A stretch of DNA of 64,000 nt from Erysipelotrichaceae bacterium. GTDB lineage: Bacteria; Bacillota_I; Bacilli_A; Erysipelotrichales; Erysipelotrichaceae. Where the stretch lies: contig JAAXXT010000006.1 of NCBI GenBank assembly GCA_013334325.1, positions 1 through 64,000 on the forward strand, read 5' to 3'. How positions within the stretch are numbered: the stretch's first letter is position 1; the number at the start of each line of letters is the position of its first letter. Positions 1 through 64,000 of this stretch are shown piece after piece. The notes beneath the pieces were generated by a model. The model saw nothing but the letters and a program-made list of their open reading frames with translations. It was not told the DNA's origin and searched no databases. The position numbers and the translations under genes are program-made.

Positions 1-2
1 AG

Positions 3-140
3 GCCATCCTCTTACTTAAAAAAGGGAATGACAAGAAAACGATGATGCCTTTTGGACCTCATTTAGCTTTAGGGATCTATTTGGCTTTCTTAGTTGGAAA
101 GCCCATTCTAGACTGGTATCTTGGATTTTTTAAATTCTAA
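3..140 (+). CDS. prepilin peptidase, C-terminal end (partial)
   Basis: Open from the left edge of the window and ending at TAA 138-140. The 45 visible residues contain PFGPHLALG followed by a hydrophobic stretch. That is the usual last motif and last membrane helix of A24-type prepilin peptidases (PilD/ComC), which cleave and methylate type IV pilin-like leader peptides at the membrane. The 5' part lies outside the window, so the catalytic aspartates cannot be checked. A terminator follows directly. Confidence 0.7.
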   Translation, partial: AILLLKKGNDKKTMMPFGPHLALGIYLAFLVGKPILDWYLGFFKF

Positions 141-162
141 GCCTGATTTCAGGCTTTTTTTG
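139..162 (+). terminator. Rho-independent terminator
   Basis: Stem AGCCTGA and TCAGGCT with a two-base loop, followed by a run of T. It overlaps the stop codon of the prepilin peptidase end. Confidence 0.85.
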
Positions 163-230
163 ACCCTTAATATGGACATTTGAAAACTATAATATGGGTT
201 CATGATAAAGTAATGGTGATAGGAGATCCT

Positions 231-758
231 ATGAAAGAAACAACTCAATCCGTTTTACTCAAACATCTTCAATTAAAAGATACTTGTTTAAATATTGCCT
301 CATTAGCTCACGTTGATCAAGTCGATAAAGCCAAGGAGCCTTATCTACTTCATCCTTTATGGGTAAGTATGACCCTTACTGAAACGCCTTATCGAAGCGT
401 ATTAAAAAGACATATGAGTGTTTTATCAGAAGAAGAGAAGGAATACGCTCAATGTGTAGCTTTACTTCACGATGTGATCGAAGATAGTCCCATTACCTAT
501 GAGGATCTCTTAATGACTTATCATCTCCCAAAAGACATCGCTGATGCGGTCCTTATCTTAACCAAAACCAAAGGCGAGGATTATTCTCTTTACTTAAAAC
601 GTGTCAAAGAAAACAAACTGGCCAGAGTGGTCAAGCTTTCTGATCTGCTTCATAATTCAGATCTTCGTCGATTATCAAGAGTTAAAAATGAAGATAGACA
701 AAGACGACTTAAATATCTTAAATCCATACTTTATTTATGGGATGAAATGACATATTGA
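231..758 (+). CDS. HD-domain phosphohydrolase, RelA/SpoT hydrolase-like
   Basis: A 176-residue single-domain protein. The conserved series for the HD hydrolase fold of (p)ppGpp hydrolases is visible: H41, the H80-D81 pair in LLHDVIEDS, and KLSDLLHN at about 135-142. Length and motif order match small alarmone-hydrolase-like (MESH1-type) proteins. There is no synthetase domain, so hydrolysis of ppGpp or another nucleotide is the expected role, in the cytoplasm. The start at 231 is preferred over an upstream TTG at 180 because AGGAG lies six bases before the ATG. It stands alone between a terminator and the next lipoprotein gene. The substrate is inferred from the family. Confidence 0.75.
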   Translation: MKETTQSVLLKHLQLKDTCLNIASLAHVDQVDKAKEPYLLHPLWVSMTLTETPYRSVLKRHMSVLSEEEKEYAQCVALLHDVIEDSPITYEDLLMTYHLPKDIADAVLILTKTKGEDYSLYLKRVKENKLARVVKLSDLLHNSDLRRLSRVKNEDRQRRLKYLKSILYLWDEMTY

Positions 759-813
759 GGATTAGCTAAATCAGGACTATAATGAGTCTAAAGAAACCCA
801 TACGAGGTAAACT

Positions 814-1695
814 ATGAGAAAACGTTTTTTTGTCATATTTATTATGGCCATAATTGTTTTTCCTTTAACTGCGTGTACTCCTAAAGTTGTAGAGGCTCCT
901 CTCTTTACTTTAGAAACACTCCCAACGATCGATGGATCGACCGTTACGATTCCAATGGATGAAGCTTTGGTTGCGAAGCTTACCCGAAAGACTGTAGAAG
1001 AAGTAAGACCTTATGTGTTACATAATAAGACCCATGAAGCCTATGTGAATTTAATAGAAGGAAAAGCGGATCTTATCTTTGTGACAAGTCCTTCTGAAGG
1101 AGAATTGGCTTTAGCGGCTTCTTCTGGAGTGGAGTTGGAGATCGTTCCTATCGTCTCAGAAGCCTTTATCTTTTTGACTCATAAAGACAATCCAGTAAAT
1201 TCATTAACGTTTAAACAGATCGTAGATATCTATTCAGGAACACTCACCAATTGGAAACAAGTAGGGGGCAGCGATCAAGCGATCGTGCCTTTCCAACGTC
1301 CCGTCAATTCAGGAAGTCAAACAGGCTTTCTTGATTTGGTGATGAAGAATGTTACACCGATGACTGCACCCAGTGAATGGATCTTTGCGGGTATGGGAGA
1401 TCTTATTGAGGCTGTTGCGGACTATGAGAATGGACCTACTGCCTTAGGTTATTCCTACTATTATTTCGTAACGGATATGTGGGGCAATGATCAAGTCAAG
1501 TTACTAAAAGTAGATGGGATCTATCCTGATAAGAAAACCATCGCCAATAAATCCTATCCTATCCAAACGGCTTATTATGCGGTATATCGTAAAACTGAAG
1601 CACAAGATAGTGACGTCAGAAAGATCGTGACCTGGATCTTAAGCAAAGAGGGTCAACAATTGATGGAGGACAGTGGTTATGTCAAAGTCGATTAA
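814..1695 (+). CDS. PstS-like substrate-binding lipoprotein
   Basis: A 293-residue protein with a lipoprotein signal peptide ending in lipobox LTAC (Cys about 21). The rest follows the type II periplasmic binding fold of phosphate-binding PstS proteins, including the NSGSQTGF loop typical of the phosphate site (residues about 167-174) and the C-terminal helix LSKEGQQLMEDSGYV. It would sit on the outer face of the membrane. No pstCAB transporter genes follow. Instead its 3' end overlaps the next lipoprotein gene, so the pair may act in sensing or with a permease elsewhere. The ligand could be phosphate or another oxyanion. Confidence 0.75.
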   Translation: MRKRFFVIFIMAIIVFPLTACTPKVVEAPLFTLETLPTIDGSTVTIPMDEALVAKLTRKTVEEVRPYVLHNKTHEAYVNLIEGKADLIFVTSPSEGELALAASSGVELEIVPIVSEAFIFLTHKDNPVNSLTFKQIVDIYSGTLTNWKQVGGSDQAIVPFQRPVNSGSQTGFLDLVMKNVTPMTAPSEWIFAGMGDLIEAVADYENGPTALGYSYYYFVTDMWGNDQVKLLKVDGIYPDKKTIANKSYPIQTAYYAVYRKTEAQDSDVRKIVTWILSKEGQQLMEDSGYVKVD

Positions 1696-3136
1696 AATAT
1701 TCTTGATGGTGATGTTGCTGACTGCTTGTACATCTCAAGTTAAACCTGATCCTAAGGATGATCCTGTCGTGTTTGATGATCCTATTGGAGATACTGTAAG
1801 TGGTCCAGTTGAGATTCCCTATGTATGGGATAATCCGATCAATATCCATAATGTGATCGAAGATGAAACATCAACGACTTATACCAATATCTCTATGATC
1901 GATGGATTAAAAAATTCATCTGTTCAAATCAAAATCAATACAGCGATAAGAAACGCCATCGATCGCATGATAAGTTATGCCGATATCAACAATCTTCCTC
2001 CATTTAGAGGCATCAAAGCAAAGATCAAAGATGGGGCAGTGCTTATCAATAGATATGTCTATGCTTCGGTAACTTATAATTCGAATAATGTATTGAGTCT
2101 TATAATCCAAGGATTCTTAACGTTTAAAAACACCGATGATACTGAAATCTATCTCAGTTTAAACGATGGATTGACCTTTGAACTCGTCACAGGAAAACAA
2201 CTTCATCTATCTGATATCTTTACCAATGAGGCTGACATATCGCTTTTGATCAACAATTCTTTAAGTAAAACCTTCTCGAGATCAAATTACTCTGATGAGA
2301 TCCCAGGGACCAGTATGTATTACTATTCGTTTACTTTAGTAGAACCTTTTAAAGGAATACAAGCTGACCAAGCATTCTATCTAGGAAATCAAGGATTGGC
2401 AGTGTTGTTTGATTATCGTACACCTGCATTTGATACTGATTTTGCGACAATGTCCATCAATGTACCTTTTAATGATTTCGTTGATTCTATAGGTATTACA
2501 GAACGTTTCTCCTCAAATACCGACATCTATTTAACTCCTATCAAAGATCGACAATTCTTAGATTTGGATGATCCTTTCTTGAATCAATCCATTGACGGCG
2601 TAAAAGTAGGAGAAAAAACATATAAGTTCTTGATGAGATATCATAAAGATCTACCTGCTTCTTTATTAGCCGAGATGACAACTATGAAAGATAAGATAAA
2701 AGCTGACTTTATAAGCTATAGTTCAAGTCATGTGATAGAAGAATTTAGAGGTGATGTCTTCACTGAAAAAGTTGGATCCTATACCTGTTTATTTTATGAT
2801 CTTAGTGTATATTCAGCCGGTGATTATCTGTTTGAAAATGATCAAAAATGTTTCGATAAGACAAATTCTGAAGTAAATGTTGCAGACTACTTCATCGATG
2901 GTTTCAATTATAATAACGCCATTAAGAATCAATTCATCAAGGAAATCGATAAAGGTTATCTCGCAGCTGATCTTTCGCTTCACGAGTTACTGCTCAACAT
3001 GAAAGTACGTATCACATCGACTGGATTGGGGATCACAAGTCATGCTTATTCTGCCTCTTTGAGCCAGGATCAATTTGTATATATTATGCCTTCGTTTTCT
3101 GAATTTGGAATCTCTAATCTCGTTGTCTTCGATTAA
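1679..3136 (+). CDS. lipoprotein with DUF3298/DUF4163-like region
   Basis: A 485-residue lipoprotein (lipobox LTAC near residue 17). The start at 1679 is chosen because GGAGGA lies eight bases upstream; a GTG at 1673 is too close to it. The middle part has the pattern of DUF4163/DUF3298 (RsiV-like) extracellular domains, with a segment reading LTFELVTGKQLHLSDIF. A similar half appears to recur after residue 300. Its start overlaps the 3' end of the PstS-like gene by 17 bases, so the two are translationally coupled and probably work together at the cell surface. The function is unknown and the domain name is inferred from pattern only. Confidence 0.6.
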   Translation: MSKSIKIFLMVMLLTACTSQVKPDPKDDPVVFDDPIGDTVSGPVEIPYVWDNPINIHNVIEDETSTTYTNISMIDGLKNSSVQIKINTAIRNAIDRMISYADINNLPPFRGIKAKIKDGAVLINRYVYASVTYNSNNVLSLIIQGFLTFKNTDDTEIYLSLNDGLTFELVTGKQLHLSDIFTNEADISLLINNSLSKTFSRSNYSDEIPGTSMYYYSFTLVEPFKGIQADQAFYLGNQGLAVLFDYRTPAFDTDFATMSINVPFNDFVDSIGITERFSSNTDIYLTPIKDRQFLDLDDPFLNQSIDGVKVGEKTYKFLMRYHKDLPASLLAEMTTMKDKIKADFISYSSSHVIEEFRGDVFTEKVGSYTCLFYDLSVYSAGDYLFENDQKCFDKTNSEVNVADYFIDGFNYNNAIKNQFIKEIDKGYLAADLSLHELLLNMKVRITSTGLGITSHAYSASLSQDQFVYIMPSFSEFGISNLVVFD

Positions 3137-3138
3137 AA

Positions 3139-3167
3139 AACAAGCCCTGAATTTCAGGGCTTGTTTT
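3139..3167. terminator. bidirectional terminator between converging genes
   Basis: Perfect inverted repeat AACAAGCCCTGA and TCAGGGCTTGTT, A-rich before and T-rich after. It serves the lipoprotein gene on the left and the dehydrogenase gene on the right, whose stop codon lies at the edge of the stem. Confidence 0.9.
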
Positions 3168-4179
3168 ATTTTGTCCAATCGACAAGAACGCTTGTATAAA
3201 CTTCTTTATGATTCATCAAGCCATCGTAAGCACTCATCATGTCTTCAGGGATGACCACATGGCTAATGAATTTATCAACGTCGATGATTTTCTTTACCAT
3301 CAACTCACTAATATAATCCATCCCTCTTCTTTGAGATATTCTTGAGCCTTCTTTTTCTTCAAAAGGATAAAGTTGATTAAGAGCTCCTATGACTTTGATG
3401 TTTCTCATATGGATCGCATTGAGCATTGGGGTCACATTGGTGGTGTAATCACTTCGAGGAGATCCCAATAATACAACTTGGGCATTCTTCGCAGCGACTT
3501 CGATCGCGGTTTCAACCACTGGACTTAAGCCTGTCGCATCGACGACGATGTCTGCACCTTTTTGTTTAGTAAGTTCCATGATCATTTTCGCTTGATCAGA
3601 AGGATCACAGCTTAGTACTGTTTCTATTCCACAAGATCTTGCGACTGCACAACGATGTTCAACAGGATCGACGCCTATGACTTTTACACCCATCTGTTTA
3701 TAGTAGATGGCTAAGAAGATGCCTAGATTACCCATCCCAAAAATAACGACCGTATCGAAAGGTTTTACGTCTACAGGTAAGATCCCATTTAATGCGATCC
3801 AACACATAACGATCATTGCCCCCTCTTTTGGGGATAAACGAGGATCTAGTTTATACAGGACCTTTTCTTTATGAGATCCCCCATCATATATATGATGGGA
3901 TCCATGAGGCGCTAACGTTAAAACCGTATCACCTATATTTACCTTATTGACTTCAGTTCCTTTTCCTAAGACTTTGCCTACTGTACAATAACCAGGTCGA
4001 ACAGGATAAGTCGCCCCTTTTTTTAATCCGAAGACTCTTGATAGTTCAGTCCCAGGAGAAATCATTGAGATCAAAGACTCAATAAAGACCTCATTGGGTT
4101 TAAGATCCAACTCATTGATGTCTTCTTCTTCGTAAACCACTTCTAAGGCACTTTTTACGATGATCGATTTTATTTTCAT
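3166..4179 (-). CDS. zinc-type alcohol dehydrogenase family oxidoreductase
   Basis: A 337-residue medium-chain dehydrogenase/reductase. The N-terminal GroES-like half includes SPGTELSRV and a GDTV segment. The C-terminal Rossmann half has GMGNLG at about 154-159 and an acidic VIGVDP strand end typical of NAD binding. The catalytic zinc cysteine expected in classical alcohol dehydrogenases is not evident in the usual GHE region, so this may be a BchC-like or sugar-alcohol dehydrogenase variant. A GGGAG ribosome site precedes the ATG. It is transcribed alone, divergent from the PIG-L gene. The substrate is unknown. Confidence 0.7.
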   Translation of the reverse strand: MKIKSIIVKSALEVVYEEEDINELDLKPNEVFIESLISMISPGTELSRVFGLKKGATYPVRPGYCTVGKVLGKGTEVNKVNIGDTVLTLAPHGSHHIYDGGSHKEKVLYKLDPRLSPKEGAMIVMCWIALNGILPVDVKPFDTVVIFGMGNLGIFLAIYYKQMGVKVIGVDPVEHRCAVARSCGIETVLSCDPSDQAKMIMELTKQKGADIVVDATGLSPVVETAIEVAAKNAQVVLLGSPRSDYTTNVTPMLNAIHMRNIKVIGALNQLYPFEEKEGSRISQRRGMDYISELMVKKIIDVDKFISHVVIPEDMMSAYDGLMNHKEVYTSVLVDWTK

Positions 4180-4305
4180 GTGGTTCTCCCTACATCTACT
4201 TCTCTTTTATTCTACATCAGGAAGTCACCATTTAATAAAGAGAATTATTTACTTTACTTAGATATTCATCACTGTCTCATCGATAAGAAAGAGAGTTTGT
4301 TCTGT

Positions 4306-4321
4306 TATAATAAAGTCGATG
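4306..4321 (+). promoter_or_regulatory. -10 element placed for a leaderless mRNA
   Basis: TATAAT at 4306-4311 is seven bases from the ATG at 4319, and no Shine-Dalgarno sequence lies between. Transcription would start at or next to the first base of the start codon. No good -35 box is visible. Confidence 0.5.
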
Positions 4322-5503
4322 AAAATAAAAAGAACCTTAACGAAAAGTATACAGATCCTAGTCTTAGGATTTTTAATGATGAGTGCTCAGGGTGAAGCGA
4401 TGATCTGGGGCCAAAGAACACTAGCACTGACCACAGATGCGACCAAGCTCAACGCTTCTTCGACATTTAAAATCAATGGGATAAAAGCTACTAATGACCT
4501 CATCGATGATACGATCAATACCTATGTGAACTTCAAAGAAGGTGATATCTTATCGATCACTTCCACAAGCTCTATCCAATACATCTATATCCTTTTCGAT
4601 AGAGCGCCATCACTTTATACTGTCGCTTATGATGGATCATCTCAAAGAGCTGGGATATTTGGTTTTCTTCATGAGTTGATTACTCTAAAAAGCACCAGTA
4701 CTTCAATAGAAATAACTATGCCTAGTGGGAAAGTAGCTTCGATCTTTGTCTATTCAGAAGGCACTCTACCTTCCAAAGTTCAAAAATGGGAATACCCTTC
4801 TTTTGATACGGAGTTGTTGGTCTTTGCGACCCATAGTGATGATGAGGCTTTGTATTTTGGGCCAGCGATCGCCACCAGTATTTCCCAAGGAAAAGATGTC
4901 CAAGTGGCTTATTTGGTCAATCATTTCAATACACGCAAACGTCCTCATGAGACTTTAGATAGTTTATGGGAGTTAGGGGTGACCCATTATCCGATCTTTG
5001 GACCTTTTAGAGATCTACAATCCACTTCCTTAACTCATGCCTATACGATCTATCCTAAAGAAAAGATCCTTCAATATGAGCTTGAACAGATCCGTCGATT
5101 TAAACCTGAAGTTATTTTATCTCATGACTTCAATGGGGAATATGGTCATGGAGCACATATGGCTTTAAGCGATACCTTAAAAGACGCCATAGTCTTAAGT
5201 TCAGACTTTAACTCATTAACGGAATCTGCGGTTAGACTAGGATTATTCTCTCCTCTTAAGACCTATATCCATCTCTATACCCCCACAGAGATCATCCTAG
5301 ACGTGAATTCACCACTTGAATACTTCAATGGAAGATCCGCTCTACAAGTCGCACGTGACGCTTATGAGTACCATATCACTCAACATATTTGGCCACTACA
5401 AGTCATTACTTATACCTATGGGGATGTGAGAAGATTTGGGCTCTATCATTCTTTGGTTGGAGCTGATACTACAAACGATCTATTTGAACATATCCCAGAT
5501 TAA
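4319..5503 (+). CDS. secreted PIG-L family deacetylase
   Basis: A 394-residue protein with a signal peptide (first about 28 residues). An N-terminal beta-rich region comes before the PIG-L/LmbE catalytic domain, which starts near residue 160. The zinc motif AHPDDE appears as THSDDE (about 171-176) and the second zinc histidine as GHGAH (276-280). Family members remove N-acetyl groups from GlcNAc-containing substrates using zinc. Here the enzyme is predicted outside the cell, acting on a surface glycan or imported sugar. There is no ribosome binding site; a TATAAT sits seven bases before the ATG, which suggests a leaderless message. Confidence 0.75.
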   Translation: MKIKRTLTKSIQILVLGFLMMSAQGEAMIWGQRTLALTTDATKLNASSTFKINGIKATNDLIDDTINTYVNFKEGDILSITSTSSIQYIYILFDRAPSLYTVAYDGSSQRAGIFGFLHELITLKSTSTSIEITMPSGKVASIFVYSEGTLPSKVQKWEYPSFDTELLVFATHSDDEALYFGPAIATSISQGKDVQVAYLVNHFNTRKRPHETLDSLWELGVTHYPIFGPFRDLQSTSLTHAYTIYPKEKILQYELEQIRRFKPEVILSHDFNGEYGHGAHMALSDTLKDAIVLSSDFNSLTESAVRLGLFSPLKTYIHLYTPTEIILDVNSPLEYFNGRSALQVARDAYEYHITQHIWPLQVITYTYGDVRRFGLYHSLVGADTTNDLFEHIPD

Positions 5504-5528
5504 GCGAATTATTCTTAAAACCTAAATA

Positions 5529-5553
5529 CTAAAAAAAAACACGCCATATATGC
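5529..5553 (-). terminator. terminator of the PH-like protein gene
   Basis: On the minus strand, stem CACGC and GCGTG is followed by a run of nine T. It lies 15 bases downstream of the stop codon at 5568. Confidence 0.8.
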
Positions 5554-5567
5554 GTGCTTTGTGTTTA

Positions 5568-5978
5568 TTAATCTAGGAAATGACATCTTTGTTTAAGTTG
5601 AACTAAGAAATCTTCTCGTTCAATAGGAGAGATATAAGTCGTTCCACTGATGTATCCTTTTCCGTGTTGTTTGATCTCGATACGATCTCTTGAAAGGGCC
5701 ATCGAAGACATAAAATTCTGACATAATTTTAGAGAACGAATATTGTCATAAGGGATCTTTTCAATAAAAGGTCCACTTCTACAGATCAATGCATTTTCTT
5801 TGAATTGATAGCTTGTCCCAAAGTATATCCATCCTAAGAAAACACTAACAGGTATAATAATCACCATTACGATCCATCTTTCTTCATTGGGAACAATGAT
5901 GACACTAAAGATAAAAGTCATCACAAGAAGGATCATCATTAAGGAGATCCAGAAATCCTTTTTCGCTTTAATAACCAT
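5568..5978 (-). CDS. membrane protein with bacterial PH-like domain
   Basis: A 136-residue protein with two N-terminal membrane helices (about 10-28 and 35-54). A soluble tail of about 80 residues follows, with the pattern Y-x-F-x4-L-x-C-R-x-GP-F typical of small bacterial PH-like (YyaB/bPH) domains. AAGGAAGG lies before the ATG. It is the last gene after the HAD and PTS genes on the same strand, about 65 bases downstream. The role is unknown; it may be an accessory membrane protein. Confidence 0.55.
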   Translation of the reverse strand: MVIKAKKDFWISLMMILLVMTFIFSVIIVPNEERWIVMVIIIPVSVFLGWIYFGTSYQFKENALICRSGPFIEKIPYDNIRSLKLCQNFMSSMALSRDRIEIKQHGKGYISGTTYISPIEREDFLVQLKQRCHFLD

Positions 5979-6043
5979 AGGTCACCTTCCTTGAATGAAT
6001 TATAAATGAAAGCAGTATAAATAGCCAAGTTTATTTAGTAAGT

Positions 6044-7624
6044 TTAAGACCCTAATAAATGAAGATAAGCCCCCAATATAGAGATCCCAATGATAAGCCA
6101 TACCATCTTCGCTGAGGTCATTTTCTTCTTTCCTAGTAACCAGTAACAGAAGATGACCGCTAATAGAGGCAACATATTAGGTAAGATCTTATTGAAGATG
6201 TCTTGAACTCTCGTAACAGATTCACCGATCGTAAAGACAACAGGCACATTAACCTTCACATTAGAGGCAATCAAAGCCCCGACTACGACCAATCCTAAGA
6301 CAGAAGCCGCATCCGTTACGCTTTTTAAACGGCTTTGGCTCGCATTTACGAAACGAACACCTTGAGTATAACCTAAGTCCCATAACTTAAATCGAAGTCC
6401 CAACATGACTAATCCGATCGCTAAACAGAGCGTTACACCAGTAGGGTTACCTTCGATCGCCATATAAGCCGCAATCGCCCCAAAGATCGTCTTAGGTAAT
6501 ACCGTTAAGATAGAATCACCTAAACCTGCGAAAGGACCCATAAGTGAGGTCCTGATCGATGAAGCCCCTTCAATAGCGTCTTCTCCCCCATTTTCTTCAA
6601 CAGCCAAAGCAGAACTTAAGATCAGATTGGCCATCCAAGGTTGGGTATTGAAGAATCTAAAATGAGCCTTTAAAGATTTCTTCAAAGCTTCAGGTTGTCC
6701 CTGATAGATGAGTTCTAAACTAGGTCCCATCGCATAGACGACACTCGCTGCTTGCATCGATTCATAGTTGAAACAGACCTGAGCCGTTCTAAACCAACGA
6801 TTTCTAGCTCTCTTTACTTGTTTCTTCGTAAGTAAGATTCGTTCATGAGTTAACTCTTCGTTTTTTATACTAGGTTCAGGATTCAAGCTGGCTTCTTTCT
6901 CATTTTGAAGATAGATCACATATGCGACGATAAAACCAAATGAAGCTACCCCAATGATGGGGAGATTGAAATAAGATGAAAGAAGGAAACCTAAGATCGC
7001 ATAGATGAAATATCTCGTTAATGGTAAGTATTTTAATAAGATCGCAAAGCCTACCGCCGGTAATAATCCACCTGCGACATTTAGACCTGTGCTTAAGAAA
7101 GCAGGCATCAAGGCCAAAAGTTTAGCGATCAAAGGCGATCCCGCAGTTAGCGCTAAGAAGACGATCGTCATAAGAAAAAGAATTCTCGGTAACATTCCGA
7201 CAAAGATCCAACGATACATATTTTTAAGATGCATACGTTCTAAAGCACTTTGAGCTTTATGAAGAAACACGGAACTGATCATACGTGAGAAGACATCCAG
7301 TTGAACGCCTAGTGCAGCGACTGGGATACCAACAGCTAAACCTGCTTCGATACCGCCTTGAGTAGCTGAGGCAAAAGCGATCCCAATGATGGAACCTAAG
7401 ATATAGTTAGGGATGGCTGCACCACCAAAACCACCAACACCTAAAGACATCAGTTCCATAGTGCCCCCAATCAATAAACCTTCAGTGATGTTTCCCATGA
7501 TGGCTCCACTGATCAAACCACAGAATACCAAACGTCCATAGTTCATCAATTGGGTATGCATCGTATCATACGACACCATCGCCGTAAACAAAGTCAACGC
7601 AATGATTTGAAAGGATGTAAACAT
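6044..7624 (-). CDS. mannose-family PTS permease, IIC-IID fusion
   Basis: A 526-residue integral membrane protein. Residues 1 to about 250 match EIIC of the mannose/sorbose PTS family (GGTMELMSLGVGGFGG, several helices). After a charged linker, residues from about 268 match EIID (RWFRTAQVCFNYE, FAGLGDSI, then C-terminal helices). These are normally two proteins. No IIA or IIB gene is next to it, so phosphotransfer must come from proteins encoded elsewhere. It lies 18 bases downstream of a HAD phosphatase gene and is probably in the same operon. The imported sugar is unknown. Confidence 0.85.
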   Translation of the reverse strand: MFTSFQIIALTLFTAMVSYDTMHTQLMNYGRLVFCGLISGAIMGNITEGLLIGGTMELMSLGVGGFGGAAIPNYILGSIIGIAFASATQGGIEAGLAVGIPVAALGVQLDVFSRMISSVFLHKAQSALERMHLKNMYRWIFVGMLPRILFLMTIVFLALTAGSPLIAKLLALMPAFLSTGLNVAGGLLPAVGFAILLKYLPLTRYFIYAILGFLLSSYFNLPIIGVASFGFIVAYVIYLQNEKEASLNPEPSIKNEELTHERILLTKKQVKRARNRWFRTAQVCFNYESMQAASVVYAMGPSLELIYQGQPEALKKSLKAHFRFFNTQPWMANLILSSALAVEENGGEDAIEGASSIRTSLMGPFAGLGDSILTVLPKTIFGAIAAYMAIEGNPTGVTLCLAIGLVMLGLRFKLWDLGYTQGVRFVNASQSRLKSVTDAASVLGLVVVGALIASNVKVNVPVVFTIGESVTRVQDIFNKILPNMLPLLAVIFCYWLLGKKKMTSAKMVWLIIGISILGAYLHLLGS

Positions 7625-7641
7625 GGTTTCTCTCCTTTAGT

Positions 7642-8304
7642 TTATGATGCCTTCAACATTTCATCAATGACTGGTATAACCTTATCAAGTGAAGCAACAC
7701 AACTCACACAATGACTCAACATCTTATGATCAGGTGTTTCGATGTCAGGTACTAAAATGGGTCTTGTCTTGGCCGCATAGGCACTTGCGATCCCTACTCG
7801 ACTATCTTCGATGACTGCACATTCATTACAGTCAAATCCAAGTTTACTGGCCGTTAATTCATAGATCTCAGGATGCGGTTTCTGATGGGTGATCATATCT
7901 CCTCCTACCAAGACATCAAAGAAATCTAATACACCGATACCAGATAGGATTTCTTGTATTCTTGAAAGTGGTGCAGCAGACGCCACAGCCAATTTTAATT
8001 TTTGATTTCTACAATGAGTCAATAGTTCTACTAGACCTGGCTTGACTAAGATCCCATCTCGATCAAATCTTACTTTCGTGAGGCTTCGATAATACGCCAT
8101 CACTTCTACTGGATCTTCATTTGGTAATCTTTCTTTTAATTTTTCAATCTTGACTTTACCTGTTAAACCTAAGAAAGTATGAATGAATTCATCATCGACG
8201 ATGAACCCATATTTTTTCCCAACAGCAGGCCAATCTAATGAAGCTTGATGCTCGGTATCGATCATAGTCCCATCCATATCAAAAATAACCACTTTTATCA
8301 TCAT
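7642..8304 (-). CDS. HAD-superfamily sugar phosphatase/phosphoglucomutase-like
   Basis: A 220-residue HAD hydrolase of the beta-phosphoglucomutase-like subfamily. Motif I is DMDGTMID (residues 9-16), motif II is ASAAP near 108-112, and the conserved lysine lies in HQKPHPEIY. The last motif is VIEDSRVGI. It probably dephosphorylates or isomerises a sugar phosphate. The GAGGAG site and the 17-base gap to the PTS permease suggest it processes the sugar phosphate delivered by that transporter. ATG ATG at the start leaves a one-codon uncertainty. Confidence 0.8.
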   Translation of the reverse strand: MMIKVVIFDMDGTMIDTEHQASLDWPAVGKKYGFIVDDEFIHTFLGLTGKVKIEKLKERLPNEDPVEVMAYYRSLTKVRFDRDGILVKPGLVELLTHCRNQKLKLAVASAAPLSRIQEILSGIGVLDFFDVLVGGDMITHQKPHPEIYELTASKLGFDCNECAVIEDSRVGIASAYAAKTRPILVPDIETPDHKMLSHCVSCVASLDKVIPVIDEMLKAS

Positions 8305-8417
8305 AGTCTCCTCTTAACACTTTCTATTCTAAACTTCTTAGTTCTTAAAATGAATCTTTCTTAAGTAGATTATGAAAATAAATGAGAAGACCTAAGTGAT
8401 TATGGCGAGTGTTGTCA

Positions 8418-8450
8418 TATAAACAAAAGGATCTTTCGATCCTTTATTTA
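8418..8450 (-). terminator. terminator of the 87-residue unknown gene
   Basis: Stem AAAGGATC and GATCCTTT with loop TTTC, at the 3' end of the minus-strand gene at 8444. T-rich sequence follows on the minus strand. Confidence 0.6.
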
Positions 8451-8707
8451 TGTTTCCATTGATAGTATTCATCATCCTTGAGTTTATCGATCACCGCATC
8501 TTCTTTTTTCTCATATAGATAGAATTCATTTTCACCAAAGAGTTCAATAAACGTAGCTAAGCTTAAGTTGTATTGAGAATGATCATTCTTGGCGGTAATG
8601 GTTTTTCCTTTAAGCGCAAAATAAAGCACTTGAGGTTTCATCACACAGATGATCTCACCTAGTCTTAATGTCTTTAGTGCGTATTCTATGTTTTCGATCT
8701 TATCCAT
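8444..8707 (-). CDS. small protein of unknown function
   Basis: An 87-residue protein without signal peptide or membrane helix. It is mixed alpha/beta with an acidic and lysine-rich C-terminus. AAGGAAACC before the ATG and the terminator at the 3' end support a real gene. It follows the MBL hydrolase gene on the same strand with a 55-base gap. I recognise no family. Confidence 0.6.
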   Translation of the reverse strand: MDKIENIEYALKTLRLGEIICVMKPQVLYFALKGKTITAKNDHSQYNLSLATFIELFGENEFYLYEKKEDAVIDKLKDDEYYQWKHK

Positions 8708-8762
8708 AGGTTTCCTTATCTTATCATCTTAAGCAATACATTTATATAAACAAAAAGATATC

Positions 8763-9485
8763 TTATCCCCCGATTCGTTTAAGTTCTTCTTCGAGATGAT
8801 CTTTTTCTAATAGACCACCATGGTAAATAAATAAACGAGATATTTCAACTTGTGCCATTTTTCTTACTGACGCAAGGGCTTGATCCATATCATGGGTAAA
8901 ACGAGGATTAGGACCGGATAAGATCCCATCTCTATAGTTCAAGGCATCACCTGTGATCATTGTTTTTGAAGCAGGATGATATAGACTTACATGCCCTAGA
9001 GTGTGACCTGGAGTCCATAGGATCTGAACTCCTCCTGCGATCTCTAGGATATCCTTGTCTTCTATGATGGAGTCTACTTTAGTTACCAATGAAGGAAAAG
9101 TTCCTTTTAGATGATCAAACCATGCTTGCTGATCTGGCTGAAGTTTCATACGACCACTTTCTATATCTAAGACTTTTAAAGGACTTAAGGAACCTTCTAT
9201 ATAAGGGATCTCTTCTCGATGAGCGAAGACTTCTATATTTGGATAAAGTGCTTTGATTTCTTTGAGAGCACCCATATGATCGATGTCATGATGAGTGATT
9301 AAGATGGCTGTGACTTTACTTAAGGAACAGTCAAATTTATTAAGTTGAGCTTCTAAAAGATCAACTTGTCCTAGCAAACCTGTATCGATCAATAAGACAT
9401 TTTGGGCGTCATAGATGACACTTGGATGTAGAACTCCACCAGTTCTTTCAATGTTTAGAATTCTTATTCCTTCTGTTTTTTTCAT
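8763..9485 (-). CDS. MBL-fold metallohydrolase
   Basis: A 240-residue metallo-beta-lactamase-fold protein. The zinc motif is THHDIDHMG (about 64-72). A GHTLGHVSL histidine is near 160-168, the GDAL aspartate near 180, and a C-terminal YHGG histidine. The pattern fits glyoxalase-II-like or quorum-lactonase-like hydrolases; the substrate is not readable. AGAGGAAG precedes the ATG. Two candidate small-RNA units and no other gene lie upstream for 640 bases. Confidence 0.8.
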   Translation of the reverse strand: MKKTEGIRILNIERTGGVLHPSVIYDAQNVLLIDTGLLGQVDLLEAQLNKFDCSLSKVTAILITHHDIDHMGALKEIKALYPNIEVFAHREEIPYIEGSLSPLKVLDIESGRMKLQPDQQAWFDHLKGTFPSLVTKVDSIIEDKDILEIAGGVQILWTPGHTLGHVSLYHPASKTMITGDALNYRDGILSGPNPRFTHDMDQALASVRKMAQVEISRLFIYHGGLLEKDHLEEELKRIGG

Positions 9486-9599
9486 AAGACTTCCTCTTAG
9501 TCTATGATATCACGCAAGGTTGACGGGTTGATGAATAATAACTTGTGGGCTTAACTTTTATCTACTTTTAGGAAACTAACTCTTCTCACTATTTTTCAA

Positions 9600-9772
9600 T
9601 TAAAAATACACCAAACGGTGTACCTTTAATCGATTCAATGTGTTTGAGTAAACAGTGTCTATTAAACTCTATTGCGTCGAAATACTCTTCTCTTCTGGCT
9701 CTTCCGTACTAGCGTAGACATCACACTTTTTGATTGATCTGTGCGATCAGTCCCACCTAATCTTTTGGATCT
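9600..9772 (-). ncRNA. candidate structured small RNA of about 170 nt
   Basis: On the minus strand there is a -35 TAGACT (9802-9807), a 17-base spacer and a -10 TAAAAT (9779-9784). A stem TACACC and GGTGTA with loop GTTT, followed by TTTTTAATT (9607-9622 and beyond), ends the unit. No credible reading frame lies between. Internal hairpin TGATC-GCACA-GATCA. The two halves are loosely complementary, so a rod-like fold such as 6S RNA is possible, but this is not established. The inverted repeat ACACT-CAT-AGTGT sits directly upstream of the -35 and recurs in the 25-30 kb island promoters. Confidence 0.5.
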
Positions 9773-9778
9773 ACACCT

Positions 9779-9820
9779 ATTTTACGTGAGTGCTTTTTTA
9801 AAGTCTACACACTATGAGTG
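9779..9820 (-). promoter_or_regulatory. promoter with ACACT-CAT-AGTGT palindrome
   Basis: Minus-strand promoter TAGACT, 17 bases, TAAAAT, with a perfect inverted repeat of five-base arms next to the -35 box. It is related to the promoters at 26600, 29077 and 30120. Confidence 0.6.
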
Positions 9821-9939
9821 TAGTTTCGCTGTTTTTAGACATTTTTTTACGAAAGTGACCTTATTTTCGATCTATTTATGATTAAGAAGTAGAACAATAT
9901 TATTCTGATCATTCATACCTAACTAAAATCACTTCTATA

Positions 9940-10003
9940 AAAGAAAACTCCGCATGGGCATACGGAGCAGCGCATTCAATCTCAGGAAAGGAGAATTGGT
10001 TGC
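9940..10003 (-). ncRNA. candidate trans-acting small RNA with anti-SD stretch
   Basis: On the minus strand a TATAAT (10010-10015) is followed by about 65 nt ending in stem CTCCGTATG and CATGCGGAG with TTTTCTTTT (9945-9970). The unpaired middle contains TTCTCCTTTCC, complementary to a strong Shine-Dalgarno sequence, as in several Gram-positive regulatory RNAs. The -35 is weak. The hairpin could instead be only the terminator of the ABC permease gene 150 bases upstream. Confidence 0.35.
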
Positions 10004-10130
10004 GAACATATTATACAATAGACTTTTTATACAAACGAGCAATATGATATAACATTTGGTAAAGTTACAAAATACACTTTTATTGGTCAAAAATACATAA
10101 TGATTTGAGTGTTGAAAAGCAAGAAATGAG

Positions 10131-10886
10131 TTAAACTTGTTTATGGTCAAATAACACAACAGAAGATATCATCACTAAAACAGTCAACAATAAACATATC
10201 CATAAAGCAGGCACAAAAGTATTTAGATCCTTTAATCCAGATAAAAGAGACATATTATCACTGCTTAAGGTCATAGGATTGGTGTCATGAAATTGAGGAA
10301 ATATGCTTAGGATGGTCATCACAATGGTTAAGCCACCCACTAAGAGTAAACTACCTATTCCGCTTTTAAACAAAACACCACCTAGAATCAACAATGAGAT
10401 CAAAAATTCTCCATATAACCAAGGACTAAAGAATGTCCAGAAGACTTGGTTTAAACCTGTCATTTCCCAGAAAACCAAAGTATAGATATAAGTCACCCCA
10501 AAACAAAACAGATAAGATAGAGTCCATATGATCGAGGCAACAGTAAATTTAGATAAAATAACTGTCGATCTTTTTAAACCTTTGGTGAGGATATTGATAA
10601 GGGTTCCTTTTGAGAATTCATTGGCCATGATCCCACTAAAAATTACAACCATGACGACCATTCCCATTTGACCCACATTCTTAAAAAATTGAGCCCAAGA
10701 ATCTAAGGCAGTAGGATCAGGTAACTGTATTTCTATTCCTGCAGCTTTTATGATTTCAGGGGTAAATTTCGCTAAAACAGGATTCATCATCCCAAACAAA
10801 AGAAAAACCAAACCCATAATCAATAATTTATAAGTTCTTAGATATTCTATAAATTCCTTCTTCGTAAACGCTAAATAGGCCTTCAT
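10131..10886 (-). CDS. ABC-2 type transporter permease
   Basis: A 251-residue membrane protein with about six helices. The N-terminus KKEFIEYLRTYKLLIM followed by a membrane helix is the usual beginning of ABC-2 exporter permeases. It contains the conserved SKGTLINILTKGLKRSTVILSKF cytoplasmic loop pattern. GGAGG lies before the ATG, and its start overlaps the end of the ATPase gene by four bases. It pairs with that ATPase to form an exporter; the cargo is unknown. Confidence 0.8.
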   Translation of the reverse strand: MKAYLAFTKKEFIEYLRTYKLLIMGLVFLLFGMMNPVLAKFTPEIIKAAGIEIQLPDPTALDSWAQFFKNVGQMGMVVMVVIFSGIMANEFSKGTLINILTKGLKRSTVILSKFTVASIIWTLSYLFCFGVTYIYTLVFWEMTGLNQVFWTFFSPWLYGEFLISLLILGGVLFKSGIGSLLLVGGLTIVMTILSIFPQFHDTNPMTLSSDNMSLLSGLKDLNTFVPALWICLLLTVLVMISSVVLFDHKQV

Positions 10887-11800
10887 TGTAGTGCCTCCAA
10901 AAATAGGCTTTCTATGGATGGTTCATTGACTTCAAACTTGATAGGTAGCCAATTATGATCAACCAGGATCTTTAAAACCAACGCTTCAGTTTTAAGAAGT
11001 TCTTTGGTCTGTAGAAGAAGTCCTGTTTGACCCTCAGTTTTGGGGATGAAATGATCTTTGATTTCAATGTGATCCATAAATGCTTCTTTATCTTGAGGTG
11101 TTTTAAATTCAATAGAGATGGATTCAGAAGCATGATTGGCTTTGATGTTGGCTAATGAATCTGCCATCATCAACTTCCCATGACTGATGACTGCCACATG
11201 ATCACAGATCCTTTCCACATCAGATAAGATATGGGTCGAAAAGAGAACTGTCGTTTTTCCTTTGACTTGACTTAAGATGTCTAGGATCTCTTTTCTTCCT
11301 AATGGATCTAAAGCACTGGTAGGTTCATCACAGATCAATAATCTAGGTTCATTTAAAAGAGCTTGGGCTATGCCCAATCTTTGTTTCATGCCTCTTGAAT
11401 AGGCACCGATTTTTTTAGTTACTTTAGAAAGCCCCACTAGACTAAGCAATTCATCACTTCTGCTTTTTATAAGTTCATTACTTAAACCAGTAATTTTTCC
11501 ACATAGATCAAGGTACTCTCGTGCTCTTAGATAATTATAGAACTCAGGGACATCAGGTAAATAACCGATCTTACGATTGGTTTTGGTTTCTCCAAAGGAT
11601 ACCTTTTCCCCATCGATAAGAACGCTTCCTTGATCTGTCTTAAGTAGACCTAAGACCAGTTTCATCGTTGTGGTCTTACCTGCCCCATTTTGTCCTATGA
11701 ATCCAAAGATGGATCCTTCTGGGACACTAAAAGACAGATCGTCAATGGCTTGAGTCGATCCAAATCGTTTAGAAAGATGCTGAATCTCTAAGATATCCAT
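10883..11800 (-). CDS. ABC transporter ATP-binding protein
   Basis: A 305-residue ABC-2 exporter ATPase: Walker A GQNGAGKTT (about 37-45), signature YSRGMKQR (about 136-143), Walker B LLICDEP and switch histidine in FSTHIL. A C-terminal domain of about 80 residues follows, as in BcrA-type drug or bacteriocin exporters. The start codon overlaps the stop of the small PLDc_N gene (TAATG) and its end overlaps the permease gene, so the three form one operon. Confidence 0.9.
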   Translation of the reverse strand: MDILEIQHLSKRFGSTQAIDDLSFSVPEGSIFGFIGQNGAGKTTTMKLVLGLLKTDQGSVLIDGEKVSFGETKTNRKIGYLPDVPEFYNYLRAREYLDLCGKITGLSNELIKSRSDELLSLVGLSKVTKKIGAYSRGMKQRLGIAQALLNEPRLLICDEPTSALDPLGRKEILDILSQVKGKTTVLFSTHILSDVERICDHVAVISHGKLMMADSLANIKANHASESISIEFKTPQDKEAFMDHIEIKDHFIPKTEGQTGLLLQTKELLKTEALVLKILVDHNWLPIKFEVNEPSIESLFLEALQ

Positions 11801-11997
11801 TATTCATCGCTCCGACCAAGCGTAAAGTATAGAATAGGTCCAATGATTTGAATGAAGCTTATAATGACCCACATCGTTCTAGTACCCCTTTTATAGGTAC
11901 TATGAGTTAGAATATGAACCAAAGCCATCACTAATAAAATCAATTCAATCAAAATAATAGGCAATAGAAATGGCCAAATCTCTAGTAATAGATCCAT
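11800..11997 (-). CDS. small membrane protein with PLDc_N domain
   Basis: A 65-residue protein with two membrane helices and the ending IGPILYFTLGR, the hallmark of the phospholipase D N-terminal (PLDc_N) membrane domain found alone in front of ABC exporter genes. The start at 11997 is preferred over an ATG 18 bases upstream because AAGGAGACC fits it. First gene of the exporter operon. Confidence 0.75.
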   Translation of the reverse strand: MDLLLEIWPFLLPIILIELILLVMALVHILTHSTYKRGTRTMWVIISFIQIIGPILYFTLGRSDE

Positions 11998-12130
11998 AGT
12001 TGGTCTCCTTATCACTTCACATTCTGAAGTATATATCTTAAGTATAGTCCAAACCTTATAGCTTTTCTATCTCTTTAGTTGCCCTTTCAATCCAATATTC
12101 ATCAATAATCAATACTGTTTATAAAAGGTA

Positions 12131-12165
12131 AAAAAGAATGGTTCATAGAACCATTCTTTTAATAA
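12131..12165 (-). terminator. terminator of the LPXTG protein gene
   Basis: Inverted repeat AAAGAATGGTTC and GAACCATTCTTT just downstream of the stop at 12194; the minus strand continues with a T run. Confidence 0.85.
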
Positions 12166-12193
12166 CTAACATTTTACTGCCCAATCAAATTGA

Positions 12194-13984
12194 TTATTCA
12201 GCTTCCAATTCTTTTTTCTTACGGCTAACCATAAATAGACCTAAGGCCATCGCCAATACAACGAATCCTAAGTTTGCGGATTCACCAGTATACGGTAATC
12301 CTTCACCTGTGGTAACAACACCATAGGTAGAGAACAAGTTTGTATAGAATGTCAACTTATGAGTAGTTTCATCATATGTCGCATTCAAATCTTCCATTTC
12401 ACCTTCATGATCGCGAACGACATTATAGGACGTATAGCCCCACATGGATTCAGGTAAGGTAATGGTAATCTTAACAGGTTTAGGAGTCGCAGTGATATTA
12501 CTTTCAACACCATCAACTGTTTTCAAGAGTTGAACATCCAAGAAGAATACTTTTGAACCTTCAGCATAATCATGATCAACGAGGTAGGTATCAAATAATT
12601 CTTTATCAACTTCTGGTATATTGGTAGCTTCTACAGCATCGACTTCCAAATTAATATCGATGAGAGTATCTACAGGAATATCAAGATCTAAGAAGAGATC
12701 ATTTAAGCCTTCTACTTCAATCGTAACACCAGTGCCTTCAAAGGCAACAGCTGTTTTGATGAATCCAGCTTGATAGTCTACAGCTCCAAATACACTGGCA
12801 TCAACAGGCAAGAACCAACCTACGAAGGTATAGCCCGCTTTGACAGGATCTGTAGGAGCGATGGCTTCTAAATAATTAGAAACATTTTGAGTACTTAATA
12901 CTGTTCCGTCCCAATCTAAATAACGAACAGTTTGTGAAGTTTCTAAGATATCACTAAGTGCCGTTAAAGGATTTGGACCTAAATTAGAAGTATAACTAAA
13001 ACTTACATCGCCTTCATTTAAAACAGTTCCAAAACTAAAAGTAATCGCAATCCCATTATCATCCAATTCATACCCATTCAACTCTCCAACACCAGTCATG
13101 GATTTATTTAGATTTAAACTTTGAATGGTGGCTTCATCTGTTGGATATTCATCCCAAAGACCTTCCATCCAAGGATCATCTGGATCAAATGCAACATAGG
13201 CTGATGCTCGAGCACGAACATCTTTTGCTAAGAAGAAGAATGAATCTAATGAAACTGCCCCTCTCGCAATAACCATTGCATATGGATCAGCAGTATCCGG
13301 TTGTGGATTCGCCAATACTTTAGCGTAAGTATCATAAGAATCATTGGTCCAAGCATCCATATCAGGATCAAATGATCGAACATAGACAAGATTATCTATG
13401 TCATATCCAGTAGCATTTTCAATGACAACATCCGTTGTGTAATACATATCATTCACGTTGAATGAATATGTCGTTGTGATTGTAATCCCATTATCATCTG
13501 TAACAGTATGAACTGCCTTTAATAGATCACCTGAAGACTGATCCACTGCACAAGGAGAAACAGTAAAATAATCGTTGATATCGTTATCGATGCCTTCTTC
13601 GTCTTCTACATAACGTTCTGCACCGATACGAATATATTCTGATCCATCGATCTCATATCCAATCATATAGCGTTCTTCTGGAGTTCCTGGCAAGAAGAAA
13701 TCACCTGTTGTAGGTGCTTCTCCAACTTCCCAACCATCACCATCTACGATAAGACCTAACTGATTACCATCGGTATGGAAACCTTCTGGTGCGGAATCAG
13801 AAGTCCCAAAGGAACCTGTTTGAGAGATTCCTATTTCAATATAGTTACCTCCCAAAAATACTTCACAACCAGAGGTTGCGGAATGAGCGCCTACCCCACT
13901 TGTAGCTTTTACAGTTACCGGTTTGTAGCCACTGGAAAGAATCAATACTAAACCTAGAACTATAGCTCCAATACGTCTAATCAT
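12194..13984 (-). CDS. LPXTG-anchored surface protein with InlB-type repeat
   Basis: A 596-residue secreted protein. It has an N-terminal signal peptide (about 28 residues) and a long beta-rich region of acidic composition. An InlB/Listeria-Bacteroides repeat lies near 350-390 (YLDWDGTVL through KAGYTFVGWF). The C-terminal sorting signal is LPYTG, a hydrophobic helix and RKKK. Sortase would anchor it to peptidoglycan, which implies a Gram-positive wall. AAAGGGG lies before the ATG. The next gene upstream codes for a surface lipoprotein with a C-terminal helix, so both may belong to one surface layer. The ligand is unknown. Confidence 0.85.
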   Translation of the reverse strand: MIRRIGAIVLGLVLILSSGYKPVTVKATSGVGAHSATSGCEVFLGGNYIEIGISQTGSFGTSDSAPEGFHTDGNQLGLIVDGDGWEVGEAPTTGDFFLPGTPEERYMIGYEIDGSEYIRIGAERYVEDEEGIDNDINDYFTVSPCAVDQSSGDLLKAVHTVTDDNGITITTTYSFNVNDMYYTTDVVIENATGYDIDNLVYVRSFDPDMDAWTNDSYDTYAKVLANPQPDTADPYAMVIARGAVSLDSFFFLAKDVRARASAYVAFDPDDPWMEGLWDEYPTDEATIQSLNLNKSMTGVGELNGYELDDNGIAITFSFGTVLNEGDVSFSYTSNLGPNPLTALSDILETSQTVRYLDWDGTVLSTQNVSNYLEAIAPTDPVKAGYTFVGWFLPVDASVFGAVDYQAGFIKTAVAFEGTGVTIEVEGLNDLFLDLDIPVDTLIDINLEVDAVEATNIPEVDKELFDTYLVDHDYAEGSKVFFLDVQLLKTVDGVESNITATPKPVKITITLPESMWGYTSYNVVRDHEGEMEDLNATYDETTHKLTFYTNLFSTYGVVTTGEGLPYTGESANLGFVVLAMALGLFMVSRKKKELEAE

Positions 13985-14125
13985 TTATTATTCCCCTTTC
14001 GTTAAATGCATCACTATGCATTTCTATAATACCATAATAACATACCCTATATTTATTACAACTATAAACATAAATAATATATCTTTCGGCTAATATACAT
14101 ATTATTATAAGTTTTAGTTTTGATA

Positions 14126-14150
14126 TAAAAAGCACCTTTTTCAAGGTGCT
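14126..14150 (-). terminator. terminator of the C-anchored lipoprotein gene
   Basis: Inverted repeat AAGCACCTT and AAGGTGCTT followed on the minus strand by TTTTTATA, 20 bases after the stop codon. Confidence 0.85.
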
Positions 14151-14171
14151 TACTCATAGATTTGATGTCTT

Positions 14172-15425
14172 TTACTTAAGTGGGGTTTCTACAACTGGAG
14201 TCTCAACAACTGGTTTAACAGGAGCTGGTTTCTTTTTTAGGACCTTCATCAAGAGGAGTCCTCCAACCAAGACTACAACGACTCCCCCACCAATCAATAG
14301 ATATAACATCAATGGATTATCAGTCTTTTGAAGTCCAATGGATAGATTAAACGAATCAGAACTAAGTGATAAGGTTGTATTGACCAATTCAAATGGATAA
14401 GTCGTGTTCTTATCATAGTCGACGCCATCTACGGTTTTTAAAGCATAGTTCTTGAATGAAAGATGATAACCAATTGGTGTATCCAATACATCGACATAGC
14501 CTCTCATCACTTGAGCGAAGTCTTCTTTCCATTCAACGATCTTCGTTCCATCTTTCAATGCAAAGGTAAGATTACTATCTAGACCAGGAATCATGGATTC
14601 TGTGGCTTCTGTGATCTTTAATGGATCTTTTGAGCCAAAGCTTACTTTGATCAGATACATACCACCTTCAGTTTTTGTGGTTAAAGCAGGACTAAGAAGC
14701 GTAGTCAAGGCATCTAGTTTCGCTTGGATCATCGTAACGGCCCATTCACTATCGATCATTTCTTGACCGTACTTTTGAGTAGGATCAATCGCTAAAGTAA
14801 TGTCTCGAGTTATGGTTTGATCTGCAGCGATAGAGGTATTGATGTCTAAGGTTTTAATGTTGACCAATTTATCGATAACGATTCCGAAACCATCTAGAGC
14901 TGTTTCAGCTTGATCCGCAAAAGTATAAGTTGATGTTCCTGCAACTGTAAATGGATTTAAATCAATCGTTCCATAAACTTTAGCATCTTCGAGTGCTTTA
15001 ATAGCCCATTGCATATAATCAGTAGGATCAGCTACGAAGCCTTGCATAGCCACACTGTTTATAAAAGGATCTTCTCCTTCAAGCGCTGAAATGAAGATAT
15101 CGTTTCGTCCAGTTAGTTTTCCTACTTTGACTTGATACTCATTAAAGTTTTCAAAACTGAAGGTATAGGTGAAAACGAGTGACGTTCCTCCTATGATACT
15201 GTTGGTTAAAGTCGAATCATCTAAAGGATCTGCAGCTTCGATGACAGGCATGATCGCATCTCTAACAACAACCAAGTCACCCACATCTTCTTCTAGAATC
15301 ACCACTCTTAAAACTTGATGTCCCTTCCCATTAAAATTTTCCAAATATAATTTCGAGTCTACTGTGTGTGTACATCCACTTAAAACCAAAAGCAATAAGA
15401 CAAATAACGTAAGAAATTTTTTCAT
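14172..15425 (-). CDS. lipoprotein with C-terminal membrane anchor
   Basis: A 417-residue protein from the chosen ATG at 15425; an in-frame ATG 36 bases further upstream lacks a fitting ribosome site, whereas GGAAAGG suits 15425. Lipobox LSGC lies near residue 18. The extracellular part is beta-rich with repeated KTLDINTS / ITRDITLAIDP style strands. A single helix (LLIGGGVVVVLVGGLLLM) is followed by a KKK cluster and a proline-rich tail (PVKPVVETPVVETP). A lipoprotein with a second anchor at the other end is unusual. The family is not recognised. Confidence 0.65.
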   Translation of the reverse strand: MKKFLTLFVLLLLVLSGCTHTVDSKLYLENFNGKGHQVLRVVILEEDVGDLVVVRDAIMPVIEAADPLDDSTLTNSIIGGTSLVFTYTFSFENFNEYQVKVGKLTGRNDIFISALEGEDPFINSVAMQGFVADPTDYMQWAIKALEDAKVYGTIDLNPFTVAGTSTYTFADQAETALDGFGIVIDKLVNIKTLDINTSIAADQTITRDITLAIDPTQKYGQEMIDSEWAVTMIQAKLDALTTLLSPALTTKTEGGMYLIKVSFGSKDPLKITEATESMIPGLDSNLTFALKDGTKIVEWKEDFAQVMRGYVDVLDTPIGYHLSFKNYALKTVDGVDYDKNTTYPFELVNTTLSLSSDSFNLSIGLQKTDNPLMLYLLIGGGVVVVLVGGLLLMKVLKKKPAPVKPVVETPVVETPLK

Positions 15426-15812
15426 ACTCAGTGCTTTCCTTTCCTCTTTGAGTGCACTCAACCAAATCTAAACATAAAAAGTACCCATAAATCTTAGCCT
15501 TATTATTAATTCGTCCTACAGTTACTAAAACGTCTTACTAATTGCTATATTATCACTTATATTAAAAAAGTAAACACTATGTATAATCTCTGATTTCTCA
15601 CATCTAGGAAATCTTACTTAACTTAATAGATCGAGGATACGCAAAAGAAAAATAAGGCTTACTTTAAACTCAGTATCCTTATTTTTCTATAAGCAATCAT
15701 CCATTATCTTAGTATAATCAATTGGAGGAAGTGAACTCTTATTCAAATATAATTTCAAGAAATTTAAAATGGAGAAACAAAAAGATTGATCTTTCGACCA
15801 ATCTTGTTGAAA
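15426..15812. other. intergenic stretch with long inverted repeat
   Basis: No gene seen in 387 bases. It holds a perfect 12-base inverted repeat, AGAAAAATAAGG at 15646-15657 and CCTTATTTTTCT at 15677-15688, with a 19-base loop. This may be a bidirectional terminator or a relic. Confidence 0.5.
15780..15806 (-). terminator. terminator of the cold-shock gene
   Basis: Minus-strand stem GATTGGTC and GATCAATC with loop GAAA and TTTTTG, directly after the csp stop. Confidence 0.85.
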
Positions 15813-16010
15813 CTAAATCTTTGTGACGTTTTGAGCTTGAAGGCCGCGATCTGTCTCGACAACTTCGAACTCGACATCAGCGTTTTCTTCAATATTCTTG
15901 AATCCATCCATCTTCAGTTGTGAATAATGGAAGAATACTTCTTTTCCGTCGTTAGCGACGATAAAACCAAAACCTTTTTCTTTATTGAACTTCTTAACTT
16001 TGCCTTGCAT
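15813..16010 (-). CDS. csp: cold-shock protein, CspA family
   Basis: A 65-residue single cold-shock domain: GKVKKFNKEKGFGFI carries RNP1 (KGFGFI) and VFFHYS carries RNP2. It binds single-stranded RNA and DNA as an RNA chaperone in the cytoplasm. The ATG at 16010 is used rather than the TTG three bases before. The 5' region contains an inverted GTAGGTGACCCCTAC segment that could form a short leader hairpin, as is common in csp leaders. Confidence 0.95.
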   Translation of the reverse strand: MQGKVKKFNKEKGFGFIVANDGKEVFFHYSQLKMDGFKNIEENADVEFEVVETDRGLQAQNVTKI

Positions 16011-16239
16011 CAAATCCTATACCTTTCTTTACGTAGGGGTCACCTACATCGTGGGTTAATTCTACCACAATTATGGGACATTATGGAAATTATTTGATAA
16101 GTCATATAAAAGAAGATAAGAAGAGCTAAATATAATGCATCTTATATTACGACTTTATCTCTATTTCATAAGGATACTCTCTTATCCAGAACTTGATTAT
16201 GAACCTCATTCAAACGTATAATAAGGTAAAGGAGACCTT

Positions 16240-16611
16240 ATGAAAAGATCAATCTTCTTATTGATTTATTCTATCCTTTATACGGCATTTCCTTTGTTGA
16301 TGGTTTGGTCACTGTTTTACATCAATGATGTAAAAGCATATGACAGTAATGGGATGAATTGGGGCTTTGCCACCTTTCTTGCCTTAGTACTATTGACTAC
16401 GCTTGTGATGGGGATAACAGGATGTGTATTATGTTGGATCGCTTATAAGAAAAACAGCCTTTCATCGATTCAAGTTTCATTATTGTTTATGGGAACCTTT
16501 GTCGCCCTATATTATCCTATTCCTAATCAAACTTTTATCCCATTAGGGATGTTTATCCTGGGTACAGTTTCATACTTTGATCTTAGAAGAATCCTCAAGA
16601 TGACTACCTAG
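16240..16611 (+). CDS. unknown four-helix membrane protein
   Basis: A 123-residue hydrophobic protein with four predicted membrane helices (about 7-27, 42-66, 77-94, 100-113). AAAGGAG lies before the ATG. Monocistronic by position. I recognise no family. Confidence 0.6.
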   Translation: MKRSIFLLIYSILYTAFPLLMVWSLFYINDVKAYDSNGMNWGFATFLALVLLTTLVMGITGCVLCWIAYKKNSLSSIQVSLLFMGTFVALYYPIPNQTFIPLGMFILGTVSYFDLRRILKMTT

Positions 16612-16760
16612 TAATTATCTTTATAAAGCTTTAATTTTATCTCGTGCTTATTTGATTACCTTAGAATCATTCTGAAACAACTTCTATAATGATCACTAGT
16701 GGATGTTTTTTTAACGAGTGATCATCAAAATTTAACCAAATTATTGTGTAATTAAAATTT

Positions 16761-16776
16761 AACGAAAGCGTTTTCA
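16761..16776. promoter_or_regulatory. cre-like / LacI-family operator
   Basis: AACGAAAGCGTTTTCA is near the catabolite-responsive consensus when read in reverse. The 13-base core ACGAAAGCGTTTT recurs at 61367-61379 between the GH1 and GH16 genes. It lies about 115 bases before the start of the 1143-residue carbohydrate-active gene. Confidence 0.65.
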
Positions 16777-16888
16777 CAAAATCGCTTTTTTATGATATTA
16801 TTATTCTATAAAGCCATTACATTTGGTAAAATGGCCGCCCATAAATGACTATAGGGTGAAAAACACAGAAATGAGAGGAATAACCTTC

Positions 16889-19800
16889 ATGAAATCATCA
16901 CAATTATACTTTGGTAGTGCTCTGTTAAACGAAGAAAGCAAAAAAGTCTCTTTGGATACGGTAACGATCAAAAATGAGTCCTTTTTCAAGATCGAAAACT
17001 ATGATCAAATGAATCCTTTCTTCATGACCGTTGTAAGCAATGTCGATCACTGGATGTTCATTTCGAGCACTGGTGGATTGACTTGTGGACGAAAAAACGC
17101 TGAATCTGCCCTATTTCCTTATGAAACTGATGATAAGATCCATGATAGCTTTGAAACCACAGGATCTCAAACCATACTCATCGTTTCTAAAGATGGGAAA
17201 GATTATGTGTGGAAACCGTTTTCGCTACATAATCGAAATGTCTATAAAATAACCCGTAATATCTATAAAAATATCCTAGGAAATAAGATAATGTTTGAAG
17301 AAATCAACCATGATCTTAAAATATCCACATCTTATACCTGGAAAAACAGCCATATCTATGGTTTCATCAAAGAAACCAAGATCGTAAACCTAGATAAACA
17401 AGACGTAAACGTCAAAGTGTTAGATGGGATACGTAATATCCTACCATATGGGGTCAACACCCAACTACAGTCTTCATTAAGCACTCTACTTGATGGATAT
17501 AAACGTTCTGAATTGGTCAAGGATAAAGGTTTAGGTCTATATTCATTGACTTCAATCTTATCGGATAAAGCAGAACCTAGTGAATCCTTAAAGACAACGA
17601 CCGTATGGACAAAAGGCTTAGATCATCCTCAATATCTTCTTTCAGAAATTCAAATAGAAGCTTTCTCAAACAATCAAGACATCGAAACAGAATTTGACGT
17701 TAAAGGTAGACGAGGATCTTTCTATGTCGTAGATACACTTATACTTAAAGCTCAATCCTTTAAAGAATGGATCATCGTTGCGGATCTTAATCAGGGAGCA
17801 TTAGAAGTTGCCAAGCTCATCAAAGAGCTCAGTGAAAATAAGAACCTCATCGAAGATGTCGATACGGATGTTTCTAAAGGTGATGATAAACTGAAGAAGC
17901 TTGTTTTCAACGCCGATGGGATGCAGTATACCTCCAATAAGAAAACAAGCTATAGACATTTCTCAAATACCCTATTCAATATCATGCGTGGTGGTGTTTA
18001 CGCTGATGGATACAACATCGAAGTGGATGACCTACTATCCTTTGTCCATGTCTGGAATAAAAACATCTACGCTCAACAACACAGTTTCTTAAAATCCTTA
18101 CCTAAGACCATAAACTATAATGAACTCCTTAAACGAGTTCAAACTTTGAAATCCCCAGATTTCGAAAGATTGGTTCTAGAATACTTACCTTTGACCTATA
18201 GTCGTCGTCATGGGGATCCTAGTCGTCCTTGGAATAGATTCAGTATCGAGATCCTAAAAGATGATGGCAGTAAGAAACTTAACTTTGAAGGTAATTGGAG
18301 AGATATATTTCAAAACTGGGAAGCCTTATCTATGTCTTATCCATCCTTCACTGAAAGTATCATCGCTAAGTTTGTGAATGCTTCAACAGCGGATGGGTAT
18401 AATCCTTATCGTATCACTAAGAATGGCTTAGATTGGGAAGTCTTGAGTCCTCATGAACTATGGGCAAACATTGGATACTGGGGAGATCATCAGATCATCT
18501 ATCTACTTAAGCTTATGGAATTATCAATGGCCTATAATCCTCAGAAACTCAAAGATTATCTTCATAAAGAACTCTTTGTCTATGCGAATGTTCCATATCG
18601 AATCAAAGGCTTTGATGCCTTGGTTGAAGATCCAAGAAACAGTATCGATTATGACTTTGAACTTGAAAAACAAGTTCATGAGAAAACAAATACACTAGGA
18701 TCTGATGGGAAACTTATCTTTAAGAATGATCAGACCTATAAAGTCAATTTGATGGAGAAGCTTTTGGTGACCTTATTGGCTAAGCTATCCAATTATGTTC
18801 CTGAAGGTGGCATATGGATGAATACACAGAGACCTGAATGGAATGATGCCAACAATGCCTTGGTAGGTAATGGATTATCGATGGTTACCTTATACTATAT
18901 CCATCGTTTCCAAGCCTTTATGGATCAACTGATGGATGAGGTCGATGTAGACTCCTTCGATATCTCTGTAGAAGTGCTAAGTATGTTTAATGAAACAAAC
19001 AAGGTATTTAAACAAAATAAACATCATTTAGGATCTAAGATCTCAGATGAAGTTCGTTTCGACATCGTTCATGATCTAGGAAAGATTGGTGAGCATTATC
19101 GTAATACCATCTATGGAAATGGCTTTAGTGGAGAGAAATCAAGTGTAAGTGTCTCTACCTTAAAAGAATTCATAGAACTCACCATGGTTCATTTAAAAGA
19201 CTCCATTAAGAAGAATAGACGTGAAGATGGGCTCTATCATTCCTACAATATCATTCGTTTTGAGAAAGAAAACTGCAGTATATCTTCACTCTATGAGATG
19301 TTGGAAGGTCAAGTCTCTGTGCTAAGTTCTAAAGCTTTATCCGCTCAAGAAAGCTTGGCTGTATTGGAAGCCCTTAGACATAGCTCCATCTATCGCAAAG
19401 ATCAAGACAGTTATATGTTGTATCCTAATCGTGATCTACCAAAATTCTTAGAGAAGAATGTGATCCCAGAAGCATCCGTTATGGCTTCATCGATCTTAAA
19501 AGAAGAAGTTAAACTAGGACACACTCGTTTTATCCAAAAAGATGTCTATGGGAAGTATCATTTCAATGGAAGATTTAGAAATGGCTATGACATAGAAGCA
19601 GCTTTAAAAGCCACTAAAGAATACAAAGATGAAGACATCAAACAGGTCAAAGAACTCTTCTCAGAATTGTTTAATCATCGTGCCTTTACTGGTCGTTCTG
19701 GTACCTTCTATAAGTATGAAGGCTTAGGATCCATCTATTGGCATATGGTCTCTAAATTGGTTCTAGCGACGCAAGAAAACTTCGAGGATGTTTATACTAA

Positions 19801-20320
19801 GGAAGGCTTAAATAAAGACGCACAGGCCCTTCTAAAGGGCTATAGAAGCTCTAAAGCAGGCCTAGGATTAGAGAAATCACCTGAACTTTATGGGTCTTTC
19901 CCAACCGATGCGTATTCTCATACCCCATTATTTGCGGGTGTTCAACAACCTGGTCTAACAGGACAAGTCAAAGAAGACATCATCTCTCGTTTTGGGGAAT
20001 TAGGTGTCAAGGTAAAAGATGGCTTGGTTCATTTTGACCCTGTCTTATTAGAAAGATCAGAATTCTTAAGTGAAAGACAAGCTTGGGCACTACCAAGAAC
20101 CACTAAAGAAGAAACCTTATGGTTAGAAAGGGATTCTTTAGGTTTTACATTCTGTACCACACCTGTGATCTATACCCTCTCAGATCATAAGCAAATCAAA
20201 GTTACCCTCAAAGACGGCTCACTCAAACATTTCGAGGATGCCTTAGACAAAGAAACAAGTCAATCTCTCTTTAGTCGAGAAGGATTGATCGATAAGATCG
20301 AGGTCAGTATAAAAGCATAA
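16889..20320 (+). CDS. large glycoside phosphorylase/hydrolase-like protein
   Basis: A 1143-residue cytoplasmic protein (no signal peptide). The N-terminal third is beta-rich, like the super-sandwich domain of GH94-type phosphorylases. The rest is alpha-helical, as expected for an alpha/alpha barrel, and contains RPEWNDANNALVG (about 660-672), which resembles the WND acid motif of GH94-clan phosphorylases. The exact family (GH94, GH149, GH161 or unclassified) cannot be decided by eye. The start at 16889 is chosen for its GAGAGGAA site over an upstream GTG-type start. The cre-like site upstream and the beta-glucan genes at 60-62 kb sharing it suggest a role in beta-glucan use. Confidence 0.5.
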   Translation: MKSSQLYFGSALLNEESKKVSLDTVTIKNESFFKIENYDQMNPFFMTVVSNVDHWMFISSTGGLTCGRKNAESALFPYETDDKIHDSFETTGSQTILIVSKDGKDYVWKPFSLHNRNVYKITRNIYKNILGNKIMFEEINHDLKISTSYTWKNSHIYGFIKETKIVNLDKQDVNVKVLDGIRNILPYGVNTQLQSSLSTLLDGYKRSELVKDKGLGLYSLTSILSDKAEPSESLKTTTVWTKGLDHPQYLLSEIQIEAFSNNQDIETEFDVKGRRGSFYVVDTLILKAQSFKEWIIVADLNQGALEVAKLIKELSENKNLIEDVDTDVSKGDDKLKKLVFNADGMQYTSNKKTSYRHFSNTLFNIMRGGVYADGYNIEVDDLLSFVHVWNKNIYAQQHSFLKSLPKTINYNELLKRVQTLKSPDFERLVLEYLPLTYSRRHGDPSRPWNRFSIEILKDDGSKKLNFEGNWRDIFQNWEALSMSYPSFTESIIAKFVNASTADGYNPYRITKNGLDWEVLSPHELWANIGYWGDHQIIYLLKLMELSMAYNPQKLKDYLHKELFVYANVPYRIKGFDALVEDPRNSIDYDFELEKQVHEKTNTLGSDGKLIFKNDQTYKVNLMEKLLVTLLAKLSNYVPEGGIWMNTQRPEWNDANNALVGNGLSMVTLYYIHRFQAFMDQLMDEVDVDSFDISVEVLSMFNETNKVFKQNKHHLGSKISDEVRFDIVHDLGKIGEHYRNTIYGNGFSGEKSSVSVSTLKEFIELTMVHLKDSIKKNRREDGLYHSYNIIRFEKENCSISSLYEMLEGQVSVLSSKALSAQESLAVLEALRHSSIYRKDQDSYMLYPNRDLPKFLEKNVIPEASVMASSILKEEVKLGHTRFIQKDVYGKYHFNGRFRNGYDIEAALKATKEYKDEDIKQVKELFSELFNHRAFTGRSGTFYKYEGLGSIYWHMVSKLVLATQENFEDVYTKEGLNKDAQALLKGYRSSKAGLGLEKSPELYGSFPTDAYSHTPLFAGVQQPGLTGQVKEDIISRFGELGVKVKDGLVHFDPVLLERSEFLSERQAWALPRTTKEETLWLERDSLGFTFCTTPVIYTLSDHKQIKVTLKDGSLKHFEDALDKETSQSLFSREGLIDKIEVSIKA

Positions 20321-20426
20321 GTAGTTTATCAAACCGTAAACTTGACTCGCTTATAAATCGCATAAATATCTATATACTTTACTTTACAAATTTTAGATTA
20401 CACAGCAGATCAACTTATAAATTTAA

Positions 20427-20453
20427 AAGATAGGTCCTTAAACCTATCTTTTA
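20427..20453. terminator. bidirectional terminator
   Basis: AAAGATAGGT and ACCTATCTTT with a six-base loop, between the large carbohydrate gene and the small minus-strand membrane peptide gene. Confidence 0.8.
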
Positions 20454-20458
20454 TAAAT

Positions 20459-20572
20459 TCATTTTTGTTTTTTAATCTGAATTCCAACAAAGATAAGACT
20501 TGCGGAAACCATCGCTAGACCTATTAGAACTAATAACCCCGCTCCTCCAACTGCTGAACCAATATCTGTCAT
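20459..20572 (-). CDS. 37-residue single-helix membrane peptide
   Basis: A short reading frame with a near-perfect GGAGGGAAAT ribosome site before ATG at 20572. It encodes a short polar head, one glycine/leucine-rich membrane helix (residues about 8-31) and a KKQK tail, and ends right before a terminator. Such peptides act as modulators of membrane proteins or as type I toxin-like peptides; which applies here is not visible. A candidate promoter TTGACT lies near 20700 on the minus strand. Confidence 0.6.
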   Translation of the reverse strand: MTDIGSAVGGAGLLVLIGLAMVSASLIFVGIQIKKQK

Positions 20573-20750
20573 ATTTCCCTCCATTTGAATTAACTCTATC
20601 AACAAAAATCCCGGGTGTCAAACTCATTATGTTTATATTTTCTATGTATATTACTTAGGCTGTATAAACGATATGAATTCATTCATATAAACATCGCAAA
20701 AACAGTCAAGGAAAGTCTAAATCACTATGCTACACTAGATTTAGGTCAAC

Positions 20751-21632
20751 ATGAGTCAACAGGAAAATCTCGCATCGATACGTAAAGTACAAGAATATTT
20801 AATAACTCATCTTAATGAAAGGATCACCCTACAGTCCTTGGCCAAGGTCAGTGGGTATTCTCCTTATCACTGTGCCCATTTGTTTAAGGCAAGCTTAGGT
20901 ATGGGTCCTTTAACTTACCTACGTAAGTTAAGATTGACTCAAGCAGCTCTAAGAATCAGAGACCATCAAGATCCTATTGTGACCATTGCTTTAGATTTTC
21001 AATTTGACTCCCACGAAGGATTCACACGTGCATTTTCGAAACAATTCGGGATCAGTCCCAAAGCCTATCGTGATCATTCTCCTCCTATTTCTCATTTTCA
21101 TCCTTTCCTCTTACCTAAAGAACCTAAAGGAGATTCAACCATGAAAACAACTCAATTTGTTTTTACCCAGATCATAGAAAGACCAGCCCGTAAAGCCATC
21201 ATCTGCCGTGGCTTAAAAGCGAAAGATTACTTTGAATATTGCGAAGAAGTCAGCTGTGATGTATGGGGTATACTATCGTCTATAAAAGAAGCTTTAAATG
21301 AACCCATGGGAATGTGGCTTCCACAATCTTTGATCAAACCAAAAACCTCTTTATATGTCCAAGGTGTAGAAGTCCCTCTCAACTACAATAAACCCTTACC
21401 TGAAGGCTTTGAGATGATAGATCTAGAACCTTGTTTATATCTTTTCTTTCAAGGTGAGCCTTATGATGATGATGATTTTCAGAAAGCCATTGGACAAGTC
21501 TGGGATGCGATCGATGATTATCAACCTGAAACCTTTGGATATAAGTTTGCCCCAGATAAAGGACCCCGAATTCAACTGGAACCTAGAGGTGAACGAGGCT
21601 ATATCGAAGCTCGTTGTGTGGTTAAGCTTTAA
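20751..21632 (+). CDS. AraC-family regulator with GyrI-like effector domain
   Basis: A 293-residue regulator. Two helix-turn-helix units of the AraC type occupy residues 8-108 (ITLQSLAKVSGYSPYHCAHLFK and the second motif ending FGISPKAYR). A GyrI-like small-molecule-binding domain starts near 125. This architecture (Rob/SoxS-like with effector domain) usually controls multidrug or stress responses. Only a weak AGGT precedes the ATG. A stand-alone GyrI-like protein is encoded at 42.4 kb. Confidence 0.85.
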   Translation: MSQQENLASIRKVQEYLITHLNERITLQSLAKVSGYSPYHCAHLFKASLGMGPLTYLRKLRLTQAALRIRDHQDPIVTIALDFQFDSHEGFTRAFSKQFGISPKAYRDHSPPISHFHPFLLPKEPKGDSTMKTTQFVFTQIIERPARKAIICRGLKAKDYFEYCEEVSCDVWGILSSIKEALNEPMGMWLPQSLIKPKTSLYVQGVEVPLNYNKPLPEGFEMIDLEPCLYLFFQGEPYDDDDFQKAIGQVWDAIDDYQPETFGYKFAPDKGPRIQLEPRGERGYIEARCVVKL

Positions 21633-21644
21633 TACAACTCAAAT

Positions 21645-21676
21645 AAAAAAAGAAATCAAGTCTTCTTGATTTCTTT
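21645..21676. terminator. terminator after the AraC gene
   Basis: AAAAAAGAAATCAAG and CTTGATTTCTTTTTT with a three-base loop. The following 210 bases hold nothing recognisable. Confidence 0.85.
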
Positions 21677-21887
21677 TTTATTGATATTAAGGATCCAATA
21701 GGATTTACCATACCTTCGATCTATACATTTTCTGATCATTAGCAAATCCAAGCCCTTTTTCTATGTCAGAAAGATAGAGTCAACCTCAATTTAAAAATAA
21801 CTAGATAAAGATGTCGAGGGTACTTAATTCCCATTATTTAAGATTTCTTTACTAAGAAGGTATGATTTCTGATCACAAAGTTTAAGA

Positions 21888-23354
21888 TCACTGGTTGATG
21901 CGTTGAATCCTACCTTCAACTTTCGCTTTCGCATTATTATGGCTCATGAAATACTCCTCAAAGACATTGGTCAAAGCAGTACACAATACAACAGGCTTTC
22001 CGTTTTTCAAGACTTCTAAAACAGGTAAACCTAAGAATTTCTCAATATTGTTGAAGTGATAGGCTTGAAGTCCAACCTTGTAGAGATGATCTGGTTCTAT
22101 GGGCTTCCCGTTCACATTGAATTCTACGATATGACGGGTTTTATGATCATAAACGATCTTGGTACCTTTACTGACTTGGTAATGCTCGCTGGAATTGGTT
22201 AGATTTTCTGGCATTAAGATCTTTTCAAAAGCTGATATTAATTGTGTTCCACTTAATCTTAATTGATAGACCACTTCTGAGAAAGGAAAGATGGTATAAA
22301 GATCCGCAACTGTAACGATAGGTCCCAATTCTGTTTTTCTAATGGCACCAGAACCTAACATCATTAAATCTATGCCCAGCATGTCTTTTGCGATTTCAGA
22401 GAATAGATTTCCTAGCTCTGTTTCTTGCTCACGAACAGGATGGGTAAGTTTCTTGGTTAAATGGGTTAAGATCCGGCCATATTTCTCATCAATCTGTCCT
22501 TTATAACGATTGATTACGCTTTCTAGGACTTCGTCTTTTGGACAAGTGCTTTCTTGGATAGGAATCAATTCCCAGGTATAATCTTGTATCTTATTAAGAT
22601 CCTTATCTATGGTCAAATCAAAACGTCCTATTTGAGCTGTACCTACCCCAGCTTGAGTCACCAATACCCCGTTGACTAAGGCAGGTTGTTTAAGAATGGT
22701 ATGAGAATGACCACCTATGATCAAATCGACTCCCCAATCTTCTTTCAAGAGACTGGCTAAAGCACAGTCACTTTCAAAACCAATGTGAGTCAATAATACA
22801 GTCAAGTCGACATCTGTGGTTCGATAAGCATCACAAATCTTACCTACTTCCAAGGCTGCATCTTTGATGTCGATGAAGGTAGATATAAATTTATCTGATT
22901 TTAAGGAATCTAAGATGACATTCGTTAAGATCCCAATAAACAAGACTTTGATCCCATCTACTTCCAACATTTTATGAGAATCCAATAATCTTGTATTTTG
23001 ATTCTTGAGATAAAAATTAGCCGAGATGATGGGAAATTTCGCATACTTTTCTAGAAATAACAGATGAGGTAGACCATAGTCTACTTCATGATTCCCTATA
23101 CAGGCGATATCAGGGGCGATATAATTCATGACTTCCATCGTAGATATGCCTTTGAATTCAGTATCAATTAAGGATCCTTGAAGCATATCTCCAGCGATAC
23201 AATATAAAACACTTTCCTCTTCTTGTCTTACTTTAGAAACATACCCTGATAACATAGAGACACCACCTACCAACGAATCATCTTTATCTTTCGATAAAAA
23301 ATCACCATGCATATCATTAGAATGCAAAACAACTAGTTTTCTAAGATCCGCCAT
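21888..23354 (-). CDS. 5'-nucleotidase / metallophosphoesterase family
   Basis: A 488-residue protein with the two-domain 5'-nucleotidase layout. Metallophosphatase motifs are HSNDMHG (about 10-16), GDML, GNHEVDYG (about 88-95) and GGHSH near 206-210. The C-terminal substrate domain contains GAIRKTELG. No signal peptide is present, so unlike many relatives it appears cytoplasmic. It hydrolyses nucleoside 5'-phosphates or similar phosphoesters. The next gene upstream is divergent and codes for a SIS-domain protein. Confidence 0.85.
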   Translation of the reverse strand: MADLRKLVVLHSNDMHGDFLSKDKDDSLVGGVSMLSGYVSKVRQEEESVLYCIAGDMLQGSLIDTEFKGISTMEVMNYIAPDIACIGNHEVDYGLPHLLFLEKYAKFPIISANFYLKNQNTRLLDSHKMLEVDGIKVLFIGILTNVILDSLKSDKFISTFIDIKDAALEVGKICDAYRTTDVDLTVLLTHIGFESDCALASLLKEDWGVDLIIGGHSHTILKQPALVNGVLVTQAGVGTAQIGRFDLTIDKDLNKIQDYTWELIPIQESTCPKDEVLESVINRYKGQIDEKYGRILTHLTKKLTHPVREQETELGNLFSEIAKDMLGIDLMMLGSGAIRKTELGPIVTVADLYTIFPFSEVVYQLRLSGTQLISAFEKILMPENLTNSSEHYQVSKGTKIVYDHKTRHIVEFNVNGKPIEPDHLYKVGLQAYHFNNIEKFLGLPVLEVLKNGKPVVLCTALTNVFEEYFMSHNNAKAKVEGRIQRINQ

Positions 23355-23521
23355 ATATGTACCTACCTTTCACCTTCTGGCTATCCTATGTATTCTTCTA
23401 TTCTCATCATAAACTCTTTTTTCTTAAGCAACCTATTATGAAGGTTTTTTTCTATAAAACACATGCTATACTGACAATAAGTAGCCTAATATTGAACAAT
23501 TAATGTGAAAGGAGATTAAAA

Positions 23522-24307
23522 ATGAAAGCTTGGGAGAAGTATTTTGAAGTCATTAATTCAGTGGTAGAAGATATTAGAGAAACACAAGGTGATAACATCA
23601 TGAAGGCAGCCTCCTTGTGTGCAGATGCTTCTGCGAAAGGAGGCATCGTTTATGCCTATGGGAGTTGGCATTCACTGTTGATCGCAGAAGAGAATTATTA
23701 TCGAGCTGCGTCACCTGCGAACTATTGTGCACTTGCGGAATCAAGCATCAACGGAACCAATGAAATGACCAAGATCAGAGCGATCGAAGGATGCTATGGG
23801 ATAGGTAATGCCATCGTTGATTATCATCGTCTATCTCAAAATGATGTTTTGATCTGTATTTCTAATGGGGGTAATAATACGGTCACCATCGATGCAGCAT
23901 TACGAGCCCAAGAAAAAGGTATCCCAGTCATTGCGATAACGTCCGTTGATTATGGGAATACTTTAGAAACCACGCATCGATGTGGTAAAAAGCTAAAAGA
24001 CATCGCCGATGTGGTGATCGATAATAAATGCATTATAGGAGATGCGGCTGTAAAATTAGAAGGCTATCCTATACAAGCAGGACCTGTTAGTGGAATACCT
24101 ATGAATTATATAATGTCTTCCATTCTCGTTGAAATGTCTGAGCTTTTACTCGAAAGAGGCTTAACACCTGAAATATATCTAAATGGACATGTCGATACGA
24201 TGAGTGAAGAAGCTAAGAAAGAAGCAGGATGGTTAGAAGGACTAGATTCTAAGAACCATAATAAAAATCTTATCGATAAGTACTTCTATCGAATCAAATC
24301 TTTATAA
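23522..24307 (+). CDS. SIS-domain protein, UPF0309-like
   Basis: A 261-residue SIS (sugar isomerase) fold protein. The phosphosugar-binding stretches are YAYGSWHS (about 44-51) and ICISNGGNNTVTIDAALRA (about 117-135, the S-N-G-G loop). AAAGGAG lies before the ATG. It converges on a shorter paralogue at 24335. Both resemble UPF0309 proteins, presumed to bind phosphorylated or amino sugars; the reaction is unknown. Confidence 0.75.
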   Translation: MKAWEKYFEVINSVVEDIRETQGDNIMKAASLCADASAKGGIVYAYGSWHSLLIAEENYYRAASPANYCALAESSINGTNEMTKIRAIEGCYGIGNAIVDYHRLSQNDVLICISNGGNNTVTIDAALRAQEKGIPVIAITSVDYGNTLETTHRCGKKLKDIADVVIDNKCIIGDAAVKLEGYPIQAGPVSGIPMNYIMSSILVEMSELLLERGLTPEIYLNGHVDTMSEEAKKEAGWLEGLDSKNHNKNLIDKYFYRIKSL

Positions 24308-24334
24308 ACAGTAAATAGATACAATTCAATAAGC

Positions 24335-25039
24335 TTAAATCCTATATAATCTCTCGATATAATCTTTCTCGATCTTTTCATTGAATTCACGACCACCTTC
24401 AACATTCTGAGACATATAGATAGGAGGTATCTTGCCTTTTTCGACGAATATTTCTACAGCACGATACGTACAGGCCTGTAATAGAACTGAAGTTGTGATC
24501 GTTGACATCCCACATACTTTTTGATTCATGCCTTCTACCAATAAACAGGCATCACCTTCTGGAATTCTATTGTCTAAAACAAGATCTGCGATTTCATACA
24601 GATTCTTACCACTACTATGTTTGCTTTTTAGATGTTTGCTTGCTTCTAATGCAGTCACAGCCACTACCTTAGCTCCTTTACTTTTAGCACCAAGGGCAAT
24701 TTCAATAGGTAAAGGATTTCTACCTGAATTAGAAATAACAAATACAATATCTTCTTTTCTAACATCTACTTTTTTCATAAAGGATGTTCCTACGCCTTCA
24801 ATGGACTCATAGGCGCCACCAGCAGGCTCTTTGATACTTTTAGAAGGTATAAACCCACCCGCTCTATGCGTTAGCTCTAAGGCACCCGCATGGGAATGTC
24901 CAGCTCCAAAAGCTTGGATTATTCCTCCGCTTTCAATCGAAGCAACCATCGCTTGTGCTACCTTTTCAACATTATCTTTTTGTGTCAATTCTACTTCTTC
25001 TAGTAATCTCCCAACATATTCATACACATTGTTTCTCAT
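24335..25039 (-). CDS. SIS-domain protein, UPF0309-like (paralogue)
   Basis: A 234-residue SIS-fold protein with FGAGHSHAGALEL near 42-54 and VISNSGRNPLPIEIALGAK near 100-118. It shares gene order, domain and the VDxM/VEGG C-terminal region with the neighbouring convergent gene, but sequence identity is moderate, which suggests an old duplication. The promoter region is degenerate: a CAGACT box at 25194-25199 resembles the island promoters but has no clear -10. Confidence 0.75.
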   Translation of the reverse strand: MRNNVYEYVGRLLEEVELTQKDNVEKVAQAMVASIESGGIIQAFGAGHSHAGALELTHRAGGFIPSKSIKEPAGGAYESIEGVGTSFMKKVDVRKEDIVFVISNSGRNPLPIEIALGAKSKGAKVVAVTALEASKHLKSKHSSGKNLYEIADLVLDNRIPEGDACLLVEGMNQKVCGMSTITTSVLLQACTYRAVEIFVEKGKIPPIYMSQNVEGGREFNEKIEKDYIERLYRI

Positions 25040-25379
25040 AGTAGTGTCCTTTCATAAATGAGATAAATGACTCAGTAATAGATTCAGATCTTTAATCTCT
25101 TTCGATTATCCTTTATTTCAATATTAACATAGTTTACTTTATCTGAAATTTTAACTCTCAAATCAAAATTTAGTTTCAATTTACTAGCCTAATAGTCTGT
25201 GTATTATGAGTGTATCTTGTCTTCAATTAATTGGTTTTTTATAATGGTACACTTCTCGTGCGCTTTCCAAAATAAGCATAAGAAAACCCTTATTAATAAG
25301 AGCTTAGGGATTTTTGATAAATCGTTTAGATAAGGATCAATAGAAAACAATTATTTTCGATGAAAACGTTACACTTATG
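25040..25379. other. intergenic stretch with degenerate promoter module
   Basis: No gene. It contains the terminator of the upstream gene (25273-25308), a CAGACT box preceded on the minus strand by ACACTCAT, and a single degenerate GTGTACC. It looks like an eroded copy of the island promoter module. Confidence 0.5.
25273..25308 (-). terminator. terminator of the 25380 gene
   Basis: Minus-strand stem CCCTAAGCTCTTATT and AATAAGGG followed by TTTTCTT, about 70 bases after the stop codon. Confidence 0.65.
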
Positions 25380-25385
25380 TTACAC
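25368..25385 (-). promoter_or_regulatory. GTGTAAC direct repeat, 11-bp period
   Basis: Two heptamers GTGTAAC at 25379-25385 and 25368-25374, overlapping the stop codon of the 176-residue gene. Same spacing as at 26677, 29155 and 30198. Confidence 0.6.
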
Positions 25386-25910
25386 CTCAATTTTATTCTT
25401 TATTGATATTTCAAACGTATAGCCATCAAGTTCTAATTCGTACTTACTATCAAAGATTCGATCCTCTTCACACGTGATTTGGAGTTTATTCTTCTCCCAA
25501 TCATGGAACTCTATATCGATCATTTTAATAGGGCTTGTTAAGACTACTTTATCCTTCAAACTTGATTCAACTTTTTCTATAGATAAGAAGCAGTTTAGAA
25601 TAAAATCATCAGAAGGCGATAATGTAATCGACTCATAATGATAACGAGAAACATCATACTCTATCAAATCACCACTGCAACAATCTACCAGGTATAAATA
25701 ATCTGAAGTTAAAACAAGAATTTTACTATGTTTCCTTGAAAGTTGGACCATCTTCGGTAGACCTCTAAATGATCCACACCATTCAACAAAATCATCTTCA
25801 AACCTAACCCAAGTCCAATATGGTGAATTCCAAACACTTTGAATGTCATAGATTCTCTCTTTGTATTGACCTGAATAGGGTTGATCAATTATTGTTGCAC
25901 CTGTTATCAT
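25380..25910 (-). CDS. unknown 176-residue soluble protein
   Basis: No signal peptide or membrane helix. It is rich in aromatic and acidic residues, with tryptophans at the N-terminus (SVWNSPYWTWVRFEDD). It resembles immunity or WD-like beta-strand proteins only vaguely. GAGG lies before the ATG. It is probably co-transcribed with the upstream gene at 25972 (61-base gap). The family is not recognised. Confidence 0.6.
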   Translation of the reverse strand: MITGATIIDQPYSGQYKERIYDIQSVWNSPYWTWVRFEDDFVEWCGSFRGLPKMVQLSRKHSKILVLTSDYLYLVDCCSGDLIEYDVSRYHYESITLSPSDDFILNCFLSIEKVESSLKDKVVLTSPIKMIDIEFHDWEKNKLQITCEEDRIFDSKYELELDGYTFEISIKNKIEV

Positions 25911-25971
25911 TTTTTACCTCAAAATTAAACTTCCTGTTTACCAATTTACCACGTTTATAGATTTAAACAAA

Positions 25972-26502
25972 TTAGTTAAGTTTTATCGTCTGTCCCCATT
26001 CAATAAACAGATCTTGAGAATCTTCCGCGTTTTTTGTCTCACATGCAAACTGAATGAGCCAAAACGCATCCGAACTTTTATGGACGGTCGCAAAGTAACT
26101 GAACTGCTTTCCGTTAACTGTCTTCTCGTATTTGAAGAAAGTTAAGTTGTCTTTTTCTTCAATGGCAGAATCTATCATGTTATTTTCGATCACAAGTTCC
26201 GCATATTCCTTCACAGAAATATCCGTGGATAAGCCGATAGATTCAAAAATAGTGAATTCTTCCTTTAAAACCGTGACAATATATTTCTGCGACTCATAGT
26301 AGGCGGTTTGAGAAGCAATTTCCTTTTCGTAAAAATCAGATGTCAAAGATATTGTCATGCCTGCTTTCGTAAATTCTTTTGTCTTGGCTTTCAATATAAA
26401 GAGATTGCTCAACCCACTACTGAGTACAAAAAAAACAGAAAAGCTCAAGACTGTCGATAATACAATCAATCCAATCTGCATAGGTCTACTAAGTTTTTTC
26501 AT
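25972..26502 (-). CDS. unknown membrane-anchored protein
   Basis: A 176-residue protein with one N-terminal helix (about 10-31) and an extracellular alpha/beta domain. The end pattern, in which a stretch of F-x-K-Y-E and FAT strands is followed by W-L-I-Q-F-A-C, recalls PsbP/MOG1-like or DUF1795-type surface domains. GAGGGG lies before the ATG. It is the first gene after the promoter module at 26600-26694. The function is unknown. Confidence 0.6.
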   Translation of the reverse strand: MKKLSRPMQIGLIVLSTVLSFSVFFVLSSGLSNLFILKAKTKEFTKAGMTISLTSDFYEKEIASQTAYYESQKYIVTVLKEEFTIFESIGLSTDISVKEYAELVIENNMIDSAIEEKDNLTFFKYEKTVNGKQFSYFATVHKSSDAFWLIQFACETKNAEDSQDLFIEWGQTIKLN

Positions 26503-26599
26503 AATTCTCCCCTCAAGATGAACTTGATTTTTATATAAGACTTAACTGGTCTGCGATGATTTTTATGGAACAAATTATTTGCCACCCAGTGTTATCTTC

Positions 26600-26694
26600 A
26601 TTATCCTCTTTACCCATTCCTAAGTCTACCTGTGATGCGTGTTTTTCGTTCTCTTTTAATAGTTTTCCATAAAATCGTTACACTTCTGTTACAC
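26600..26694 (-). promoter_or_regulatory. island promoter module, copy 1
   Basis: Minus strand, in order: GTGTAAC twice with 11-base period (26677-26694), a 48-base A-rich spacer ending in CGCATCACAGG, -35 TAGACT (26623-26628), 17 bases, -10 GATAAT (26600-26605). It drives the 26502 gene. Copies 2 and 3 have the same spacing. Confidence 0.7.
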
Positions 26695-26792
26695 CTGAGA
26701 ATTGGAAATATTATTGCTTGATAGTGATACATTACTGATTACAAAAACCATATAGCTTCGCATGACTCTCTTGGTGATCAGAGTTTATCTAA

Positions 26793-27389
26793 CTAGTAGA
26801 ATTTAAGTTGGGTAATTTTTTTACCTAAGCGGGTTGACCAAAGATTTTCCAATGAATCTGTCATATAGTAAACGGATGCAAGCATTTTTTGCTTTTCTCC
26901 GTACTTATAGAAGATGAGTCCTTTCTTTGCATAAAAGAGAAGCTCTTCCATTTCCGGTCTTACAAAATCCTCAAGTTGCGAAAGTCCCCATGGAGAATGA
27001 ATCCCGCTTTTCTCATTTTCACATTCAGAATCGATTTCTTTCAGGATCTCTTCCAAAAGTGTCACTGTTTCATCGATCGCATTCAGTTTCTTGAATCTTG
27101 GACCCACCTTTCGAATATGCCGTTCTATCTTTTTCATATCTGAGATTGAAATCTGTTTACCGCAGCTTGGGCATTTAAACTCAGTCCATATAAACTTAAC
27201 ATCTCCAAACATGTATCCTTCTCCTCCTGCGGAACTAAAATCGTATTCTTTTGCCTCTGGAGATTTGGAATTTACGATCTTGGAAACCTTAGTTTTGGAT
27301 AATAAAGAATGACAATCAGGGCAGTAATGTTTCTTAATGTTGACATAAAATGGACTTGTCCATGTTCTTTTGATGTGTTGGAATTTCAT
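26793..27389 (-). CDS. zinc-ribbon protein of unknown function
   Basis: A 198-residue soluble protein with two CxxC pairs (CPDC about 18-21, CPSC about 75-78), a likely zinc ribbon, followed by a helical C-terminal half. GGAG lies before the ATG. Repeat copy R1 is immediately upstream. No family recognised. It resembles small DNA- or RNA-binding accessory proteins only in the ribbon. Confidence 0.6.
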   Translation of the reverse strand: MKFQHIKRTWTSPFYVNIKKHYCPDCHSLLSKTKVSKIVNSKSPEAKEYDFSSAGGEGYMFGDVKFIWTEFKCPSCGKQISISDMKKIERHIRKVGPRFKKLNAIDETVTLLEEILKEIDSECENEKSGIHSPWGLSQLEDFVRPEMEELLFYAKKGLIFYKYGEKQKMLASVYYMTDSLENLWSTRLGKKITQLKFY

Positions 27390-27430
27390 AAGATCTCCAT
27401 TGTTTTCACTTTTTCAATTTATCCTAATAA

Positions 27431-27520
27431 CCACTGCAGTCTGACTCTCTTTACTCACCACGGTGAGTTTGCAAAGACCGTGGTCTGAGTGGACTTGGGA
27501 TCTCTTATAAACCCACTGCA
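27431..27520 (-). repeat. 3' island repeat, short copy R1
   Basis: A 90-base relative of R2 bounded by CCACTGCA at both ends. The core is ACCACGG and CCGTGGT around a 14-base loop. Compared with R2 the inner part is missing, exactly between two ACCGTGG copies, as expected from a deletion by short direct repeats. It follows the stop of the 27532 gene. Confidence 0.65.
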
Positions 27521-27531
27521 ACTAATTAAGC

Positions 27532-28308
27532 TTAGTGAAATGCCCAGCTGTTTGCCAATTTAAATTCTAGTAAGACCTGCCAAGGATCTTCAATCTGATT
27601 TTTACTAATTTCTATAATTCCCATATTTGGCATAATCATTTTATCTTTATCTAACATAATCAGAAAAGCACTTCCATATTCTCCATCATCTGAGTATTCT
27701 TGGCCAATGAAGAGCAATCGTCCTTCTTTATCTTGAGATAATAGCACTAAATCAGAGGAGTTCAAGTCACCAGGCAATATCTCAATCATTTCATTCAATT
27801 CACGAGTAGATAGTGGTCGGTTCTTATTGCGACGCAATTCCGTTGTAAACATATTACTTGGGTTCAGTGGCTCATTCCAATCATTTCGTTCTTTAAGATC
27901 ATTTATCATGGATTCGTTGAAATTAGCATTTATGATCTGATCACTCAATTCGTCTTCTTTTGTTGACCAAGCATAAATCTTTGAAATCATATTGACTCCG
28001 TCGTAATAGGATACTGTTTTTTCATCAGATGTTTGAACGATACCGACAGCTAATGTGTAATCGTCGTAGAGATGAGAAACACCAATGAAGCCATATAGGA
28101 TTCGTCCAAATGAATCAACTTCAATAATGATTGTCTTATCATGATAACCACCTTCCGCCCCTAGAATTGATTCTCTCGAGGCAACGAGCAGTGTAATATC
28201 ATTATCATAATATTTAGATCCATCAATTTCTAAGCAAGACGAAAGTAAAGCAAGCGCCAATCCTATAACTAGAATTTCTTCTATTTTGAGAAAAGCTTTT
28301 GTCTTCAC
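27532..28308 (-). CDS. unknown lipoprotein
   Basis: A 258-residue protein starting at GTG with AGGAGG upstream. An N-terminal hydrophobic stretch ends in lipobox LSSC (Cys about 25). The mature part is acidic and mixed alpha/beta. It has no clear -10/-35 of the shared island type. Repeat R1 follows it and R2 precedes it. Confidence 0.65.
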   Translation of the reverse strand: MKTKAFLKIEEILVIGLALALLSSCLEIDGSKYYDNDITLLVASRESILGAEGGYHDKTIIIEVDSFGRILYGFIGVSHLYDDYTLAVGIVQTSDEKTVSYYDGVNMISKIYAWSTKEDELSDQIINANFNESMINDLKERNDWNEPLNPSNMFTTELRRNKNRPLSTRELNEMIEILPGDLNSSDLVLLSQDKEGRLLFIGQEYSDDGEYGSAFLIMLDKDKMIMPNMGIIEISKNQIEDPWQVLLEFKLANSWAFH

Positions 28309-28386
28309 TTAATACCTCCTTGCCTATTGAGTCTACAATTGATTTATTTTATACTTTATCGAACCAAATAGGGTTCTCTACTAAAT

Positions 28387-28557
28387 CCACTGCGTTCCAA
28401 ATTCTTAGAACTCACCACGGTCTTCGTATTCACTCCATGGGAACATTCTCCACAATCTAGTACGAACGCTTAGGCACACGCATTCGTGTCCCACGGTGAG
28501 GTTGCCAAGATCGTAGTCTGAGTGAGTTGGTGATCTCTCATAAGCTTACTGCAGTCT
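28387..28557 (-). repeat. 3' island repeat, full copy R2, 5S-rRNA-like
   Basis: A 171-base repeat starting at the stop codon of the 28556 gene and bounded by CCACTGC and ACTGCA. On the minus strand a 112-base core is closed by a long stem (CTACGATCTT with AAGACCGTGG). It contains a GTGCCTAAGC block and the block GTTCCCATGGAGTGAATACG, in the order and spacing of 5S rRNA. A strongly diverged 5S-derived element is my inference. R3 shares most of it. Confidence 0.6.
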
Positions 28558-29041
28558 AGTTATATCCCCAGAAGGAGCGACCGATCTTTTTTATCGTGTC
28601 TACATCTATTGATTCATCAAATAGGAAATCTCGAACTTCCAAAGTCCCATTAACTCTGTGCCAAATCTCAAGCATATACCTTTCGAAACTACCCTCATCA
28701 TTTTGTATTTTAACAGTATGTATTTTTACACGATTATTCAGACTTAAGCCATTCATATATTCAATAGTGAATATCTGATTGTTGCTGATATCAGTGTAAT
28801 AATGTTCTCCATTCACAAACTTATATTCAAGTTCAACCATATATACTTGATTTAAATTCTCATCCTGTTTTCCATTATCTAGGATTATCCCTCTATCAGT
28901 TTTATTGATTATCCATTCGTCAGGTATACAAAATCGTCCAAATCCATTTATATTGAGTTGCTTTAAACCATTATCATAAAACACAATAAAACATAGAACT
29001 ATTGCTAAGATGATAGATAAAATGATAACTATTCTTTTCAT
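28556..29041 (-). CDS. unknown membrane-anchored protein
   Basis: A 161-residue protein. The start at 29041 is preferred over one 12 bases upstream because GGGAGAG then serves as ribosome site. One N-terminal helix (about 3-21) and a beta-rich extracellular domain. The size and layout resemble the 25972 gene, but the sequence differs. It is driven by promoter module copy 2 and followed by repeat R2. Confidence 0.6.
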   Translation of the reverse strand: MKRIVIILSIILAIVLCFIVFYDNGLKQLNINGFGRFCIPDEWIINKTDRGIILDNGKQDENLNQVYMVELEYKFVNGEHYYTDISNNQIFTIEYMNGLSLNNRVKIHTVKIQNDEGSFERYMLEIWHRVNGTLEVRDFLFDESIDVDTIKKIGRSFWGYN

Positions 29042-29076
29042 TGTCTCTCCCATCTTGAACCAAACTTACTGAACTC

Positions 29077-29172
29077 ATTATCCCTTTTATACATCCAATA
29101 GTCTACCTACTATGCGTATTTTTCTTTCTCTTTTATATCGTTTTCTATAAATCCGTTACACTTTTGTTACAT
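29077..29172 (-). promoter_or_regulatory. island promoter module, copy 2
   Basis: Minus strand: ATGTAAC and GTGTAAC with 11-base period (29155-29172), a 49-base A-rich spacer with CGCATAGTAGG, -35 TAGACT (29100-29105), 17 bases, -10 GATAAT (29077-29082). Confidence 0.7.
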
Positions 29173-29259
29173 TTCAGAGATTGAACTTTTGAACCTATGT
29201 TATTCTACTCAGAGGGCTCTATTAAGACCACTACAACCATATTTTTATCATAATTAAGT

Positions 29260-29637
29260 CTACGATTTTTTGCACATCACTTGTATATAAAGGATCGATA
29301 CAATCTGTATTACTCCAGTTGCGTTAAGCCAGAATTCTAACTTATTCTGTGTAAAATATATAAAAGTCATAAGAACAAGCATCGCAATATAAGCCAGATT
29401 CATAATTAGTAATACACAGTTAACTAAGAAGGGTAACCTTTCCCAATATTCTAAATATAGGGTTCGAGATAGAAAAGAACTTCCACTTTGCCTTTTTTTC
29501 TGTTTATTTAGGCTCTCTTTATGAAACCCAAGAAACCTATCTATAGGTTCTTCAATAAACATCGCATAAGTAATGATATAAATCAACAGAAAGACTAAAA
29601 TTATAAGTAGATAGCCTAATATTGTAAAAACATACAT
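29260..29637 (-). CDS. unknown three-helix membrane protein
   Basis: A 125-residue protein with one N-terminal helix (about 7-28), a basic loop with KKRQSGSS, and two C-terminal helices (about 70-92 and 102-118). GGAGG lies nine bases before the ATG. Repeat R3 is upstream. Family not recognised. Confidence 0.6.
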   Translation of the reverse strand: MYVFTILGYLLIILVFLLIYIITYAMFIEEPIDRFLGFHKESLNKQKKRQSGSSFLSRTLYLEYWERLPFLVNCVLLIMNLAYIAMLVLMTFIYFTQNKLEFWLNATGVIQIVSILYIQVMCKKS

Positions 29638-29692
29638 ATCAATGGACCTCCATTGTTTTGCGAAATTTAAGTATCATATAGTTCGTTATCAT

Positions 29693-29800
29693 AACGCACT
29701 ACGGTCTTCGTATTCGCTCCAGGTGGAGCATTCCCCACATTCTAGTATCAATGCTTAGGCACACCCAATCGTGTTCCACGGTGAGTTTGTTAAGACCATT
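29693..29800 (-). repeat. 3' island repeat, copy R3
   Basis: It shares with R2 the minus-strand blocks CTCACCGTGG, GTGTGCCTAAGC, GATACTAG, a GTGGGG/CTCCAC hairpin and GCGAATACGAAGACCGT. The outer arms are less conserved than in R2. It lies between the 29887 gene stop and the 29637 gene start. Confidence 0.6.
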
Positions 29801-29886
29801 TCAATATTAAAAGTTATCGAGTGCACTATTAATTCTCTTCTGTTTTGTCAGTTCGTTTGATGAATATCCTATATCTTGATTGGAAA

Positions 29887-30093
29887 CTATATTGTTTCCT
29901 TATTTCCTTTATAGGAATAAACAAGCCCAACGATAAACACTACTAAAAAGAACACAAACATGAACTCAAAACTAATATGTAGTGTAGACCTTGCACTACC
30001 ATAAGATCCCCCGATAGCAGATGCAATCAAGATACCGACTATACCAACCGTTCCGCTTAACACAAGTCCGATGCCTAATAATAGTTTTTTCAT
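29887..30093 (-). CDS. unknown small two-helix membrane protein
   Basis: A 68-residue protein from ATG 30093 (AGGTGG upstream) with two membrane helices separated by a GGSYGSARST loop. Driven by promoter module copy 3. It is the last gene of the island before the prophage end. Confidence 0.6.
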   Translation of the reverse strand: MKKLLLGIGLVLSGTVGIVGILIASAIGGSYGSARSTLHISFEFMFVFFLVVFIVGLVYSYKGNKETI

Positions 30094-30119
30094 TTTGCCC
30101 ACCTAAGTATGTTATTTTC

Positions 30120-30215
30120 ATTATGCCTTTTCATAGCCCGAAAGTCTACCCACTATGAGTGTTATTTTGTCTTCTTTTTAATCGTTTTTTAGAAAATGTT
30201 ACACTTTTGTTACAC
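30120..30215 (-). promoter_or_regulatory. island promoter module, copy 3
   Basis: Minus strand: GTGTAAC twice with 11-base period (30198-30215), a 49-base A-rich spacer ending ACACTCATAGTGGG, -35 TAGACT (30143-30148), 17 bases, -10 CATAAT (30120-30125). Confidence 0.7.
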
Positions 30216-30232
30216 CTGGCACTTTTGACCTG

Positions 30233-30257
30233 CAAAAAACCCTGATAGAATCAGGGC
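30233..30257 (-). terminator. former tRNA-Thr terminator
   Basis: Minus-strand stem CCCTGAT and ATCAGGG with loop TCT and TTTTTT. It lies 12 bases beyond the left attachment repeat and is probably the original terminator of the tRNA gene, displaced by the insertion. Confidence 0.75.
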
Positions 30258-30268
30258 CTAGAGTGAAA

Positions 30269-30285
30269 TGGTGCCGACAACAGGA
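30269..30285. other. attL: left attachment site, tRNA 3' end copy
   Basis: TGGTGCCGACAACAGGA, identical over 17 bases to the 3' end of the tRNA-Thr gene at 39932-39948. It marks the distal end of the inserted element. Confidence 0.85.
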
Positions 30286-30401
30286 TATGACACCGGCATA
30301 TTTTCGAGGAATAGTAGTGTTCAATAAACCTTATAAATAGGGCATTATCAACTGAAGTATTGAATAATAATCGTTTCGAAATAATTGGTTATTCAAAATT
30401 A

Positions 30402-30421
30402 TGTTAGCAAAACGTTAGCAA
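30402..30421. repeat. integrase arm-type repeats, left
   Basis: Two GTTAGCAA direct repeats with 11-base period, about 120 bases inside the left end. The same pair with the same period occurs at 39862-39879 inside the right end. Confidence 0.7.
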
Positions 30422-30448
30422 ACATTCGAGATCTCTATGATGATAGAA

Positions 30449-30670
30449 CTAGTCTCTTTTACCACTGTTGTTGGAATTTATTGCCACAATCAATTGATCA
30501 ATTTTGATCCATATTACAGCTATCAACGTAAATATACCGATAACAATCGAGAATAAATAACTGTTAATGAATGCCACATCAAACACATAGGTGGAAACGA
30601 ATCCCGGTAGAATATAAGCGATGGTAAATGCAGAAAGAACTATTAATATATATTTAATTGTGTTTTTCAT
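30449..30670 (-). CDS. unknown two-helix membrane protein (element cargo)
   Basis: A 73-residue protein with two helices (about 7-27 and 35-57). Its ATG at 30670 follows the upstream stop codon by one base, so translation is coupled to the secreted protein gene. Both lie inside the attachment repeats and are probably passenger genes of the element. Confidence 0.6.
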   Translation of the reverse strand: MKNTIKYILIVLSAFTIAYILPGFVSTYVFDVAFINSYLFSIVIGIFTLIAVIWIKIDQLIVAINSNNSGKRD

Positions 30671-30671
30671 T

Positions 30672-31796
30672 TTAGTGCCCATCTGTATGGTATGAAATCA
30701 GATTTACTCCATCGTACTCACTATTTTCTATACCAGGTGATAGTGAAACTCCTACCCCAGGATATTGTGAGCCAAGATTCCAGCTAAATGAGTAACCCAA
30801 GTTAATGACAGGATGCGCATGTTGATATACTGTAAATACATTGAATTCTTGGCTTTCATTGTAAGTTGACACCCTTGCCTTTGCACTAATATACATACTT
30901 AATGAAGTTACGGTTTTTCTTATGTTGGAAACCCAGTTGAATGTATCAATTGGTAAGTCCCAAGTATAATAGACACCAGAGTTTGGACTAAAGTATTGAT
31001 CTTGCTTATATTTTATGTATGGCCCCATAAGTTTAGTGGTTATAGACCCATTGTTATTAGTTTTCATAGTATACTGCATTCTTGAAGACATGTCCTCATC
31101 TCCTAATTGCCAGGCAGTCTTTCCATTGTTGGTTGCAATTGAGAACGCGTCTTTCAATCTTGCGTTCGGGATTATTAACCAAGTATAAGTCCCGGATAAA
31201 GTGTAATACCCTATCCCTCCCTGTATATTAGGGTCAAGATAATATGCAGTCGTTAGGATTTTCATATAACCATCCTTGGACCAATAATAATGGTATGACG
31301 TATTACTTGGAGATGTCGCGCTAGTGGTCATAACGGGTTCGCTAGAAAGCATTGCGTTGCCATTGAGTTCTTGATTCTCATACTGCTTAACTTGTAGGAT
31401 GCTTTCGAAACACTGTTTTTTGGATAAATAATCAATGCTTCCATCTTTTGATACTTTTACATACTGTTCAATTACCTTTATGTAAACAGACTCAGTCAAT
31501 ATTCTCGCCAATTCTTCGTAACCAATGAGTTGAATCTGTTCTGCTGAATATCCAAGTTCAGAAAATACATAATCAATAATCTCGTCATTTTCAACTTGAC
31601 CTACTCCATTTCTATCTAGATATGATTTAACACTTTTCAAATTTGCTTTTCTTAACAATGAATCGCCCGAAACTTCAGTAGAAATCGCAAGCAACGATTT
31701 GATAGATAAGGATAAATCAGTCGATGCTGATACTGAACTTATCTCTGAAAATAGTAAAACACAAAATATAACCAAAGTTAAAATAGTTCTTTTCAT
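30672..31796 (-). CDS. unknown secreted protein (element cargo)
   Basis: A 374-residue protein from ATG 31796, chosen because AAGGAAATG fits and the signal peptide then starts correctly (residues 1-25, ending SVSAS). The mature part is helical for about 110 residues, then beta-rich with many Tyr, Thr and Ser residues. The position at the end of the prophage, next to the attachment site and after the lysis genes, is typical of lysogenic-conversion genes. No family recognised. Confidence 0.6.
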   Translation of the reverse strand: MKRTILTLVIFCVLLFSEISSVSASTDLSLSIKSLLAISTEVSGDSLLRKANLKSVKSYLDRNGVGQVENDEIIDYVFSELGYSAEQIQLIGYEELARILTESVYIKVIEQYVKVSKDGSIDYLSKKQCFESILQVKQYENQELNGNAMLSSEPVMTTSATSPSNTSYHYYWSKDGYMKILTTAYYLDPNIQGGIGYYTLSGTYTWLIIPNARLKDAFSIATNNGKTAWQLGDEDMSSRMQYTMKTNNNGSITTKLMGPYIKYKQDQYFSPNSGVYYTWDLPIDTFNWVSNIRKTVTSLSMYISAKARVSTYNESQEFNVFTVYQHAHPVINLGYSFSWNLGSQYPGVGVSLSPGIENSEYDGVNLISYHTDGH

Positions 31797-32102
31797 TTCA
31801 TTTCCTTTCATAATGATCATAACTACCATAGAACCAATAACACAATTGTCGAAACTCGCCCCACCCCCTCATTTTAATTATTGTATTTAGGCTCGATAAT
31901 CTGATAATAGACTTAACGTTACTCAAAAGTCAAGGTAATCAAGACTATTCTTTATAATTCTTCTTGTGCTTACACACTATCTATTGCATCGAGTAACAAA
32001 CGCCTAAAAATATCACAAGTTTTCGAATTTTACATCTAATTCGTTCTGAATGCTAACATTCAAAAAGCCCCTAAGGATCCAGTGTTCCTTAGGGGCTTTT
32101 TG
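31797..32102. other. intergenic, terminator and weak promoter only
   Basis: About 300 bases without a gene. A weak minus-strand promoter (TCGACA, 16 bases, TATGGT) lies near 31825-31850, and the lysis-operon terminator is at 32059-32100. Confidence 0.4.
32059..32100 (-). terminator. terminator of the lysis cassette
   Basis: Very strong inverted repeat AAAAAGCCCCTAAGGA and TCCTTAGGGGCTTTTT with an eight-base loop, just after the XhlA-like gene. Confidence 0.95.
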
Positions 32103-32378
32103 TTAATTGGGTTCTTCTTCTTGATCTGATAAGTGCCCTGATTTCGCACAGTTCAGTTCCATTGATTGGAGCTTCTTTTCAGCCCTAGTCAATCTCTGAT
32201 CAAGCTTCGACACCAGCTTCTCGGTATTGTTGAGGTTGGTTGATAGTTCCTTGATCAGCACTTTAAGTTCATTGATTGCTTCGGTCAGATTTGAGAATGG
32301 CTTTGCGATTAGAGCGAACAGTGTTCCAATCGATATAAGCGCAATGGCAACGACCCCAATACCTTCAGCTGGCGACAT
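32103..32378 (-). CDS. XhlA-like holin-associated protein
   Basis: A 91-residue protein with one N-terminal helix (about 6-24) followed by a long coiled coil (ELKVLIKELSTNLNNTEK through RAEKKL). This matches the layout of hemolysin XhlA-type proteins in phage lysis cassettes. AAAGGAG lies before the ATG and overlaps the end of the endolysin gene. Confidence 0.65.
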   Translation of the reverse strand: MSPAEGIGVVAIALISIGTLFALIAKPFSNLTEAINELKVLIKELSTNLNNTEKLVSKLDQRLTRAEKKLQSMELNCAKSGHLSDQEEEPN

Positions 32379-32380
32379 AC

Positions 32381-33159
32381 CTATTTCTCCTTTGGGACAA
32401 AGCTGAGGTTGATCAGCATCCCGTCCTGCTCCAGCGCTACTGTGAGCGGTTTGTAGATGATCTTATCAATCGTAATCGTAGTAGGTTCAATGAACTTGAC
32501 CGTATTCCATTTCGAATTAATCCCACAGAACACATGTGATCCATCATCAAGCAAGATCTCTGCCCATTCATATCCACCTAAAAGTTGAGACTTACCAATG
32601 TATGGGTAAGATCTCTTCTCGAGATACTTGATTCTTGAACCGTTGGGCTTATCGCGGTAGAAAAGTTCAGGCACAATAACTGTAAGCATTGGCAATGGTG
32701 GTCTATTCATTCTGATCTCCTCATAAGGCGTGATTGCCTTGGTTCCTAATAGATAGGGCGTCGGATCAACGAATACTCCTTTGATCCTAATTCCTAGATG
32801 CATGTGAGCCCCTGTGACTGTTCCAGTATGTCCTGCTGTAGCGATCGTAGGGCCACGTTCAACGATTTGATTAACTTTGACACAGATACTACCAGGCGCT
32901 AAATGTTTGTACAATGGCTCTGTATAGTCTTCATGTTGAAAACGATGTAGTTACCTTCGACACTGTTATAACCCACATCAGTAACTTTGCCTCTTTCAAT
33001 AGCCATTGCCTTAACAACTGGCACCATATCGATACCGGTATGCCAAGTCACGTGAGTTGTACCAACCATGAAGTCAACCTTGACAAACGGACAAATTACG
33101 TAAACACTTTTAAGCCCGATTAGAACTCTCTTAATAAAGTTCGTATAAGCTTGGCTCAT
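32381..33159 (-). pseudogene. M23 endolysin, broken by a frameshift
   Basis: The two halves of one peptidase lie in different frames. The N-terminal part (33159 to about 32940) has the first zinc motif WHTGIDM. The C-terminal part has GAHMHLGIR and an SH3-like tail. Near 32935-32943 one missing base shifts the frame; restoring it joins NYIVFN to EDYTEPLYKHL. An intact protein would be about 258 residues and cut cell-wall cross-bridges. The start overlaps the holin stop (ATGA). If the shift is real, the prophage cannot lyse normally; an assembly error is the alternative. Confidence 0.8.
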
Positions 33160-33584
33160 CAGCCCAATACTTCACTTTCGTCCACTTCATCAACAACTGG
33201 TTCAGCTCCGAATGGTGTGTATGTATCCGACTTGTTAAACATCTCATTTAGCTTGTCATCGATGGTCTGCATAAAGGCAGGTGTTGGGATGCCAAATAAG
33301 AAGATCATGTTCTGCAGAGTACTGTTGCCATAATAGGCAATAACCAAAGTCATTAGCAATTTAAATGTTGGTTCAGCAAATGGTAATCCGAAGATCTGTG
33401 CAATTCTTAAGTAGTAGAACATTAAGCCCCCAATTAAAGCCGTAAATGCCAACAGAACGATATTCTTTAATCCACTTAAGGCAAGTGACCACTTGAACTC
33501 ATTTCGTTTCAGCGCCCCCGCAATACCGTTAGCATAATCTAATAGAACTATACACAATGCGATGATCACGAAATGCGCAATCAT
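33159..33584 (-). CDS. phage holin (toxin secretion/phage lysis type)
   Basis: A 141-residue protein with about four hydrophobic segments (1-20, 31-60, 72-88, 89-105). The DYANGIAGALKRNEFKWSLALSGLKN stretch is typical of phage_holin_4 proteins, followed by an acidic tail. It would form the pore that releases the endolysin. Directly followed by the endolysin gene. Confidence 0.85.
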   Translation of the reverse strand: MIAHFVIIALCIVLLDYANGIAGALKRNEFKWSLALSGLKNIVLLAFTALIGGLMFYYLRIAQIFGLPFAEPTFKLLMTLVIAYYGNSTLQNMIFLFGIPTPAFMQTIDDKLNEMFNKSDTYTPFGAEPVVDEVDESEVLG

Positions 33585-33628
33585 AAATTCAAGAAATGCG
33601 TCATTTAGGTTTACCCTCTTTCTGTGTA

Positions 33629-33653
33629 AAATAAAAAGAGCCTAAGCTCTTTA
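33629..33653 (-). terminator. terminator after the tail gene
   Basis: Minus-strand stem AAAGAGC and GCTCTTT with loop TTAG, then TATTTT. It lies six bases after the stop that the unshifted tail frame would use (33659-33661), but inside the frame read after the shift. Confidence 0.75.
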
Positions 33654-33658
33654 GATTC

Positions 33659-34787
33659 TTATGCTGTTTTCTTCCACATATAAACCACGATGTAAGATGC
33701 AAATTATTGTGGGATCCACCACCTCCTGAATTAGCGATACTAACCGTATGTTGATGTCCTCCCTTAGAATCTGTTAAATAAACATTATTCCCGCTTACCC
33801 AAGATATTGGTCTGTTAAAACTTGATCCACTCGCGACACTTGGACTTGGTACTGCCCCAATTAAATAATGAGTATGCGCACCTTGCGTGTCTTCCGAAGC
33901 GGTATGATTATGGGCTGGTATTTCGGTCGTCGCAAGAGTGTGCGTTTTAGCCCCACTTGTTTCCTCAACTGAATTAAACTCTGTCTGAGAAGCATCTAAA
34001 CCCACTAAAGTCTTACCAGCGCCAAATGTCACCCAAGTGTCAAATCCAAATAACGTCGCTGGATTTGTTGAAACCACAGACATATAAATTGCACACAAAG
34101 AATTCCCCAATTTTACCCCTCTAGAATTGATGTCTCCATCTGCATTTATTGATATACCATCGGCAACATCAGCAACATCGATAGTTCCCGACCCATCATA
34201 GGTCTTACCAAACGACGCATAACGTTTACCCAAGATCATACTCACATCGCCACTTGGGAGAAATGTCATTCCTTCAGCATAGTCATCTGTAACTTCTAAA
34301 GTAGAGGCATCGTTATCTAGATCATAGAAGGCATCGAACACCCTTAAACGGATGTCATAGACCTCAGCAGCTAAGAATCCAGCTTTGCTGAAGTCGTTAA
34401 CTCGCCGAAGGTTAGACCTCCTGGAGCAATAGCAGAATTCTTGCTAAAGGAACCAGTACTCTTGATTCGGTAATCGATTTTATACTTGATCCAATTCTTC
34501 TCAGTAGTACCATCCAAGGCCTTTACTGCTATAGCCGTTCCTTTGATAACACATCGGAGATAGGTTCCAAATACCGGATCAAACACTCCACTTACAGTAG
34601 ATCTGTAGACTTCAAATTTATCGACTTTTGGATAAGTATAGGCGCGTACGGTGATCGGTGCTGAGGTAAACACGGCTGTTCTTCCTCGGCTGTCTATGAT
34701 TGTAATAGTTGCTGTTAAATTTCCCGATGTATTGAGAATATCAGTAACAACTGGACTGGTAGACTGAGTCTTATCAGTCCCGGCAAA
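33659..34787 (-). pseudogene. phage tail fibre / collar protein remnant, two frameshifts
   Basis: A C-terminal remnant of a minor structural protein. The first part (34787-34371) reads through Ig-like strands. Near 34400 the frame shifts, and the original continues as NDFSKAGFLAAEVYDIRLRV into the next open part (34341 onward). That part ends in a collar domain with TTEIPAHNHT and GGGGSHNNL. Near 33700 a second missing base diverts the usual end SYIVVYMWKKTA into another frame. Upstream an in-frame TAG at 34788-34790 cuts it off. No capsid, portal or terminase genes remain. Confidence 0.75.
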
Positions 34788-34823
34788 CTAAACACGTAAG
34801 GTCACTCCTTTCGCATAAGTTAT

Positions 34824-34934
34824 CTTAATTAATTTTCAATATATTATTTAGTTTTCTTATGTCAAAACCAGAATTATAGTTTTCTTAATTAAATCTTATG
34901 TTTTGCTTGAATACAATTAAGAAATGTTTATAAT
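34824..34934. promoter_or_regulatory. repressor operators and promoter
   Basis: Three copies of a CTTAATTAA-type site: 34824-34832, 34884-34892, and an inverted copy TTCTTAATT at 34915-34923. The third sits inside the spacer of the promoter TTGAAT (34907-34912), 16 bases, TATAAT (34929-34934) that reads into the repressor gene. This suggests autoregulation. Confidence 0.65.
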
Positions 34935-34952
34935 TAGCCTTGAGGTAACATC

Positions 34953-35597
34953 GTGAAAAAATTTGCTGAACGACTTCAAGTAGCTCTCTCTATAAGAAAA
35001 ATAAAAGCTGCAGAGCTCGCAACTCGAACTGGATTAAGTCAATCATTGATTTCACAATACTTAAATGGGAAATTTGATGCTAAAAATGACAAAATCTGTG
35101 CCATTGCGAGCGCACTGAATGTTAGCGAATCTTGGTTAGCCGGGTTCACTAATGAACTTGATCCTTGGGAAGACGACAAAAGCATGGTTCCTTTAAAAGT
35201 GATGACCAATAAGATCACTGCGTATGGTCGGATCCCAGTCGGCATCCCCTTTGAAGCAATCCAGGATCTCTTGGAAGAAGTTGAGATACCAAGTTGGCTC
35301 GCAGAGAAAAAAGGCCTATTCGGCCTTAAGGTAGTTGGAGACAGTATGAACAAAGTTCTTCCTGACGGATCCATCGCGGTTCTTCAGAAGACAGATACCT
35401 TGAATAATGGGGAGATCGGTGCGATCCTGGTGAACGGGTTCGATGCCACACTGAAGAAGTTCTATCAGCTGACGGACAGCATCGTCTTAGAACCGCTGAG
35501 CTATAATCCAGATAATAAGACTCTGATCTATACTGACGAAACTGAGATCCGACCAATAGGTAAACTAGTTTGGTTCTGTGCAGCACAAGGGTGGTAA
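34953..35597 (+). CDS. phage CI/LexA-type repressor with S24 peptidase
   Basis: A 214-residue repressor starting at GTG with GAGGTAAC upstream. HTH_3 domain at residues 5-62 (AAELATRTGLSQSLISQYL). S24 domain with an AYGRIPVG linker where self-cleavage is expected, Ser131 in VVGDSM and Lys168. It would keep the prophage silent and be inactivated by RecA after DNA damage. The cleavage pair reads Ala-Tyr-Gly rather than Ala-Gly. Operators lie directly upstream. Confidence 0.9.
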   Translation: MKKFAERLQVALSIRKIKAAELATRTGLSQSLISQYLNGKFDAKNDKICAIASALNVSESWLAGFTNELDPWEDDKSMVPLKVMTNKITAYGRIPVGIPFEAIQDLLEEVEIPSWLAEKKGLFGLKVVGDSMNKVLPDGSIAVLQKTDTLNNGEIGAILVNGFDATLKKFYQLTDSIVLEPLSYNPDNKTLIYTDETEIRPIGKLVWFCAAQGW

Positions 35598-35616
35598 GAA
35601 AGAGGGGGATATTGGT

Positions 35617-36579
35617 ATGAAGAAATTCTTTAAATGGTATGACAGAAATTTTGGATGGTTATTTAACTGGTTCATCAAACATCCTGTAGTATTCATCTTT
35701 CTAGTGACTCTCGTTACAATTAATCTGATCACCAGGGGTGAATATGTTTGGAGCACGATCTACATTGTTATGTTGTTCTTTATTGTGTCGTTATTCATTT
35801 TTATGCAGATCGATGCGTTAAAGAAAAACCACTTACTGCGCAGAGTTGCGTTGTACTTGATGGTGTTCATTGGGACCAGTTATGGTCTCGTCAGGTTTCT
35901 CAAAATGATTCCAGAAGATTATCTAGTTGTTGGAGTTGATGATTGGCTCGGATTCGCCGGTGGCCTCTTCGGAGGATTCATAGCGATCTATGGTATTTGG
36001 ATCACTCTTGAAGAAACCAGGAAGCAGAATGCTGAGACATTAGCCTTACAATCCATTCCTCTTATTACAATCGATGTTCCGGAGTTTTTCTATGAAACAG
36101 ACGGGGTAGTATACACAACACTTGATGAAATCGATCCTTTTACTGAGAGCGGGTTTTTCCATGTGAGAGTTCCCTTCTCTCTGAATAATAAGTCAGCCCA
36201 TATTGCAAGAAACTTCAGATTCATAAAAGCTGAATTTGTATCCCGAAGTATTTTGAGTGGCATTGAAGATCTTGGCACTGGTAAAGAAGCCGCATTCAAG
36301 AATATCCTCAATGAGGTAAATGAGCAGCTTGAGAAGATTTCGGCTCTTCCTGGCGGATATAGCGACACGCTATTCATTAATGTGCAACTTGAGTTGCTAA
36401 AACATGATCGGATCACTTTCGAATTTATTCTCGAATATTCAGACTATTTAGGTAAACTCAGTCATCAAATTGAAAACAAAACAAATGTTGTAGTAACCAG
36501 AAAGAGAACCAAAGAGGAAGAACGTTGGAAAAACACCTTGAGCAATTCGGTAACTACAAAGAATAAGTTTTTAAAATAG
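35617..36579 (+). CDS. unknown membrane protein in prophage
   Basis: A 320-residue protein from ATG 35617 (GAGGGGG upstream; a start inside the repressor gene is unlikely). It has four N-terminal helices (about 12-32, 40-62, 72-90, 105-125) and a 190-residue cytoplasmic domain beginning EETRKQNAETLALQS. The layout of membrane anchor plus soluble domain suits superinfection exclusion or abortive-infection proteins, but no family is recognised. Confidence 0.6.
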   Translation: MKKFFKWYDRNFGWLFNWFIKHPVVFIFLVTLVTINLITRGEYVWSTIYIVMLFFIVSLFIFMQIDALKKNHLLRRVALYLMVFIGTSYGLVRFLKMIPEDYLVVGVDDWLGFAGGLFGGFIAIYGIWITLEETRKQNAETLALQSIPLITIDVPEFFYETDGVVYTTLDEIDPFTESGFFHVRVPFSLNNKSAHIARNFRFIKAEFVSRSILSGIEDLGTGKEAAFKNILNEVNEQLEKISALPGGYSDTLFINVQLELLKHDRITFEFILEYSDYLGKLSHQIENKTNVVVTRKRTKEEERWKNTLSNSVTTKNKFLK

Positions 36580-36640
36580 CGATTAGGATTTCCAAATCAA
36601 ACATAAATAATCCTATGCGATTATTGAAAGGGGCTAAATA

Positions 36641-37477
36641 ATGTTTTTCTTTGATTTTACAGATCGGGGTAGTGAATTTCCTTTGTTCGAAGATATTCGT
36701 AATGTAACAGAAGATGGTAAAGAATTTTGGTTTGCACGAGATTTGATGGGGGTGCTTGAATACTCGAAATGGGACAATTTTGTCAACGTTATCGAAAAGT
36801 CGAAAGAGGCTTGCGAGAACAGTGGTTTTGACTCAACTGATCATTTTGCCGACGTCAGCAAAACGATACAGATGCCCAAAGGAGCTGAGAAAGAAATCCC
36901 GGATATCATTCTAACTAGATATGCTTGCTATTTGATAGTTCAGAATGGAGACTCAAGAAAGAAAGTCATTGCTCTTGGACAGACTTACTTTGCTGTTCAA
37001 ACTCGGAAACAAGAGATTGAAGATATAAGTAAACTAAGTGAAGATCAGCGACGTCTGCAACTAAGAGTTAGCATCAAGGATTTCAATAAGAAACTATATA
37101 AAGCTGCTACTGACTCAGGCGTAGTTCACTATGGAAAGTTCACTAATTTTGGATACAAAGGGTTATACGGTGAGGAAACTGAAAAAGATATCCATCGAAG
37201 AAAAAATCTTAAAGAGAACGAAAAGATCCTTGATCACATGGGCGCTACTGAATTGGCTGCCAACTTCTTTAGGATAACTCAGACTGAAGAAAAGTTGAAG
37301 AATGACAACATCACATCAGAGGAAGAGGCAAATAAAACACATTACCGAATAGGTGTTAAGATCCGCAAAACGATGGTTGAAATTAGTGGAACACTTCCAG
37401 AAAATCTGCCAACTCCTGAGTCAAGTATAAAAGAGATTGAAAAGAAGAGTAAATCAGATACGAAACATTTAAAGTGA
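36641..37477 (+). CDS. dinD: DinD-like DNA-damage-inducible protein (BRO-N type)
   Basis: A 278-residue protein matching the pattern of DinD. The N-terminal BRO-like domain includes WFARDLMGVLEYSKWDNF (about 29-46) and ILTRYACYLIVQNGD. The ending is NKTHYRIGVKIRKTMVEI with a lysine-rich tail. DinD proteins are SOS-induced and modulate RecA filaments. An AAGGGG site precedes the ATG. In a prophage controlled by a LexA-like repressor this fits SOS-linked regulation. Confidence 0.8.
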   Translation: MFFFDFTDRGSEFPLFEDIRNVTEDGKEFWFARDLMGVLEYSKWDNFVNVIEKSKEACENSGFDSTDHFADVSKTIQMPKGAEKEIPDIILTRYACYLIVQNGDSRKKVIALGQTYFAVQTRKQEIEDISKLSEDQRRLQLRVSIKDFNKKLYKAATDSGVVHYGKFTNFGYKGLYGEETEKDIHRRKNLKENEKILDHMGATELAANFFRITQTEEKLKNDNITSEEEANKTHYRIGVKIRKTMVEISGTLPENLPTPESSIKEIEKKSKSDTKHLK

Positions 37478-37511
37478 TCAAAATACTGATTAATATGTGT
37501 CGGAGGAACTA

Positions 37512-38003
37512 ATGGACATGTCTAAAACACAAAAAAATAATGAAGTGAAATTCATTGAAAGATATTCTCCTGAAGACTATATGAATGCACGGCTTGACCA
37601 GCAAATTAAATGGTATGACCAAAAATCAATTGGATTTAAGAACTTACATTTCTGGTTAGTTTTTGGTTCTATCATTTTATCGTCCCTAGGTTCGTTCATC
37701 GCGATCTTGGGTTTCTTGCTTCTCGAATTCACTCTTCTTATTCAGATTGTTTCATCTGTTCTAGGTATCATCGTAGCTCTCTGTCTTGCTCTGGATAAAT
37801 TTAATACCTATCAAGAATTACATTTACAATATCGCTCAACATGTGAGAAATTGAACCAGGAAAAACTCCTTTATCTGACGAGGGCAGGCGATTATACATC
37901 TAGTGATGATAACTCGAATTTCAGACTTCTTGTTCAGCGATGTGAAAGTGTTATGGCTACTGAAACAGGAAACTGGGCTCAACTAAAAGAAAAGAAGACT
38001 TAA
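37512..38003 (+). CDS. SLATT/DUF4231 two-helix membrane protein
   Basis: A 163-residue protein from ATG 37512 (GGAGG five bases upstream). Residues 27-40 (ARLDQQIKWYDQKS), two helices (about 47-70 and 75-96) and the C-terminal YRSTCEKLNQEKLLYL with a final NWAQ follow the DUF4231 family. SLATT-type 2-TM proteins are predicted pore-forming effectors of nucleotide-signal immune systems. It sits two genes before a ThsB-like TIR protein. An effector role in membrane disruption is inferred from the family. Confidence 0.8.
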   Translation: MDMSKTQKNNEVKFIERYSPEDYMNARLDQQIKWYDQKSIGFKNLHFWLVFGSIILSSLGSFIAILGFLLLEFTLLIQIVSSVLGIIVALCLALDKFNTYQELHLQYRSTCEKLNQEKLLYLTRAGDYTSSDDNSNFRLLVQRCESVMATETGNWAQLKEKKT

Positions 38004-38197
38004 TCCTTCTTCCCTAATACTACATAAGTTTTGTCGAATATATCTGGTTTACACGGATACTTCTCACCAGCCACACCAGTAATGATCCAATCGCCCTTAT
38101 GAGCAATCATATCCCCTTCAAGGGTATGAATGATCTGATCGCGATCAGATATCTCTGCATCTACGATTATTGCCTTCTTTTGGACTCTATATTTCAT
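38000..38197 (-). CDS. small phage protein of unknown function
   Basis: A 65-residue protein with the sequence pattern of a common small phage protein: an MKYR start, HTLEGDMIAHKGDWIITG, then KYPCKPDIFDKTY. It is shorter than usual, lacking the middle part. It is antisense to the rest of the right arm and overlaps the SLATT gene end by four bases, so it probably marks an insertion or rearrangement between the SLATT and TIR genes. Confidence 0.65.
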   Translation of the reverse strand: MKYRVQKKAIIVDAEISDRDQIIHTLEGDMIAHKGDWIITGVAGEKYPCKPDIFDKTYVVLGKKD

Positions 38198-38241
38198 TGC
38201 TCACCATCAAACGAATTATATCAAAGAAAGGGGGTAAAAGC

Positions 38242-38634
38242 ATGATTACAGTTCGATTGTTCATCAGTCATTCATGGTCATATAAAGAAGATTACGAAAA
38301 GATTATTAAGAATTTAAGCGACTACATTAACATCATTGACTATTCGATCTCTTCAGACGAACCAAAGGATGCTGATTCGGTTAGAGAGCTTAAGAGAATG
38401 ATTACAAATAATCTTAATCAATGCCAATGTTTTGTCGTTTTGGCAGCAATGTATGCATATCATAGCAAATGGATTGAATATGAAGTTAATGAAGCCATAA
38501 GACTTGGAAAACCGATAGTAGCTGTTAAACCATGGGGCCAAGAACGAGTCCCACAGTTTATTCAGGATAACGCTGACAAGATTGTTGGTTGGAATTACGA
38601 AACAATGGCTAACGCCATAAAAGATTTGATTTAA
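38242..38634 (+). CDS. ThsB-like TIR-domain protein (DUF1863)
   Basis: A 130-residue single-domain protein from ATG 38242 (GGGGG upstream). It starts with FISHSWSYKEDY (7-18) and has VVLAAMYAYHSKWIEYEVNEA (65-85). The highly typical VKPWGQERVPQ (95-105) and IVGWN follow. This is the MTH538 TIR-like family of Thoeris ThsB. ThsB proteins detect phage and make a cyclic ADP-ribose-type signal from NAD. No ThsA gene is nearby; the only candidate effector is the SLATT protein. Confidence 0.85.
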   Translation: MITVRLFISHSWSYKEDYEKIIKNLSDYINIIDYSISSDEPKDADSVRELKRMITNNLNQCQCFVVLAAMYAYHSKWIEYEVNEAIRLGKPIVAVKPWGQERVPQFIQDNADKIVGWNYETMANAIKDLI

Positions 38635-38652
38635 ATTATCAACAATGGTGAG

Positions 38653-38714
38653 AAAAACGTCCTGGCTGGCACCAGGACGCAAGTACAACTTATCCTATCA
38701 CGGGTTTTGTTGTA
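38653..38714 (-). ncRNA. candidate small RNA beside the integrase gene
   Basis: On the minus strand an extended -10 TGGTATAAT (TATAAT at 38720-38725) is followed by hairpin GTACAAC / GTTGTAC (38709-38715 with 38683-38689) and a strong terminator, CGTCCTGG and CCAGGACG with TTTTT (38653-38679). The predicted RNA is about 60 nt with two stems and no reading frame. No other minus-strand gene needs this terminator. Its promoter overlaps the region in front of the integrase ribosome site. Confidence 0.5.
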
Positions 38715-38748
38715 CCTCCATTATACCAAAACAAAGGAGGTTGTGTTT

Positions 38749-39840
38749 ATGATCGGAAGACGGAATGGCGTTTTATTTTTCTCAGTCCGATACAAGGACT
38801 CGCTGGGAAACACTAAAGCCAAGTTCATGCAGAATAAGGAATGGAAGACCAAGCGCGAAGCTAAAGAAGCGATGAATCTGTTCTTGCTCTCAGTCAAAAC
38901 GAATTACGACAAGATCACTGTTGATCAGCTCTTTATGCTATATCGCGAACATACCAAAGAGAAGATCAAGCAACACAGCATCGATACCCAGGACAACTAT
39001 TACTTCAATCACATCAAACCGTACCTGGGTGATCTGATCATACGCAACATCAGCCCCAGAGATATTCTCAAGTGGCAGAATTACCTTGTGGGCAAGAAGT
39101 TCAGCAATCGATACTCCTCATCGATCCAGCACTTCTTCAGAACGCTGATCAACTTCGGTTTGAAGTACGAGTACATCAATCGTAATCCGTTCAGGGGTGA
39201 CTTCATAGTCAACCACGAAGAGAAGAAGGAAGAGATGGAGATCTGGACGATCGATGATTTCAATCGGTTCATCCCCTACGCTCCTACCTTGACATATGAA
39301 TCATTCTTCACTGTGCTTTATTGGTCTGGTCTGCGCAAAGGCGAAGCTGCGGCTCTTCGTGTAGAAGACATCGATCTCAGGAATTCGCAGATCAACGTCT
39401 CGAAGACCTACGACTTCACGAACAAGTTTTCTACACTGCATAAGACCAGAAACTCGATCCGGACTGTTGCCATTACCGACAATGTTAAAAGCCTCCTGGA
39501 AGAGCTCTGCAAGGCGCACAAAGCATCTTATGAGTACTCAGATGATCGTTATGTCTTCGGATATGACGCGCCTCTTGCGGCAACCACGATCGAACGAGTC
39601 AAACACATAATGTGCCTGGTATCCGGAGTAAAAGAGATCCGGGTCCACGATCTTCGGCACTCTCATGTTTCGCTCTTGGTCTCACTCGGTTTCAGCCCTA
39701 TCGAAATCGCTAAGCGATTGGGTCATACTGTCGACATGGTAAACAATGTTTGCTCTCATTTATTCAAAGATTCCCAGCAAAGAATGGTCGATCGTGTGAA
39801 CGACAAAGCGAACAGTTCAGCCCCGATTATCAAGGCATAA
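38749..39840 (+). CDS. int: tyrosine recombinase integrase, nucleophile replaced
   Basis: A 363-residue phage integrase from ATG 38749 (AAGGAGG). It has an N-terminal AP2-like arm-binding domain (1-50), a core-binding domain (53-155) and a catalytic domain. Catalytic residues visible are R196 (SGLRKGEA), K232, H300-x-x-R303 and H326 in RLGH. The nucleophile position in the VYSHLF motif reads VCSHLF: Cys335, codon TGC 39751-39753, one base from TAC. The gene is GC-richer than its host surroundings. It lies 90 bases from the tRNA attachment site. As written, it should not catalyse strand exchange. Confidence 0.85.
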   Translation: MIGRRNGVLFFSVRYKDSLGNTKAKFMQNKEWKTKREAKEAMNLFLLSVKTNYDKITVDQLFMLYREHTKEKIKQHSIDTQDNYYFNHIKPYLGDLIIRNISPRDILKWQNYLVGKKFSNRYSSSIQHFFRTLINFGLKYEYINRNPFRGDFIVNHEEKKEEMEIWTIDDFNRFIPYAPTLTYESFFTVLYWSGLRKGEAAALRVEDIDLRNSQINVSKTYDFTNKFSTLHKTRNSIRTVAITDNVKSLLEELCKAHKASYEYSDDRYVFGYDAPLAATTIERVKHIMCLVSGVKEIRVHDLRHSHVSLLVSLGFSPIEIAKRLGHTVDMVNNVCSHLFKDSQQRMVDRVNDKANSSAPIIKA

Positions 39841-39861
39841 AAATACATAATTCGAAAAAAC

Positions 39862-39879
39862 GTTAGCAATTTGTTAGCA
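39862..39879. repeat. integrase arm-type repeats, right
   Basis: GTTAGCA at 39862-39868 and 39873-39879, 11-base period, about 55 bases inside the right end. They match the pair at 30402-30421. Confidence 0.7.
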
Positions 39880-39898
39880 TTTCAAAATCGACATACAA

Positions 39899-39926
39899 AA
39901 ACCCCTTATTCTATAAGGGGTTTATC
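39899..39926 (-). terminator. element-borne terminator for tRNA-Thr
   Basis: Stem ACCCCTTAT and ATAAGGGGT with flanking A and T runs, directly after the tRNA 3' end. It replaces the original terminator that now lies at 30233-30257. Confidence 0.85.
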
Positions 39927-39931
39927 TTTAC

Positions 39932-39948
39932 TGGTGCCGACAACAGGA
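39932..39948. other. attR: right attachment site inside tRNA-Thr
   Basis: TGGTGCCGACAACAGGA, the 3' end of the tRNA gene including CCA, repeated at 30269-30285. The insertion keeps the tRNA intact. Confidence 0.85.
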
Positions 39949-40008
39949 CTTGAACCCGCAACCTACTGATTACGATTCAGTTGCTCTACCAGTTGAGCTA
40001 TGTCGGCA
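39932..40008 (-). tRNA. tRNA-Thr (CGT)
   Basis: A 77-nt cloverleaf with encoded CCA. Acceptor TGCCGAC/GTCGGCA, anticodon stem ACTGA/TCAGT, loop ATCGTAA with anticodon CGT. It is the integration target of the element. A hairpin TACGGAG/CTCCGTA lies just upstream at 40012-40031. Confidence 0.95.
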
Positions 40009-40056
40009 GAATACGGAGAATTAACTCCGTAGCGATATCTATTATATCAAAGTTTA

Positions 40057-40956
40057 TTAAGGTGTGGTATCCACAATTACGTTTGCGCCACTGACTTCTA
40101 TCCAGCCCCATTTGATTCGAGCTTCCATTTCCATCTTCTTTAAGATCTCTGGCGTAATCGATTTAGAAAGCAACAGATTCGCATCTGCAGCTGCTTGAGC
40201 TTCTATCAATTTGATACGGGCATCGCTTTCTGCCTCGATGACTTTTGTCTCTGCTTCGATACGTGCTTTCTCTTGAGCTTGGATGGCCGTCTCGACTTCT
40301 TTTTTAGCGACAGCTTCTCGTTCAATGGCACTTTCTATGGCTTCTCCAGCATCCGTATCCATAAGCACCAAACTAAAGAATTCGATCCCACTTTCTGCAA
40401 GTTTGGATTCTACCGCATTTTCGATTTCTATGTAGACCTCATTGCGTTTTTCACCCAAGATATCAATGACATTGAATTTGGTGGTAACACTTTCTATGGC
40501 TCTTTGGACTAAGGGAGACAATAGATTCGTATCTACATTGGATAAGGTCTTAAAACGTTTAAAGACCTCAAAGGCATTGGTTTCTGAGACACGATACTTG
40601 ATGTCTAAGGTAATGTTGATCCATTGGGCATCTTTGGTTTGTCCTGCCACATTGGCTACTGTCTTGGTTTGAACTTCCGTTGAGATGATATATACTTCAT
40701 CGAATGGAGATTTAGCGTGTAGTCCTTCTTGAAGGACTGCATCGCTTACCCCTGTGAACGGATTGAAAACGATCCCTACTGAGTTGACAGGGATGGTCGT
40801 CACCATGGTAAAGGGCAAAATCAACAACGCAACAAAAGCCCAGCTTTGACGTCGATTGATCTTGAATTTAACACTACGTGACTTAGGGTCAAAAACAAAA
40901 CCTAAGACAAAAAACAAAACAACGAAAATAAAAAATGCGGCACTAAGTAAAAACAT
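40057..40956 (-). CDS. SPFH/Band 7 (prohibitin-like) membrane protein
   Basis: A 299-residue protein with two N-terminal helices (about 2-22 and 38-57). An SPFH domain follows (about 55-210; GIVFNPFTG, EGLHAKSPF, ISTEVQTKTV). The rest is an alanine- and glutamate-rich coiled coil (EAVAKKEVETAIQAQEKA). Family members assemble into membrane scaffolds. AAAGGAGG lies before the ATG. The next genes on the strand are a PPC-domain protein and a GH16-fold protein. Confidence 0.85.
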   Translation of the reverse strand: MFLLSAAFFIFVVLFFVLGFVFDPKSRSVKFKINRRQSWAFVALLILPFTMVTTIPVNSVGIVFNPFTGVSDAVLQEGLHAKSPFDEVYIISTEVQTKTVANVAGQTKDAQWINITLDIKYRVSETNAFEVFKRFKTLSNVDTNLLSPLVQRAIESVTTKFNVIDILGEKRNEVYIEIENAVESKLAESGIEFFSLVLMDTDAGEAIESAIEREAVAKKEVETAIQAQEKARIEAETKVIEAESDARIKLIEAQAAADANLLLSKSITPEILKKMEMEARIKWGWIEVSGANVIVDTTP

Positions 40957-41000
40957 GTGTTTCCTCCTTTAGGATGTGATCTAGGCAATAGATCCAATAG

Positions 41001-41399
41001 TTATTTTGGATGAACTAAGAGTTCATCATAGCCTGTATTGGGGTCAAAGAGACGTTCAGTGGTGACTTCCTCATCGAGTCCTAAGATGGTGATCTCCATC
41101 GTCGTATGAACGATACAGCCTTCCATCACATGTCCTCCGATCGAAATCATATTTCGATCGTATAGACTACAGTGAAGATGGGTTTGCCCATGAGATATGG
41201 TTCCTGAAAGCGAGGTCAATTCAAAAGGACCTATCTTCGCAAATAAGGTCTTCCCATCGGCTGTTCGTAAGACACTTTCGGTTAAGCTTCCTACCGCACT
41301 GATGACGACAGCCGTTTCTAGGTGCTCATAGACACAAAGATCTAGGATCCCCTTCTTAAGGTCTGTCCCTGGTAATAAACGCGTTAAAACAGGTCTCAT
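41001..41399 (-). CDS. PPC-domain (DUF296) protein
   Basis: A 132-residue single PPC/DUF296 domain: LPGTDLKKGI near the start, the LSGTISHGQTHLHCSLYD core with metal-binding-type histidines, then GGHVMEGCIVHTTMEI. In plants the domain accompanies AT-hooks; stand-alone bacterial versions have unknown function. Its start overlaps the stop of the GH16-fold gene (four bases), so they are co-translated. Confidence 0.8.
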   Translation of the reverse strand: MRPVLTRLLPGTDLKKGILDLCVYEHLETAVVISAVGSLTESVLRTADGKTLFAKIGPFELTSLSGTISHGQTHLHCSLYDRNMISIGGHVMEGCIVHTTMEITILGLDEEVTTERLFDPNTGYDELLVHPK

Positions 41400-42175
41400 G
41401 GGTTAATGGAGTAGATCCTAACAGAAACTATGATCAAGGTTTGATCGATGGTGGTATTGTCTTTCTCACTGATCATAGGGAAATCAAAACCTAAGGTGAG
41501 ATATAAGGCTTCCGTCGATGTCTTTGTTTTGGATGTTTCCCATAACTTAGATCCATCGACGTAGAAGGTATAGCTTGTTTCTGTCCATAATAAACCATAT
41601 CGATGAGGTTCATTATAGAGAAAGCTTAAGACGAAGGCATTTTGGGTCTCTGTGGCTTCTCCTAGATTATCATAATAGACGCCTGTCGCTAATAACGGAT
41701 AAGGTTGATTATTGGAAGATCCAAATACGATCTTGGCCCCTAAGGCAGGATCCGTATTCTCTAAAGCACTGTCATTGGTCAAGGATAAGATCGCATTGAA
41801 TTCATTGATCTTAGGTAAGATCGCTGTGACTTCAAAGTAACCTGATGTAAAGGTCGCTTTCGTACGAACGACGGAGCTATAGATTTGATTGCCTTTATCT
41901 CCCCCTAAACGACTGAGCTTTATATTTAATTGGCCATCTGCGACTTTGATTTGATCGTTGGAGTAAAACCCAGTGTATCTAAAAGCCCCATCATACATCG
42001 GGACCCAATCTTCGTTTAAGCTAGTCCCATCGAATTTTTCTTCTGAAACCAAGGTCAAGGTCTTCATATCCAGCTTTTGACTTTGTGTATAGGCGAAAAA
42101 CCCTACGATCAAAACAAGGAATAAAGCCAAGATGATCTTTGTACTATGCTTAATGAGCTGTTGAATTATTTTCAT
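41396..42175 (-). CDS. membrane-anchored GH16-fold protein without catalytic acids
   Basis: A 259-residue protein from ATG 42175; an ATG two codons upstream overlaps the AGGAG site. One N-terminal helix (about 13-33) and a concanavalin-like jelly roll similar to GH16: VSEEKFDGTSLNEDW, then KATFTSGYFEVTAILPK, later HRYGLLWTETSYTFYVDG. Where GH16 enzymes carry the E-x-D-x-x-E strand this protein reads ALGAKIVFGSSNN, so the nucleophile and acid are missing. It is probably a glycan-binding or structural protein. Compare the intact GH16 at 61409. Confidence 0.7.
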   Translation of the reverse strand: MKIIQQLIKHSTKIILALFLVLIVGFFAYTQSQKLDMKTLTLVSEEKFDGTSLNEDWVPMYDGAFRYTGFYSNDQIKVADGQLNIKLSRLGGDKGNQIYSSVVRTKATFTSGYFEVTAILPKINEFNAILSLTNDSALENTDPALGAKIVFGSSNNQPYPLLATGVYYDNLGEATETQNAFVLSFLYNEPHRYGLLWTETSYTFYVDGSKLWETSKTKTSTEALYLTLGFDFPMISEKDNTTIDQTLIIVSVRIYSINP

Positions 42176-42218
42176 AACCATCTCCTTCAGTTAAAAAAAT
42201 TATATCACTAAAGATAAA

Positions 42219-42248
42219 ACCGCACCTGACTAAGTGCGGTTTTATTTA
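42219..42248. terminator. bidirectional terminator
   Basis: AAAACCGCAC and GTGCGGTTTT around a six-base loop. Confidence 0.8.
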
Positions 42249-42354
42249 ACAAGCTCATTTTAGGGGGAACTAATGAATGTATTGCTTTCTTGTTACCCCT
42301 GTATTATAAATGTAAACTTTCAGAAAGTAAAGTGTAAATTTTGTGAAAATTCTT

Positions 42355-42870
42355 TCATTTAAGATCTAAAGGAATTCTATAGTCCAAGACGATGGAACCA
42401 TCGCCTTTGTTCATGGCTTTCATAAAGCGTTCATTGGTGTACACTTCCATCGACCAGAAGTCTTCTGCGATACGATACTTGGTCCCATCGATGCTTTTAA
42501 TCGTAAGGTCATGGGCTTGAGGATAGACCTCGCCTTTTCCTTCGATGATGGCGTTGATGAAGGTCCCTTCCTTTAAGAAAAAGTTCGTCACTTCTTTTTG
42601 ATCAGGAGTTTGTGGATCCATGATCATCCCTATCATATAAGACATGCTTTCTTCTAGTGGATCATAGCCATACATAAGACCTACATAATCAACTGGCTCA
42701 TCGATGGGATATTTCTTTCTTAAGTTTTCTATAGTTAGTGGATACTCACTCTTAAAAAACAAGTCCCATTGTTTTACGATCTCAGGATCCATCATCTTCA
42801 CTCTAAATGAGATTCCCATTACTTTTAATAGACCATTCTTCTTTACTTCAAACGATTGTACTTTAGCCAT
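42355..42870 (-). CDS. GyrI-like effector-binding protein (putative)
   Basis: A 171-residue soluble protein with a two-fold beta-alpha-beta layout and a DxPVDYVGLMYGYDP stretch, reminiscent of GyrI-like/AraC effector-binding domains. No DNA-binding part. AAGGAG lies before the ATG, and a promoter GATATAAT is near 42900. Monocistronic. The family call is tentative. Confidence 0.5.
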   Translation of the reverse strand: MAKVQSFEVKKNGLLKVMGISFRVKMMDPEIVKQWDLFFKSEYPLTIENLRKKYPIDEPVDYVGLMYGYDPLEESMSYMIGMIMDPQTPDQKEVTNFFLKEGTFINAIIEGKGEVYPQAHDLTIKSIDGTKYRIAEDFWSMEVYTNERFMKAMNKGDGSIVLDYRIPLDLK

Positions 42871-42924
42871 AGGTGCTCCTTATTAAGATACTTCTATTAT
42901 ATCGTTTTCTTGATTTAGGATAAA

Positions 42925-42943
42925 CAAAAACCGCCTAAGCGGT
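42925..42943 (-). terminator. terminator of the tRNA cluster
   Basis: Minus-strand ACCGC and GCGGT with loop TTAG and TTTTTG, 13 bases after tRNA-Ala. Confidence 0.85.
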
Positions 42944-42955
42944 CAAGTTCTTGAT

Positions 42956-43030
42956 TGGTGGAGGTTATGGGACTCGAACCCACGACCCCAACGCTGCCAG
43001 CGTTGTGCTCTTCCTCTGAGCTAAACCCCC
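42956..43030 (-). tRNA. tRNA-Ala (GGC)
   Basis: A 75-nt cloverleaf with CCA. Anticodon loop CTGGCAG gives GGC. The G3-U70 pair, the alanine identity element, is present. Last of four tRNAs on the minus strand. Confidence 0.95.
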
Positions 43031-43037
43031 GGTAGAA

Positions 43038-43114
43038 TGGTCGGGACGACGCGATTTGAACGCGCGACCCCTTGCTCCCGAAGCAAGTGCACTACCAAGC
43101 TGTGCTACGTCCCG
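43038..43114 (-). tRNA. tRNA-Pro (CGG)
   Basis: A 77-nt cloverleaf with CCA. Acceptor CGGGACG/CGTCCCG, anticodon loop TTCGGGA gives CGG. Confidence 0.95.
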
Positions 43115-43121
43115 AAATCGA

Positions 43122-43197
43122 TGGCGCGCCCGACAGGACTCGAACCTGCAACCTTTTGAATCGGAATCAAATACGCTATCCATTGCGCCACGGGCGC
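43122..43197 (-). tRNA. tRNA-Arg (CCG)
   Basis: A 76-nt cloverleaf with CCA. Acceptor GCGCCCG/CGGGCGC, anticodon loop TTCCGAT gives CCG. Confidence 0.95.
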
Positions 43198-43209
43198 GTG
43201 TAAACAAAA

Positions 43210-43286
43210 TGGTGGACGCTGAGGGGCTCGAACCCCCGACCCCTTGCACGTCAAGCAAGTGCTCTCCCAGCTGAGCTAAGCGTCCA
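43210..43286 (-). tRNA. tRNA-Val (GAC)
   Basis: A 77-nt cloverleaf with CCA. Acceptor TGGACGC/GCGTCCA, anticodon loop TTGACGT gives GAC. First tRNA of the cluster. Confidence 0.95.
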
Positions 43287-43340
43287 CATCACGCATAAAT
43301 GAGGCGTGCGTTATCAGTTTATCACGAGTAGGAGTAGATT

Positions 43341-44249
43341 TCAAGAAGTAAACGACTGAAAAAATGAGACCATTTCATCCATGACTTCAATACTTTCTGG
43401 ATAGATGAGTTTTATGTTGAAGACATGATATCGTTTTAGTTTTTTAGGTAAAATGCGTGCCTTATAGGTAAGCTTTAAAGCTTTGAGTTCTTGAATAAAA
43501 GCTTGGGTCTCCAAAATCAAAGGAATGTCGCTTTTAGAGCTTAAGACATAGGCAGGAGGAAAATGAGGATCCAGTAAGGTCGATACAGAACTGAGCTTAT
43601 ACAAAGGATGTCTTCTAAAGTCATTTCGATGAAAGACCGTCTTGACCATACTTAAGGTCATAGGATCTTTATCATCTTTAAGATGTCTTTCTATGTCGTA
43701 AAGACCACAGCTTAGACCTAAAGCACGGATGATGATCGATGAGGCTTTGACCTCATAACGTTTTTGAAGATCACTGTTTAAATGGATCTCAGCGCAAAGG
43801 GCTGCGAGATGAGCTCCTGCGGAATCTCCTACGAGATAGACATTGGAGGTATCTAGTTTTTCTGCTTTGGCGTTTAAACTCATCCATTCAAAGACTTTAA
43901 AAATGTCTTGGACACAAGCAGGATAAGGATGATCAAAAGCCAAACGATAGTTGATGTTTAAGACCGCATAACCTCGTTTAGAAAGCTCCATACAGTAATA
44001 CTTATAATATGAGTCCTTATGTCCATAGATCCAACCACCCCCATGGATATGAACGATGACAGGCAAGATCTTTTTTGATCCACTTGGACGAATGATCTCT
44101 AGTGCTTGCATCTTATCTATAGATTGTGCGTAATAGATGTCTTTACTGATACTGGCGCCTTTTGGTTTTATGGCACTCTCATAATAGTCTTGATCGCCTT
44201 TGGCGATCTGGATCCACAATTCTTTTAGGGCTTCATTTTTTAGGCTCAT
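43341..44249 (-). CDS. alpha/beta hydrolase, HSL-type esterase
   Basis: A 302-residue esterase of the hormone-sensitive lipase group: oxyanion motif HIHGGGW (about 68-74), nucleophile GDSAGAHLA (about 142-150), and a C-terminal acid/histidine region with YHVF near 275. No signal peptide. Its start overlaps the end of the GGDEF gene by 17 bases. Hydrolysis of short acyl esters is expected. Confidence 0.85.
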   Translation of the reverse strand: MSLKNEALKELWIQIAKGDQDYYESAIKPKGASISKDIYYAQSIDKMQALEIIRPSGSKKILPVIVHIHGGGWIYGHKDSYYKYYCMELSKRGYAVLNINYRLAFDHPYPACVQDIFKVFEWMSLNAKAEKLDTSNVYLVGDSAGAHLAALCAEIHLNSDLQKRYEVKASSIIIRALGLSCGLYDIERHLKDDKDPMTLSMVKTVFHRNDFRRHPLYKLSSVSTLLDPHFPPAYVLSSKSDIPLILETQAFIQELKALKLTYKARILPKKLKRYHVFNIKLIYPESIEVMDEMVSFFQSFTS

Positions 44250-45789
44250 CTGTTTTCTCCAAATCGCTATAGAATTTATAATCGTTTCGATGATTTGACT
44301 TCACATGATACATGGCTTTATCTGCCTTCTTGATCAATTCATTGATGGTTAAACCATCTTGAGGATACAGACTGATACCCATACTTACAGTCACTGGAAT
44401 ACTGATCTCATCGATGATCATCGGTTGAAGAAGCACTTCTTGGATACGTTTGATCACAAATAAGGTTCCTTCTAGATTGGTCATCTCATTGAGGATGATG
44501 CAGAATTCATCTCCTCCAAAACGAGCGAAAGTATCCATCTTACGTAAGACACTGTTGATTTGATTGGAGAGATGAACCAAAGCCTTATCACCGATGATGT
44601 GTCCATAAAGATCATTGATGTCTTTCAGTTTATCCATATCCATTAAAATGATAGACAATTGATAATCACGTCTAGAAGCCATCGCTTTAGCTTGCTCAAA
44701 TCGATCATAAAACAAGGAACGATTGGCTAAACCTGTTAAATGATCATGGGTCGCTAAATGCTTAAGGTCTTCTCTTAAATTGACACTGTCTGTCACATCA
44801 TGGATATCGCTTATGATGAGGTCTTCATTTTGCATATTGATGAAACTACTAGAAATCAAACAAATCAATTTACGATGATCTTTCGTCCTAAAGACCACTT
44901 CTGTATCTTTTAAAGTCGAATCTCGTCTTAGATCATTAATCAACTTTTGTCGTATATCTGGATCATCCCACATATTCAACTCTGTGGTTGTTTTTCCGAT
45001 CAATTCTTTATTTGTATACCCAACAAGTCGTTCGAAACTCGCGTTGGTCGTATGGATCACTCCATATGGAAGTTTCGTGATCAGGATAGGCAACTGTGAA
45101 TTCTCAAAAACAAGAGAGAACTTTCTTTCAGAAACCAAAACATTATCGAGTAGACGAGCACTTACCAACATGATCTGTGAGTACGTCAATAGAATGATGA
45201 TCATAATGAAGCTCACTAAGGTCACGATATCTTTAGGATGATTGTCTAGATAAGAATTACTTGAGGGACTGACTATAAGCAAACCTAAGCCTATAGCCGA
45301 TATGGTCGCCGACAGAAAAAGCACCAATGATGTAAAACCAATGGTCTTGCCCATTACTTTTGTACTATTTTTTATTAGGAAATAAGCTATGGTTAAGTTG
45401 ATGTATAAGCCATATATAAATAAGAAAACTTGGCGTCCTGCTAAATCATCGTTGAATAAAGTAAAGTAAATCAGTCCCAACATATAGATCCCAAAGACAA
45501 ATAAGGGAACTTTTAATTTGACTGGTTTCTCTAGAAACTTCCCAAAGCTTATATATAAAACAAGAAAAGAAACACATTGAAGTGGATTAGACATTAGGAT
45601 GGCGATCCATTCATAGATGACGACTCTAGATATGTCAAATAGAAAACCAAGTAGAAAGAGGAAATGAGAAAGGATCCATAAACTTAAGCCATGGACACGA
45701 TTCTTGTTTTCGAAATAGAGAAAACCTAAAACCACAATACTGATGATCGATATTATGATATTCGCAATACTTAGATAAATGATCGTCAT
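44233..45789 (-). CDS. membrane diguanylate cyclase with PAS domain
   Basis: A 518-residue protein: seven or eight membrane helices (1-220), a PAS domain (about 225-335, SFERLVGYTNKELIG) and a GGDEF domain with an intact FGGDEF active site (424-429). The inhibitory RxxD site is present as RKMD before it. It makes cyclic di-GMP at the membrane. GGAGG lies before the ATG. It follows the feo genes with a 24-base gap. Confidence 0.9.
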   Translation of the reverse strand: MTIIYLSIANIIISIISIVVLGFLYFENKNRVHGLSLWILSHFLFLLGFLFDISRVVIYEWIAILMSNPLQCVSFLVLYISFGKFLEKPVKLKVPLFVFGIYMLGLIYFTLFNDDLAGRQVFLFIYGLYINLTIAYFLIKNSTKVMGKTIGFTSLVLFLSATISAIGLGLLIVSPSSNSYLDNHPKDIVTLVSFIMIIILLTYSQIMLVSARLLDNVLVSERKFSLVFENSQLPILITKLPYGVIHTTNASFERLVGYTNKELIGKTTTELNMWDDPDIRQKLINDLRRDSTLKDTEVVFRTKDHRKLICLISSSFINMQNEDLIISDIHDVTDSVNLREDLKHLATHDHLTGLANRSLFYDRFEQAKAMASRRDYQLSIILMDMDKLKDINDLYGHIIGDKALVHLSNQINSVLRKMDTFARFGGDEFCIILNEMTNLEGTLFVIKRIQEVLLQPMIIDEISIPVTVSMGISLYPQDGLTINELIKKADKAMYHVKSNHRNDYKFYSDLEKTDEPKK

Positions 45790-45813
45790 AGGGCTTCCTC
45801 CATTAAAGGATGC

Positions 45814-45999
45814 TTATTTATGAACCTGAGCTTTGAGCTCTTTTTTAAGTGTCTCTAGATCACATTTACTACAACTATTTTTGTTTTCTGCACATCCTGC
45901 ACAGGTATCACCAGAATGATTTTGTCTCTGCTTAATTAAATAATACACTATAAATCCTATGAGTGCACCTATCAAAATTAAGATGATGATATCAGCCAT
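45814..45999 (-). CDS. FeoB-associated Cys-rich membrane protein
   Basis: A 61-residue protein with one helix (3-23) and a short tail with CAGCAENKNSCSKC cysteines. This is the usual small partner encoded after feoB in Firmicutes. It abuts the feoB stop codon. Confidence 0.9.
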   Translation of the reverse strand: MADIIILILIGALIGFIVYYLIKQRQNHSGDTCAGCAENKNSCSKCDLETLKKELKAQVHK

Positions 46000-48009
46000 T
46001 TAGAAGCCCATCAACTTTCCACCTTGATAAATGATCAAGGCCAAGACATAAGCGATGCCTGTTTGATAGCCTACTGCGATAAAGGTCCATTTCCATGAAT
46101 TCATTTCTCGTTTAAGGGTCGCAAAGGCCGCTATACAAGGTAAATACAATAAGGTAAAGGTCATAAACGCAAAGCCTGATAAAGGCGTATAGGCCGCTCG
46201 TATAGGTTCTATCAAGGCAGCTGTATTGTTTACTGCATTGCCTCCTACCCCATATAAGACACCTAAGGTTGATACGACAGCTTCTTTCGCCGCAAAGCCT
46301 ACCAAAAGCGCAATTGAAGATCTCCAATCTCCAAAACCTAAAGGAGCAAAGATCGGTGCGATGAAGCTTCCAATCGAACCTATCATCGAATCTATCTGAT
46401 TGGTGGTCGATTGTAGGGTAAAGGTCGTCGTGCTCATCAAATAGATCACGATGGAGGCAAGAAGTAAGACAGTGCCTGCTTTAATGATGAAGCCTCTTAT
46501 CTTATCCCAAGTATGAAGAAAAAGATTACGTAAGGTAGGTCTATGATACTCAGGGAGTTCCATGATGAAACTACTGACGCTTCCTTGGGTTACGAATCGT
46601 TTTAATATGATCCCTGAAACAACAGCGACAAGTATCCCAATGATATACATCGAATAGACCGCTAAAGCTTGTTGCGAACTAAACAAAGCAGCCGCAAAGA
46701 CCGCATAGATAGGAAAACGTGCACTACAAGACATAAACGGAATGATCATCATCGTTAAACGACGATCCTTTTCATTCTCTAAAGTGCGAGTCGCCATAAG
46801 CGCAGGTACGGTACATCCAAAGCCTATGATCATAGGGATAAACGACTTCCCTGATAAACCAAATCTTCTTAAGATACGATCCATAATAAAAGCCGCTCTG
46901 GCCATATAACCTGTATCTTCTAAGATCGATAAGACAATAAACAAGATGGATATCTCAGGTAAGAAACCTAAGACAGATCCTACACCTCCTAGTATCCCAT
47001 CCACCACAAGCCCATAGACCCAAGGTGAAACCCCGATAAAGGTCAATAGGTTAGCGAAATTCTGAATGACGATCACATGGATAAAGTATTCAAAATAGAG
47101 CTTAAGGAATGCCCCAAAAGGTCCAAACGCCAACATAAACACGATCCACATAACCCCTAAGAAAATAGGAAAAGCCAAGATCCTATGGGTCACCAAGGCA
47201 TCGATACGATGGGTCAAAGTCTTTTGATCGCTTTCATTTCGTTTTAAGACATGACTGGATAGTTCGGTGATGAAACGATACTTCTCATCGGAGATGATCA
47301 TATCTCGATCTAGAGTCTCATCTTTTAACGCATTCTCTACTTCTAGATTCAAAGCACTCAGTTCTAATGGGCTCATCTGATGACCTAGTGTCGCACTTGG
47401 ACCTTCTTCGATAAAACGAAGGGCGTGTAAGGTAGGACTGACATCGAGCTTTAAAGATGCCTTTACTTTTTGAAGAAGTTTTTGTATCTTAGGTCGATAA
47501 AACGACAATTGTTTGATCGGCTCATGATTTGCTTGTATAGCTAGGATCAAGGTGTCTATGCCTTGTTCTTTCGCCGCTACGATCTCGATCATTTCTAAAC
47601 CTAAATGTTCACTTAAATGATCGATATCGAGCTCATCTTTATGAGCTCTTAAGACATCCATCATATTCAACGCAACGATCATCGGTTTTCCGATCTCCAT
47701 GAGTTGTAAAGTCAAAAAGAGGTTGCGTTCTAAATTGGACGCATCCACGATATTGACGATGAGATCTACCTCATCGCTTTCAATGTATTCTCGCGTAATG
47801 ACTTCTTCTAAAGTCGACGTCGATAAAGAATAGATCCCTGGAAGATCGACGATGGTAAACTCTTGTTTATTCTTTTTTAGATAACCTAATTTTTTCTCTA
47901 CCGTAACTCCTGGCCAATTCCCCACATATTGATTGGAGCCTGTCAAAATATTAAATAGAGTAGACTTCCCACAATTAGGATTGCCTACTAAAGCAATGGT
48001 CTTACTCAT
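46000..48009 (-). CDS. feoB: ferrous iron transport protein B
   Basis: A 669-residue membrane GTPase. G1 is GNPNCGKST (8-16), G3 DLPG near 55 and G4 NMMD. Gate motifs and about eight helices lie in the C-terminal half (GFGCTVPALMATR, FMSCSARFPIY). It imports Fe2+ across the membrane. Its start overlaps the feoA stop by four bases. Confidence 0.97.
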   Translation of the reverse strand: MSKTIALVGNPNCGKSTLFNILTGSNQYVGNWPGVTVEKKLGYLKKNKQEFTIVDLPGIYSLSTSTLEEVITREYIESDEVDLIVNIVDASNLERNLFLTLQLMEIGKPMIVALNMMDVLRAHKDELDIDHLSEHLGLEMIEIVAAKEQGIDTLILAIQANHEPIKQLSFYRPKIQKLLQKVKASLKLDVSPTLHALRFIEEGPSATLGHQMSPLELSALNLEVENALKDETLDRDMIISDEKYRFITELSSHVLKRNESDQKTLTHRIDALVTHRILAFPIFLGVMWIVFMLAFGPFGAFLKLYFEYFIHVIVIQNFANLLTFIGVSPWVYGLVVDGILGGVGSVLGFLPEISILFIVLSILEDTGYMARAAFIMDRILRRFGLSGKSFIPMIIGFGCTVPALMATRTLENEKDRRLTMMIIPFMSCSARFPIYAVFAAALFSSQQALAVYSMYIIGILVAVVSGIILKRFVTQGSVSSFIMELPEYHRPTLRNLFLHTWDKIRGFIIKAGTVLLLASIVIYLMSTTTFTLQSTTNQIDSMIGSIGSFIAPIFAPLGFGDWRSSIALLVGFAAKEAVVSTLGVLYGVGGNAVNNTAALIEPIRAAYTPLSGFAFMTFTLLYLPCIAAFATLKREMNSWKWTFIAVGYQTGIAYVLALIIYQGGKLMGF

Positions 48010-48233
48010 GGGATCACCCTCACGTAGATCTCAGAAGCTTCGTTTAAACGAAGGCTTAATTGATAGCCTCTTACTTTGATCTCTACAGGATCTCCTAAAG
48101 GAGCCAACTTGATGACTTTTACTTCAGTTCCTATGGTTAGACCCATATCGATGATTCTTTTTCTTAAAGTGCTTTGTTTACCTAATGCTTCTATAATGCC
48201 TTTTTGTCCTGGTCTCAAATCTTTTAAGGTCAT
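48006..48233 (-). CDS. feoA: ferrous iron transport protein A
   Basis: A 75-residue SH3-like protein (LRPGQKGIIEAL, RKRIIDMGLTIGTEV). The start at 48233 gives the normal FeoA length; longer in-frame starts lie inside the preceding terminator region. It assists FeoB. Confidence 0.92.
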   Translation of the reverse strand: MTLKDLRPGQKGIIEALGKQSTLRKRIIDMGLTIGTEVKVIKLAPLGDPVEIKVRGYQLSLRLNEASEIYVRVIP

Positions 48234-48275
48234 GACAACCTGCTCTCTAAGCACACTGTGCATCCTTAGTATATA

Positions 48276-48305
48276 AAAAATCCCGTCTAAGTTCAAACGG
48301 GATTA
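48276..48305 (-). terminator. terminator between the paralogue pair and feoA
   Basis: Minus-strand AATCCCGTTT and AGACGGGATT with TTTTTA. It separates the feo operon from the upstream membrane genes. Confidence 0.85.
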
Positions 48306-48317
48306 TCATAAGAGTTT

Positions 48318-48620
48318 TTAAGCTTTGCTTTTTTTATCAAGTACTAAGAAGATTCCAAAGAGTAAAAAGAAGACTAGGACAGGGAAGTTGAGTTCGATCA
48401 TCACCCCAACGATAGAGCTGAAGGTTCGGTTATTCCCAAACCAAGGGGTAGATAAAAGACTCAATCCAAAACCGGTAAAACCTAACGCATACACAAGAGG
48501 CAACCAGATCGAATGAATCATCTTCCATTTAAGGATCTTAAACGCGATCAAACGATATAGGGCAAAGTATACGATACCAGCCAAAGCCATACTTCCATAA
48601 ACAATTAAATTTGAATCCAT
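48318..48620 (-). CDS. unknown three-helix membrane protein (paralogue 2)
   Basis: A 100-residue protein with three helices. It is alignable over its length with the next upstream gene: YRLIAFKILKWKMIHSIW against YRLVFFKKLKWKMLHSIW. The two form a tandem duplication. Function unknown. Confidence 0.65.
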   Translation of the reverse strand: MDSNLIVYGSMALAGIVYFALYRLIAFKILKWKMIHSIWLPLVYALGFTGFGLSLLSTPWFGNNRTFSSIVGVMIELNFPVLVFFLLFGIFLVLDKKSKA

Positions 48621-48665
48621 TAGAGTTCCTTTCTAAGTCTCTAGACTTAGTGTTATTCAATGAAT

Positions 48666-48974
48666 TTAGATTTTTTTCAATGCTTTTTTATCAATGAAGT
48701 GATAGATAATAAACAACAATAAGTAGACTGCACTTGGGATATTGAAATAGATCAAGACGATGATGCCAGCCAAGTCATTAAATGAACCGCCGACGGATGG
48801 GGAATTCAATAGGATGATTCCAAATACGGTAAAGAACAGAGATACCGCCAAAGGGATCCAAATCGAATGCAACATCTTCCATTTCAATTTCTTAAAGAAA
48901 ACCAAACGATACAAGAAAAAGTAGGCTACCCCGCTTAACACGAATAATAAGTTTACTTGAGTGATATAATCCAT
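48666..48974 (-). CDS. unknown three-helix membrane protein (paralogue 1)
   Basis: A 102-residue protein with three helices and a conserved basic loop KKLKWKMLHSIW. First gene of a two-gene unit driven by the palindrome-controlled promoter at 49034-49062. The leader contains a GTGTC/GACAC hairpin (48987-49000). Confidence 0.65.
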   Translation of the reverse strand: MDYITQVNLLFVLSGVAYFFLYRLVFFKKLKWKMLHSIWIPLAVSLFFTVFGIILLNSPSVGGSFNDLAGIIVLIYFNIPSAVYLLLFIIYHFIDKKALKKI

Positions 48975-49021
48975 AAAGCTCCTTGGTGTCTAATGACACG
49001 GAATTTAAGTCAGCGCGAACT

Positions 49022-49062
49022 AACTGTATCATTAGTGTAATACAGTTAACCAGAACTGTCAA
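49022..49062 (-). promoter_or_regulatory. promoter with palindromic operator
   Basis: Minus-strand TTGACA (49057-49062), 17 bases, TACACT (49034-49039). A perfect dyad AACTGTAT and ATACAGTT (49022-49029 and 49040-49047) surrounds the -10, as expected for a dimeric repressor site. Confidence 0.75.
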
Positions 49063-49198
49063 TTAAAACGATTAGATGATTGTTAGAGAACGATGTTTTC
49101 TATCAAGATCTCAGATTGATCCCTAAATTAAACATCGCGTTTTGGTTTACATTTGTCTGCTTTTAAAGTAAAGTAATCACAGTAAAAGAGGAACCTTT

Positions 49199-50230
49199 AT
49201 GAAATCTTTCTTGAAGAAAAAGAACATTATTATTTCCTTGCAAAGATACGGTATAGATGCCATGAGTGCCATGGCTTTTGGTCTTATGGCTTCTTTGGTC
49301 GTAGGACTCATTATAAAAACCTGGGGTCAACAATCCATCGTCTTATGGGGTGAAAATGCCATCTCAGCTCAGCTTATCGTTATTGGGACTGCTTCTATGG
49401 GCCTTACAGGCGCAGCCATAGGGGTTGCGATCGCTTCTCGATTAGGTGCTCCTAATTTAGTTCTGTTCTCATCTGTTGTCGCTGGGGTCTTAGGATATAC
49501 TTCAGGTGGTCCTGCTGGTGCTTACGTAGCGGCTTTGATCGCTGTAGAAGCAGGTAAATTTGTCTCTAAAGAAACCCCTTTGGATATCTTGGTTACGCCT
49601 TTGATCGTGATCTTGGTTGGGGCCTTGATTTCTTTGACAGTTTCTCCGTTGATCGCCAACGTGATGACCTTCTTAGGATCCATCATTGTTACCGCAACGA
49701 CTTATCAACCTTTATTGATGGGAGCCATTATCGCTGTCGTCATGAGCTTTGTCTTGGTTTCACCTTTGACTTCTGCCGGTCTAGCGATCATGCTGAATCT
49801 TACCGGTCTAGCTGCAGGTGCTGCTACTGTAGGTTGCGCATGTGCGATGATGGGCTTTGCTGCCATCGGTTATAAAGACAATAAGATCTCTAGTTTTGTA
49901 GGGGTTGGTTTAGGAACAGCCAAGCTTCAATTGGCCAATACAATCAAAAATGGATGGATACTTCTTCCTCCTACGATCGCAGCCTTGATCATTGGTCCTC
50001 TCTCAACGACCATCTTCAAAATGTCTAATATTGCGGTAGGAGCTGGAATGGGAACATCTGGTCTAGTGGGTCAAATCACCACGCTTAATGAGATGGGCTT
50101 TACCACCTCTACACTGGTCTCGATCTTGATCCTACATTTCATCTTACCTGCAGTGATCAGTTATCTCGTTTATCTCTTCTTGTTTAAACAAGGCAAGATA
50201 AAAGATGGTGACCTTAAACTCGATAACTAA
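49199..50230 (+). CDS. PTS_EIIC_2-type membrane transporter
   Basis: A 343-residue membrane protein with about nine helices, rich in glycine and alanine (GMGTSGLVGQI, GGPAGAYVAAL). It corresponds to the PTS_EIIC-like family that lacks a IIB part. AGAGGAACC lies before the ATG. Divergent from the paralogue pair. The substrate is unknown, and phosphotransfer dependence is not certain. Confidence 0.75.
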   Translation: MKSFLKKKNIIISLQRYGIDAMSAMAFGLMASLVVGLIIKTWGQQSIVLWGENAISAQLIVIGTASMGLTGAAIGVAIASRLGAPNLVLFSSVVAGVLGYTSGGPAGAYVAALIAVEAGKFVSKETPLDILVTPLIVILVGALISLTVSPLIANVMTFLGSIIVTATTYQPLLMGAIIAVVMSFVLVSPLTSAGLAIMLNLTGLAAGAATVGCACAMMGFAAIGYKDNKISSFVGVGLGTAKLQLANTIKNGWILLPPTIAALIIGPLSTTIFKMSNIAVGAGMGTSGLVGQITTLNEMGFTTSTLVSILILHFILPAVISYLVYLFLFKQGKIKDGDLKLDN

Positions 50231-50237
50231 ACACATA

Positions 50238-50264
50238 AAAACGCCTCACGGCGTTTTTAATTTA
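50238..50264. terminator. bidirectional terminator
   Basis: AAAAACGCC and GGCGTTTTT with loop TCAC, between converging genes. Confidence 0.9.
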
Positions 50265-50657
50265 ATAGGCTGCACATTCGATCTTTAATCGATCTGGATC
50301 TTCAAAGAATAAGGCAGGTGCTTCTACACCATTGGCGTAAGGATGACGATCAAGATATAAGATGGGCCACGCTTTCTCTTGAAGTTGTTTCGTCAATCTT
50401 TCGATCAGTTCTTTATCGCAATGAAAGGCCAAATGATTGAGCCCTGTCGCACTTCGATGATAGGTCTTATCTAGATACTTTTCTTCTGTTTGGACAAACA
50501 CAAGATAGGTCTCCTCTTTCTTATACGAGAAACCTTTATCCCAGCTTTGATAGAGTTGATACCCTAGTTCAACTAAGAACCATGAGTAAAATGCTTTTGA
50601 TTTATCTAAATCAGAGACATTGATCTCAACGTGATGTAAGGTCCCGTTTAAACTCAT
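50262..50657 (-). CDS. VOC (glyoxalase/dioxygenase) family protein
   Basis: A 131-residue single VOC fold: HHVEINVSDLDKSKAFYSWFL at the start, LNHLAFHCD in the middle and FFEDPDRLKIEC at the end, with metal ligands H8, H75 and E126 in the expected order. The reaction is unknown. It starts one base after the rhodanese gene ends. Confidence 0.85.
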   Translation of the reverse strand: MSLNGTLHHVEINVSDLDKSKAFYSWFLVELGYQLYQSWDKGFSYKKEETYLVFVQTEEKYLDKTYHRSATGLNHLAFHCDKELIERLTKQLQEKAWPILYLDRHPYANGVEAPALFFEDPDRLKIECAAY

Positions 50658-51023
50658 TTATTGGGTTACCCCATAAGGCCAATCGATGATGCCTCCAAAG
50701 TCATAGACCTTGGTATAGCCCATCTTAACCAATTTATCTGAAGCTTGTTTAGAACGATTTCCACTACGACAATACACTAAGATGACCGCATCTTTATCAG
50801 GTAATAATGAAGGTTGAGTTGATCCTATGCTTTCATTAGGAAGAAGAAGTGCTCCTAAGATATGGCCTTCATTGTATTCTTCTAGTGTTCTTACGTCCAG
50901 GATGATCACAGATCCTTCATCCATCATCGATTTGGCTTTTTCAGCACTGATCTTATGATAGCCTGATGCACTACACGATGCCAATCCTAAAGTAAGTAGA
51001 ACCATTAAACCAAATTTTCTCAT
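50658..51023 (-). CDS. rhodanese-domain lipoprotein
   Basis: A 121-residue protein with lipobox LASC (Cys about 17) and a single rhodanese domain (LDVRTLEEYNEGHI, active-site loop VYCRSGNRSKQ). Extracellular sulfur transfer or thiol chemistry is expected. Confidence 0.88.
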   Translation of the reverse strand: MRKFGLMVLLTLGLASCSASGYHKISAEKAKSMMDEGSVIILDVRTLEEYNEGHILGALLLPNESIGSTQPSLLPDKDAVILVYCRSGNRSKQASDKLVKMGYTKVYDFGGIIDWPYGVTQ

Positions 51024-51124
51024 AATATCCTCGTTTAGACTTTTGTCTTTTTCTGTCTTATTGTATCAAAATTAGGCTTGTTTTTAAGTACTTTGACCAG
51101 TATTCTAAAGAAGGAGGAATCCTT

Positions 51125-51871
51125 ATGAACGATAGACTTCAAAATAGATTGAATGATTTAGGGAAATATTTATATTCCTTAGAAAGCAGTATTGCCTTAT
51201 TGGCTTTAGGATCTTGCGCAGAGACAAGTCGAATGGATGAGTATTCTGATCTAGATTTCTTTTTGATCGTAAAAGAAGGCACTAAGAAAGAGTTCTTGAT
51301 CGATCTAGATTGGTGTGAAGCAATAGCTCCTTTAGCGTACTCTTTTAGAAACACCATCGATGGATATAAGGTCATGTGGAAGGATGGGATCTATGCGGAA
51401 TTCGCTATCTTTGAGTGTGAGGAACTTCCTTCTATTGCCTATAGTCCAGGACGTTTCATCTTTAAGAAGAAAGGCTACGAGCTTTCTAATCAGCCTACAC
51501 GAAAGATCCAAGAATTACGTCAACAGGATCTATCATATGCGCTCAATGAGATCTTGACCAATCTCTATGTGGGTCTAGGAAGATATCGTCGAGGTGAAGT
51601 CTTATCTGCTCATCGCTTGATCTGTGTTCATGCGGTAGATCGTTATCTATCGATCTTACCTTTACTAGATGAACCTACGGATGCCTTGATCGATCCTTTC
51701 GCTTTAGATCGAAGAGTAGAATTTAGACATCCGTTGATGAAAGAAAAGTTAAGTACATTCGTTAAAGATTATGATCATGTCTTGGATGCCGCAAAGGCAA
51801 TGGTTGATGAACTTCAAAAGATCTCATCGATAAATGAGACCCTACTTCTAGAAATAAATAAACTCATATAA
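51125..51871 (+). CDS. nucleotidyltransferase-fold protein
   Basis: A 248-residue protein with a pol-beta-type nucleotidyltransferase core: ALGSCAETSRMDEYSDLDFFLIV holds the GS and D-x-D motif (about 27-44). A helical C-terminal half follows, as in aminoglycoside or lincosamide nucleotidyltransferases. The natural substrate is unknown, and resistance cannot be claimed. GGAGG lies before the ATG. Confidence 0.7.
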   Translation: MNDRLQNRLNDLGKYLYSLESSIALLALGSCAETSRMDEYSDLDFFLIVKEGTKKEFLIDLDWCEAIAPLAYSFRNTIDGYKVMWKDGIYAEFAIFECEELPSIAYSPGRFIFKKKGYELSNQPTRKIQELRQQDLSYALNEILTNLYVGLGRYRRGEVLSAHRLICVHAVDRYLSILPLLDEPTDALIDPFALDRRVEFRHPLMKEKLSTFVKDYDHVLDAAKAMVDELQKISSINETLLLEINKLI

Positions 51872-51892
51872 AAAGGTGCTTTGCACCTTTTA
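51868..51892. terminator. terminator
   Basis: AAAAGGTGC and GCACCTTTT with loop TTT, between converging genes. Confidence 0.85.
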
Positions 51893-53035
51893 CTTCGTTT
51901 GTTCTTTTTGAGCGACCCTAATACTAACCTGTTCTCTAAACAAGACATAGAATAAGGTGAAGGTAGGGATCGATAAGACGATGCCTAAGACCCCAAATAA
52001 ACTACCACCTATGGTGATGGCCACTAAGACCCATATCGCAGGTAAACCGATCTTCTTGCCTACCACATTAGGATAAATCAAATTGTTTTCCAATTGTTGA
52101 AGGACCTGAAAGACCACAAAGAACCATAATGCTTGGATAGGATCGATGGTCGCAATCAGGATCATCCCAACAGCCATCCCTATCATTGCCCCTACCATAG
52201 GAATCAAAGCAGTAAATGCGATGATCGTAGAAATCAAGATCGCATATGGATAATTGAGTAAAGTCAAGACCACAAAGAAGATGACCCCAACGATACCTGC
52301 TTCTACGACTTGTCCATACACAAAGGATGAATAGATCTCTTGAGCTTGAGAAGCTACTTTATAGATAGTGGCTTGTTTAGAAGGAGACATAAACGCTTTT
52401 AAGATGAGTCTGATTTGATGAGCTAAACTTTCTTTACTAAGTAAAACATAAATTGAGAAAACAAAAGCGATCGTAAGGGTAATAAAGGTATTGAAGATCC
52501 CGCTTACCAAGATCAAAGAAGAATTCAACCATTCATTGACACTGTTTTGAGCGAACAATAATATATTCGCTTTAACGACTTCCCAATCAAAATTGATTGA
52601 ATTCAACCATAGTCCTACATCGGTCTGTAATTTAACTTCCTGGGTAATCCATGTCTCTAGATCGCTGATGGCTTGAGGTACCGCATTGATAAAATCAATC
52701 AAGGTTTTGGTCAATGATGGTACTACCGCTAAGATGAATCCTCCTAAAACCAAGGTTATTAAAATCAAGGTTATTAAATAGGATAAAATCCTATGACTTG
52801 ACTTAGGTAATTTCTTTAAGAAAAACTTGGATTGAAACAAAGCCTTTTCGATATGCACCATCGGTGCGTTGAAAACGAAGGCAATCGCTAAACCCAAGAT
52901 AAACGGTGAGATCACATTAAACAATAAACTAAGCATATTTAAAATGAGCGCTTGATTCATCAAGACCCAAATGCCTAAGAAAGCAAATCCAATGTAGATT
53001 AGTCCCCTACGAATTTCTTTTGACTTAAGATCCAT
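51890..53035 (-). CDS. AI-2E family transporter
   Basis: A 381-residue membrane protein with about eight helices. The conserved family region YPYAILISTIIAFTALIPMVGAMIG lies near 263-287 and IYPNVVGKKIGLPAIWV near 305-321. Family members export or exchange small molecules or ions. The start at 53035 fits GAGGTGG better than a GTG two codons earlier. Confidence 0.88.
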   Translation of the reverse strand: MDLKSKEIRRGLIYIGFAFLGIWVLMNQALILNMLSLLFNVISPFILGLAIAFVFNAPMVHIEKALFQSKFFLKKLPKSSHRILSYLITLILITLVLGGFILAVVPSLTKTLIDFINAVPQAISDLETWITQEVKLQTDVGLWLNSINFDWEVVKANILLFAQNSVNEWLNSSLILVSGIFNTFITLTIAFVFSIYVLLSKESLAHQIRLILKAFMSPSKQATIYKVASQAQEIYSSFVYGQVVEAGIVGVIFFVVLTLLNYPYAILISTIIAFTALIPMVGAMIGMAVGMILIATIDPIQALWFFVVFQVLQQLENNLIYPNVVGKKIGLPAIWVLVAITIGGSLFGVLGIVLSIPTFTLFYVLFREQVSIRVAQKEQTK

Positions 53036-53062
53036 AGCCACCTCTTTTTTCTATTATACCTT

Positions 53063-53089
53063 AAAAAAGCACGTTTATAACGTGCTTGG
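53063..53089 (-). terminator. terminator of the rRNA methyltransferase gene
   Basis: Minus-strand AAGCACGTT and AACGTGCTT with TTTTT, just after the stop. Confidence 0.9.
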
Positions 53090-53090
53090 T

Positions 53091-54290
53091 TTATTGTTCA
53101 TCGATGACTTGGAAGATATAAAACTTCAAATAAGGTGTGCTTTCATCGCCCCATAAGACAGGATGATCAAAGCTTTGCGTACGATACTCTACTTGACGAA
53201 TTCTGCGATGCGCATCTTTCGCAGCTTTTTCGATGGCTTCTTTAAACAGATCTGGAGTCACAAAGCTTGTACAAGAAGCCGTAACCAGATAGCCTTGATC
53301 ACTTACCAGTTTAATGGCTTGGGTGTTGATATCACGGTAACCTTTTAAGGCATTCTTCAGTGCTTCTCTGCTTTTCGCAAACGAAGGAGGATCTAAGATG
53401 ACCACATCGTAATGGGCTTGTTTTTGAACCAGTTTAGGTAAAGCTTCAAAGACATCTTCGACTAAGAAACTCATCTTATCTTCCACGTGATTTAGTTTAG
53501 CGTTAAGCGTGGCTTGATCGATGGCGCTTTGCGAGATATCGATCGCGGTGACAGAAGATGCCCCAGCGACAGCCGCATTTAAGCCAAAGGATCCTGTATG
53601 GGTAAAACAATCTAGAACGCTTTTGTCTTTGACCAGTTTATGAATGGCCAAACGATTGAATTTTTGATCTAAGAAGAAGCCCGTCTTTTGTCCGTCTTTG
53701 ACGTCCACTATAAACTTGACCCCATTCTCAATGATTTGGACTTGGGTATCGAAAGGTTCAGAGATGAATCCTTTTACTTTTTCTAGACCTTCGTATTCTC
53801 TTACTTTCGCATCGCTACGCTCAAAGACACCACTAACGATGATCCCATCGGCTTTTAAAAGCTGGGTCAATTCATCGACGATGATCCCTTTAAAGGCTTC
53901 CATACCTAAAGCTAAAGACTGTACGACCAATACGGTATCGAACTTATCGACGATGAATCCTGGTAAGAAATCAGCTTCTCCGAAAATCAAACGGCAGCTG
54001 TGTAGATCCATAAGATCTTTACGATAAGTATAGGCTCTTAGAGTTTGGGATCGAATAAAAGCTTCATCGACTTCCTTAGAGCTATCTCGCGTTAGTAAAC
54101 GTATTCTGATCTTGGAGTTGGTGTTGATGAAACCTTGACCTAAAGGAAAGCCGTTGTGCGCTAAAATGGTGACGATCTCACCGTTTAGGATGCCTTCTTC
54201 GTATGTCTCGATTTCATTGTCGAAAACCCAGCTGCCTTTAGCGGCTAGGACTCGTCCTTCTCCTTTTTTGAGGGTGATTGTTTTGTTCAT
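53091..54290 (-). CDS. class I SAM-dependent rRNA methyltransferase, RlmI-like
   Basis: A 399-residue protein: N-terminal PUA domain (1-80), RlmI-like insert and Rossmann methyltransferase domain (VLDCFTHTGSFGLNAA at 228-243, DVVILDPPSFAKS at 299-311). The final catalytic segment is ASCTSFV. It methylates a cytosine in 23S rRNA if orthologous to RlmI. A TATAAT lies six bases before the ATG with no ribosome site, so the message may be leaderless. Confidence 0.88.
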   Translation of the reverse strand: MNKTITLKKGEGRVLAAKGSWVFDNEIETYEEGILNGEIVTILAHNGFPLGQGFINTNSKIRIRLLTRDSSKEVDEAFIRSQTLRAYTYRKDLMDLHSCRLIFGEADFLPGFIVDKFDTVLVVQSLALGMEAFKGIIVDELTQLLKADGIIVSGVFERSDAKVREYEGLEKVKGFISEPFDTQVQIIENGVKFIVDVKDGQKTGFFLDQKFNRLAIHKLVKDKSVLDCFTHTGSFGLNAAVAGASSVTAIDISQSAIDQATLNAKLNHVEDKMSFLVEDVFEALPKLVQKQAHYDVVILDPPSFAKSREALKNALKGYRDINTQAIKLVSDQGYLVTASCTSFVTPDLFKEAIEKAAKDAHRRIRQVEYRTQSFDHPVLWGDESTPYLKFYIFQVIDEQ

Positions 54291-54311
54291 TAGTATATTA
54301 TACTCTATTAA

Positions 54312-55154
54312 CTAGTCGCTTGTTGAAACTTCGATGACCCAGTCCAAACCCGTACCTAATGCATAGGTAGACGCTAAGTTGCCTTGATTGATGGCCAAAG
54401 ATAAACGATTGATCGAGTTGATATAAAGCACTAAAGATCCTACAGGGACATCGTTGAATGCTCTTCCGTATTTGACCTCATGTTCAAAGACACATACTTT
54501 CTTATGAAAGATGCGTACTTTAAAGCGTTCATTGAAATCTGGATGAAGACTCATAAAATCAGAGGCATTGATACTGCTCCAAGCAGAACCAAAACGTTCA
54601 TCGAAGATCTCTATTCCACCCGTTACAGAATGATCGGTACGAATAGATGGAGGCAATTGTAATTCTACGACCTCATCGACACTGACTTCTTTTCCACATT
54701 CTTCAATACTCAATTGACCACTGGATAGTTTAGCGCCTAAACGAGCGAAGAGATCTCTCCCATCAAAGGTATAGTTTTGATCGTTTTCAGTATGTCTATG
54801 CGCTGCCACATCGATCACGACAGTTTTCTTAATGCCCATAAATTGTTTCACATGGGTCAAAGATCCATTGTTTGGGGTGACGATATAGTGACCTGAATCA
54901 GTCAAGACCACAACACTTGTTCTATTGGATCCAACACCTGGATCAACAACGCTCACAAACACTGTCCCTACTGGCCAGTATTGGATCGATTGAAACAAAC
55001 GAAAAGAAGCTTCTTGGATCTGATAAGGCGTAATACTATGAGATAGGTCATAGACTCTAATGTCTGGATCGACACTTAGACTGACCCCGATCATCGCACT
55101 GACAGCCCCATCGACGATCCCGAAATCTGATTGTAGAACTAAGATCTTACTCAT
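54312..55154 (-). CDS. SAM hydroxide adenosyltransferase (SAM hydrolase) 2
   Basis: A 280-residue DUF62-family enzyme from ATG 55154: QSDFGIVDGAVSAMIG, VFVSVVDPGVGSNR and VTPNNGSLTHV with DGRDLFA. The family adds hydroxide to S-adenosylmethionine and releases adenosine and methionine. The ATG overlaps the stop of the upstream paralogue (ATGA). Last gene of the methionine T-box operon. Confidence 0.88.
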   Translation of the reverse strand: MSKILVLQSDFGIVDGAVSAMIGVSLSVDPDIRVYDLSHSITPYQIQEASFRLFQSIQYWPVGTVFVSVVDPGVGSNRTSVVVLTDSGHYIVTPNNGSLTHVKQFMGIKKTVVIDVAAHRHTENDQNYTFDGRDLFARLGAKLSSGQLSIEECGKEVSVDEVVELQLPPSIRTDHSVTGGIEIFDERFGSAWSSINASDFMSLHPDFNERFKVRIFHKKVCVFEHEVKYGRAFNDVPVGSLVLYINSINRLSLAINQGNLASTYALGTGLDWVIEVSTSD

Positions 55155-55984
55155 ATGTTTTTCTCCAAGGTAATGATCCAAGATGGACCGAAATGAACTT
55201 TAAACTGAGCTCTATAATCATTCTGATTCAAAGCCAAAGCCAAATAACCCAGTTCATTAAAGTAAAGTACTGGTGAATTCAATGGGACAGTAGAGAAGCT
55301 TGAGCCTGCACTTAAGATCTGAGACACTACGACTTTATTCCCGTGAGTGATCGTTACTTTGATTTGATCACCGTGTTTAAGATCGAGTTTATCTAGATAT
55401 GACGTAGGAATATTGGTCCACACATTACCGAAATTAGGATCGATGATTTCTAGGATACCACTTAATTTAGATGAGCTAGCTTGCGCAAAAGGATAAGACA
55501 AGACTTGATAATCAGAGTAGGTCTTCCCAAACTCTTCATACGCAACTTGACCTGATGCGAGTAAAGCACCCACATACGCAAACACATCTCGCCCATGGAA
55601 TACTTCTGAACTATAGTCTGATTGATAGCGCCATTTCTTATCGATCTCACGAACTTCCAGAAGTCCAAGATAGCGATCCACATGGGTCAAAGACAAGTTA
55701 TCTGGGGTTACGATATAATGTCCGCTTTTGGTTTTCGCAATACAAGCTTTTCTTGAAGAACCTACCGCAGGATCTACGACAGAGACAAAAATAGTTCCTG
55801 TTGGATAAAACGGAAGGACTTGTCTCAATCTAAAAGAAGCACTATAAGTATCATATTGAGGTATCTCATGCGTTAGATCGATGATCTCTAGATCTCGATC
55901 GATACACTTGATGACCCCTTTCATGACCGCTACAGCCCCTTCTTTAAAAGTAAAATCAGTTTGAAGGACGATGAGTTGTTTCAT
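55151..55984 (-). CDS. SAM hydroxide adenosyltransferase (SAM hydrolase) 1
   Basis: A 277-residue paralogue of the next gene, with QTDFTFKEGAVAVMKG, VFVSVVDPAVGSSR, VTPDNLSLTHV and FHGRDVFA. The ATG at 55984 overlaps the stop of the ECF T component (ATGA). Two paralogues in tandem may form a heteromer or act on different adenosyl substrates. Confidence 0.88.
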   Translation of the reverse strand: MKQLIVLQTDFTFKEGAVAVMKGVIKCIDRDLEIIDLTHEIPQYDTYSASFRLRQVLPFYPTGTIFVSVVDPAVGSSRKACIAKTKSGHYIVTPDNLSLTHVDRYLGLLEVREIDKKWRYQSDYSSEVFHGRDVFAYVGALLASGQVAYEEFGKTYSDYQVLSYPFAQASSSKLSGILEIIDPNFGNVWTNIPTSYLDKLDLKHGDQIKVTITHGNKVVVSQILSAGSSFSTVPLNSPVLYFNELGYLALALNQNDYRAQFKVHFGPSWIITLEKNI

Positions 55985-56832
55985 ATTTTGAAGGGAAACC
56001 ACATCCCAAAGTGGTTTACGTTTTGATAGACCATAAAGCTGATACAGAAGATGATAAGAAGTATCGTAATACCTCTAAAAAGCTTATCTCTTGAAGTCAC
56101 AGGATCTTCACAATAGTAAGTTCTCGATTTACCTTGACCAAAACCTCTTAGATCTAGTGCATTCGCAATATTCCCTATTCGATCAAAGGAAGTAAAGATC
56201 AAAGGAATTAGGATCATTAAGTTTTCTTTTAATCGTTTAAAGACATTTAAACGACGCTTATCGAGCTCTAAGCCTCTTGCCTGCATCGACATCTTGATCG
56301 TCTCATAATCATTGAAGATCTCAGGAATGTATCTAAAAGCCAAGGAAGTGATTGTAGAGATCTTATAAGGGATCTTGAGTCCACTCATACCTGAAGCCAA
56401 TTCACCTGGCGTGATCGATAAGATAAACACCATCGAGATCATAAATGAGGTCATCATTTTAAATTGACGCACACTGAGATACCATAAGGTCTCTATGGTT
56501 AGATACCAATAAGAATTGAATTGGATAAGAACTGTCCTTGTCCCATTAAGATAAGAGGATCCTACATCTTGATTGACTGCGTAATAGAGAATGATGTTGA
56601 CGAAGTTCATAAAGAAGATGAATCCAAATAATCCCAAGATAAGCTTATAATTTGGTTTTAGTGATGCCAAACCTATCCAAGACAGGATAAACAGAGGCAA
56701 CAATAACCTTAAGTCGAAAGACATCATCGTATACACCATGACGATCAAAAATAAACCAAGTTTAGTAGTTCCGTTAAGTTTCTGAAGATAGGTTTCCCCT
56801 TGAACGAGGTTGATGACGAAGCGTCTACTCAT
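55981..56832 (-). CDS. ECF transporter T component (permease)
   Basis: A 283-residue EcfT protein from ATG 56832 (AAGGGG upstream, overlapping the ATPase end by eight bases). Five to six helices and the coupling motif near SMQARGLELDKRR, the A-R-G signature that contacts the ATPases, plus ALDLRGFG as the second A-R-G-type motif. Confidence 0.88.
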   Translation of the reverse strand: MSRRFVINLVQGETYLQKLNGTTKLGLFLIVMVYTMMSFDLRLLLPLFILSWIGLASLKPNYKLILGLFGFIFFMNFVNIILYYAVNQDVGSSYLNGTRTVLIQFNSYWYLTIETLWYLSVRQFKMMTSFMISMVFILSITPGELASGMSGLKIPYKISTITSLAFRYIPEIFNDYETIKMSMQARGLELDKRRLNVFKRLKENLMILIPLIFTSFDRIGNIANALDLRGFGQGKSRTYYCEDPVTSRDKLFRGITILLIIFCISFMVYQNVNHFGMWFPFKI

Positions 56833-58516
56833 AAAGCCCCTTATGGAGAATGAAATTCTCGATGACCCGTTCAGGTTCAAAACCACATTTTTGAGCTAAG
56901 GTATATAAAGAAGTCTGAGTCAATGAAGCTCTTTCTAGAATACTTTGATCAGATAAGGCATCAAAGATACGGGCATCTTTGATCAAAGACCCATCTGAGA
57001 ACACCAAAGCACGATCGGTATATTCGATGGCCAAATGGATATCATGAGTTATGAAGATAAACGATATCCCAGCACTTACATTGATCTCATTGAGGAAATC
57101 CATGATTTCTGTATAATGGCGATAATCTTGGCCAGCAGTAGGCTCATCTAAAATCAAGACTTCAGGTTTTAAAGCCAAGATAGAAGCCACGGTCAATCTT
57201 TTCTTTTGACCATAACTTAAGGCATTGATCGGCCAGTGACTCATTGATTCAAGACCTGTAATGGTCAAAGCTTCAGTCACTGCCTTATCGATCGCATCAG
57301 CAGAATACTTACGTAAGGTCAACGCTAAGCTGACTTCCTCTTTGATCATATGTTTAACGATCATCGTATTGGGATTCTGCATGACATAACCTATCCTATT
57401 GGCGATCTCTGCGATACTGTAGATCTTGATGTCTTCTCCGTTGATCTCAATCGATCCACTTAGTGGCCGAATGACCCCAACTAAGAGTTTAGCGAGGGTG
57501 CTCTTACCTGCTCCATTTTGACCTACTAAAGCTAATCTTTCTCCTTTATACAACTTAAACGATATGTTTTTTAAAACGAGCTTTTTAGGATCATAAGCGA
57601 AAGAAACATCTTTGACTTCTACTAAGGGTAAACGTTCCTTCTGTGGTGGGAGTGGATGTTTATCGTTTAAGAAAGATAATTGTTTTTTAAAATGAGCGAA
57701 ATCTACATCTTGAACTTGATTTAAACTGAGACCTTTTAGATCGATCTTAGCCATACGTAAAGCTTGAACGTATAAAGGTTCTCTTAAACCATTCTTTCGT
57801 AAGATGTCTTCTTGAAGTAAACGATTCACATCCCCATCAAAGACGATCCTACCTTCTTCTAAAACGATGACCCGATCTACTTTTCGATGAAGGATGTCTT
57901 CAAAACGATGTTCAACCACGATAACGGTCTTCCCATCTTGAGCCATCTCATCCATCATCTCAACGGTCCTAAGATTAGATACAGGATCTAAAGACGCCAA
58001 AGGTTCATCGAAAAGAAGGATCTTCACATCTTCATGAAGGATCCCTGCGACGGCTACTTTTTGTTTCTGTCCTCCTGATAATTCAAAAGGCACTTGCTTT
58101 AGAAAATCGATCATACCTACTTTATTCAAAGCGTAATGAACCAAAGGGATCATATCTTTTTTAGGCATCGATTTATTTTCTAAGGCAAAAGCCACATCGT
58201 CTTCAACACTGAGTGCGACAAATTGTGCATCTGAGTCTTGAAGTACTGTGCCTACGATCTTACTTAATTGAAAGATGCTGGTGTGGAGTGTGTCCACACC
58301 AGCAATGGTTAAACTTCCTTGAATTTTTCCTTTGAACGAATATGGAATCAATCCATTTAAACAATGGACCATCGTTGATTTCCCGCTTCCGCTTTGACCT
58401 AATATCAAAACCTTCTCACCTTCATAAAGGGTAAGATTGATATCGTGTAAAGTAGGCTCTACTTGAGCATCATACTTAAACGTAAAATTGTCAAAGACGA
58501 TCAAAGGGGTCTTCAT
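56825..58516 (-). CDS. ECF transporter double ATPase
   Basis: A 563-residue protein of two fused EcfA domains. Walker A GQSGSGKST (38-46) and GQNGAGKST (about 330-338); signatures LSGGQKQK and LSYGQKKR; Walker B ILLFDEP and VLILDEP. It powers the S/T module. Starts two bases after the S gene stop. Confidence 0.93.
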   Translation of the reverse strand: MKTPLIVFDNFTFKYDAQVEPTLHDINLTLYEGEKVLILGQSGSGKSTMVHCLNGLIPYSFKGKIQGSLTIAGVDTLHTSIFQLSKIVGTVLQDSDAQFVALSVEDDVAFALENKSMPKKDMIPLVHYALNKVGMIDFLKQVPFELSGGQKQKVAVAGILHEDVKILLFDEPLASLDPVSNLRTVEMMDEMAQDGKTVIVVEHRFEDILHRKVDRVIVLEEGRIVFDGDVNRLLQEDILRKNGLREPLYVQALRMAKIDLKGLSLNQVQDVDFAHFKKQLSFLNDKHPLPPQKERLPLVEVKDVSFAYDPKKLVLKNISFKLYKGERLALVGQNGAGKSTLAKLLVGVIRPLSGSIEINGEDIKIYSIAEIANRIGYVMQNPNTMIVKHMIKEEVSLALTLRKYSADAIDKAVTEALTITGLESMSHWPINALSYGQKKRLTVASILALKPEVLILDEPTAGQDYRHYTEIMDFLNEINVSAGISFIFITHDIHLAIEYTDRALVFSDGSLIKDARIFDALSDQSILERASLTQTSLYTLAQKCGFEPERVIENFILHKGLYE

Positions 58517-58518
58517 AC

Positions 58519-59097
58519 TTATTTCTTGGTTAGATTCTGAGCTGATGCATTACGAGCAGCTAATGCGTACAGTACTGGTAAACCACCAATGACCAAGACA
58601 GCGATGTTTGATAAGGTTGCAGCATTGGCTTGTAAGAAGGTAACGACCAATTCTCCACCGTAGAACAGTTGAGTAAAGATCGGAGTAATCAAACCAAACG
58701 CAAGCGCATTCCCAACGACAGCGATGACGACATAGATGATCGCGTGTTTTGTCTTGAAGATGCCTTTAGCAATATCAGCGCCGTATAAAGGTAAGCAACC
58801 AACCAGTAGTCCTAATACAGCATTCCCGATTGACCAATCCCACCAATAGCCCCATCCACCAATGGTATCCGCAATAACATTACCTAAACCAGCAGCTAAA
58901 GCAGCTGGGATCGGTCCAAACAAAGCCCCTACTACAACAGGCACTAAGAAAGCAGTGGTCAATTTAACGTTGGTGAATACGGTGATGCCACCATAGTTCA
59001 TCAAGACCCCAAACAAAGCAGCCCCTAAAGCAATGGCTACGATGGTCTTAGTATTCCATTCCCCTAATAATAGTTCTAATACACTTTTCTTTTTCAT
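58519..59097 (-). CDS. ECF transporter S component, UPF0397/MtsT-like
   Basis: A 192-residue membrane protein with about six helices from ATG 59097 (AAGGAGG). GALFGPIPAALAAGLGNVIADTIGGWGYWWDW is typical of UPF0397, the substrate-specific subunit of methionine-regulated ECF transporters (MtsT). A methionine T-box lies directly upstream. The substrate could be methionine, SAM or a related compound. Confidence 0.8.
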   Translation of the reverse strand: MKKKSVLELLLGEWNTKTIVAIALGAALFGVLMNYGGITVFTNVKLTTAFLVPVVVGALFGPIPAALAAGLGNVIADTIGGWGYWWDWSIGNAVLGLLVGCLPLYGADIAKGIFKTKHAIIYVVIAVVGNALAFGLITPIFTQLFYGGELVVTFLQANAATLSNIAVLVIGGLPVLYALAARNASAQNLTKK

Positions 59098-59116
59098 AGT
59101 TCTTTCCTCCTTATGA

Positions 59117-59363
59117 AACAGTAAAGCCCTCATCCAAGGACGAGGGCTAATCGTGTTACCACCTTTGTTTATCTCTTTATCGCTAAAGAGAGCTCACTGA
59201 GTATTTCTACTCTTTGCTATAATGGGCAATCCCATCGCACCTATTTATTTGGTGCACCGCTCCCAGCCCATGTTCGACAATTGCTTTTAGCTCTTTTCAC
59301 CACTTCAGAGTTCTCTAAATAAAAGTTTCTCGTCTACTCTTCTGTTCATTGCGTTATCTAATT
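59117..59363 (-). promoter_or_regulatory. T-box riboswitch, methionine specifier
   Basis: A leader of about 260 nt on the minus strand. T-box sequence AAAGGTGGTAACACG (59152-59166), terminator AGCCCTCGTCC / GGATGAGGGCT (59126-59149). Stem I has the AGTGGTG bulge, the AGAGTAGACGAGAAAC element and the specifier after GTCGAAC, which reads ATG (59271-59269), that is methionine. Uncharged tRNA-Met would favour readthrough into the ECF and SAM hydrolase operon. Confidence 0.88.
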
Positions 59364-59369
59364 AAAGAA

Positions 59370-59393
59370 ATTATACTGTTTTATTTTTGAATG

Positions 59394-59397
<4 letters not shown>
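59370..59397 (-). promoter_or_regulatory. promoter of the T-box operon
   Basis: TTGACA (59392-59397), 16 bases, TATAAT (59370-59375). The -35 contains the stop codon of the upstream reductase gene. Confidence 0.85.
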
Positions 59398-61360
<1,963 letters not shown>

Positions 61361-61366
61361 TTACCA

Positions 61367-61379
61367 AAAACGCTTTCGT
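61367..61379. promoter_or_regulatory. cre-like operator between GH1 and GH16
   Basis: AAAACGCTTTCGT, the reverse complement of the 13-base core at 16762-16774. It overlaps the promoter regions of both divergent genes. Confidence 0.7.
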
Positions 61380-61408
61380 AATGTGGAATAAATGATATAA
61401 TTTAATCG

Positions 61409-62296
61409 ATGAAAACACTAAAATCAATCATGATCATATCCTTACTCATCTCAGCTTTGTCTGGCTGTGTCAAAAAAGAAGAACCAGAACCTTCAACTTT
61501 AGGGTGTAAAGCCATGGGTTATACCTATGAACTAGAAAGCCTTACCTATAGTTTGGTTTGGGCCGATGAATTCGATGGGACTGAAGTCGATCTCGACAAT
61601 TGGTCTTATGAGACAGGTGGTTCTGGATGGGGAAACAATGAACTTCAGTATTATACCAACGGACTTAATTCCAGTGTAAAAGATGGCTTCCTCGATATAG
61701 AGATTCGTCAAGAATCGCTCAACGATCGCAATTATACTTCCTCTCGTATGGTTTCAAGAGGAAAAGCCGATTTCAAATATGGCAAAATCGAAGTCTATGT
61801 GAAGATGCCTAAGACGAAAGGTACCTGGGCTGCTGTATGGATGATGCCTACGACTTCATCGTATGGGACCTGGCCAAACTCAGGTGAGATCGATATCTTA
61901 GAAACGGTTGGATATGCCCCAGACATGATTTATGGGACAGTCCACACCACTGACTACAATCATAAAAAGGGTACTCAAAAAGGATACAGTTCTACTCTAG
62001 AAAATCCTGAAGAATATCATCTCTATACAATAGAATGGTTACCTGATCAAATACGTTATTATGTCGATGGGGTCTTCAAGTTCCGTTTCGCTCCTGGGAT
62101 CTATCTAGATTGTCCTAACAGTAAACAATGGCCCTTTGATCGTTCATTCTATTTGATTCTCAATACCGCAGTTGGTGGTGATTGGGGTGGCGCTCAAGGT
62201 GTCGACGAGACTGGTTGGCCTCAACATATGAGTGTCGACTATATCCGTGTCTATCAAATCGATCAACTTGATGCGATCTTAGCTACAAAAAAATAA
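61409..62296 (+). CDS. GH16 beta-glucanase lipoprotein
   Basis: A 295-residue protein with lipobox LSGC (Cys20) and a GH16 domain. The catalytic strand GEIDILETVG holds nucleophile Glu160, Asp162 and acid Glu165. W-x-W-rich substrate cleft, and end WPQHMSVDYIRVYQ. Laminarinase-type activity on beta-1,3 or mixed glucans at the cell surface is expected. There is no ribosome site; a TATAAT (61396-61401) is seven bases before the ATG, so a leaderless message is likely. Confidence 0.9.
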   Translation: MKTLKSIMIISLLISALSGCVKKEEPEPSTLGCKAMGYTYELESLTYSLVWADEFDGTEVDLDNWSYETGGSGWGNNELQYYTNGLNSSVKDGFLDIEIRQESLNDRNYTSSRMVSRGKADFKYGKIEVYVKMPKTKGTWAAVWMMPTTSSYGTWPNSGEIDILETVGYAPDMIYGTVHTTDYNHKKGTQKGYSSTLENPEEYHLYTIEWLPDQIRYYVDGVFKFRFAPGIYLDCPNSKQWPFDRSFYLILNTAVGGDWGGAQGVDETGWPQHMSVDYIRVYQIDQLDAILATKK

Positions 62297-62320
62297 AAGC
62301 TCTATAAGCTTTTATTTACC
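62296..62320 (+). terminator. terminator of the GH16 gene
   Basis: AATAAAAGC and GCTTTTATT with a six-base loop right after the stop. Confidence 0.75.
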
Positions 62321-62489
62321 CTAATAGGGTAAACTAAGGTTCATTCTTCATAAAGTCTAATTGTATTTTGTGAGCAAATTCTATACTTTCACTAAGTTCA
62401 AAAATCCCCATATTTTATCCTATAAATACTACTTTTTATATTGAATTAATAAGGAAAAGGTCTAATATGAGATTAGGAGCGTTTGAAAC

Positions 62490-64000
62490 ATGAGAAAAAT
62501 AATAATCCTCATTTTATCTTTATGGCTTATGATAGGGAATCAAAAAATGAATGTCTCTGCCTTAGGAAGTGGTACACCACTAGATCCTTGGCAGATCTTC
62601 ACAGTCGATGATCTTAAAGCGATCGGAACTGTTGGGGATTGGGATGATTCCTATATCCTAATGAACAATCTAGATCTTAGTGGTAAAAACTGGACTGCTT
62701 TAGGAACATCAGGAACTCATCTATTTAGTGGGACATTCGACGGGAATGAACATGACATCTCAGGATTAACGATCGATGTCTTAGATGTTTCTTCTGACTT
62801 TGTATCTCTTGGATTATTCTATGGATTAGGTGGGGCAACGATTACGGATCTATCGATGAGTTTTGTCGATATCTCAGTCATCGTAACGGATCCAGAGTTC
62901 TATATCGGGGCTTTAGCTGGTTTCGCTAAAGTAGAAGAAGGTGGAAAACTGTTGATCGATCATGTCACCATCAAAGGAACAATGGATGTGAGCTATCGTC
63001 TAGATGCTTTGGTGAGTAGACATCGTACGGTTGGGGGTATGATCGGGGAAGTCATCGGTGATAATGACCCCACTAACCCTTCCTTGATCTCTAATAATAC
63101 GGTCGCTTTGGATATGGGTGTTAATTTCGACTTACTATATGAAGATTATTATTATTTTAATGGAGATATGGCTATAGGTGGCTTTGTAGGTCACGCAGAA
63201 GATACACTTTTTCAATCCAACATCTATGAATCAACTGATCTAGCTTTTACTTCAGAATTTGTCATTAATGATTGGGATGAGATCTATGTAGGGGGTATCG
63301 TTGGTCTTTATACAACAGAAACTGATTATACATCTGCTAATAGATCAATCTTTCTTGATAATACAACAAGAAACGCTAGCGTCAAAGGTTATGTGAATGT
63401 AGGCGGTCTCATAGGAAAATACATTAGTTCAATAAACAACCATATTTATGAAGCAGGATTAAATGAGGTCTTGGTCCAAGGGTTTTATTATGTAGGGGGA
63501 ATCGTTGGATACGGAGCCCATCTTACTTTTGAAAATATTAGAATAAAAACCTTATCGATGAAATCATTACAAACCAACAGTTCTAAGTTTGGAGGCGTTA
63601 TCGCCTATGGAACAGACATAGATTTTAAAGGAATCATCAACATCGATGGTTTTGTCTTCAGTGAATCTTTTGATGATGATAATGCTCAAACGATCGGTTC
63701 ATTGGCAGGACAATTGATGGAAAGTTCAAGCGAAGCCTTCATCACCGCGAAAAATGTTGAGATCAACGCCTACGGTGTCATCGGTGGATTGATTGGTGCC
63801 GTATACACCATGTCCATCGATCAAGCCACAGTCAGTAATGCGAATCTCGTTGCTACAAGTAATGTAGGTGGGATCGTAGGAGTCATTACCTACGGTACTT
63901 TAACCAGTCTCAAAAATGTTACTTTCGATGGAGAAATTCATGCTGAAAGCTTCGTTGGTGGAATTTCTGGTCGACTAGACTCTAAAACAAACATTGATCA
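62490..64000 (+). CDS. GLUG-repeat surface protein (3' end outside window)
   Basis: An open frame from ATG 62490 (AGGAG 11 bases upstream) to the end of the window without a stop, over 500 residues. Signal peptide (about 24 residues), then the start of a GLUG-type domain: GSGTPLDPWQIFTVDDLKAI and LFSGTFDGNEHDISGL. Glycine-rich repeats (VGGLIGK, GGIVG, GGLIGA) follow every 50-70 residues. Such beta-helix proteins are exported adhesins. Anchoring cannot be seen. Confidence 0.85.
   Translation, partial: MRKIIILILSLWLMIGNQKMNVSALGSGTPLDPWQIFTVDDLKAIGTVGDWDDSYILMNNLDLSGKNWTALGTSGTHLFSGTFDGNEHDISGLTIDVLDVSSDFVSLGLFYGLGGATITDLSMSFVDISVIVTDPEFYIGALAGFAKVEEGGKLLIDHVTIKGTMDVSYRLDALVSRHRTVGGMIGEVIGDNDPTNPSLISNNTVALDMGVNFDLLYEDYYYFNGDMAIGGFVGHAEDTLFQSNIYESTDLAFTSEFVINDWDEIYVGGIVGLYTTETDYTSANRSIFLDNTTRNASVKGYVNVGGLIGKYISSINNHIYEAGLNEVLVQGFYYVGGIVGYGAHLTFENIRIKTLSMKSLQTNSSKFGGVIAYGTDIDFKGIINIDGFVFSESFDDDNAQTIGSLAGQLMESSSEAFITAKNVEINAYGVIGGLIGAVYTMSIDQATVSNANLVATSNVGGIVGVITYGTLTSLKNVTFDGEIHAESFVGGISGRLDSKTNID

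Follow-up and report, generated by a model that had tools for sequence, protein, structure and literature searches.

Paired GTGTAAC repeats as probable integrase arm-type sites of integrase-less tRNA-Thr elements in an Erysipelotrichaceae genome

The paired heptamer GTGTAAC-N4-GTGTAAC, which recurs in a 64,000-nucleotide stretch of Erysipelotrichaceae DNA (the window), very probably represents arm-type sites to which a tyrosine integrase would bind through its N-terminal domain, marking both ends of integrase-less elements of 3-6.5 kb at tRNA-Thr genes, with a composite of such elements in the window. By sequence comparison we showed the arm geometry, the duplicated cores, the homologous ends, the absence of integrase genes and the association with tRNA-Thr on which this reading draws. 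What had appeared to be a regulon of unknown proteins would thus become a recognisable mobile-element family.

Repeat pairs and promoter module in the window

The first-pass annotation had described three units of a small-gene island as sharing GTGTAAC direct repeats with an 11-base period, an A-rich spacer of 48-49 bases, a CATAGT-like box and TAGACT followed after 17 bases by (G/C)ATAAT, with a fourth pair at 25368. The repeats are real, the first heptamer of one unit being ATGTAAC, and the spacer and the TAGACT-N17-(C/G/G)ATAAT arrangement were found in all three units. The CATAGT-like box is present in two of them, while the unit at 26.6 kb has CATCAC. The pair at 25368 was confirmed, and no promoter follows it.

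30198-30215, minus: GTGTAAC-N4-GTGTAAC pair, putative left arm, 53 bp from the CCA end; GTGTAACAAAAGTGTAAC
29155-29172, minus: ATGTAAC-N4-GTGTAAC pair, putative internal decayed left arm, first heptamer 6/7, no core nearby; ATGTAACAAAAGTGTAAC
26677-26694, minus: GTGTAAC-N4-GTGTAAC pair, putative internal left arm without core; GTGTAACAGAAGTGTAAC
25368-25385, minus: GTGTAAC-N4-GTGTAAC pair, putative right arm of the element, homologous to the G002 C72 right end; GTGTAACATAAGTGTAAC
30120-30148, minus: promoter-like TAGACT-N17-CATAAT, hexamers invariant in the alignment
29077-29105, minus: promoter-like TAGACT-N17-GATAAT
26600-26628, minus: promoter-like TAGACT-N17-GATAAT

The distance from pair to TAGACT is 49, 49 and 48 bp in the three units. 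Since these minus-strand copies can be aligned end to end over the whole 112 bp, their fixed spacing reflects common descent and not convergent architecture. Across nine aligned copies the promoter hexamers were invariant in all nine around a variable spacer, and a shared promoter TAGACT-N17-GATAAT, reused in other elements, is plausible; to that extent the earlier proposal is supported in part. A scan with the consensus promoter was uninformative (24 found against 22.8 expected). The single heptamer GTGTAAC occurs nine times in the window against four expected, a count reached by 2 of 100 shuffles, and among the 12 exact 7-N4-7 direct repeats in the 64 kb only GTGTAAC and TGCTAAC recur.

Element ends at tRNA-Thr and the cargo between them

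At all measured left ends (G000 C14 and C11, G001, G002 and UBA6182/G125, the relatives being fragmented metagenome assemblies) a distance of 52-53 bp separates the pair from the tRNA CCA end, and a homologous terminator-like hairpin is shared among the left ends that adjoin the tRNA core. On the other side, the pair precedes the duplicated CCA by 132-133 bp at six right ends and by 117 bp at one. Duplicated tRNA 3' ends together with a 212-bp homologous right end were found at C11 53.5 and 47.05 kb, in G001 C112 and in G002 C36; both attL and attR, each a duplicated tRNA-Thr 3' end accompanied by an arm, are kept at C11 59.8/53.5 kb and G002 C72 4.2/7.26 kb. A prophage remnant, which sits in the same tRNA-Thr as the small-gene element, offers a direct comparison.

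39932-40007, minus: tRNA-Thr(CGT), putative integration target of the locus (ARAGORN); the same gene directly precedes the module in G001 and G002
39862-39879, minus: left arm of the prophage, a TGCTAAC-N4-TGCTAAC pair at 52 bp from the tRNA CCA end
38707-39840, plus: 377-aa tyrosine integrase encoded by the resident prophage remnant (PF00589 5.3e-17, SAM-like domains, phrog_1 integrase 1.7e-57)
30403-30420, minus: right arm of the prophage, a TGCTAAC-N4-TGCTAAC pair 134 bp ahead of the duplicated CCA

The prophage integrase was the only non-Xer-like integrase found in G000. When up to three mismatches were permitted, TGCTAAC-N4-TGCTAAC still matched nowhere in the 64 kb but at these two places. 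Their positions at 52 and 134 bp argue that the GTGTAAC pairs behave as tyrosine-integrase arm-type sites, and it is the distances to the tRNA that are constant between elements and agree with the prophage. Furthermore, exact repeats with an 11-bp period lie directly past the integrase genes of G001/G002 C126, C79 and C32, the one in G001 C126 beginning about 53 bp from a tRNA-Gly 3' end, while the background of such repeats is 0.056 per 300 bp. TGCTAAC repeats were also seen next to an integrase in L199, a candidate that was set aside since the GGCACCA match there does not belong to a tRNA 3' end. A point against the arm-site reading is that G000, G001, G002, G098 and G125 yielded no integrase with GTGTAAC arms, so that the cognate enzyme is missing from this set. 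The same GTGTAAC arms occur at tRNA-Thr CGT and GGT, whose 3' ends differ. One integrase need not tolerate two differing tRNA-Thr 3' ends, an observation that likewise speaks against this reading.

The module copies are 78-91% identical and scattered inside the islands, as might be expected of dispersed MITE-like intergenic repeats that carry a chance promoter and insert near tRNA genes. We regard this as extremely improbable, given their strict orientation and fixed distance to the tRNA end, the difference between left and right ends and the duplication of the tRNA 3' ends; nor did we see terminal inverted repeats on the 112-bp module, strong copies of it elsewhere in the genome or copies flanked by target duplications at unrelated intergenic positions.

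Between its ends the window element carries a series of small genes separated by a palindromic repeat (REP).

30269-30298, minus: duplicated tRNA-Thr(CGT) 3' end (att core), left element boundary (blastn match to tRNA-Thr positions 48-76, 86.7% over 30 nt)
30226-30255, minus: terminator-like hairpin with T run, CCCTGATTCTATCAGGG TTTTTT, separating core and arm; homologous in other left ends
29887-30102, minus: cargo ORF, 71 aa membrane protein (unmatched in Pfam, PADLOC and PHROGs)
29680-29807, minus: REP, a palindromic repeat of about 115 bp that separates cargo genes (CM R2, 119.7 bits)
29260-29637, minus: cargo ORF, 125 aa membrane protein
28556-29053, minus: cargo ORF, 165 aa with a membrane segment at the N terminus
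28396-28525, minus: REP repeat (CM R2, 141.9 bits)
27532-28308, minus: cargo ORF, 258 aa putative lipoprotein
27439-27492, minus: REP, internally deleted (CM R2, 22.5 bits)
26793-27389, minus: cargo ORF, 198 aa, zinc-ribbon-like CxxC motifs (sub-threshold zinc-ribbon matches)
25972-26502, minus: cargo ORF, 176 aa membrane-anchored protein
25380-25910, minus: cargo ORF, 176 aa, stop codon inside the right-arm pair
25177-25263, minus: remains of another, degenerate module without a resolvable pair or core (R1 model, 26.9 bits)

Homology joins the 25368 pair to the right end of the G002 C72 element, with a local score of 124 against a shuffle maximum of 62, and because the pair resembles a right arm in this way, 25368-30215 would be approximately one composite element, the right core being too degenerate to recognise. 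The window would then hold elements in series, with a left arm at 30215, a right arm at 25368 and internal left ends at 29172 and 26694 that lost their cores. At these two internal copies and at C11 50083 the pair stands beside the promoter with no tRNA core, which we read as probable decay after tandem accretion; a promoter-linked role is possible. Pfam, PHROGs and PADLOC detected no recombinase in the cargo ORFs, the PADLOC and PHROGs matches being weak at best, and a genome search with PF00589 placed no integrase inside the elements.

Rfam gave no meaningful match on the window island, REP included. Single REP copies folded little better than shuffles as DNA or RNA, and covariation was moderate in an alignment that had been fitted to the model; we do not claim REP as a structured RNA. 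It is conceivable, though we hold it only tentatively, that Erysipelotrichales harbor parasitic mini-elements without integrase whose arms are kept intact for helper phages, and whose promoter-gene-REP cassettes use REP as a second, integron-like point of recombination or gene exchange.

Taken together, the elements appear to be inserted in tRNA-Thr 3' ends. A left end would consist, in order, of the regenerated tRNA 3' end, the terminator, the arm pair at 53 bp, the A-rich spacer, a sigma-A-type promoter and the first cargo gene, and a right end of the arm pair, about 132 bp and the duplicated tRNA 3' end. If an integrase were provided in trans, it would bind the arms and the core, and insertion or excision, hence mobilization in trans, would follow, while an active left-end promoter would let the newly arrived cargo be expressed.

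Distribution of the pair and the regulon reading

The units had been taken for a dedicated regulon under an OmpR-type response regulator. From sequence alone this was a reasonable analogy: TGTAAC-N5-TGTAAC fits exactly the consensus of the OmpR-family regulator WalR, TGTWAH-N5-TGTWAH (PMC4168254), and copies that have both pair and promoter keep the spacing of 48-49 bp. The exact pair was found five times in the 1.95-Mb genome against none for the reversed control, and all five fall in two tRNA-Thr islands with no exact pair outside them, unlike a regulon. A search of 145 family genomes yielded 17 exact pairs. Two of them are a single coding site present in two genomes; all the others belong to tRNA-Thr ends or to these islands and span three genera. 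No pair was present at tRNA-Thr genes without an element in G004-G007, and the remaining genus members, compared via flanking genes for an empty site, were not syntenic at the locus. Viral contigs gave no GTGTAAC arms, save for a phage region (L197) rich in TGTTACA repeats that was taken as chance; nine contig-scan matches in other groups, mostly proteobacteria, are presumed to be chance as well.

Pair and promoter also part company. Pairs without promoter occur at the right ends, in G001 C3, at G002 C36 4753 and in UBA6182, and promoters without pair in three copies, G002 C72 5057-5126, G001 C112 4391-4446 and C11 59096; the promoter is a module separable from the GTGTAAC pair. In addition, the pair would be placed some 85-103 bp upstream of the start, a long distance for this class of regulator, and the constant, prophage-matching distances are those to the tRNA. 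Hence the pairs track tRNA-Thr ends and not promoters, and we think it very unlikely that they are WalR/VicR-like response regulator sites activating downstream promoters; the OmpR regulon of unknown proteins is probably wrong.

An integrase arm site might still regulate the adjacent promoter, for instance if bound integrase repressed or activated the first cargo operon, as most left ends have pair and promoter side by side with constant spacing, and both are retained in internal copies that lack the tRNA core. We consider such a dual role improbable. Three of five promoter-bearing internal copies (29172, C11 50083 and G002 C36 5532) have lost one or two bases of the pair, and the internal copy with promoter at G002 C36 13565 has lost the first heptamer, which is the expectation for an unused site; the promoter-only copies show that the promoter does not need the pair.

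Relation to known systems

If the arms of these elements are kept because they are used, they would be very small trans-mobilized islands, bringing uncharacterized membrane and secreted proteins with a ready promoter. The signature of tRNA CCA end, 53 bp and heptamer-N4-heptamer could reveal integrase-less islands, which are missed by island finders relying on an integrase gene (Islander).

WalR/VicR boxes likewise have two TGTWAH half sites with an 11-bp period; the pairs described here fit that consensus, but they are confined to tRNA-Thr element ends and islands and do not lie upstream of multiple promoters genome-wide. Chromosomal integrons resemble the elements in their co-oriented single-gene cassettes with a structured repeat, here REP, between genes. 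They differ in that G000 has no IntI, only Xer-like integrases and one phage integrase, that inspection of REP revealed no canonical attC boxes (RYYYAAC/GTTRRRY), and that the boundaries here are tRNA att sites. In Oenococcus prophages, arm repeats of similar size and layout have been proposed beside tRNA att sites, with short direct repeats on both arms of the tRNA 3' core and the integrase stop codon next to attP (PMC8074189). Our elements likewise have direct repeats on both sides of the core, at 52-53 and 132-134 bp as in the TGCTAAC prophage, whereas these repeats flank integrase-less elements and consist of a 7-bp unit with an 11-bp period, two per arm.

The closest parallel is with CIMEs and tandem accretion, known from ICESt1-related Streptococcus elements and from Dehalococcoides ssrA islands without integration modules, where att direct repeats of tRNA/tmRNA 3' ends flank tandem arrays of cargo that lack integrase and transfer genes (PMC5704250, PMC3146451). 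Similarly, attL and attR are retained here and integrase and transfer genes are absent, the right core of the window being degenerate. In contrast to CIMEs, these elements are very small (3-6.5 kb), have no autonomous parent that we found, share conserved arms at two tRNA-Thr genes over three genera, and carry a reusable promoter module and single genes separated by REP. Cis-mobilizable, integrase-less islands are a known kind, of which the elements described here would be an unusual variant.

The GTGTAAC pair and the predicted promoter

The three GTGTAAC direct repeats of 11-bp period described in the first-pass annotation, each followed by a spacer of 48-49 bp and a TAGACT-N17-ATAAT promoter, were all found on the minus strand, as was the fourth pair at 25368, which is accompanied by no promoter. 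The copies are less uniform than had been claimed, as the pair at 29155-29172 starts with ATGTAAC and the CATAGT-like box ascribed to all three units reads CATCAC in the 26.6-kb copy. Since the module copies can be aligned along 112 bp, they represent homologous sequence, and their spacing needs no explanation of its own. The pair does fit the consensus of WalR, an OmpR-family response regulator (PMC4168254), as the earlier proposal of an OmpR-type regulon would have it, but its distribution is not that of a genome-wide regulon: a search of the entire 1.95-Mb genome returned five exact pairs (GTGTAAC-N4-GTGTAAC), each of them on the minus strand and confined to two contigs, C14 (the window) and C11, while a reversed control pattern gave 0 matches in the same genome.

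Among nine aligned copies of the promoter, TAGACT and (G/C)ATAAT were conserved and the 17-bp spacer between them was variable. The predicted promoter may well be active; a consensus promoter scan did not distinguish it from background. Three promoter copies lack the arm pair (G002 C72 5057-5126, G001 C112 4391-4446 and C11 59096) and several pairs lack the promoter, and on this sequence evidence pair and promoter are separate modules. Outside the islands, CATAGT-GTAGACT-N17-ATAAT-like sequences were noticed at 9779-9816 of the window and on two other contigs of this genome (C27:7265 and C51:73189), with GTAGACT adjoining a palindrome, ACACTCATAGTGT, which is exact at 9779 and degenerate at the other two sites. 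This suggests a host operator or regulator which the promoter of the element may have taken over.

Elements at tRNA-Thr 3' ends

Features of the window, with repeat (REP) copies of locus L044 for comparison
25177-25263, degenerate further remnant
27439-27492, REP copy
28396-28525, REP copy
29680-29807, REP copy
30269-30298, duplicate of the tRNA-Thr(CGT) 3' end
38707-39840, integrase of the prophage remnant
39932-40007, tRNA-Thr(CGT)
Other genes of the prophage remnant: S24-type repressor, M23 peptidase, holin, baseplate protein
L044 892-1022, 2401-2531 and 3903-4032, REP copies

The module directly follows tRNA-Thr(CGT) in two related genomes (G001 C45 and G002 C72) and tRNA-Thr(GGT) on C11; two different tRNA-Thr cores are used by elements with GTGTAAC arms. 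In the window a prophage remnant sits between tRNA-Thr(CGT) and the duplicated 3' end, past which come a hairpin with a T run and, after the hairpin, the 30215 pair. Contig C11 has a duplicate of the tRNA-Thr(GGT) 3' end at 53.5 kb and a degenerate one at 47.05 kb; in front of each stands a homologous right end of 212 bp, carrying another GTGTAAC-like pair. The units between tRNA-Thr 3' ends measure 3-6.5 kb and contain small genes, and no integrase gene was found in them.

The pair at 25368, which lacks a promoter, shows homology to the right end of the element in G002 (score 124 against a shuffle maximum of 62, n=300). On this basis 25368-30215, the very interval marked in the first-pass annotation, is roughly a single composite element that runs from a left arm at 30215 to a right arm at 25368. 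Two left ends that lack cores, the copies at 29172 and 26694, are best taken for earlier tandem elements since decayed.

Across 145 family genomes there were 17 exact pairs, 15 of them at tRNA-Thr ends or within islands of this family in four genomes of three genera (G000, G002, G098 and G125); the other two represent one coding site present in two genomes. The pair was absent from element-free tRNA-Thr genes of G004-G007. In the scan of genome contigs, the relatives were Erysipelotrichaceae MAGs, among them UBA6182, which retains core, terminator and pair and is missing the promoter. On its contig DITO01000113 (L127), an element behind that same tRNA-Thr core and with the GTGTAAC arm brings other cargo, including genes for an MBL-fold protein and a UvrD-like helicase, and has two degenerate REPs inside a 460-bp direct repeat.

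REP and possible cargo cassettes

A second repeat, REP, of about 115 bp with terminal inverted CCACGGTCTT, separates single cargo genes and follows gene orientation in the copies examined; it had no Rfam match. Within the genus REP is restricted to the three module-bearing genomes, where most copies share a contig with the module, and single copies were seen near chromosomal genes in G002 (C54, C27 and C14). REP could delimit cassettes. Homology blocks between genomes switch near it, which suggests cassette exchange via homologous or site-specific recombination: a lipoprotein block shared by C11 and G001 (94% over 1.5 kb) starts some 17 bp ahead of REP, and another block, made up of a gene plus REP (89% over 1 kb), is preceded by one promoter in C11 and by a different one in G002. 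The islands are probably under-assembled in metagenomes, because the G002 C72 assembly breaks within a REP copy at the contig end (L093:8397-8497).

Geometry of the probable arm sites and likeness to known elements

The prophage remnant carries exactly two TGCTAAC-N4-TGCTAAC pairs, one per end, with no further match in the 64 kb at up to 3 mismatches. Relative to the CCA end, these are placed 52 bp beyond it and 134 bp ahead of it; for the GTGTAAC pairs the distances are 52-53 bp beyond it at every left end measured and 132-133 bp ahead of it at six right ends, with one at 117. Common geometry with another heptamer and a like core is the pattern that arm-type sites of related integrases should produce. 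Exact 11-bp-period repeats also occur just past integrase genes at C126, C79 and C32 of G001 and G002, starting about 53 bp from tRNA-Gly at G001 C126, and the background of such repeats in the window is 0.056 per 300 bp. Arm repeats of similar size and layout have been proposed beside tRNA cores in Oenococcus prophages (PMC8074189).

The remnant itself (30403-39879, about 9.5 kb) retains integrase, repressor, lysis and baseplate genes but seems too short to be a complete phage; a 94% identical integrase is present on a 37.7-kb viral contig, IMGVR_UViG_3300010965_000469. It also encodes a DUF4231/SLATT-domain protein (37497-38003), of a domain class linked with defence systems.

We propose that an integrase from another element would bind the arm pairs and the tRNA core and, supplied in trans, insert or excise the element with regeneration of the tRNA, while the left-end promoter would drive cargo expression. 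An integrase with GTGTAAC arms was not found in the five genomes searched, and the use of two different tRNA-Thr cores also weighs against the proposal. As far as can be judged from sequence, the element would work like a cis-mobilizable element (CIME) or satellite island: it shows att ends, tandem arrays and no integrase or transfer genes, the defining CIME features tested (PMC5704250, PMC3146451).

Follow-up and report, generated by a model that had tools for sequence, protein, structure and literature searches.

Gene-end repeats in tRNA-Thr-anchored arrays of Erysipelotrichaceae: candidate attC-like joining sites of gene cassettes

A window of 64,000 nucleotides from an Erysipelotrichaceae genome contains a repeat that we read as the 3' tag of gene cassettes (gene plus repeat) collected in tRNA-Thr-anchored arrays, where it likely serves as an attC-like joining site; we put the probability of this reading, which is drawn from sequence, at about one half. 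The repeat forms a family, obeys a strand rule, is linked to integrase attachment (att) modules whose geometry is conserved, and coincides in one case with a break of homology. By analogy, it probably acts like the attC site of integrons, and we infer both the action of a recombinase and its identity. In the proposed mechanism, the arrays would grow on the outside by tandem insertion of units that carry tRNA-Thr 3' ends and integrase arm sites at their borders, performed by a tyrosine integrase supplied in trans; inside the units, single genes would be swapped at junctions that coincide with the repeat. The repeat itself would be a folded DNA joining site, and its conserved 3' end ...GAATACGAAGACCGTGGTGnGTT may mark the start of the next cassette.

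A repeat family behind genes of the same strand

All genes from 25380 to 31829 of the window lie on the minus strand, as do the two full-length repeats R2 and R3 (107-113 bp; Table 1), which are 83% alike and are copies of one element. The original prediction had described these repeats as resembling diverged 5S rRNA, with each gene followed on its 3' side by one repeat. The repeats are real as far as R2 and R3 are concerned: both hold the CCTAAGC block and TGGAGnGAATACG on the minus strand, the strand of the neighbouring genes, and both stand on the 3' side of a same-strand gene. The predicted closing stem is also present, with 11 bp that are 91.9% paired over 16 copies, as against 28-55% when slid. 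R1, however, is only a 30-nt remnant; the body of the repeat is gone between short direct repeats (A/G)CCGTGG, which fits a deletion derivative formed between these short repeats inside the element. One repeat per gene was too strong a statement, because the six window genes at 25380-29637 share two full copies and this one remnant.

A genome search for further copies of R2 had been proposed as a check, and copies were indeed found elsewhere. Using a profile search we identified five full copies in the window's genome (G000), two in the window and three in a second array, G000:C11, along with one truncated copy in each array. These copies are far above chance (E down to 1e-39 for those in C11) and are confined to the two tRNA-Thr arrays, which represent ~1% of the genome (1.95 Mb, 51 contigs).

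Table 1. Features of the array and of the adjoining prophage (positions in the window)
Feature	Position	Strand	Basis
Arm direct repeat, far end of array, decayed junction	25368..25385	minus	motif scan
Array gene, 176 aa	25380..25910	minus	Pfam: no match
Array gene, 176 aa	25972..26502	minus	Pfam: no match
Arm direct repeat, third module, core lost	26677..26694	minus	motif scan
Array gene, 198 aa, zinc-ribbon-like, after R1	26793..27389	minus	weak Pfam matches only
R1, remnant holding nt 1-30 of the repeat	27458..27487	minus	nhmmer 21.3 bits; comparison with R2
Short motif CTGCAGTGGGTTTATAAGAGAnCCC, 5' side of R1	27497..27521	minus	motif scan
Array gene, 258 aa, lipoprotein-like, after R2, then R1	27532..28308	minus	Pfam: no match
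R2, full-length repeat (gene-end tag)	28408..28520	minus	nhmmer profile 110.9 bits; aligned with 13 other copies
Array gene, 165 aa, then R2	28556..29053	minus	ORF list; Pfam: no match
Arm direct repeat, second module, tRNA core lost	29155..29172	minus	motif scan
Array gene, 125 aa, after R3	29260..29637	minus	ORF list; Pfam: no match
R3, full-length repeat, diverged at 5' end	29693..29799	minus	nhmmer profile 113.1 bits
Leader motif GGTAGACT..ATAATG, between arm and first gene	30119..30150	minus	motif scan
Arm-type direct repeat GTGTAACAAAAGTGTAAC, 53 bp from tRNA-Thr core	30198..30215	minus	motif scan
tRNA-Thr 3'-end core TCCTGTTGTCGGCACCA, equal to prophage attR	30269..30285	minus	identical to the 3' end of tRNA-Thr 39932-40007
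Prophage arm repeat, attR side, about 117 bp from core	30403..30419	minus	att-site reading
Prophage tyrosine integrase	38707..39840	plus	Pfam Phage_integrase 5.3e-17; att sites and arms
Prophage arm repeat TGCTAAC-N4-TGCTAAC, 52 bp from core	39862..39879	minus	att-site reading
tRNA-Thr (CGT), anchor of the array	39932..40007	minus	ARAGORN; same tRNA directly ahead of the array in sister genome G025 (L063)

The suspected likeness to 5S rRNA in order and length did not hold up. The length and the branched fold are superficially alike, but cmscan gave no match of the repeat to the 5S model (RF00001), whether at the gathering threshold or with E allowed up to 10. Across the whole window, gathering scores were reached by tRNAs and a T-box only, and a scan of 26500-30300 with all matches to E=10 listed contained neither 5S nor any other Rfam match for the repeat, so that other Rfam families were also ruled out as its identity. 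The single true 5S gene of the genome (G000:C11:8687-8800, 76 bits) is no closer to the repeats than expected from shuffled sequence, since in global alignment shuffles equalled or beat R2 in 57 of 300 trials and R3 in 75 of 300. We therefore reject an origin as a diverged, mobile copy of 5S rRNA. The T-box is a leader at 59133-59358 of the window, on the minus strand.

In all, 272 genomes of the family, G000 among them, were searched with the profile under strict filters, giving 22 copies, full-length or partial, in four genomes of two genera, a count that may miss weak relatives because of the filters. The carriers are G000, two genomes of the same genus (G025, the MAG Erysipelotrichaceae bacterium X3_MetaBAT.3, and G264, the lake MAG Loclat_bin-03787) and one of another genus (G269, with two diverged copies). 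Carriers of shown origin are all draft MAGs in which repeats tend to coincide with contig breaks, and one contig, C112, is common to G264 and a further genome, G095. Four copies of G025 are on contigs with no recognised att site, mostly near contig ends; for the G025 repeats outside recognised tRNA arrays, no orthologous empty site was found for the two of three contigs searched. The plasmids, phages and IMG/VR viral contigs searched yielded no copies, and the sole IMG/VR pattern match (L079) was rejected as coding sequence.

The position of the repeat follows a simple rule. In 22 of 22 copies from the four genomes, the gene closest to the repeat on its 5' side shares its strand, usually at a distance of 30-230 bp; for the closest gene on the 3' side this holds in 16 of 20. 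The 18 copies found in tRNA- or att-linked arrays all have the orientation of the tRNA/att module. Because the copies are related, these counts do not represent independent trials. Neighbours were called mechanically by a script, which at L116 passed over the actual neighbour, a gene of 438 aa that likewise lies on the repeat's strand. The rule links the repeat to the preceding gene, in the way that an attC belongs to its cassette gene, and speaks against random MITE insertion.

A non-autonomous transposable element (a MITE or an IS200/IS605-type hairpin) with a preference for these arrays would account for an 11-bp terminal inverted repeat, a similar length in all copies, a high copy number and the lack of an open reading frame. 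IS200/IS605-type MITEs and palindromic intergenic repeats are likewise short and non-coding, with inverted-repeat ends; the repeat differs from them in its strict orientation and gene-end position and, in the window's genome, its confinement to arrays. The uniform orientation (18/18 in arrays, 22/22 behind a same-strand gene) and the lack of G000 copies beyond the two arrays make this origin quite unlikely, as do the facts that no target-site duplication is seen by eye in the printed flanks and that no transposase relative was identified.

Attachment modules at tRNA-Thr and the resident prophage

The cassette-like look of the region (module, gene, repeat) had been pointed out before and is well supported. 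From its sequence, which contains GTGTAACAnAAGTGTAAC, we read the module as a tandem integrase attachment site made of a tRNA-Thr 3' end and GTGTAAC direct-repeat arms, because it matches both the geometry of the resident prophage and the junction beside a broken integrase in G025:C32. A complete junction consists of an arm repeat, 115-116 bp, the tRNA-Thr 3' end, a 53-bp stretch that includes a terminator hairpin, and a second arm repeat, beyond which come 47 bp and the leader GGTAGACT...ATAATG; this leader motif also occurs at 29076-29107 and 26599-26630 of the window. The arm/core spacings of 53 and 115-116 bp are kept in four junctions from three genomes (L031, L062, L063, L074). Units are bordered by tRNA-Thr 3' ends in G000, G025 and G264, and by a tRNA-like end in G269.

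The prophage (30269-40007) is inserted in the 3' end of tRNA-Thr(CGT), with attL at 39932-39948 and attR at 30269-30285, and separates this tRNA from the older gene array. It has the same geometry as the module (52 and about 117 bp) but different arm letters (TGCTAAC-N4-TGCTAAC). We gave up the idea that the GTGTAAC module is only a promoter, as the prophage has this geometry with arms of its own. The broken tyrosine integrase of G025:C32 (L071 5487-6606) is 40% identical to the prophage enzyme. Behind it lies an arm of the GTGTAAC type, GTGTGACATGAGTGTAAC, and 53 bp farther a sequence that reads like the 3' end of another tRNA; this integrase is likely a relative of the array-building enzyme. 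Among the integrases found in G025, G072, G264 and G269, it is the only one with GTGTAAC arms beside it. We also looked for an autonomous virus that shares the att site: none of 25 pattern matches had a related integrase within 1.6 kb past the arms.

The att module, searched for as the pattern core-N46-58-arms, is present in just the four carriers of the repeat among the 272 genomes, one of them from another genus, and the pattern gave zero matches in reversed controls. By our own arithmetic, which ignores common descent, the chance of such a four-of-four coincidence is about 1 in 2e8.

Both arrays of G000 are found at tRNA-Thr genes: that of C11 directly behind tRNA-Thr(GGT), and that of the window behind tRNA-Thr(CGT), with the prophage between. 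The tRNA-Thr(CGT) locus of G025 lacks a prophage and contains another set of genes, and a third set is present in G264; the tRNA-Thr array loci are hypervariable sites. Most of the window array proteins tested had no Pfam match. A broken homologue of the 198-aa gene (26793..27389) stands after a repeat in G025 (L065). In the C11 array, a decayed tRNA-Thr core (L031:2047-2061) lies beyond an LTA-synthase-like gene, which suggests that this gene is inside the accretion region. The array G269:C217 (L114) carries two near-identical small membrane-protein frames (2551-2750 and 6233-6430), one of them interrupted, before its two repeats, and also encodes a metallo-beta-lactamase-fold protein and a UvrD-like helicase.

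Read as tandem accretion of integrase-less units, the arrays belong to the known kind of CIMEs (cis-mobilizable elements), which, with the tandem accretion of tRNA- or ssrA-integrated islands, are reviewed in PMC5704250, the ssrA islands of Dehalococcoides being an example (PMC3146451). CIMEs too consist of tandem units bordered by tRNA 3'-end repeats, with no integrase of their own and with strain-specific cargo, and the tyrosine-integrase att arms of our arrays, of the kind seen in the resident prophage, are CIME-like as well. The arrays differ in that their units go down to a few small genes, lie at two tRNA-Thr genes, and carry an additional gene-end repeat, which the passages on CIMEs in these papers do not describe.

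Homology breaks and conservation of the repeat

Evidence on cassette junctions places most weight on one pair of blocks, containing a 342-aa lipoprotein gene that is 97.7% identical between G000 (L031:8779-9807) and G264 (L074:5439-6467). Ahead of this gene, identity is about 92% in the non-coding leader and 84% in the repeats, and the sequences farther upstream are unrelated; the other end of the block is the tRNA-Thr core. Any two repeats of the genus are 73-90% identical with a median of 84.6%, and because 84% is this median level, the repeats of the two blocks need not be the same copy. A change-point test gave a likelihood ratio of 37.8, strong for a change. Homology breaks at the repeat, probably at its 3' end, the exact base not being fixed because the change-point limits in this one clean pair are columns 86-198, from the repeat's last 30 nt to the start of the coding sequence. 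The switch point contains a 24-nt identical stretch. In another case, a gene and its repeat (89% over 1 kb) are found at tRNA-Thr(GGT) in G000 and at tRNA-Thr(CGT) in G025.

Homologous recombination between repeats would leave the same homology trace, and is the strongest rival to a joining site. Repeats with no recombinase of their own would offer shared homology to ordinary recombination and be spread by copying together with the genes, for which their 73-90% likeness and the identical stretch at the switch point would suffice, the integrase att modules already accounting for the outer units. Such a process leaves unexplained why every one of the 22 copies follows a same-strand gene and why the 3' terminus is the better conserved one, and we consider it rather unlikely.

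Conservation within the repeat is uneven. The 3' arm and the GTT end are conserved best, with GTT present in all 14 aligned copies of the genus and in one of the two copies of the other genus. Most changes fall in the 5' arm, where some break pairs (G to A) and others keep them. In the other genus both bases of one stem pair differ (U-A to C-G), and covariation of the closing stem was not beyond shuffled controls. Folded as RNA, single copies reached z-scores of -2.1 to -3.5 against dinucleotide shuffles; bottom-strand DNA folding varied from copy to copy (z -0.35 to -4.4), some copies forming a closing stem that has a 2-nt bulge. On comparison of the copies, constraint on the 3'-end sequence is better supported than constraint on the fold.

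These RNA folding energies are what a structured RNA would show, such as a leader, processing or regulatory element of the array transcripts. There is no Rfam match, however, stem covariation stays within that of shuffles, and the pair-breaking changes of the 5' arm occur beside pair-keeping ones. Moreover, one repeat of the other genus is preceded by a terminator-like hairpin with a T run, so that the repeat need not share the upstream transcript. We regard such an RNA role as very unlikely.

Relation to integron cassettes

The attC sites of integrons have an R' box (GTTRRRY), an R'' box (RYYYAAC) and a folded bottom strand with one-sided extrahelical bases (PMC3053210), and attC clusters lacking an integrase are termed CALIN (PMC8618304). 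In a similar way, the ~110-bp repeat described here stands behind a same-strand gene, in arrays of mostly unknown genes with no integrase nearby, and has imperfect terminal pairing and a GTT near its 3' end that is invariant in the genus. The attC features that it shares are thus position, strand, length range and GTT. Unlike in attC, no R'' box is present at its 5' end, where the sequences read (GACT)CAGA with no AAC, and the four bases after GTT are MTRA-like (GTTMTRA-like), off the R' consensus. Nor do the carrier genomes have an integron integrase, which a CALIN by its definition lacks but which one would expect to exist somewhere: a TIGR02249 search of the four carriers and one non-carrier of the genus gave best scores of about 80 bits in the carriers and 83 in the non-carrier, with a cut-off of 265. 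Unlike in integrons, the anchor is tRNA-Thr att sites and not attI. We have not filed the repeat as an integron or CALIN element, because the R'' box and the integron integrase are absent and the R' box departs from consensus beyond GTT. The literature that we found tying integrons or attC to Erysipelotrichaceae concerned wastewater integrons only.

A more specific proposal would be an integron-independent cassette system, in which ~112-bp gene-end repeats join single-gene cassettes in Erysipelotrichaceae tRNA-Thr arrays through a tyrosine recombinase of a phage, a mobile element or the host Xer type; we consider this possible but doubtful. To our knowledge, integrons are the only well-known means by which single genes are stored as tagged, shuffled cassettes. 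If the cassette reading is true, tRNA-anchored accretion arrays contain a second layer of cassettes that has a tag of its own and lacks an integron integrase, and cassette storage could arise from ordinary phage-type integration. The arrays mark where strain-specific genes of unknown function gather in these uncultured bacteria.

Two short motifs accompany the repeats. A copy related to CTGCAGTGGGTTTATAAGAGAnCCC is located ahead of R2 (about 28532-28554), and this motif was also seen at L062:7735-7759 and L074:2520-2544; it lies near array gene ends and sometimes adjoins the repeat. The second, of ~50 nt (GGTCGACTTTTG..GAGTCACAATATTAAAGTTG..), precedes many repeats, as in the 5' flanks in L031, L062, L063, L064 and L115, and also occurs alone beside the broken integrase of G025:C32 (L071:6818-6859).

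Follow-up and report, generated by a model that had tools for sequence, protein, structure and literature searches.

A prophage remnant inserted at a tRNA-Thr gene encodes a tyrosine integrase in which the codon for the nucleophilic tyrosine reads cysteine, and a disabling missense change in this integrase is very probably the best explanation of the data. The remnant lies in a stretch of 64,000 nucleotides, referred to here as the window. The change in the sequence, its uniqueness among relatives, the boundaries of the element, the empty sites in other genomes, the missing phage genes, and the open right-hand genes were all established directly. The element was compared with G098, a related contig of 37.7 kb from IMG/VR. 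Its features in the window are as follows.

30269–30285: attL core, TGGTGCCGACAACAGGA; second copy of the tRNA-Thr 3' end, at the boundary away from the tRNA gene; 17-bp exact direct repeat of 39932–39948
30403–30420, + strand: paired GTTAGCA, 11 bp apart (30403/30414), candidate arm-type sites of the left end; the pair matches the right end
30672–31829, − strand: protein of 385 aa with an apparent signal peptide, of unknown family, at the left end of the remnant (from the ORF list)
32381–33159, − strand: M23-type lysin in two overlapping frames, 32381–32914 and 32899–33159; presumed frameshift
33159–33584, − strand: holin, open (Pfam Phage_holin_4_1); 50% identical to the G098 homologue
33601–34802, − strand: tail protein remnant, short of ~405 N-terminal residues against the G098 homologue (840 aa)
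34802–34953: deletion-junction region, where G098 has ~29 kb of phage genes (G098 alignment; PHROG calls on the missing genes)
34953–35597, + strand: HTH-S24 repressor, open (Pfam, PHROG)
35578–36579, + strand: membrane protein of 333 aa, open; 67% identical to the G098 homologue
36641–37477, + strand: BRO-N protein, open (Pfam Bro-N, phrog_8036, PDC-S13)
37497–38003, + strand: SLATT/DUF4231 two-helix membrane protein, open (Pfam); dN/dS 0.092 against G098
38242–38634, + strand: ThsB-like TIR protein, open (Pfam ThsB_TIR); protein identical to that of G098
38749–39840, + strand: tyrosine integrase, open, 363 aa (Pfam Phage_integrase and Phage_int_SAM_3, phrog_1)
39751–39753, + strand: codon 335 of the integrase, the nucleophile position, TGC (Cys) (codon reading and alignment of relatives)
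39862–39879, + strand: paired GTTAGCA, 11 bp apart (39862/39873), candidate arm-type sites of the right end
39899–39923: terminator-like bidirectional hairpin between the integrase and the tRNA (from the sequence)
39932–39948: attR core within the tRNA-Thr 3' end, 17-bp repeat
39932–40007, − strand: tRNA-Thr(CGT), target of the integration and still intact (ARAGORN)

The integrase and its nucleophile position

Family membership of the integrase was clear from the Phage_integrase profile (PF00589), which it matched with an E of 4.8e-17 and 62.7 bits (cut-off 27.1), and from a PHROG search of 38749–39840, in which it matched the phrog_1 integrases with an E of 1.5e-57. An earlier note, made from the letters of the window, had claimed that the nucleophilic Tyr is changed to Cys by a single TAC to TGC substitution and that the remaining catalytic residues are intact. 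When the codons were read, counting the ATG at 38749 as codon 1, R196 (CGC), K232 (AAG), H300 (CAC), R303 (CGG), and H326 (CAT) were all found to be kept. The tyrosine expected of an active tyrosine recombinase was absent, and Cys335 stood in its place within the open frame, which confirms the residues named in the note.

Tyrosine occupied the position aligned to 335 in all of the 183 distinct relatives, which were fetched regardless of that codon (29 from related genomes, 1 plus 73 from IMG/VR, and 80 from GTDB genomes; these were tallied per collection, and a few sequences, L032 included, may count in two). In the genome contigs, relatives were found by an alignment-based search; a single-protein query there gave none. 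Because position 335 is invariant among all relatives, the departure there is not explained by chance. The closest relative is L032, the integrase of G098, which is 94% identical and has TAC at codon 335; an ancestral TAC, and hence the single-base change of the note, is the likely reading of this comparison.

Alignment with close integrases, which the note had proposed as a check, revealed no relative that uses an alternative Tyr, and by homology residue 335 is the nucleophile position. That another conserved Tyr serves as nucleophile was rejected, as Tyr aligns at 335 throughout the relatives and the integrase is without Tyr after residue 272. Hence, no nearby residue is able to replace Tyr335.

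We also looked for other integrases with Cys at this position. When 2.9 million viral contigs of IMG/VR were scanned for the exact motif LGH-x7-NT-Tyr-SHL, 86 contigs were returned; the Cys version of the motif returned 0. A local-sequence search of IMG/VR found no Cys-bearing integrase, G098 being the sole match, and a DNA search of the family, which covered 272 other genomes, likewise found none. On these three results, the idea that Cys integrases form a natural clade was rejected.

The structural model of the integrase had a mean pLDDT of 87, but the blocks spanning residues 331–360 reached just 64–69, and confidence in the helix that holds residue 335 is moderate. The best PDB match to the model was Tn1549 Int (TM 0.64, 18% identity in the structural match); among the structural relatives, this integrase was crystallised with its nucleophile replaced (Y379F). 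It may be noted that codon 231 (39439–39441) reads His for a near-invariant Pro adjoining the catalytic K232 (Pro in 171 of 225 relatives), a second active-site change in the same copy.

The remnant and its boundaries

The final 17 bases of the tRNA-Thr 3' end, read on the + strand, recur as an exact second copy at 30269–30285. The note had suggested that an empty tRNA site be sought, and an uninterrupted tRNA-Thr site was present in three related genomes (G002, G001, and G014). In the congener G002, the DNA left of 30269 continues directly into tRNA-Thr. The core repeats, together with the unbroken site in relatives, define the insertion as 30269–39931 (9,663 bp), an att-bounded, phage-derived element of the kind seen in grounded prophages. 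The GTTAGCA pairs at the two ends are putative arm-type integrase sites, a reading by likeness to the lambda- and Tn916-type integrases.

G098 has the same layout as the remnant at both ends, with tail and holin genes on the left and the repressor, membrane protein, BRO, SLATT, TIR, and integrase genes on the right. Its middle part encodes terminase, portal, minor and major head proteins, tape measure, helicases, helicase-primase, and DNA polymerase, as called by PHROG. In the remnant, the tail gene is followed by the repressor gene within ~150 bp; therefore, the remnant is short of ~29 kb that G098 has, and terminase, portal, major head, tape measure, and replication genes are without counterpart, again as in grounded prophages. 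The repressors of the two elements have a common C-terminal domain and different N-terminal parts, which makes G098 a relative and not the parent. Known phage records gave no match at the DNA level.

When the tail remnant was searched by tblastn with the G098 protein, residues 406–544 were found in one frame and residues 546–632 in another, the frame changing at ~34384. For the lysin, the C-terminal half alone matched Pfam Peptidase_M23 (positions 49–96) and PHROG endolysins. The other damage of which the note had spoken thus comprises the ~29 kb missing against G098, a tail gene that is both truncated and frameshifted, and the frameshift in the lysin. Its statement that the cargo genes are open was likewise borne out, as the right-hand genes (TIR, SLATT, BRO, and membrane protein) have no stops.

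The protein of 385 aa at the left end (30672–31829) had no match in PHROG or PADLOC and none above the cut-off in Pfam, and no ThsA was seen beside the ThsB-like TIR gene (38242–38634). Between the SLATT and TIR genes lies an ORF of 65 aa (38000–38197, − strand), antiparallel to its neighbours, which is kept in G098 with a dN/dS of 0.074; this ratio makes it probably a genuine small gene.

Selection on the integrase and the age of the change

Comparison of the integrase with L032 gave a dN of 0.027 and a dS of 0.497, i.e., a dN/dS of 0.055, indicating strong purifying selection. Long-term pseudogene decay of the integrase was rejected on this ratio. The unconstrained share of the total integrase path was at most ~8%; if 10% of the path had been unconstrained, that part alone would predict ~43 nonsynonymous changes, while ~23 were observed. 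Hence, the integrase was under selection through nearly all of the divergence from G098, and a loss of function, if real, would be recent on that scale. Judged from this comparison, the Cys335 change is probably late relative to the G098 divergence. The open gene and the strong overall constraint weigh against a dead integrase, as a functional enzyme would also show them.

On the lineage of the remnant, three near-invariant sites had changed (E170D, P231H, and Y335C), against 0 on the G098 copy. As three such changes are not unusual for distant relatives (median 2), little weight was given to the excess.

An error of sequencing, assembly, or strain consensus, with TAC in most cells, is an unlikely source of the TGC. 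The genome is in draft form (51 contigs), and the rest of the integrase, with its low dN/dS and otherwise intact codon context, is like that of a working enzyme. However, one substitution error at exactly codon 335 is improbable a priori, independent lesions occur elsewhere in the element (tail gene and lysin), and P231H and E170D likewise affect near-invariant sites in the same lineage.

The low dN/dS and the intact frame of 363 aa could also mean that the dead integrase has been retained for its DNA binding, acting through occupancy of att/arm sites, repression of a neighbouring gene, or poisoning of the tetramers of incoming related integrases. We consider this quite unlikely. Paired candidate arm sites do persist at both ends; in MrpR of SPbeta, a tyrosine-recombinase fold has become a repressor (PMC10516654), and in the work on Cre, the Y324C protein was expected to act as a dominant inhibitor (PMC4168980). 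Yet selection before the change accounts for the low dN/dS, and no Cys-integrase lineage that would indicate long-term retention was found among the relatives, by local sequence in IMG/VR, or in the 272 genomes. Very unlikely, in our estimate, is a domesticated dominant-negative integrase whose att/arm binding shields tRNA-Thr and the TIR/SLATT/BRO cargo from excision or from integration of related phages.

The TIR gene differed from that of G098 by 0 nonsynonymous and 6 synonymous changes (dS 0.085), whereas the dS of the flanking genes was ~0.5. The TIR gene is thus far closer to G098 than its flanks are, which points to a recent exchange of that segment. The exchanged gene is defence-like.

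Expected consequences and known systems

Tyrosine recombinases use their Tyr to attack the scissile phosphate and to hold the DNA (PMC4499138). When the corresponding residue of Cre was changed to Cys (Y324C; TAT to TGT, one A to G), reporter recombination fell at the no-Cre background, and rescue occurred solely via rare transcription errors (PMC4168980). As Cre Y324C is recombination-defective, we infer that catalysis is lost in the Cys335 integrase as well, and that the remnant is not self-excising.

The disabled integrase would fit the following course of events. A phage related to G098 would have integrated by recombination of its attP with the 17-bp tRNA-Thr 3' end, and the prophage would afterwards have lost head, tail, and replication genes amounting to ~29 kb. 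In its integrase, Cys would have replaced the nucleophilic Tyr. The Cys335 protein probably still folds, and presumably binds DNA; it would be unable to form the 3'-phosphotyrosine link, so that self-excision of the remnant would fail.

That Cys335 is still functional, acting itself as a thiol nucleophile or else activating water and turning the enzyme into a nicking endonuclease, appears extremely unlikely. Vaccinia topoisomerase IB reportedly becomes a site-specific endonuclease upon replacement of its Tyr by Glu, Cys, or His (Wittschieben 1998, cited in PMC4499138). Against this, recombination by cre-Y324C was not above background (PMC4168980), Cys occurs in no relative, and hydrolysis would leave excision incomplete.

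The earlier note had described the element as locked in place. The analogy with Cre Y324C supports this in cis only, since the att sites appear intact: with the core repeats and candidate arm sites preserved, they might still be used in trans by an active integrase of a related kind. No second such integrase able to do so was found in the same genome, where the search returned one weak match of 30%. Mixed tetramers with a related active integrase could be poisoned by the Cys335 protein. Occasional transcription errors of the G to A type, comparable to those in the Cre assay, could in principle also give traces of integrase activity.

The remnant is a newly described example of an already known class, the grounded or cryptic prophages (E. 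coli Qin, Rac, e14, and others; PMC6379469), although its loss of self-excision is argued from Cre. It resembles them in being an att-bounded remnant with structural genes lost, some cargo open, and an integrase presumably disabled. Mutation of the recombinase has been proposed as a route to grounding, with the mutated intQ of Qin cited (PMC6379469). In contrast to the grounded E. coli prophages, the integrase lesion of the remnant is a single missense change at the nucleophile in a gene that is otherwise open and constrained. Cre Y324C shares with it the Tyr to Cys replacement by one A to G (TAC to TGC being the likely change in the remnant), but was engineered for a transcription-error assay in a simple recombinase without arm sites, whereas the change in the remnant is natural (PMC4168980).

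Like the Tn1549/Tn916- and lambda-type integrases, the protein has a two-domain catalytic core and an N-terminal arm-binding region, and the element carries paired direct repeats at its ends. Its identity to Tn1549 Int is, however, just 18%, and the element is a phage remnant and not a conjugative transposon. MrpR of the Bacillus phage SPbeta is likewise a tyrosine-recombinase fold without recombinase activity, which for the integrase of the remnant is presumed; MrpR is a proven repressor that keeps its Tyr and has lost most other catalytic residues, whereas the integrase keeps all but the Tyr (PMC10516654).

The remnant thus offers a well-documented natural case of an integrase apparently disabled at its nucleophile, with gene and att sites intact. 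It is a natural counterpart to Cre Y324C, and the Tyr-bearing partner in G098, 94% identical, is at hand for comparison. The case bears on the fixation of defence-like cargo of temperate phages in the host. Current understanding of prophage decay is left unchanged; the remnant illustrates its ordinary course cleanly.

Outside the element, 25180–30268 holds small same-strand ORFs of unknown function, interleaved with two families of intergenic repeats, one of ~100 bp (26598, 29075, and 30118) and one of ~150 bp (27458, 28402, and 29686). Members of both families are found again on contig C11, where they form another cluster (G000:C11:50002-59780), and related repeats adjoin tRNA-Thr in the congener G002. 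The array looks like a cassette-type or serial-duplication array. In G002, a related integrase (L008) is split into open frames of 276 and 86 aa (G002:C32:5478-6254 and 6266-6478) and is possibly another disabled integrase.
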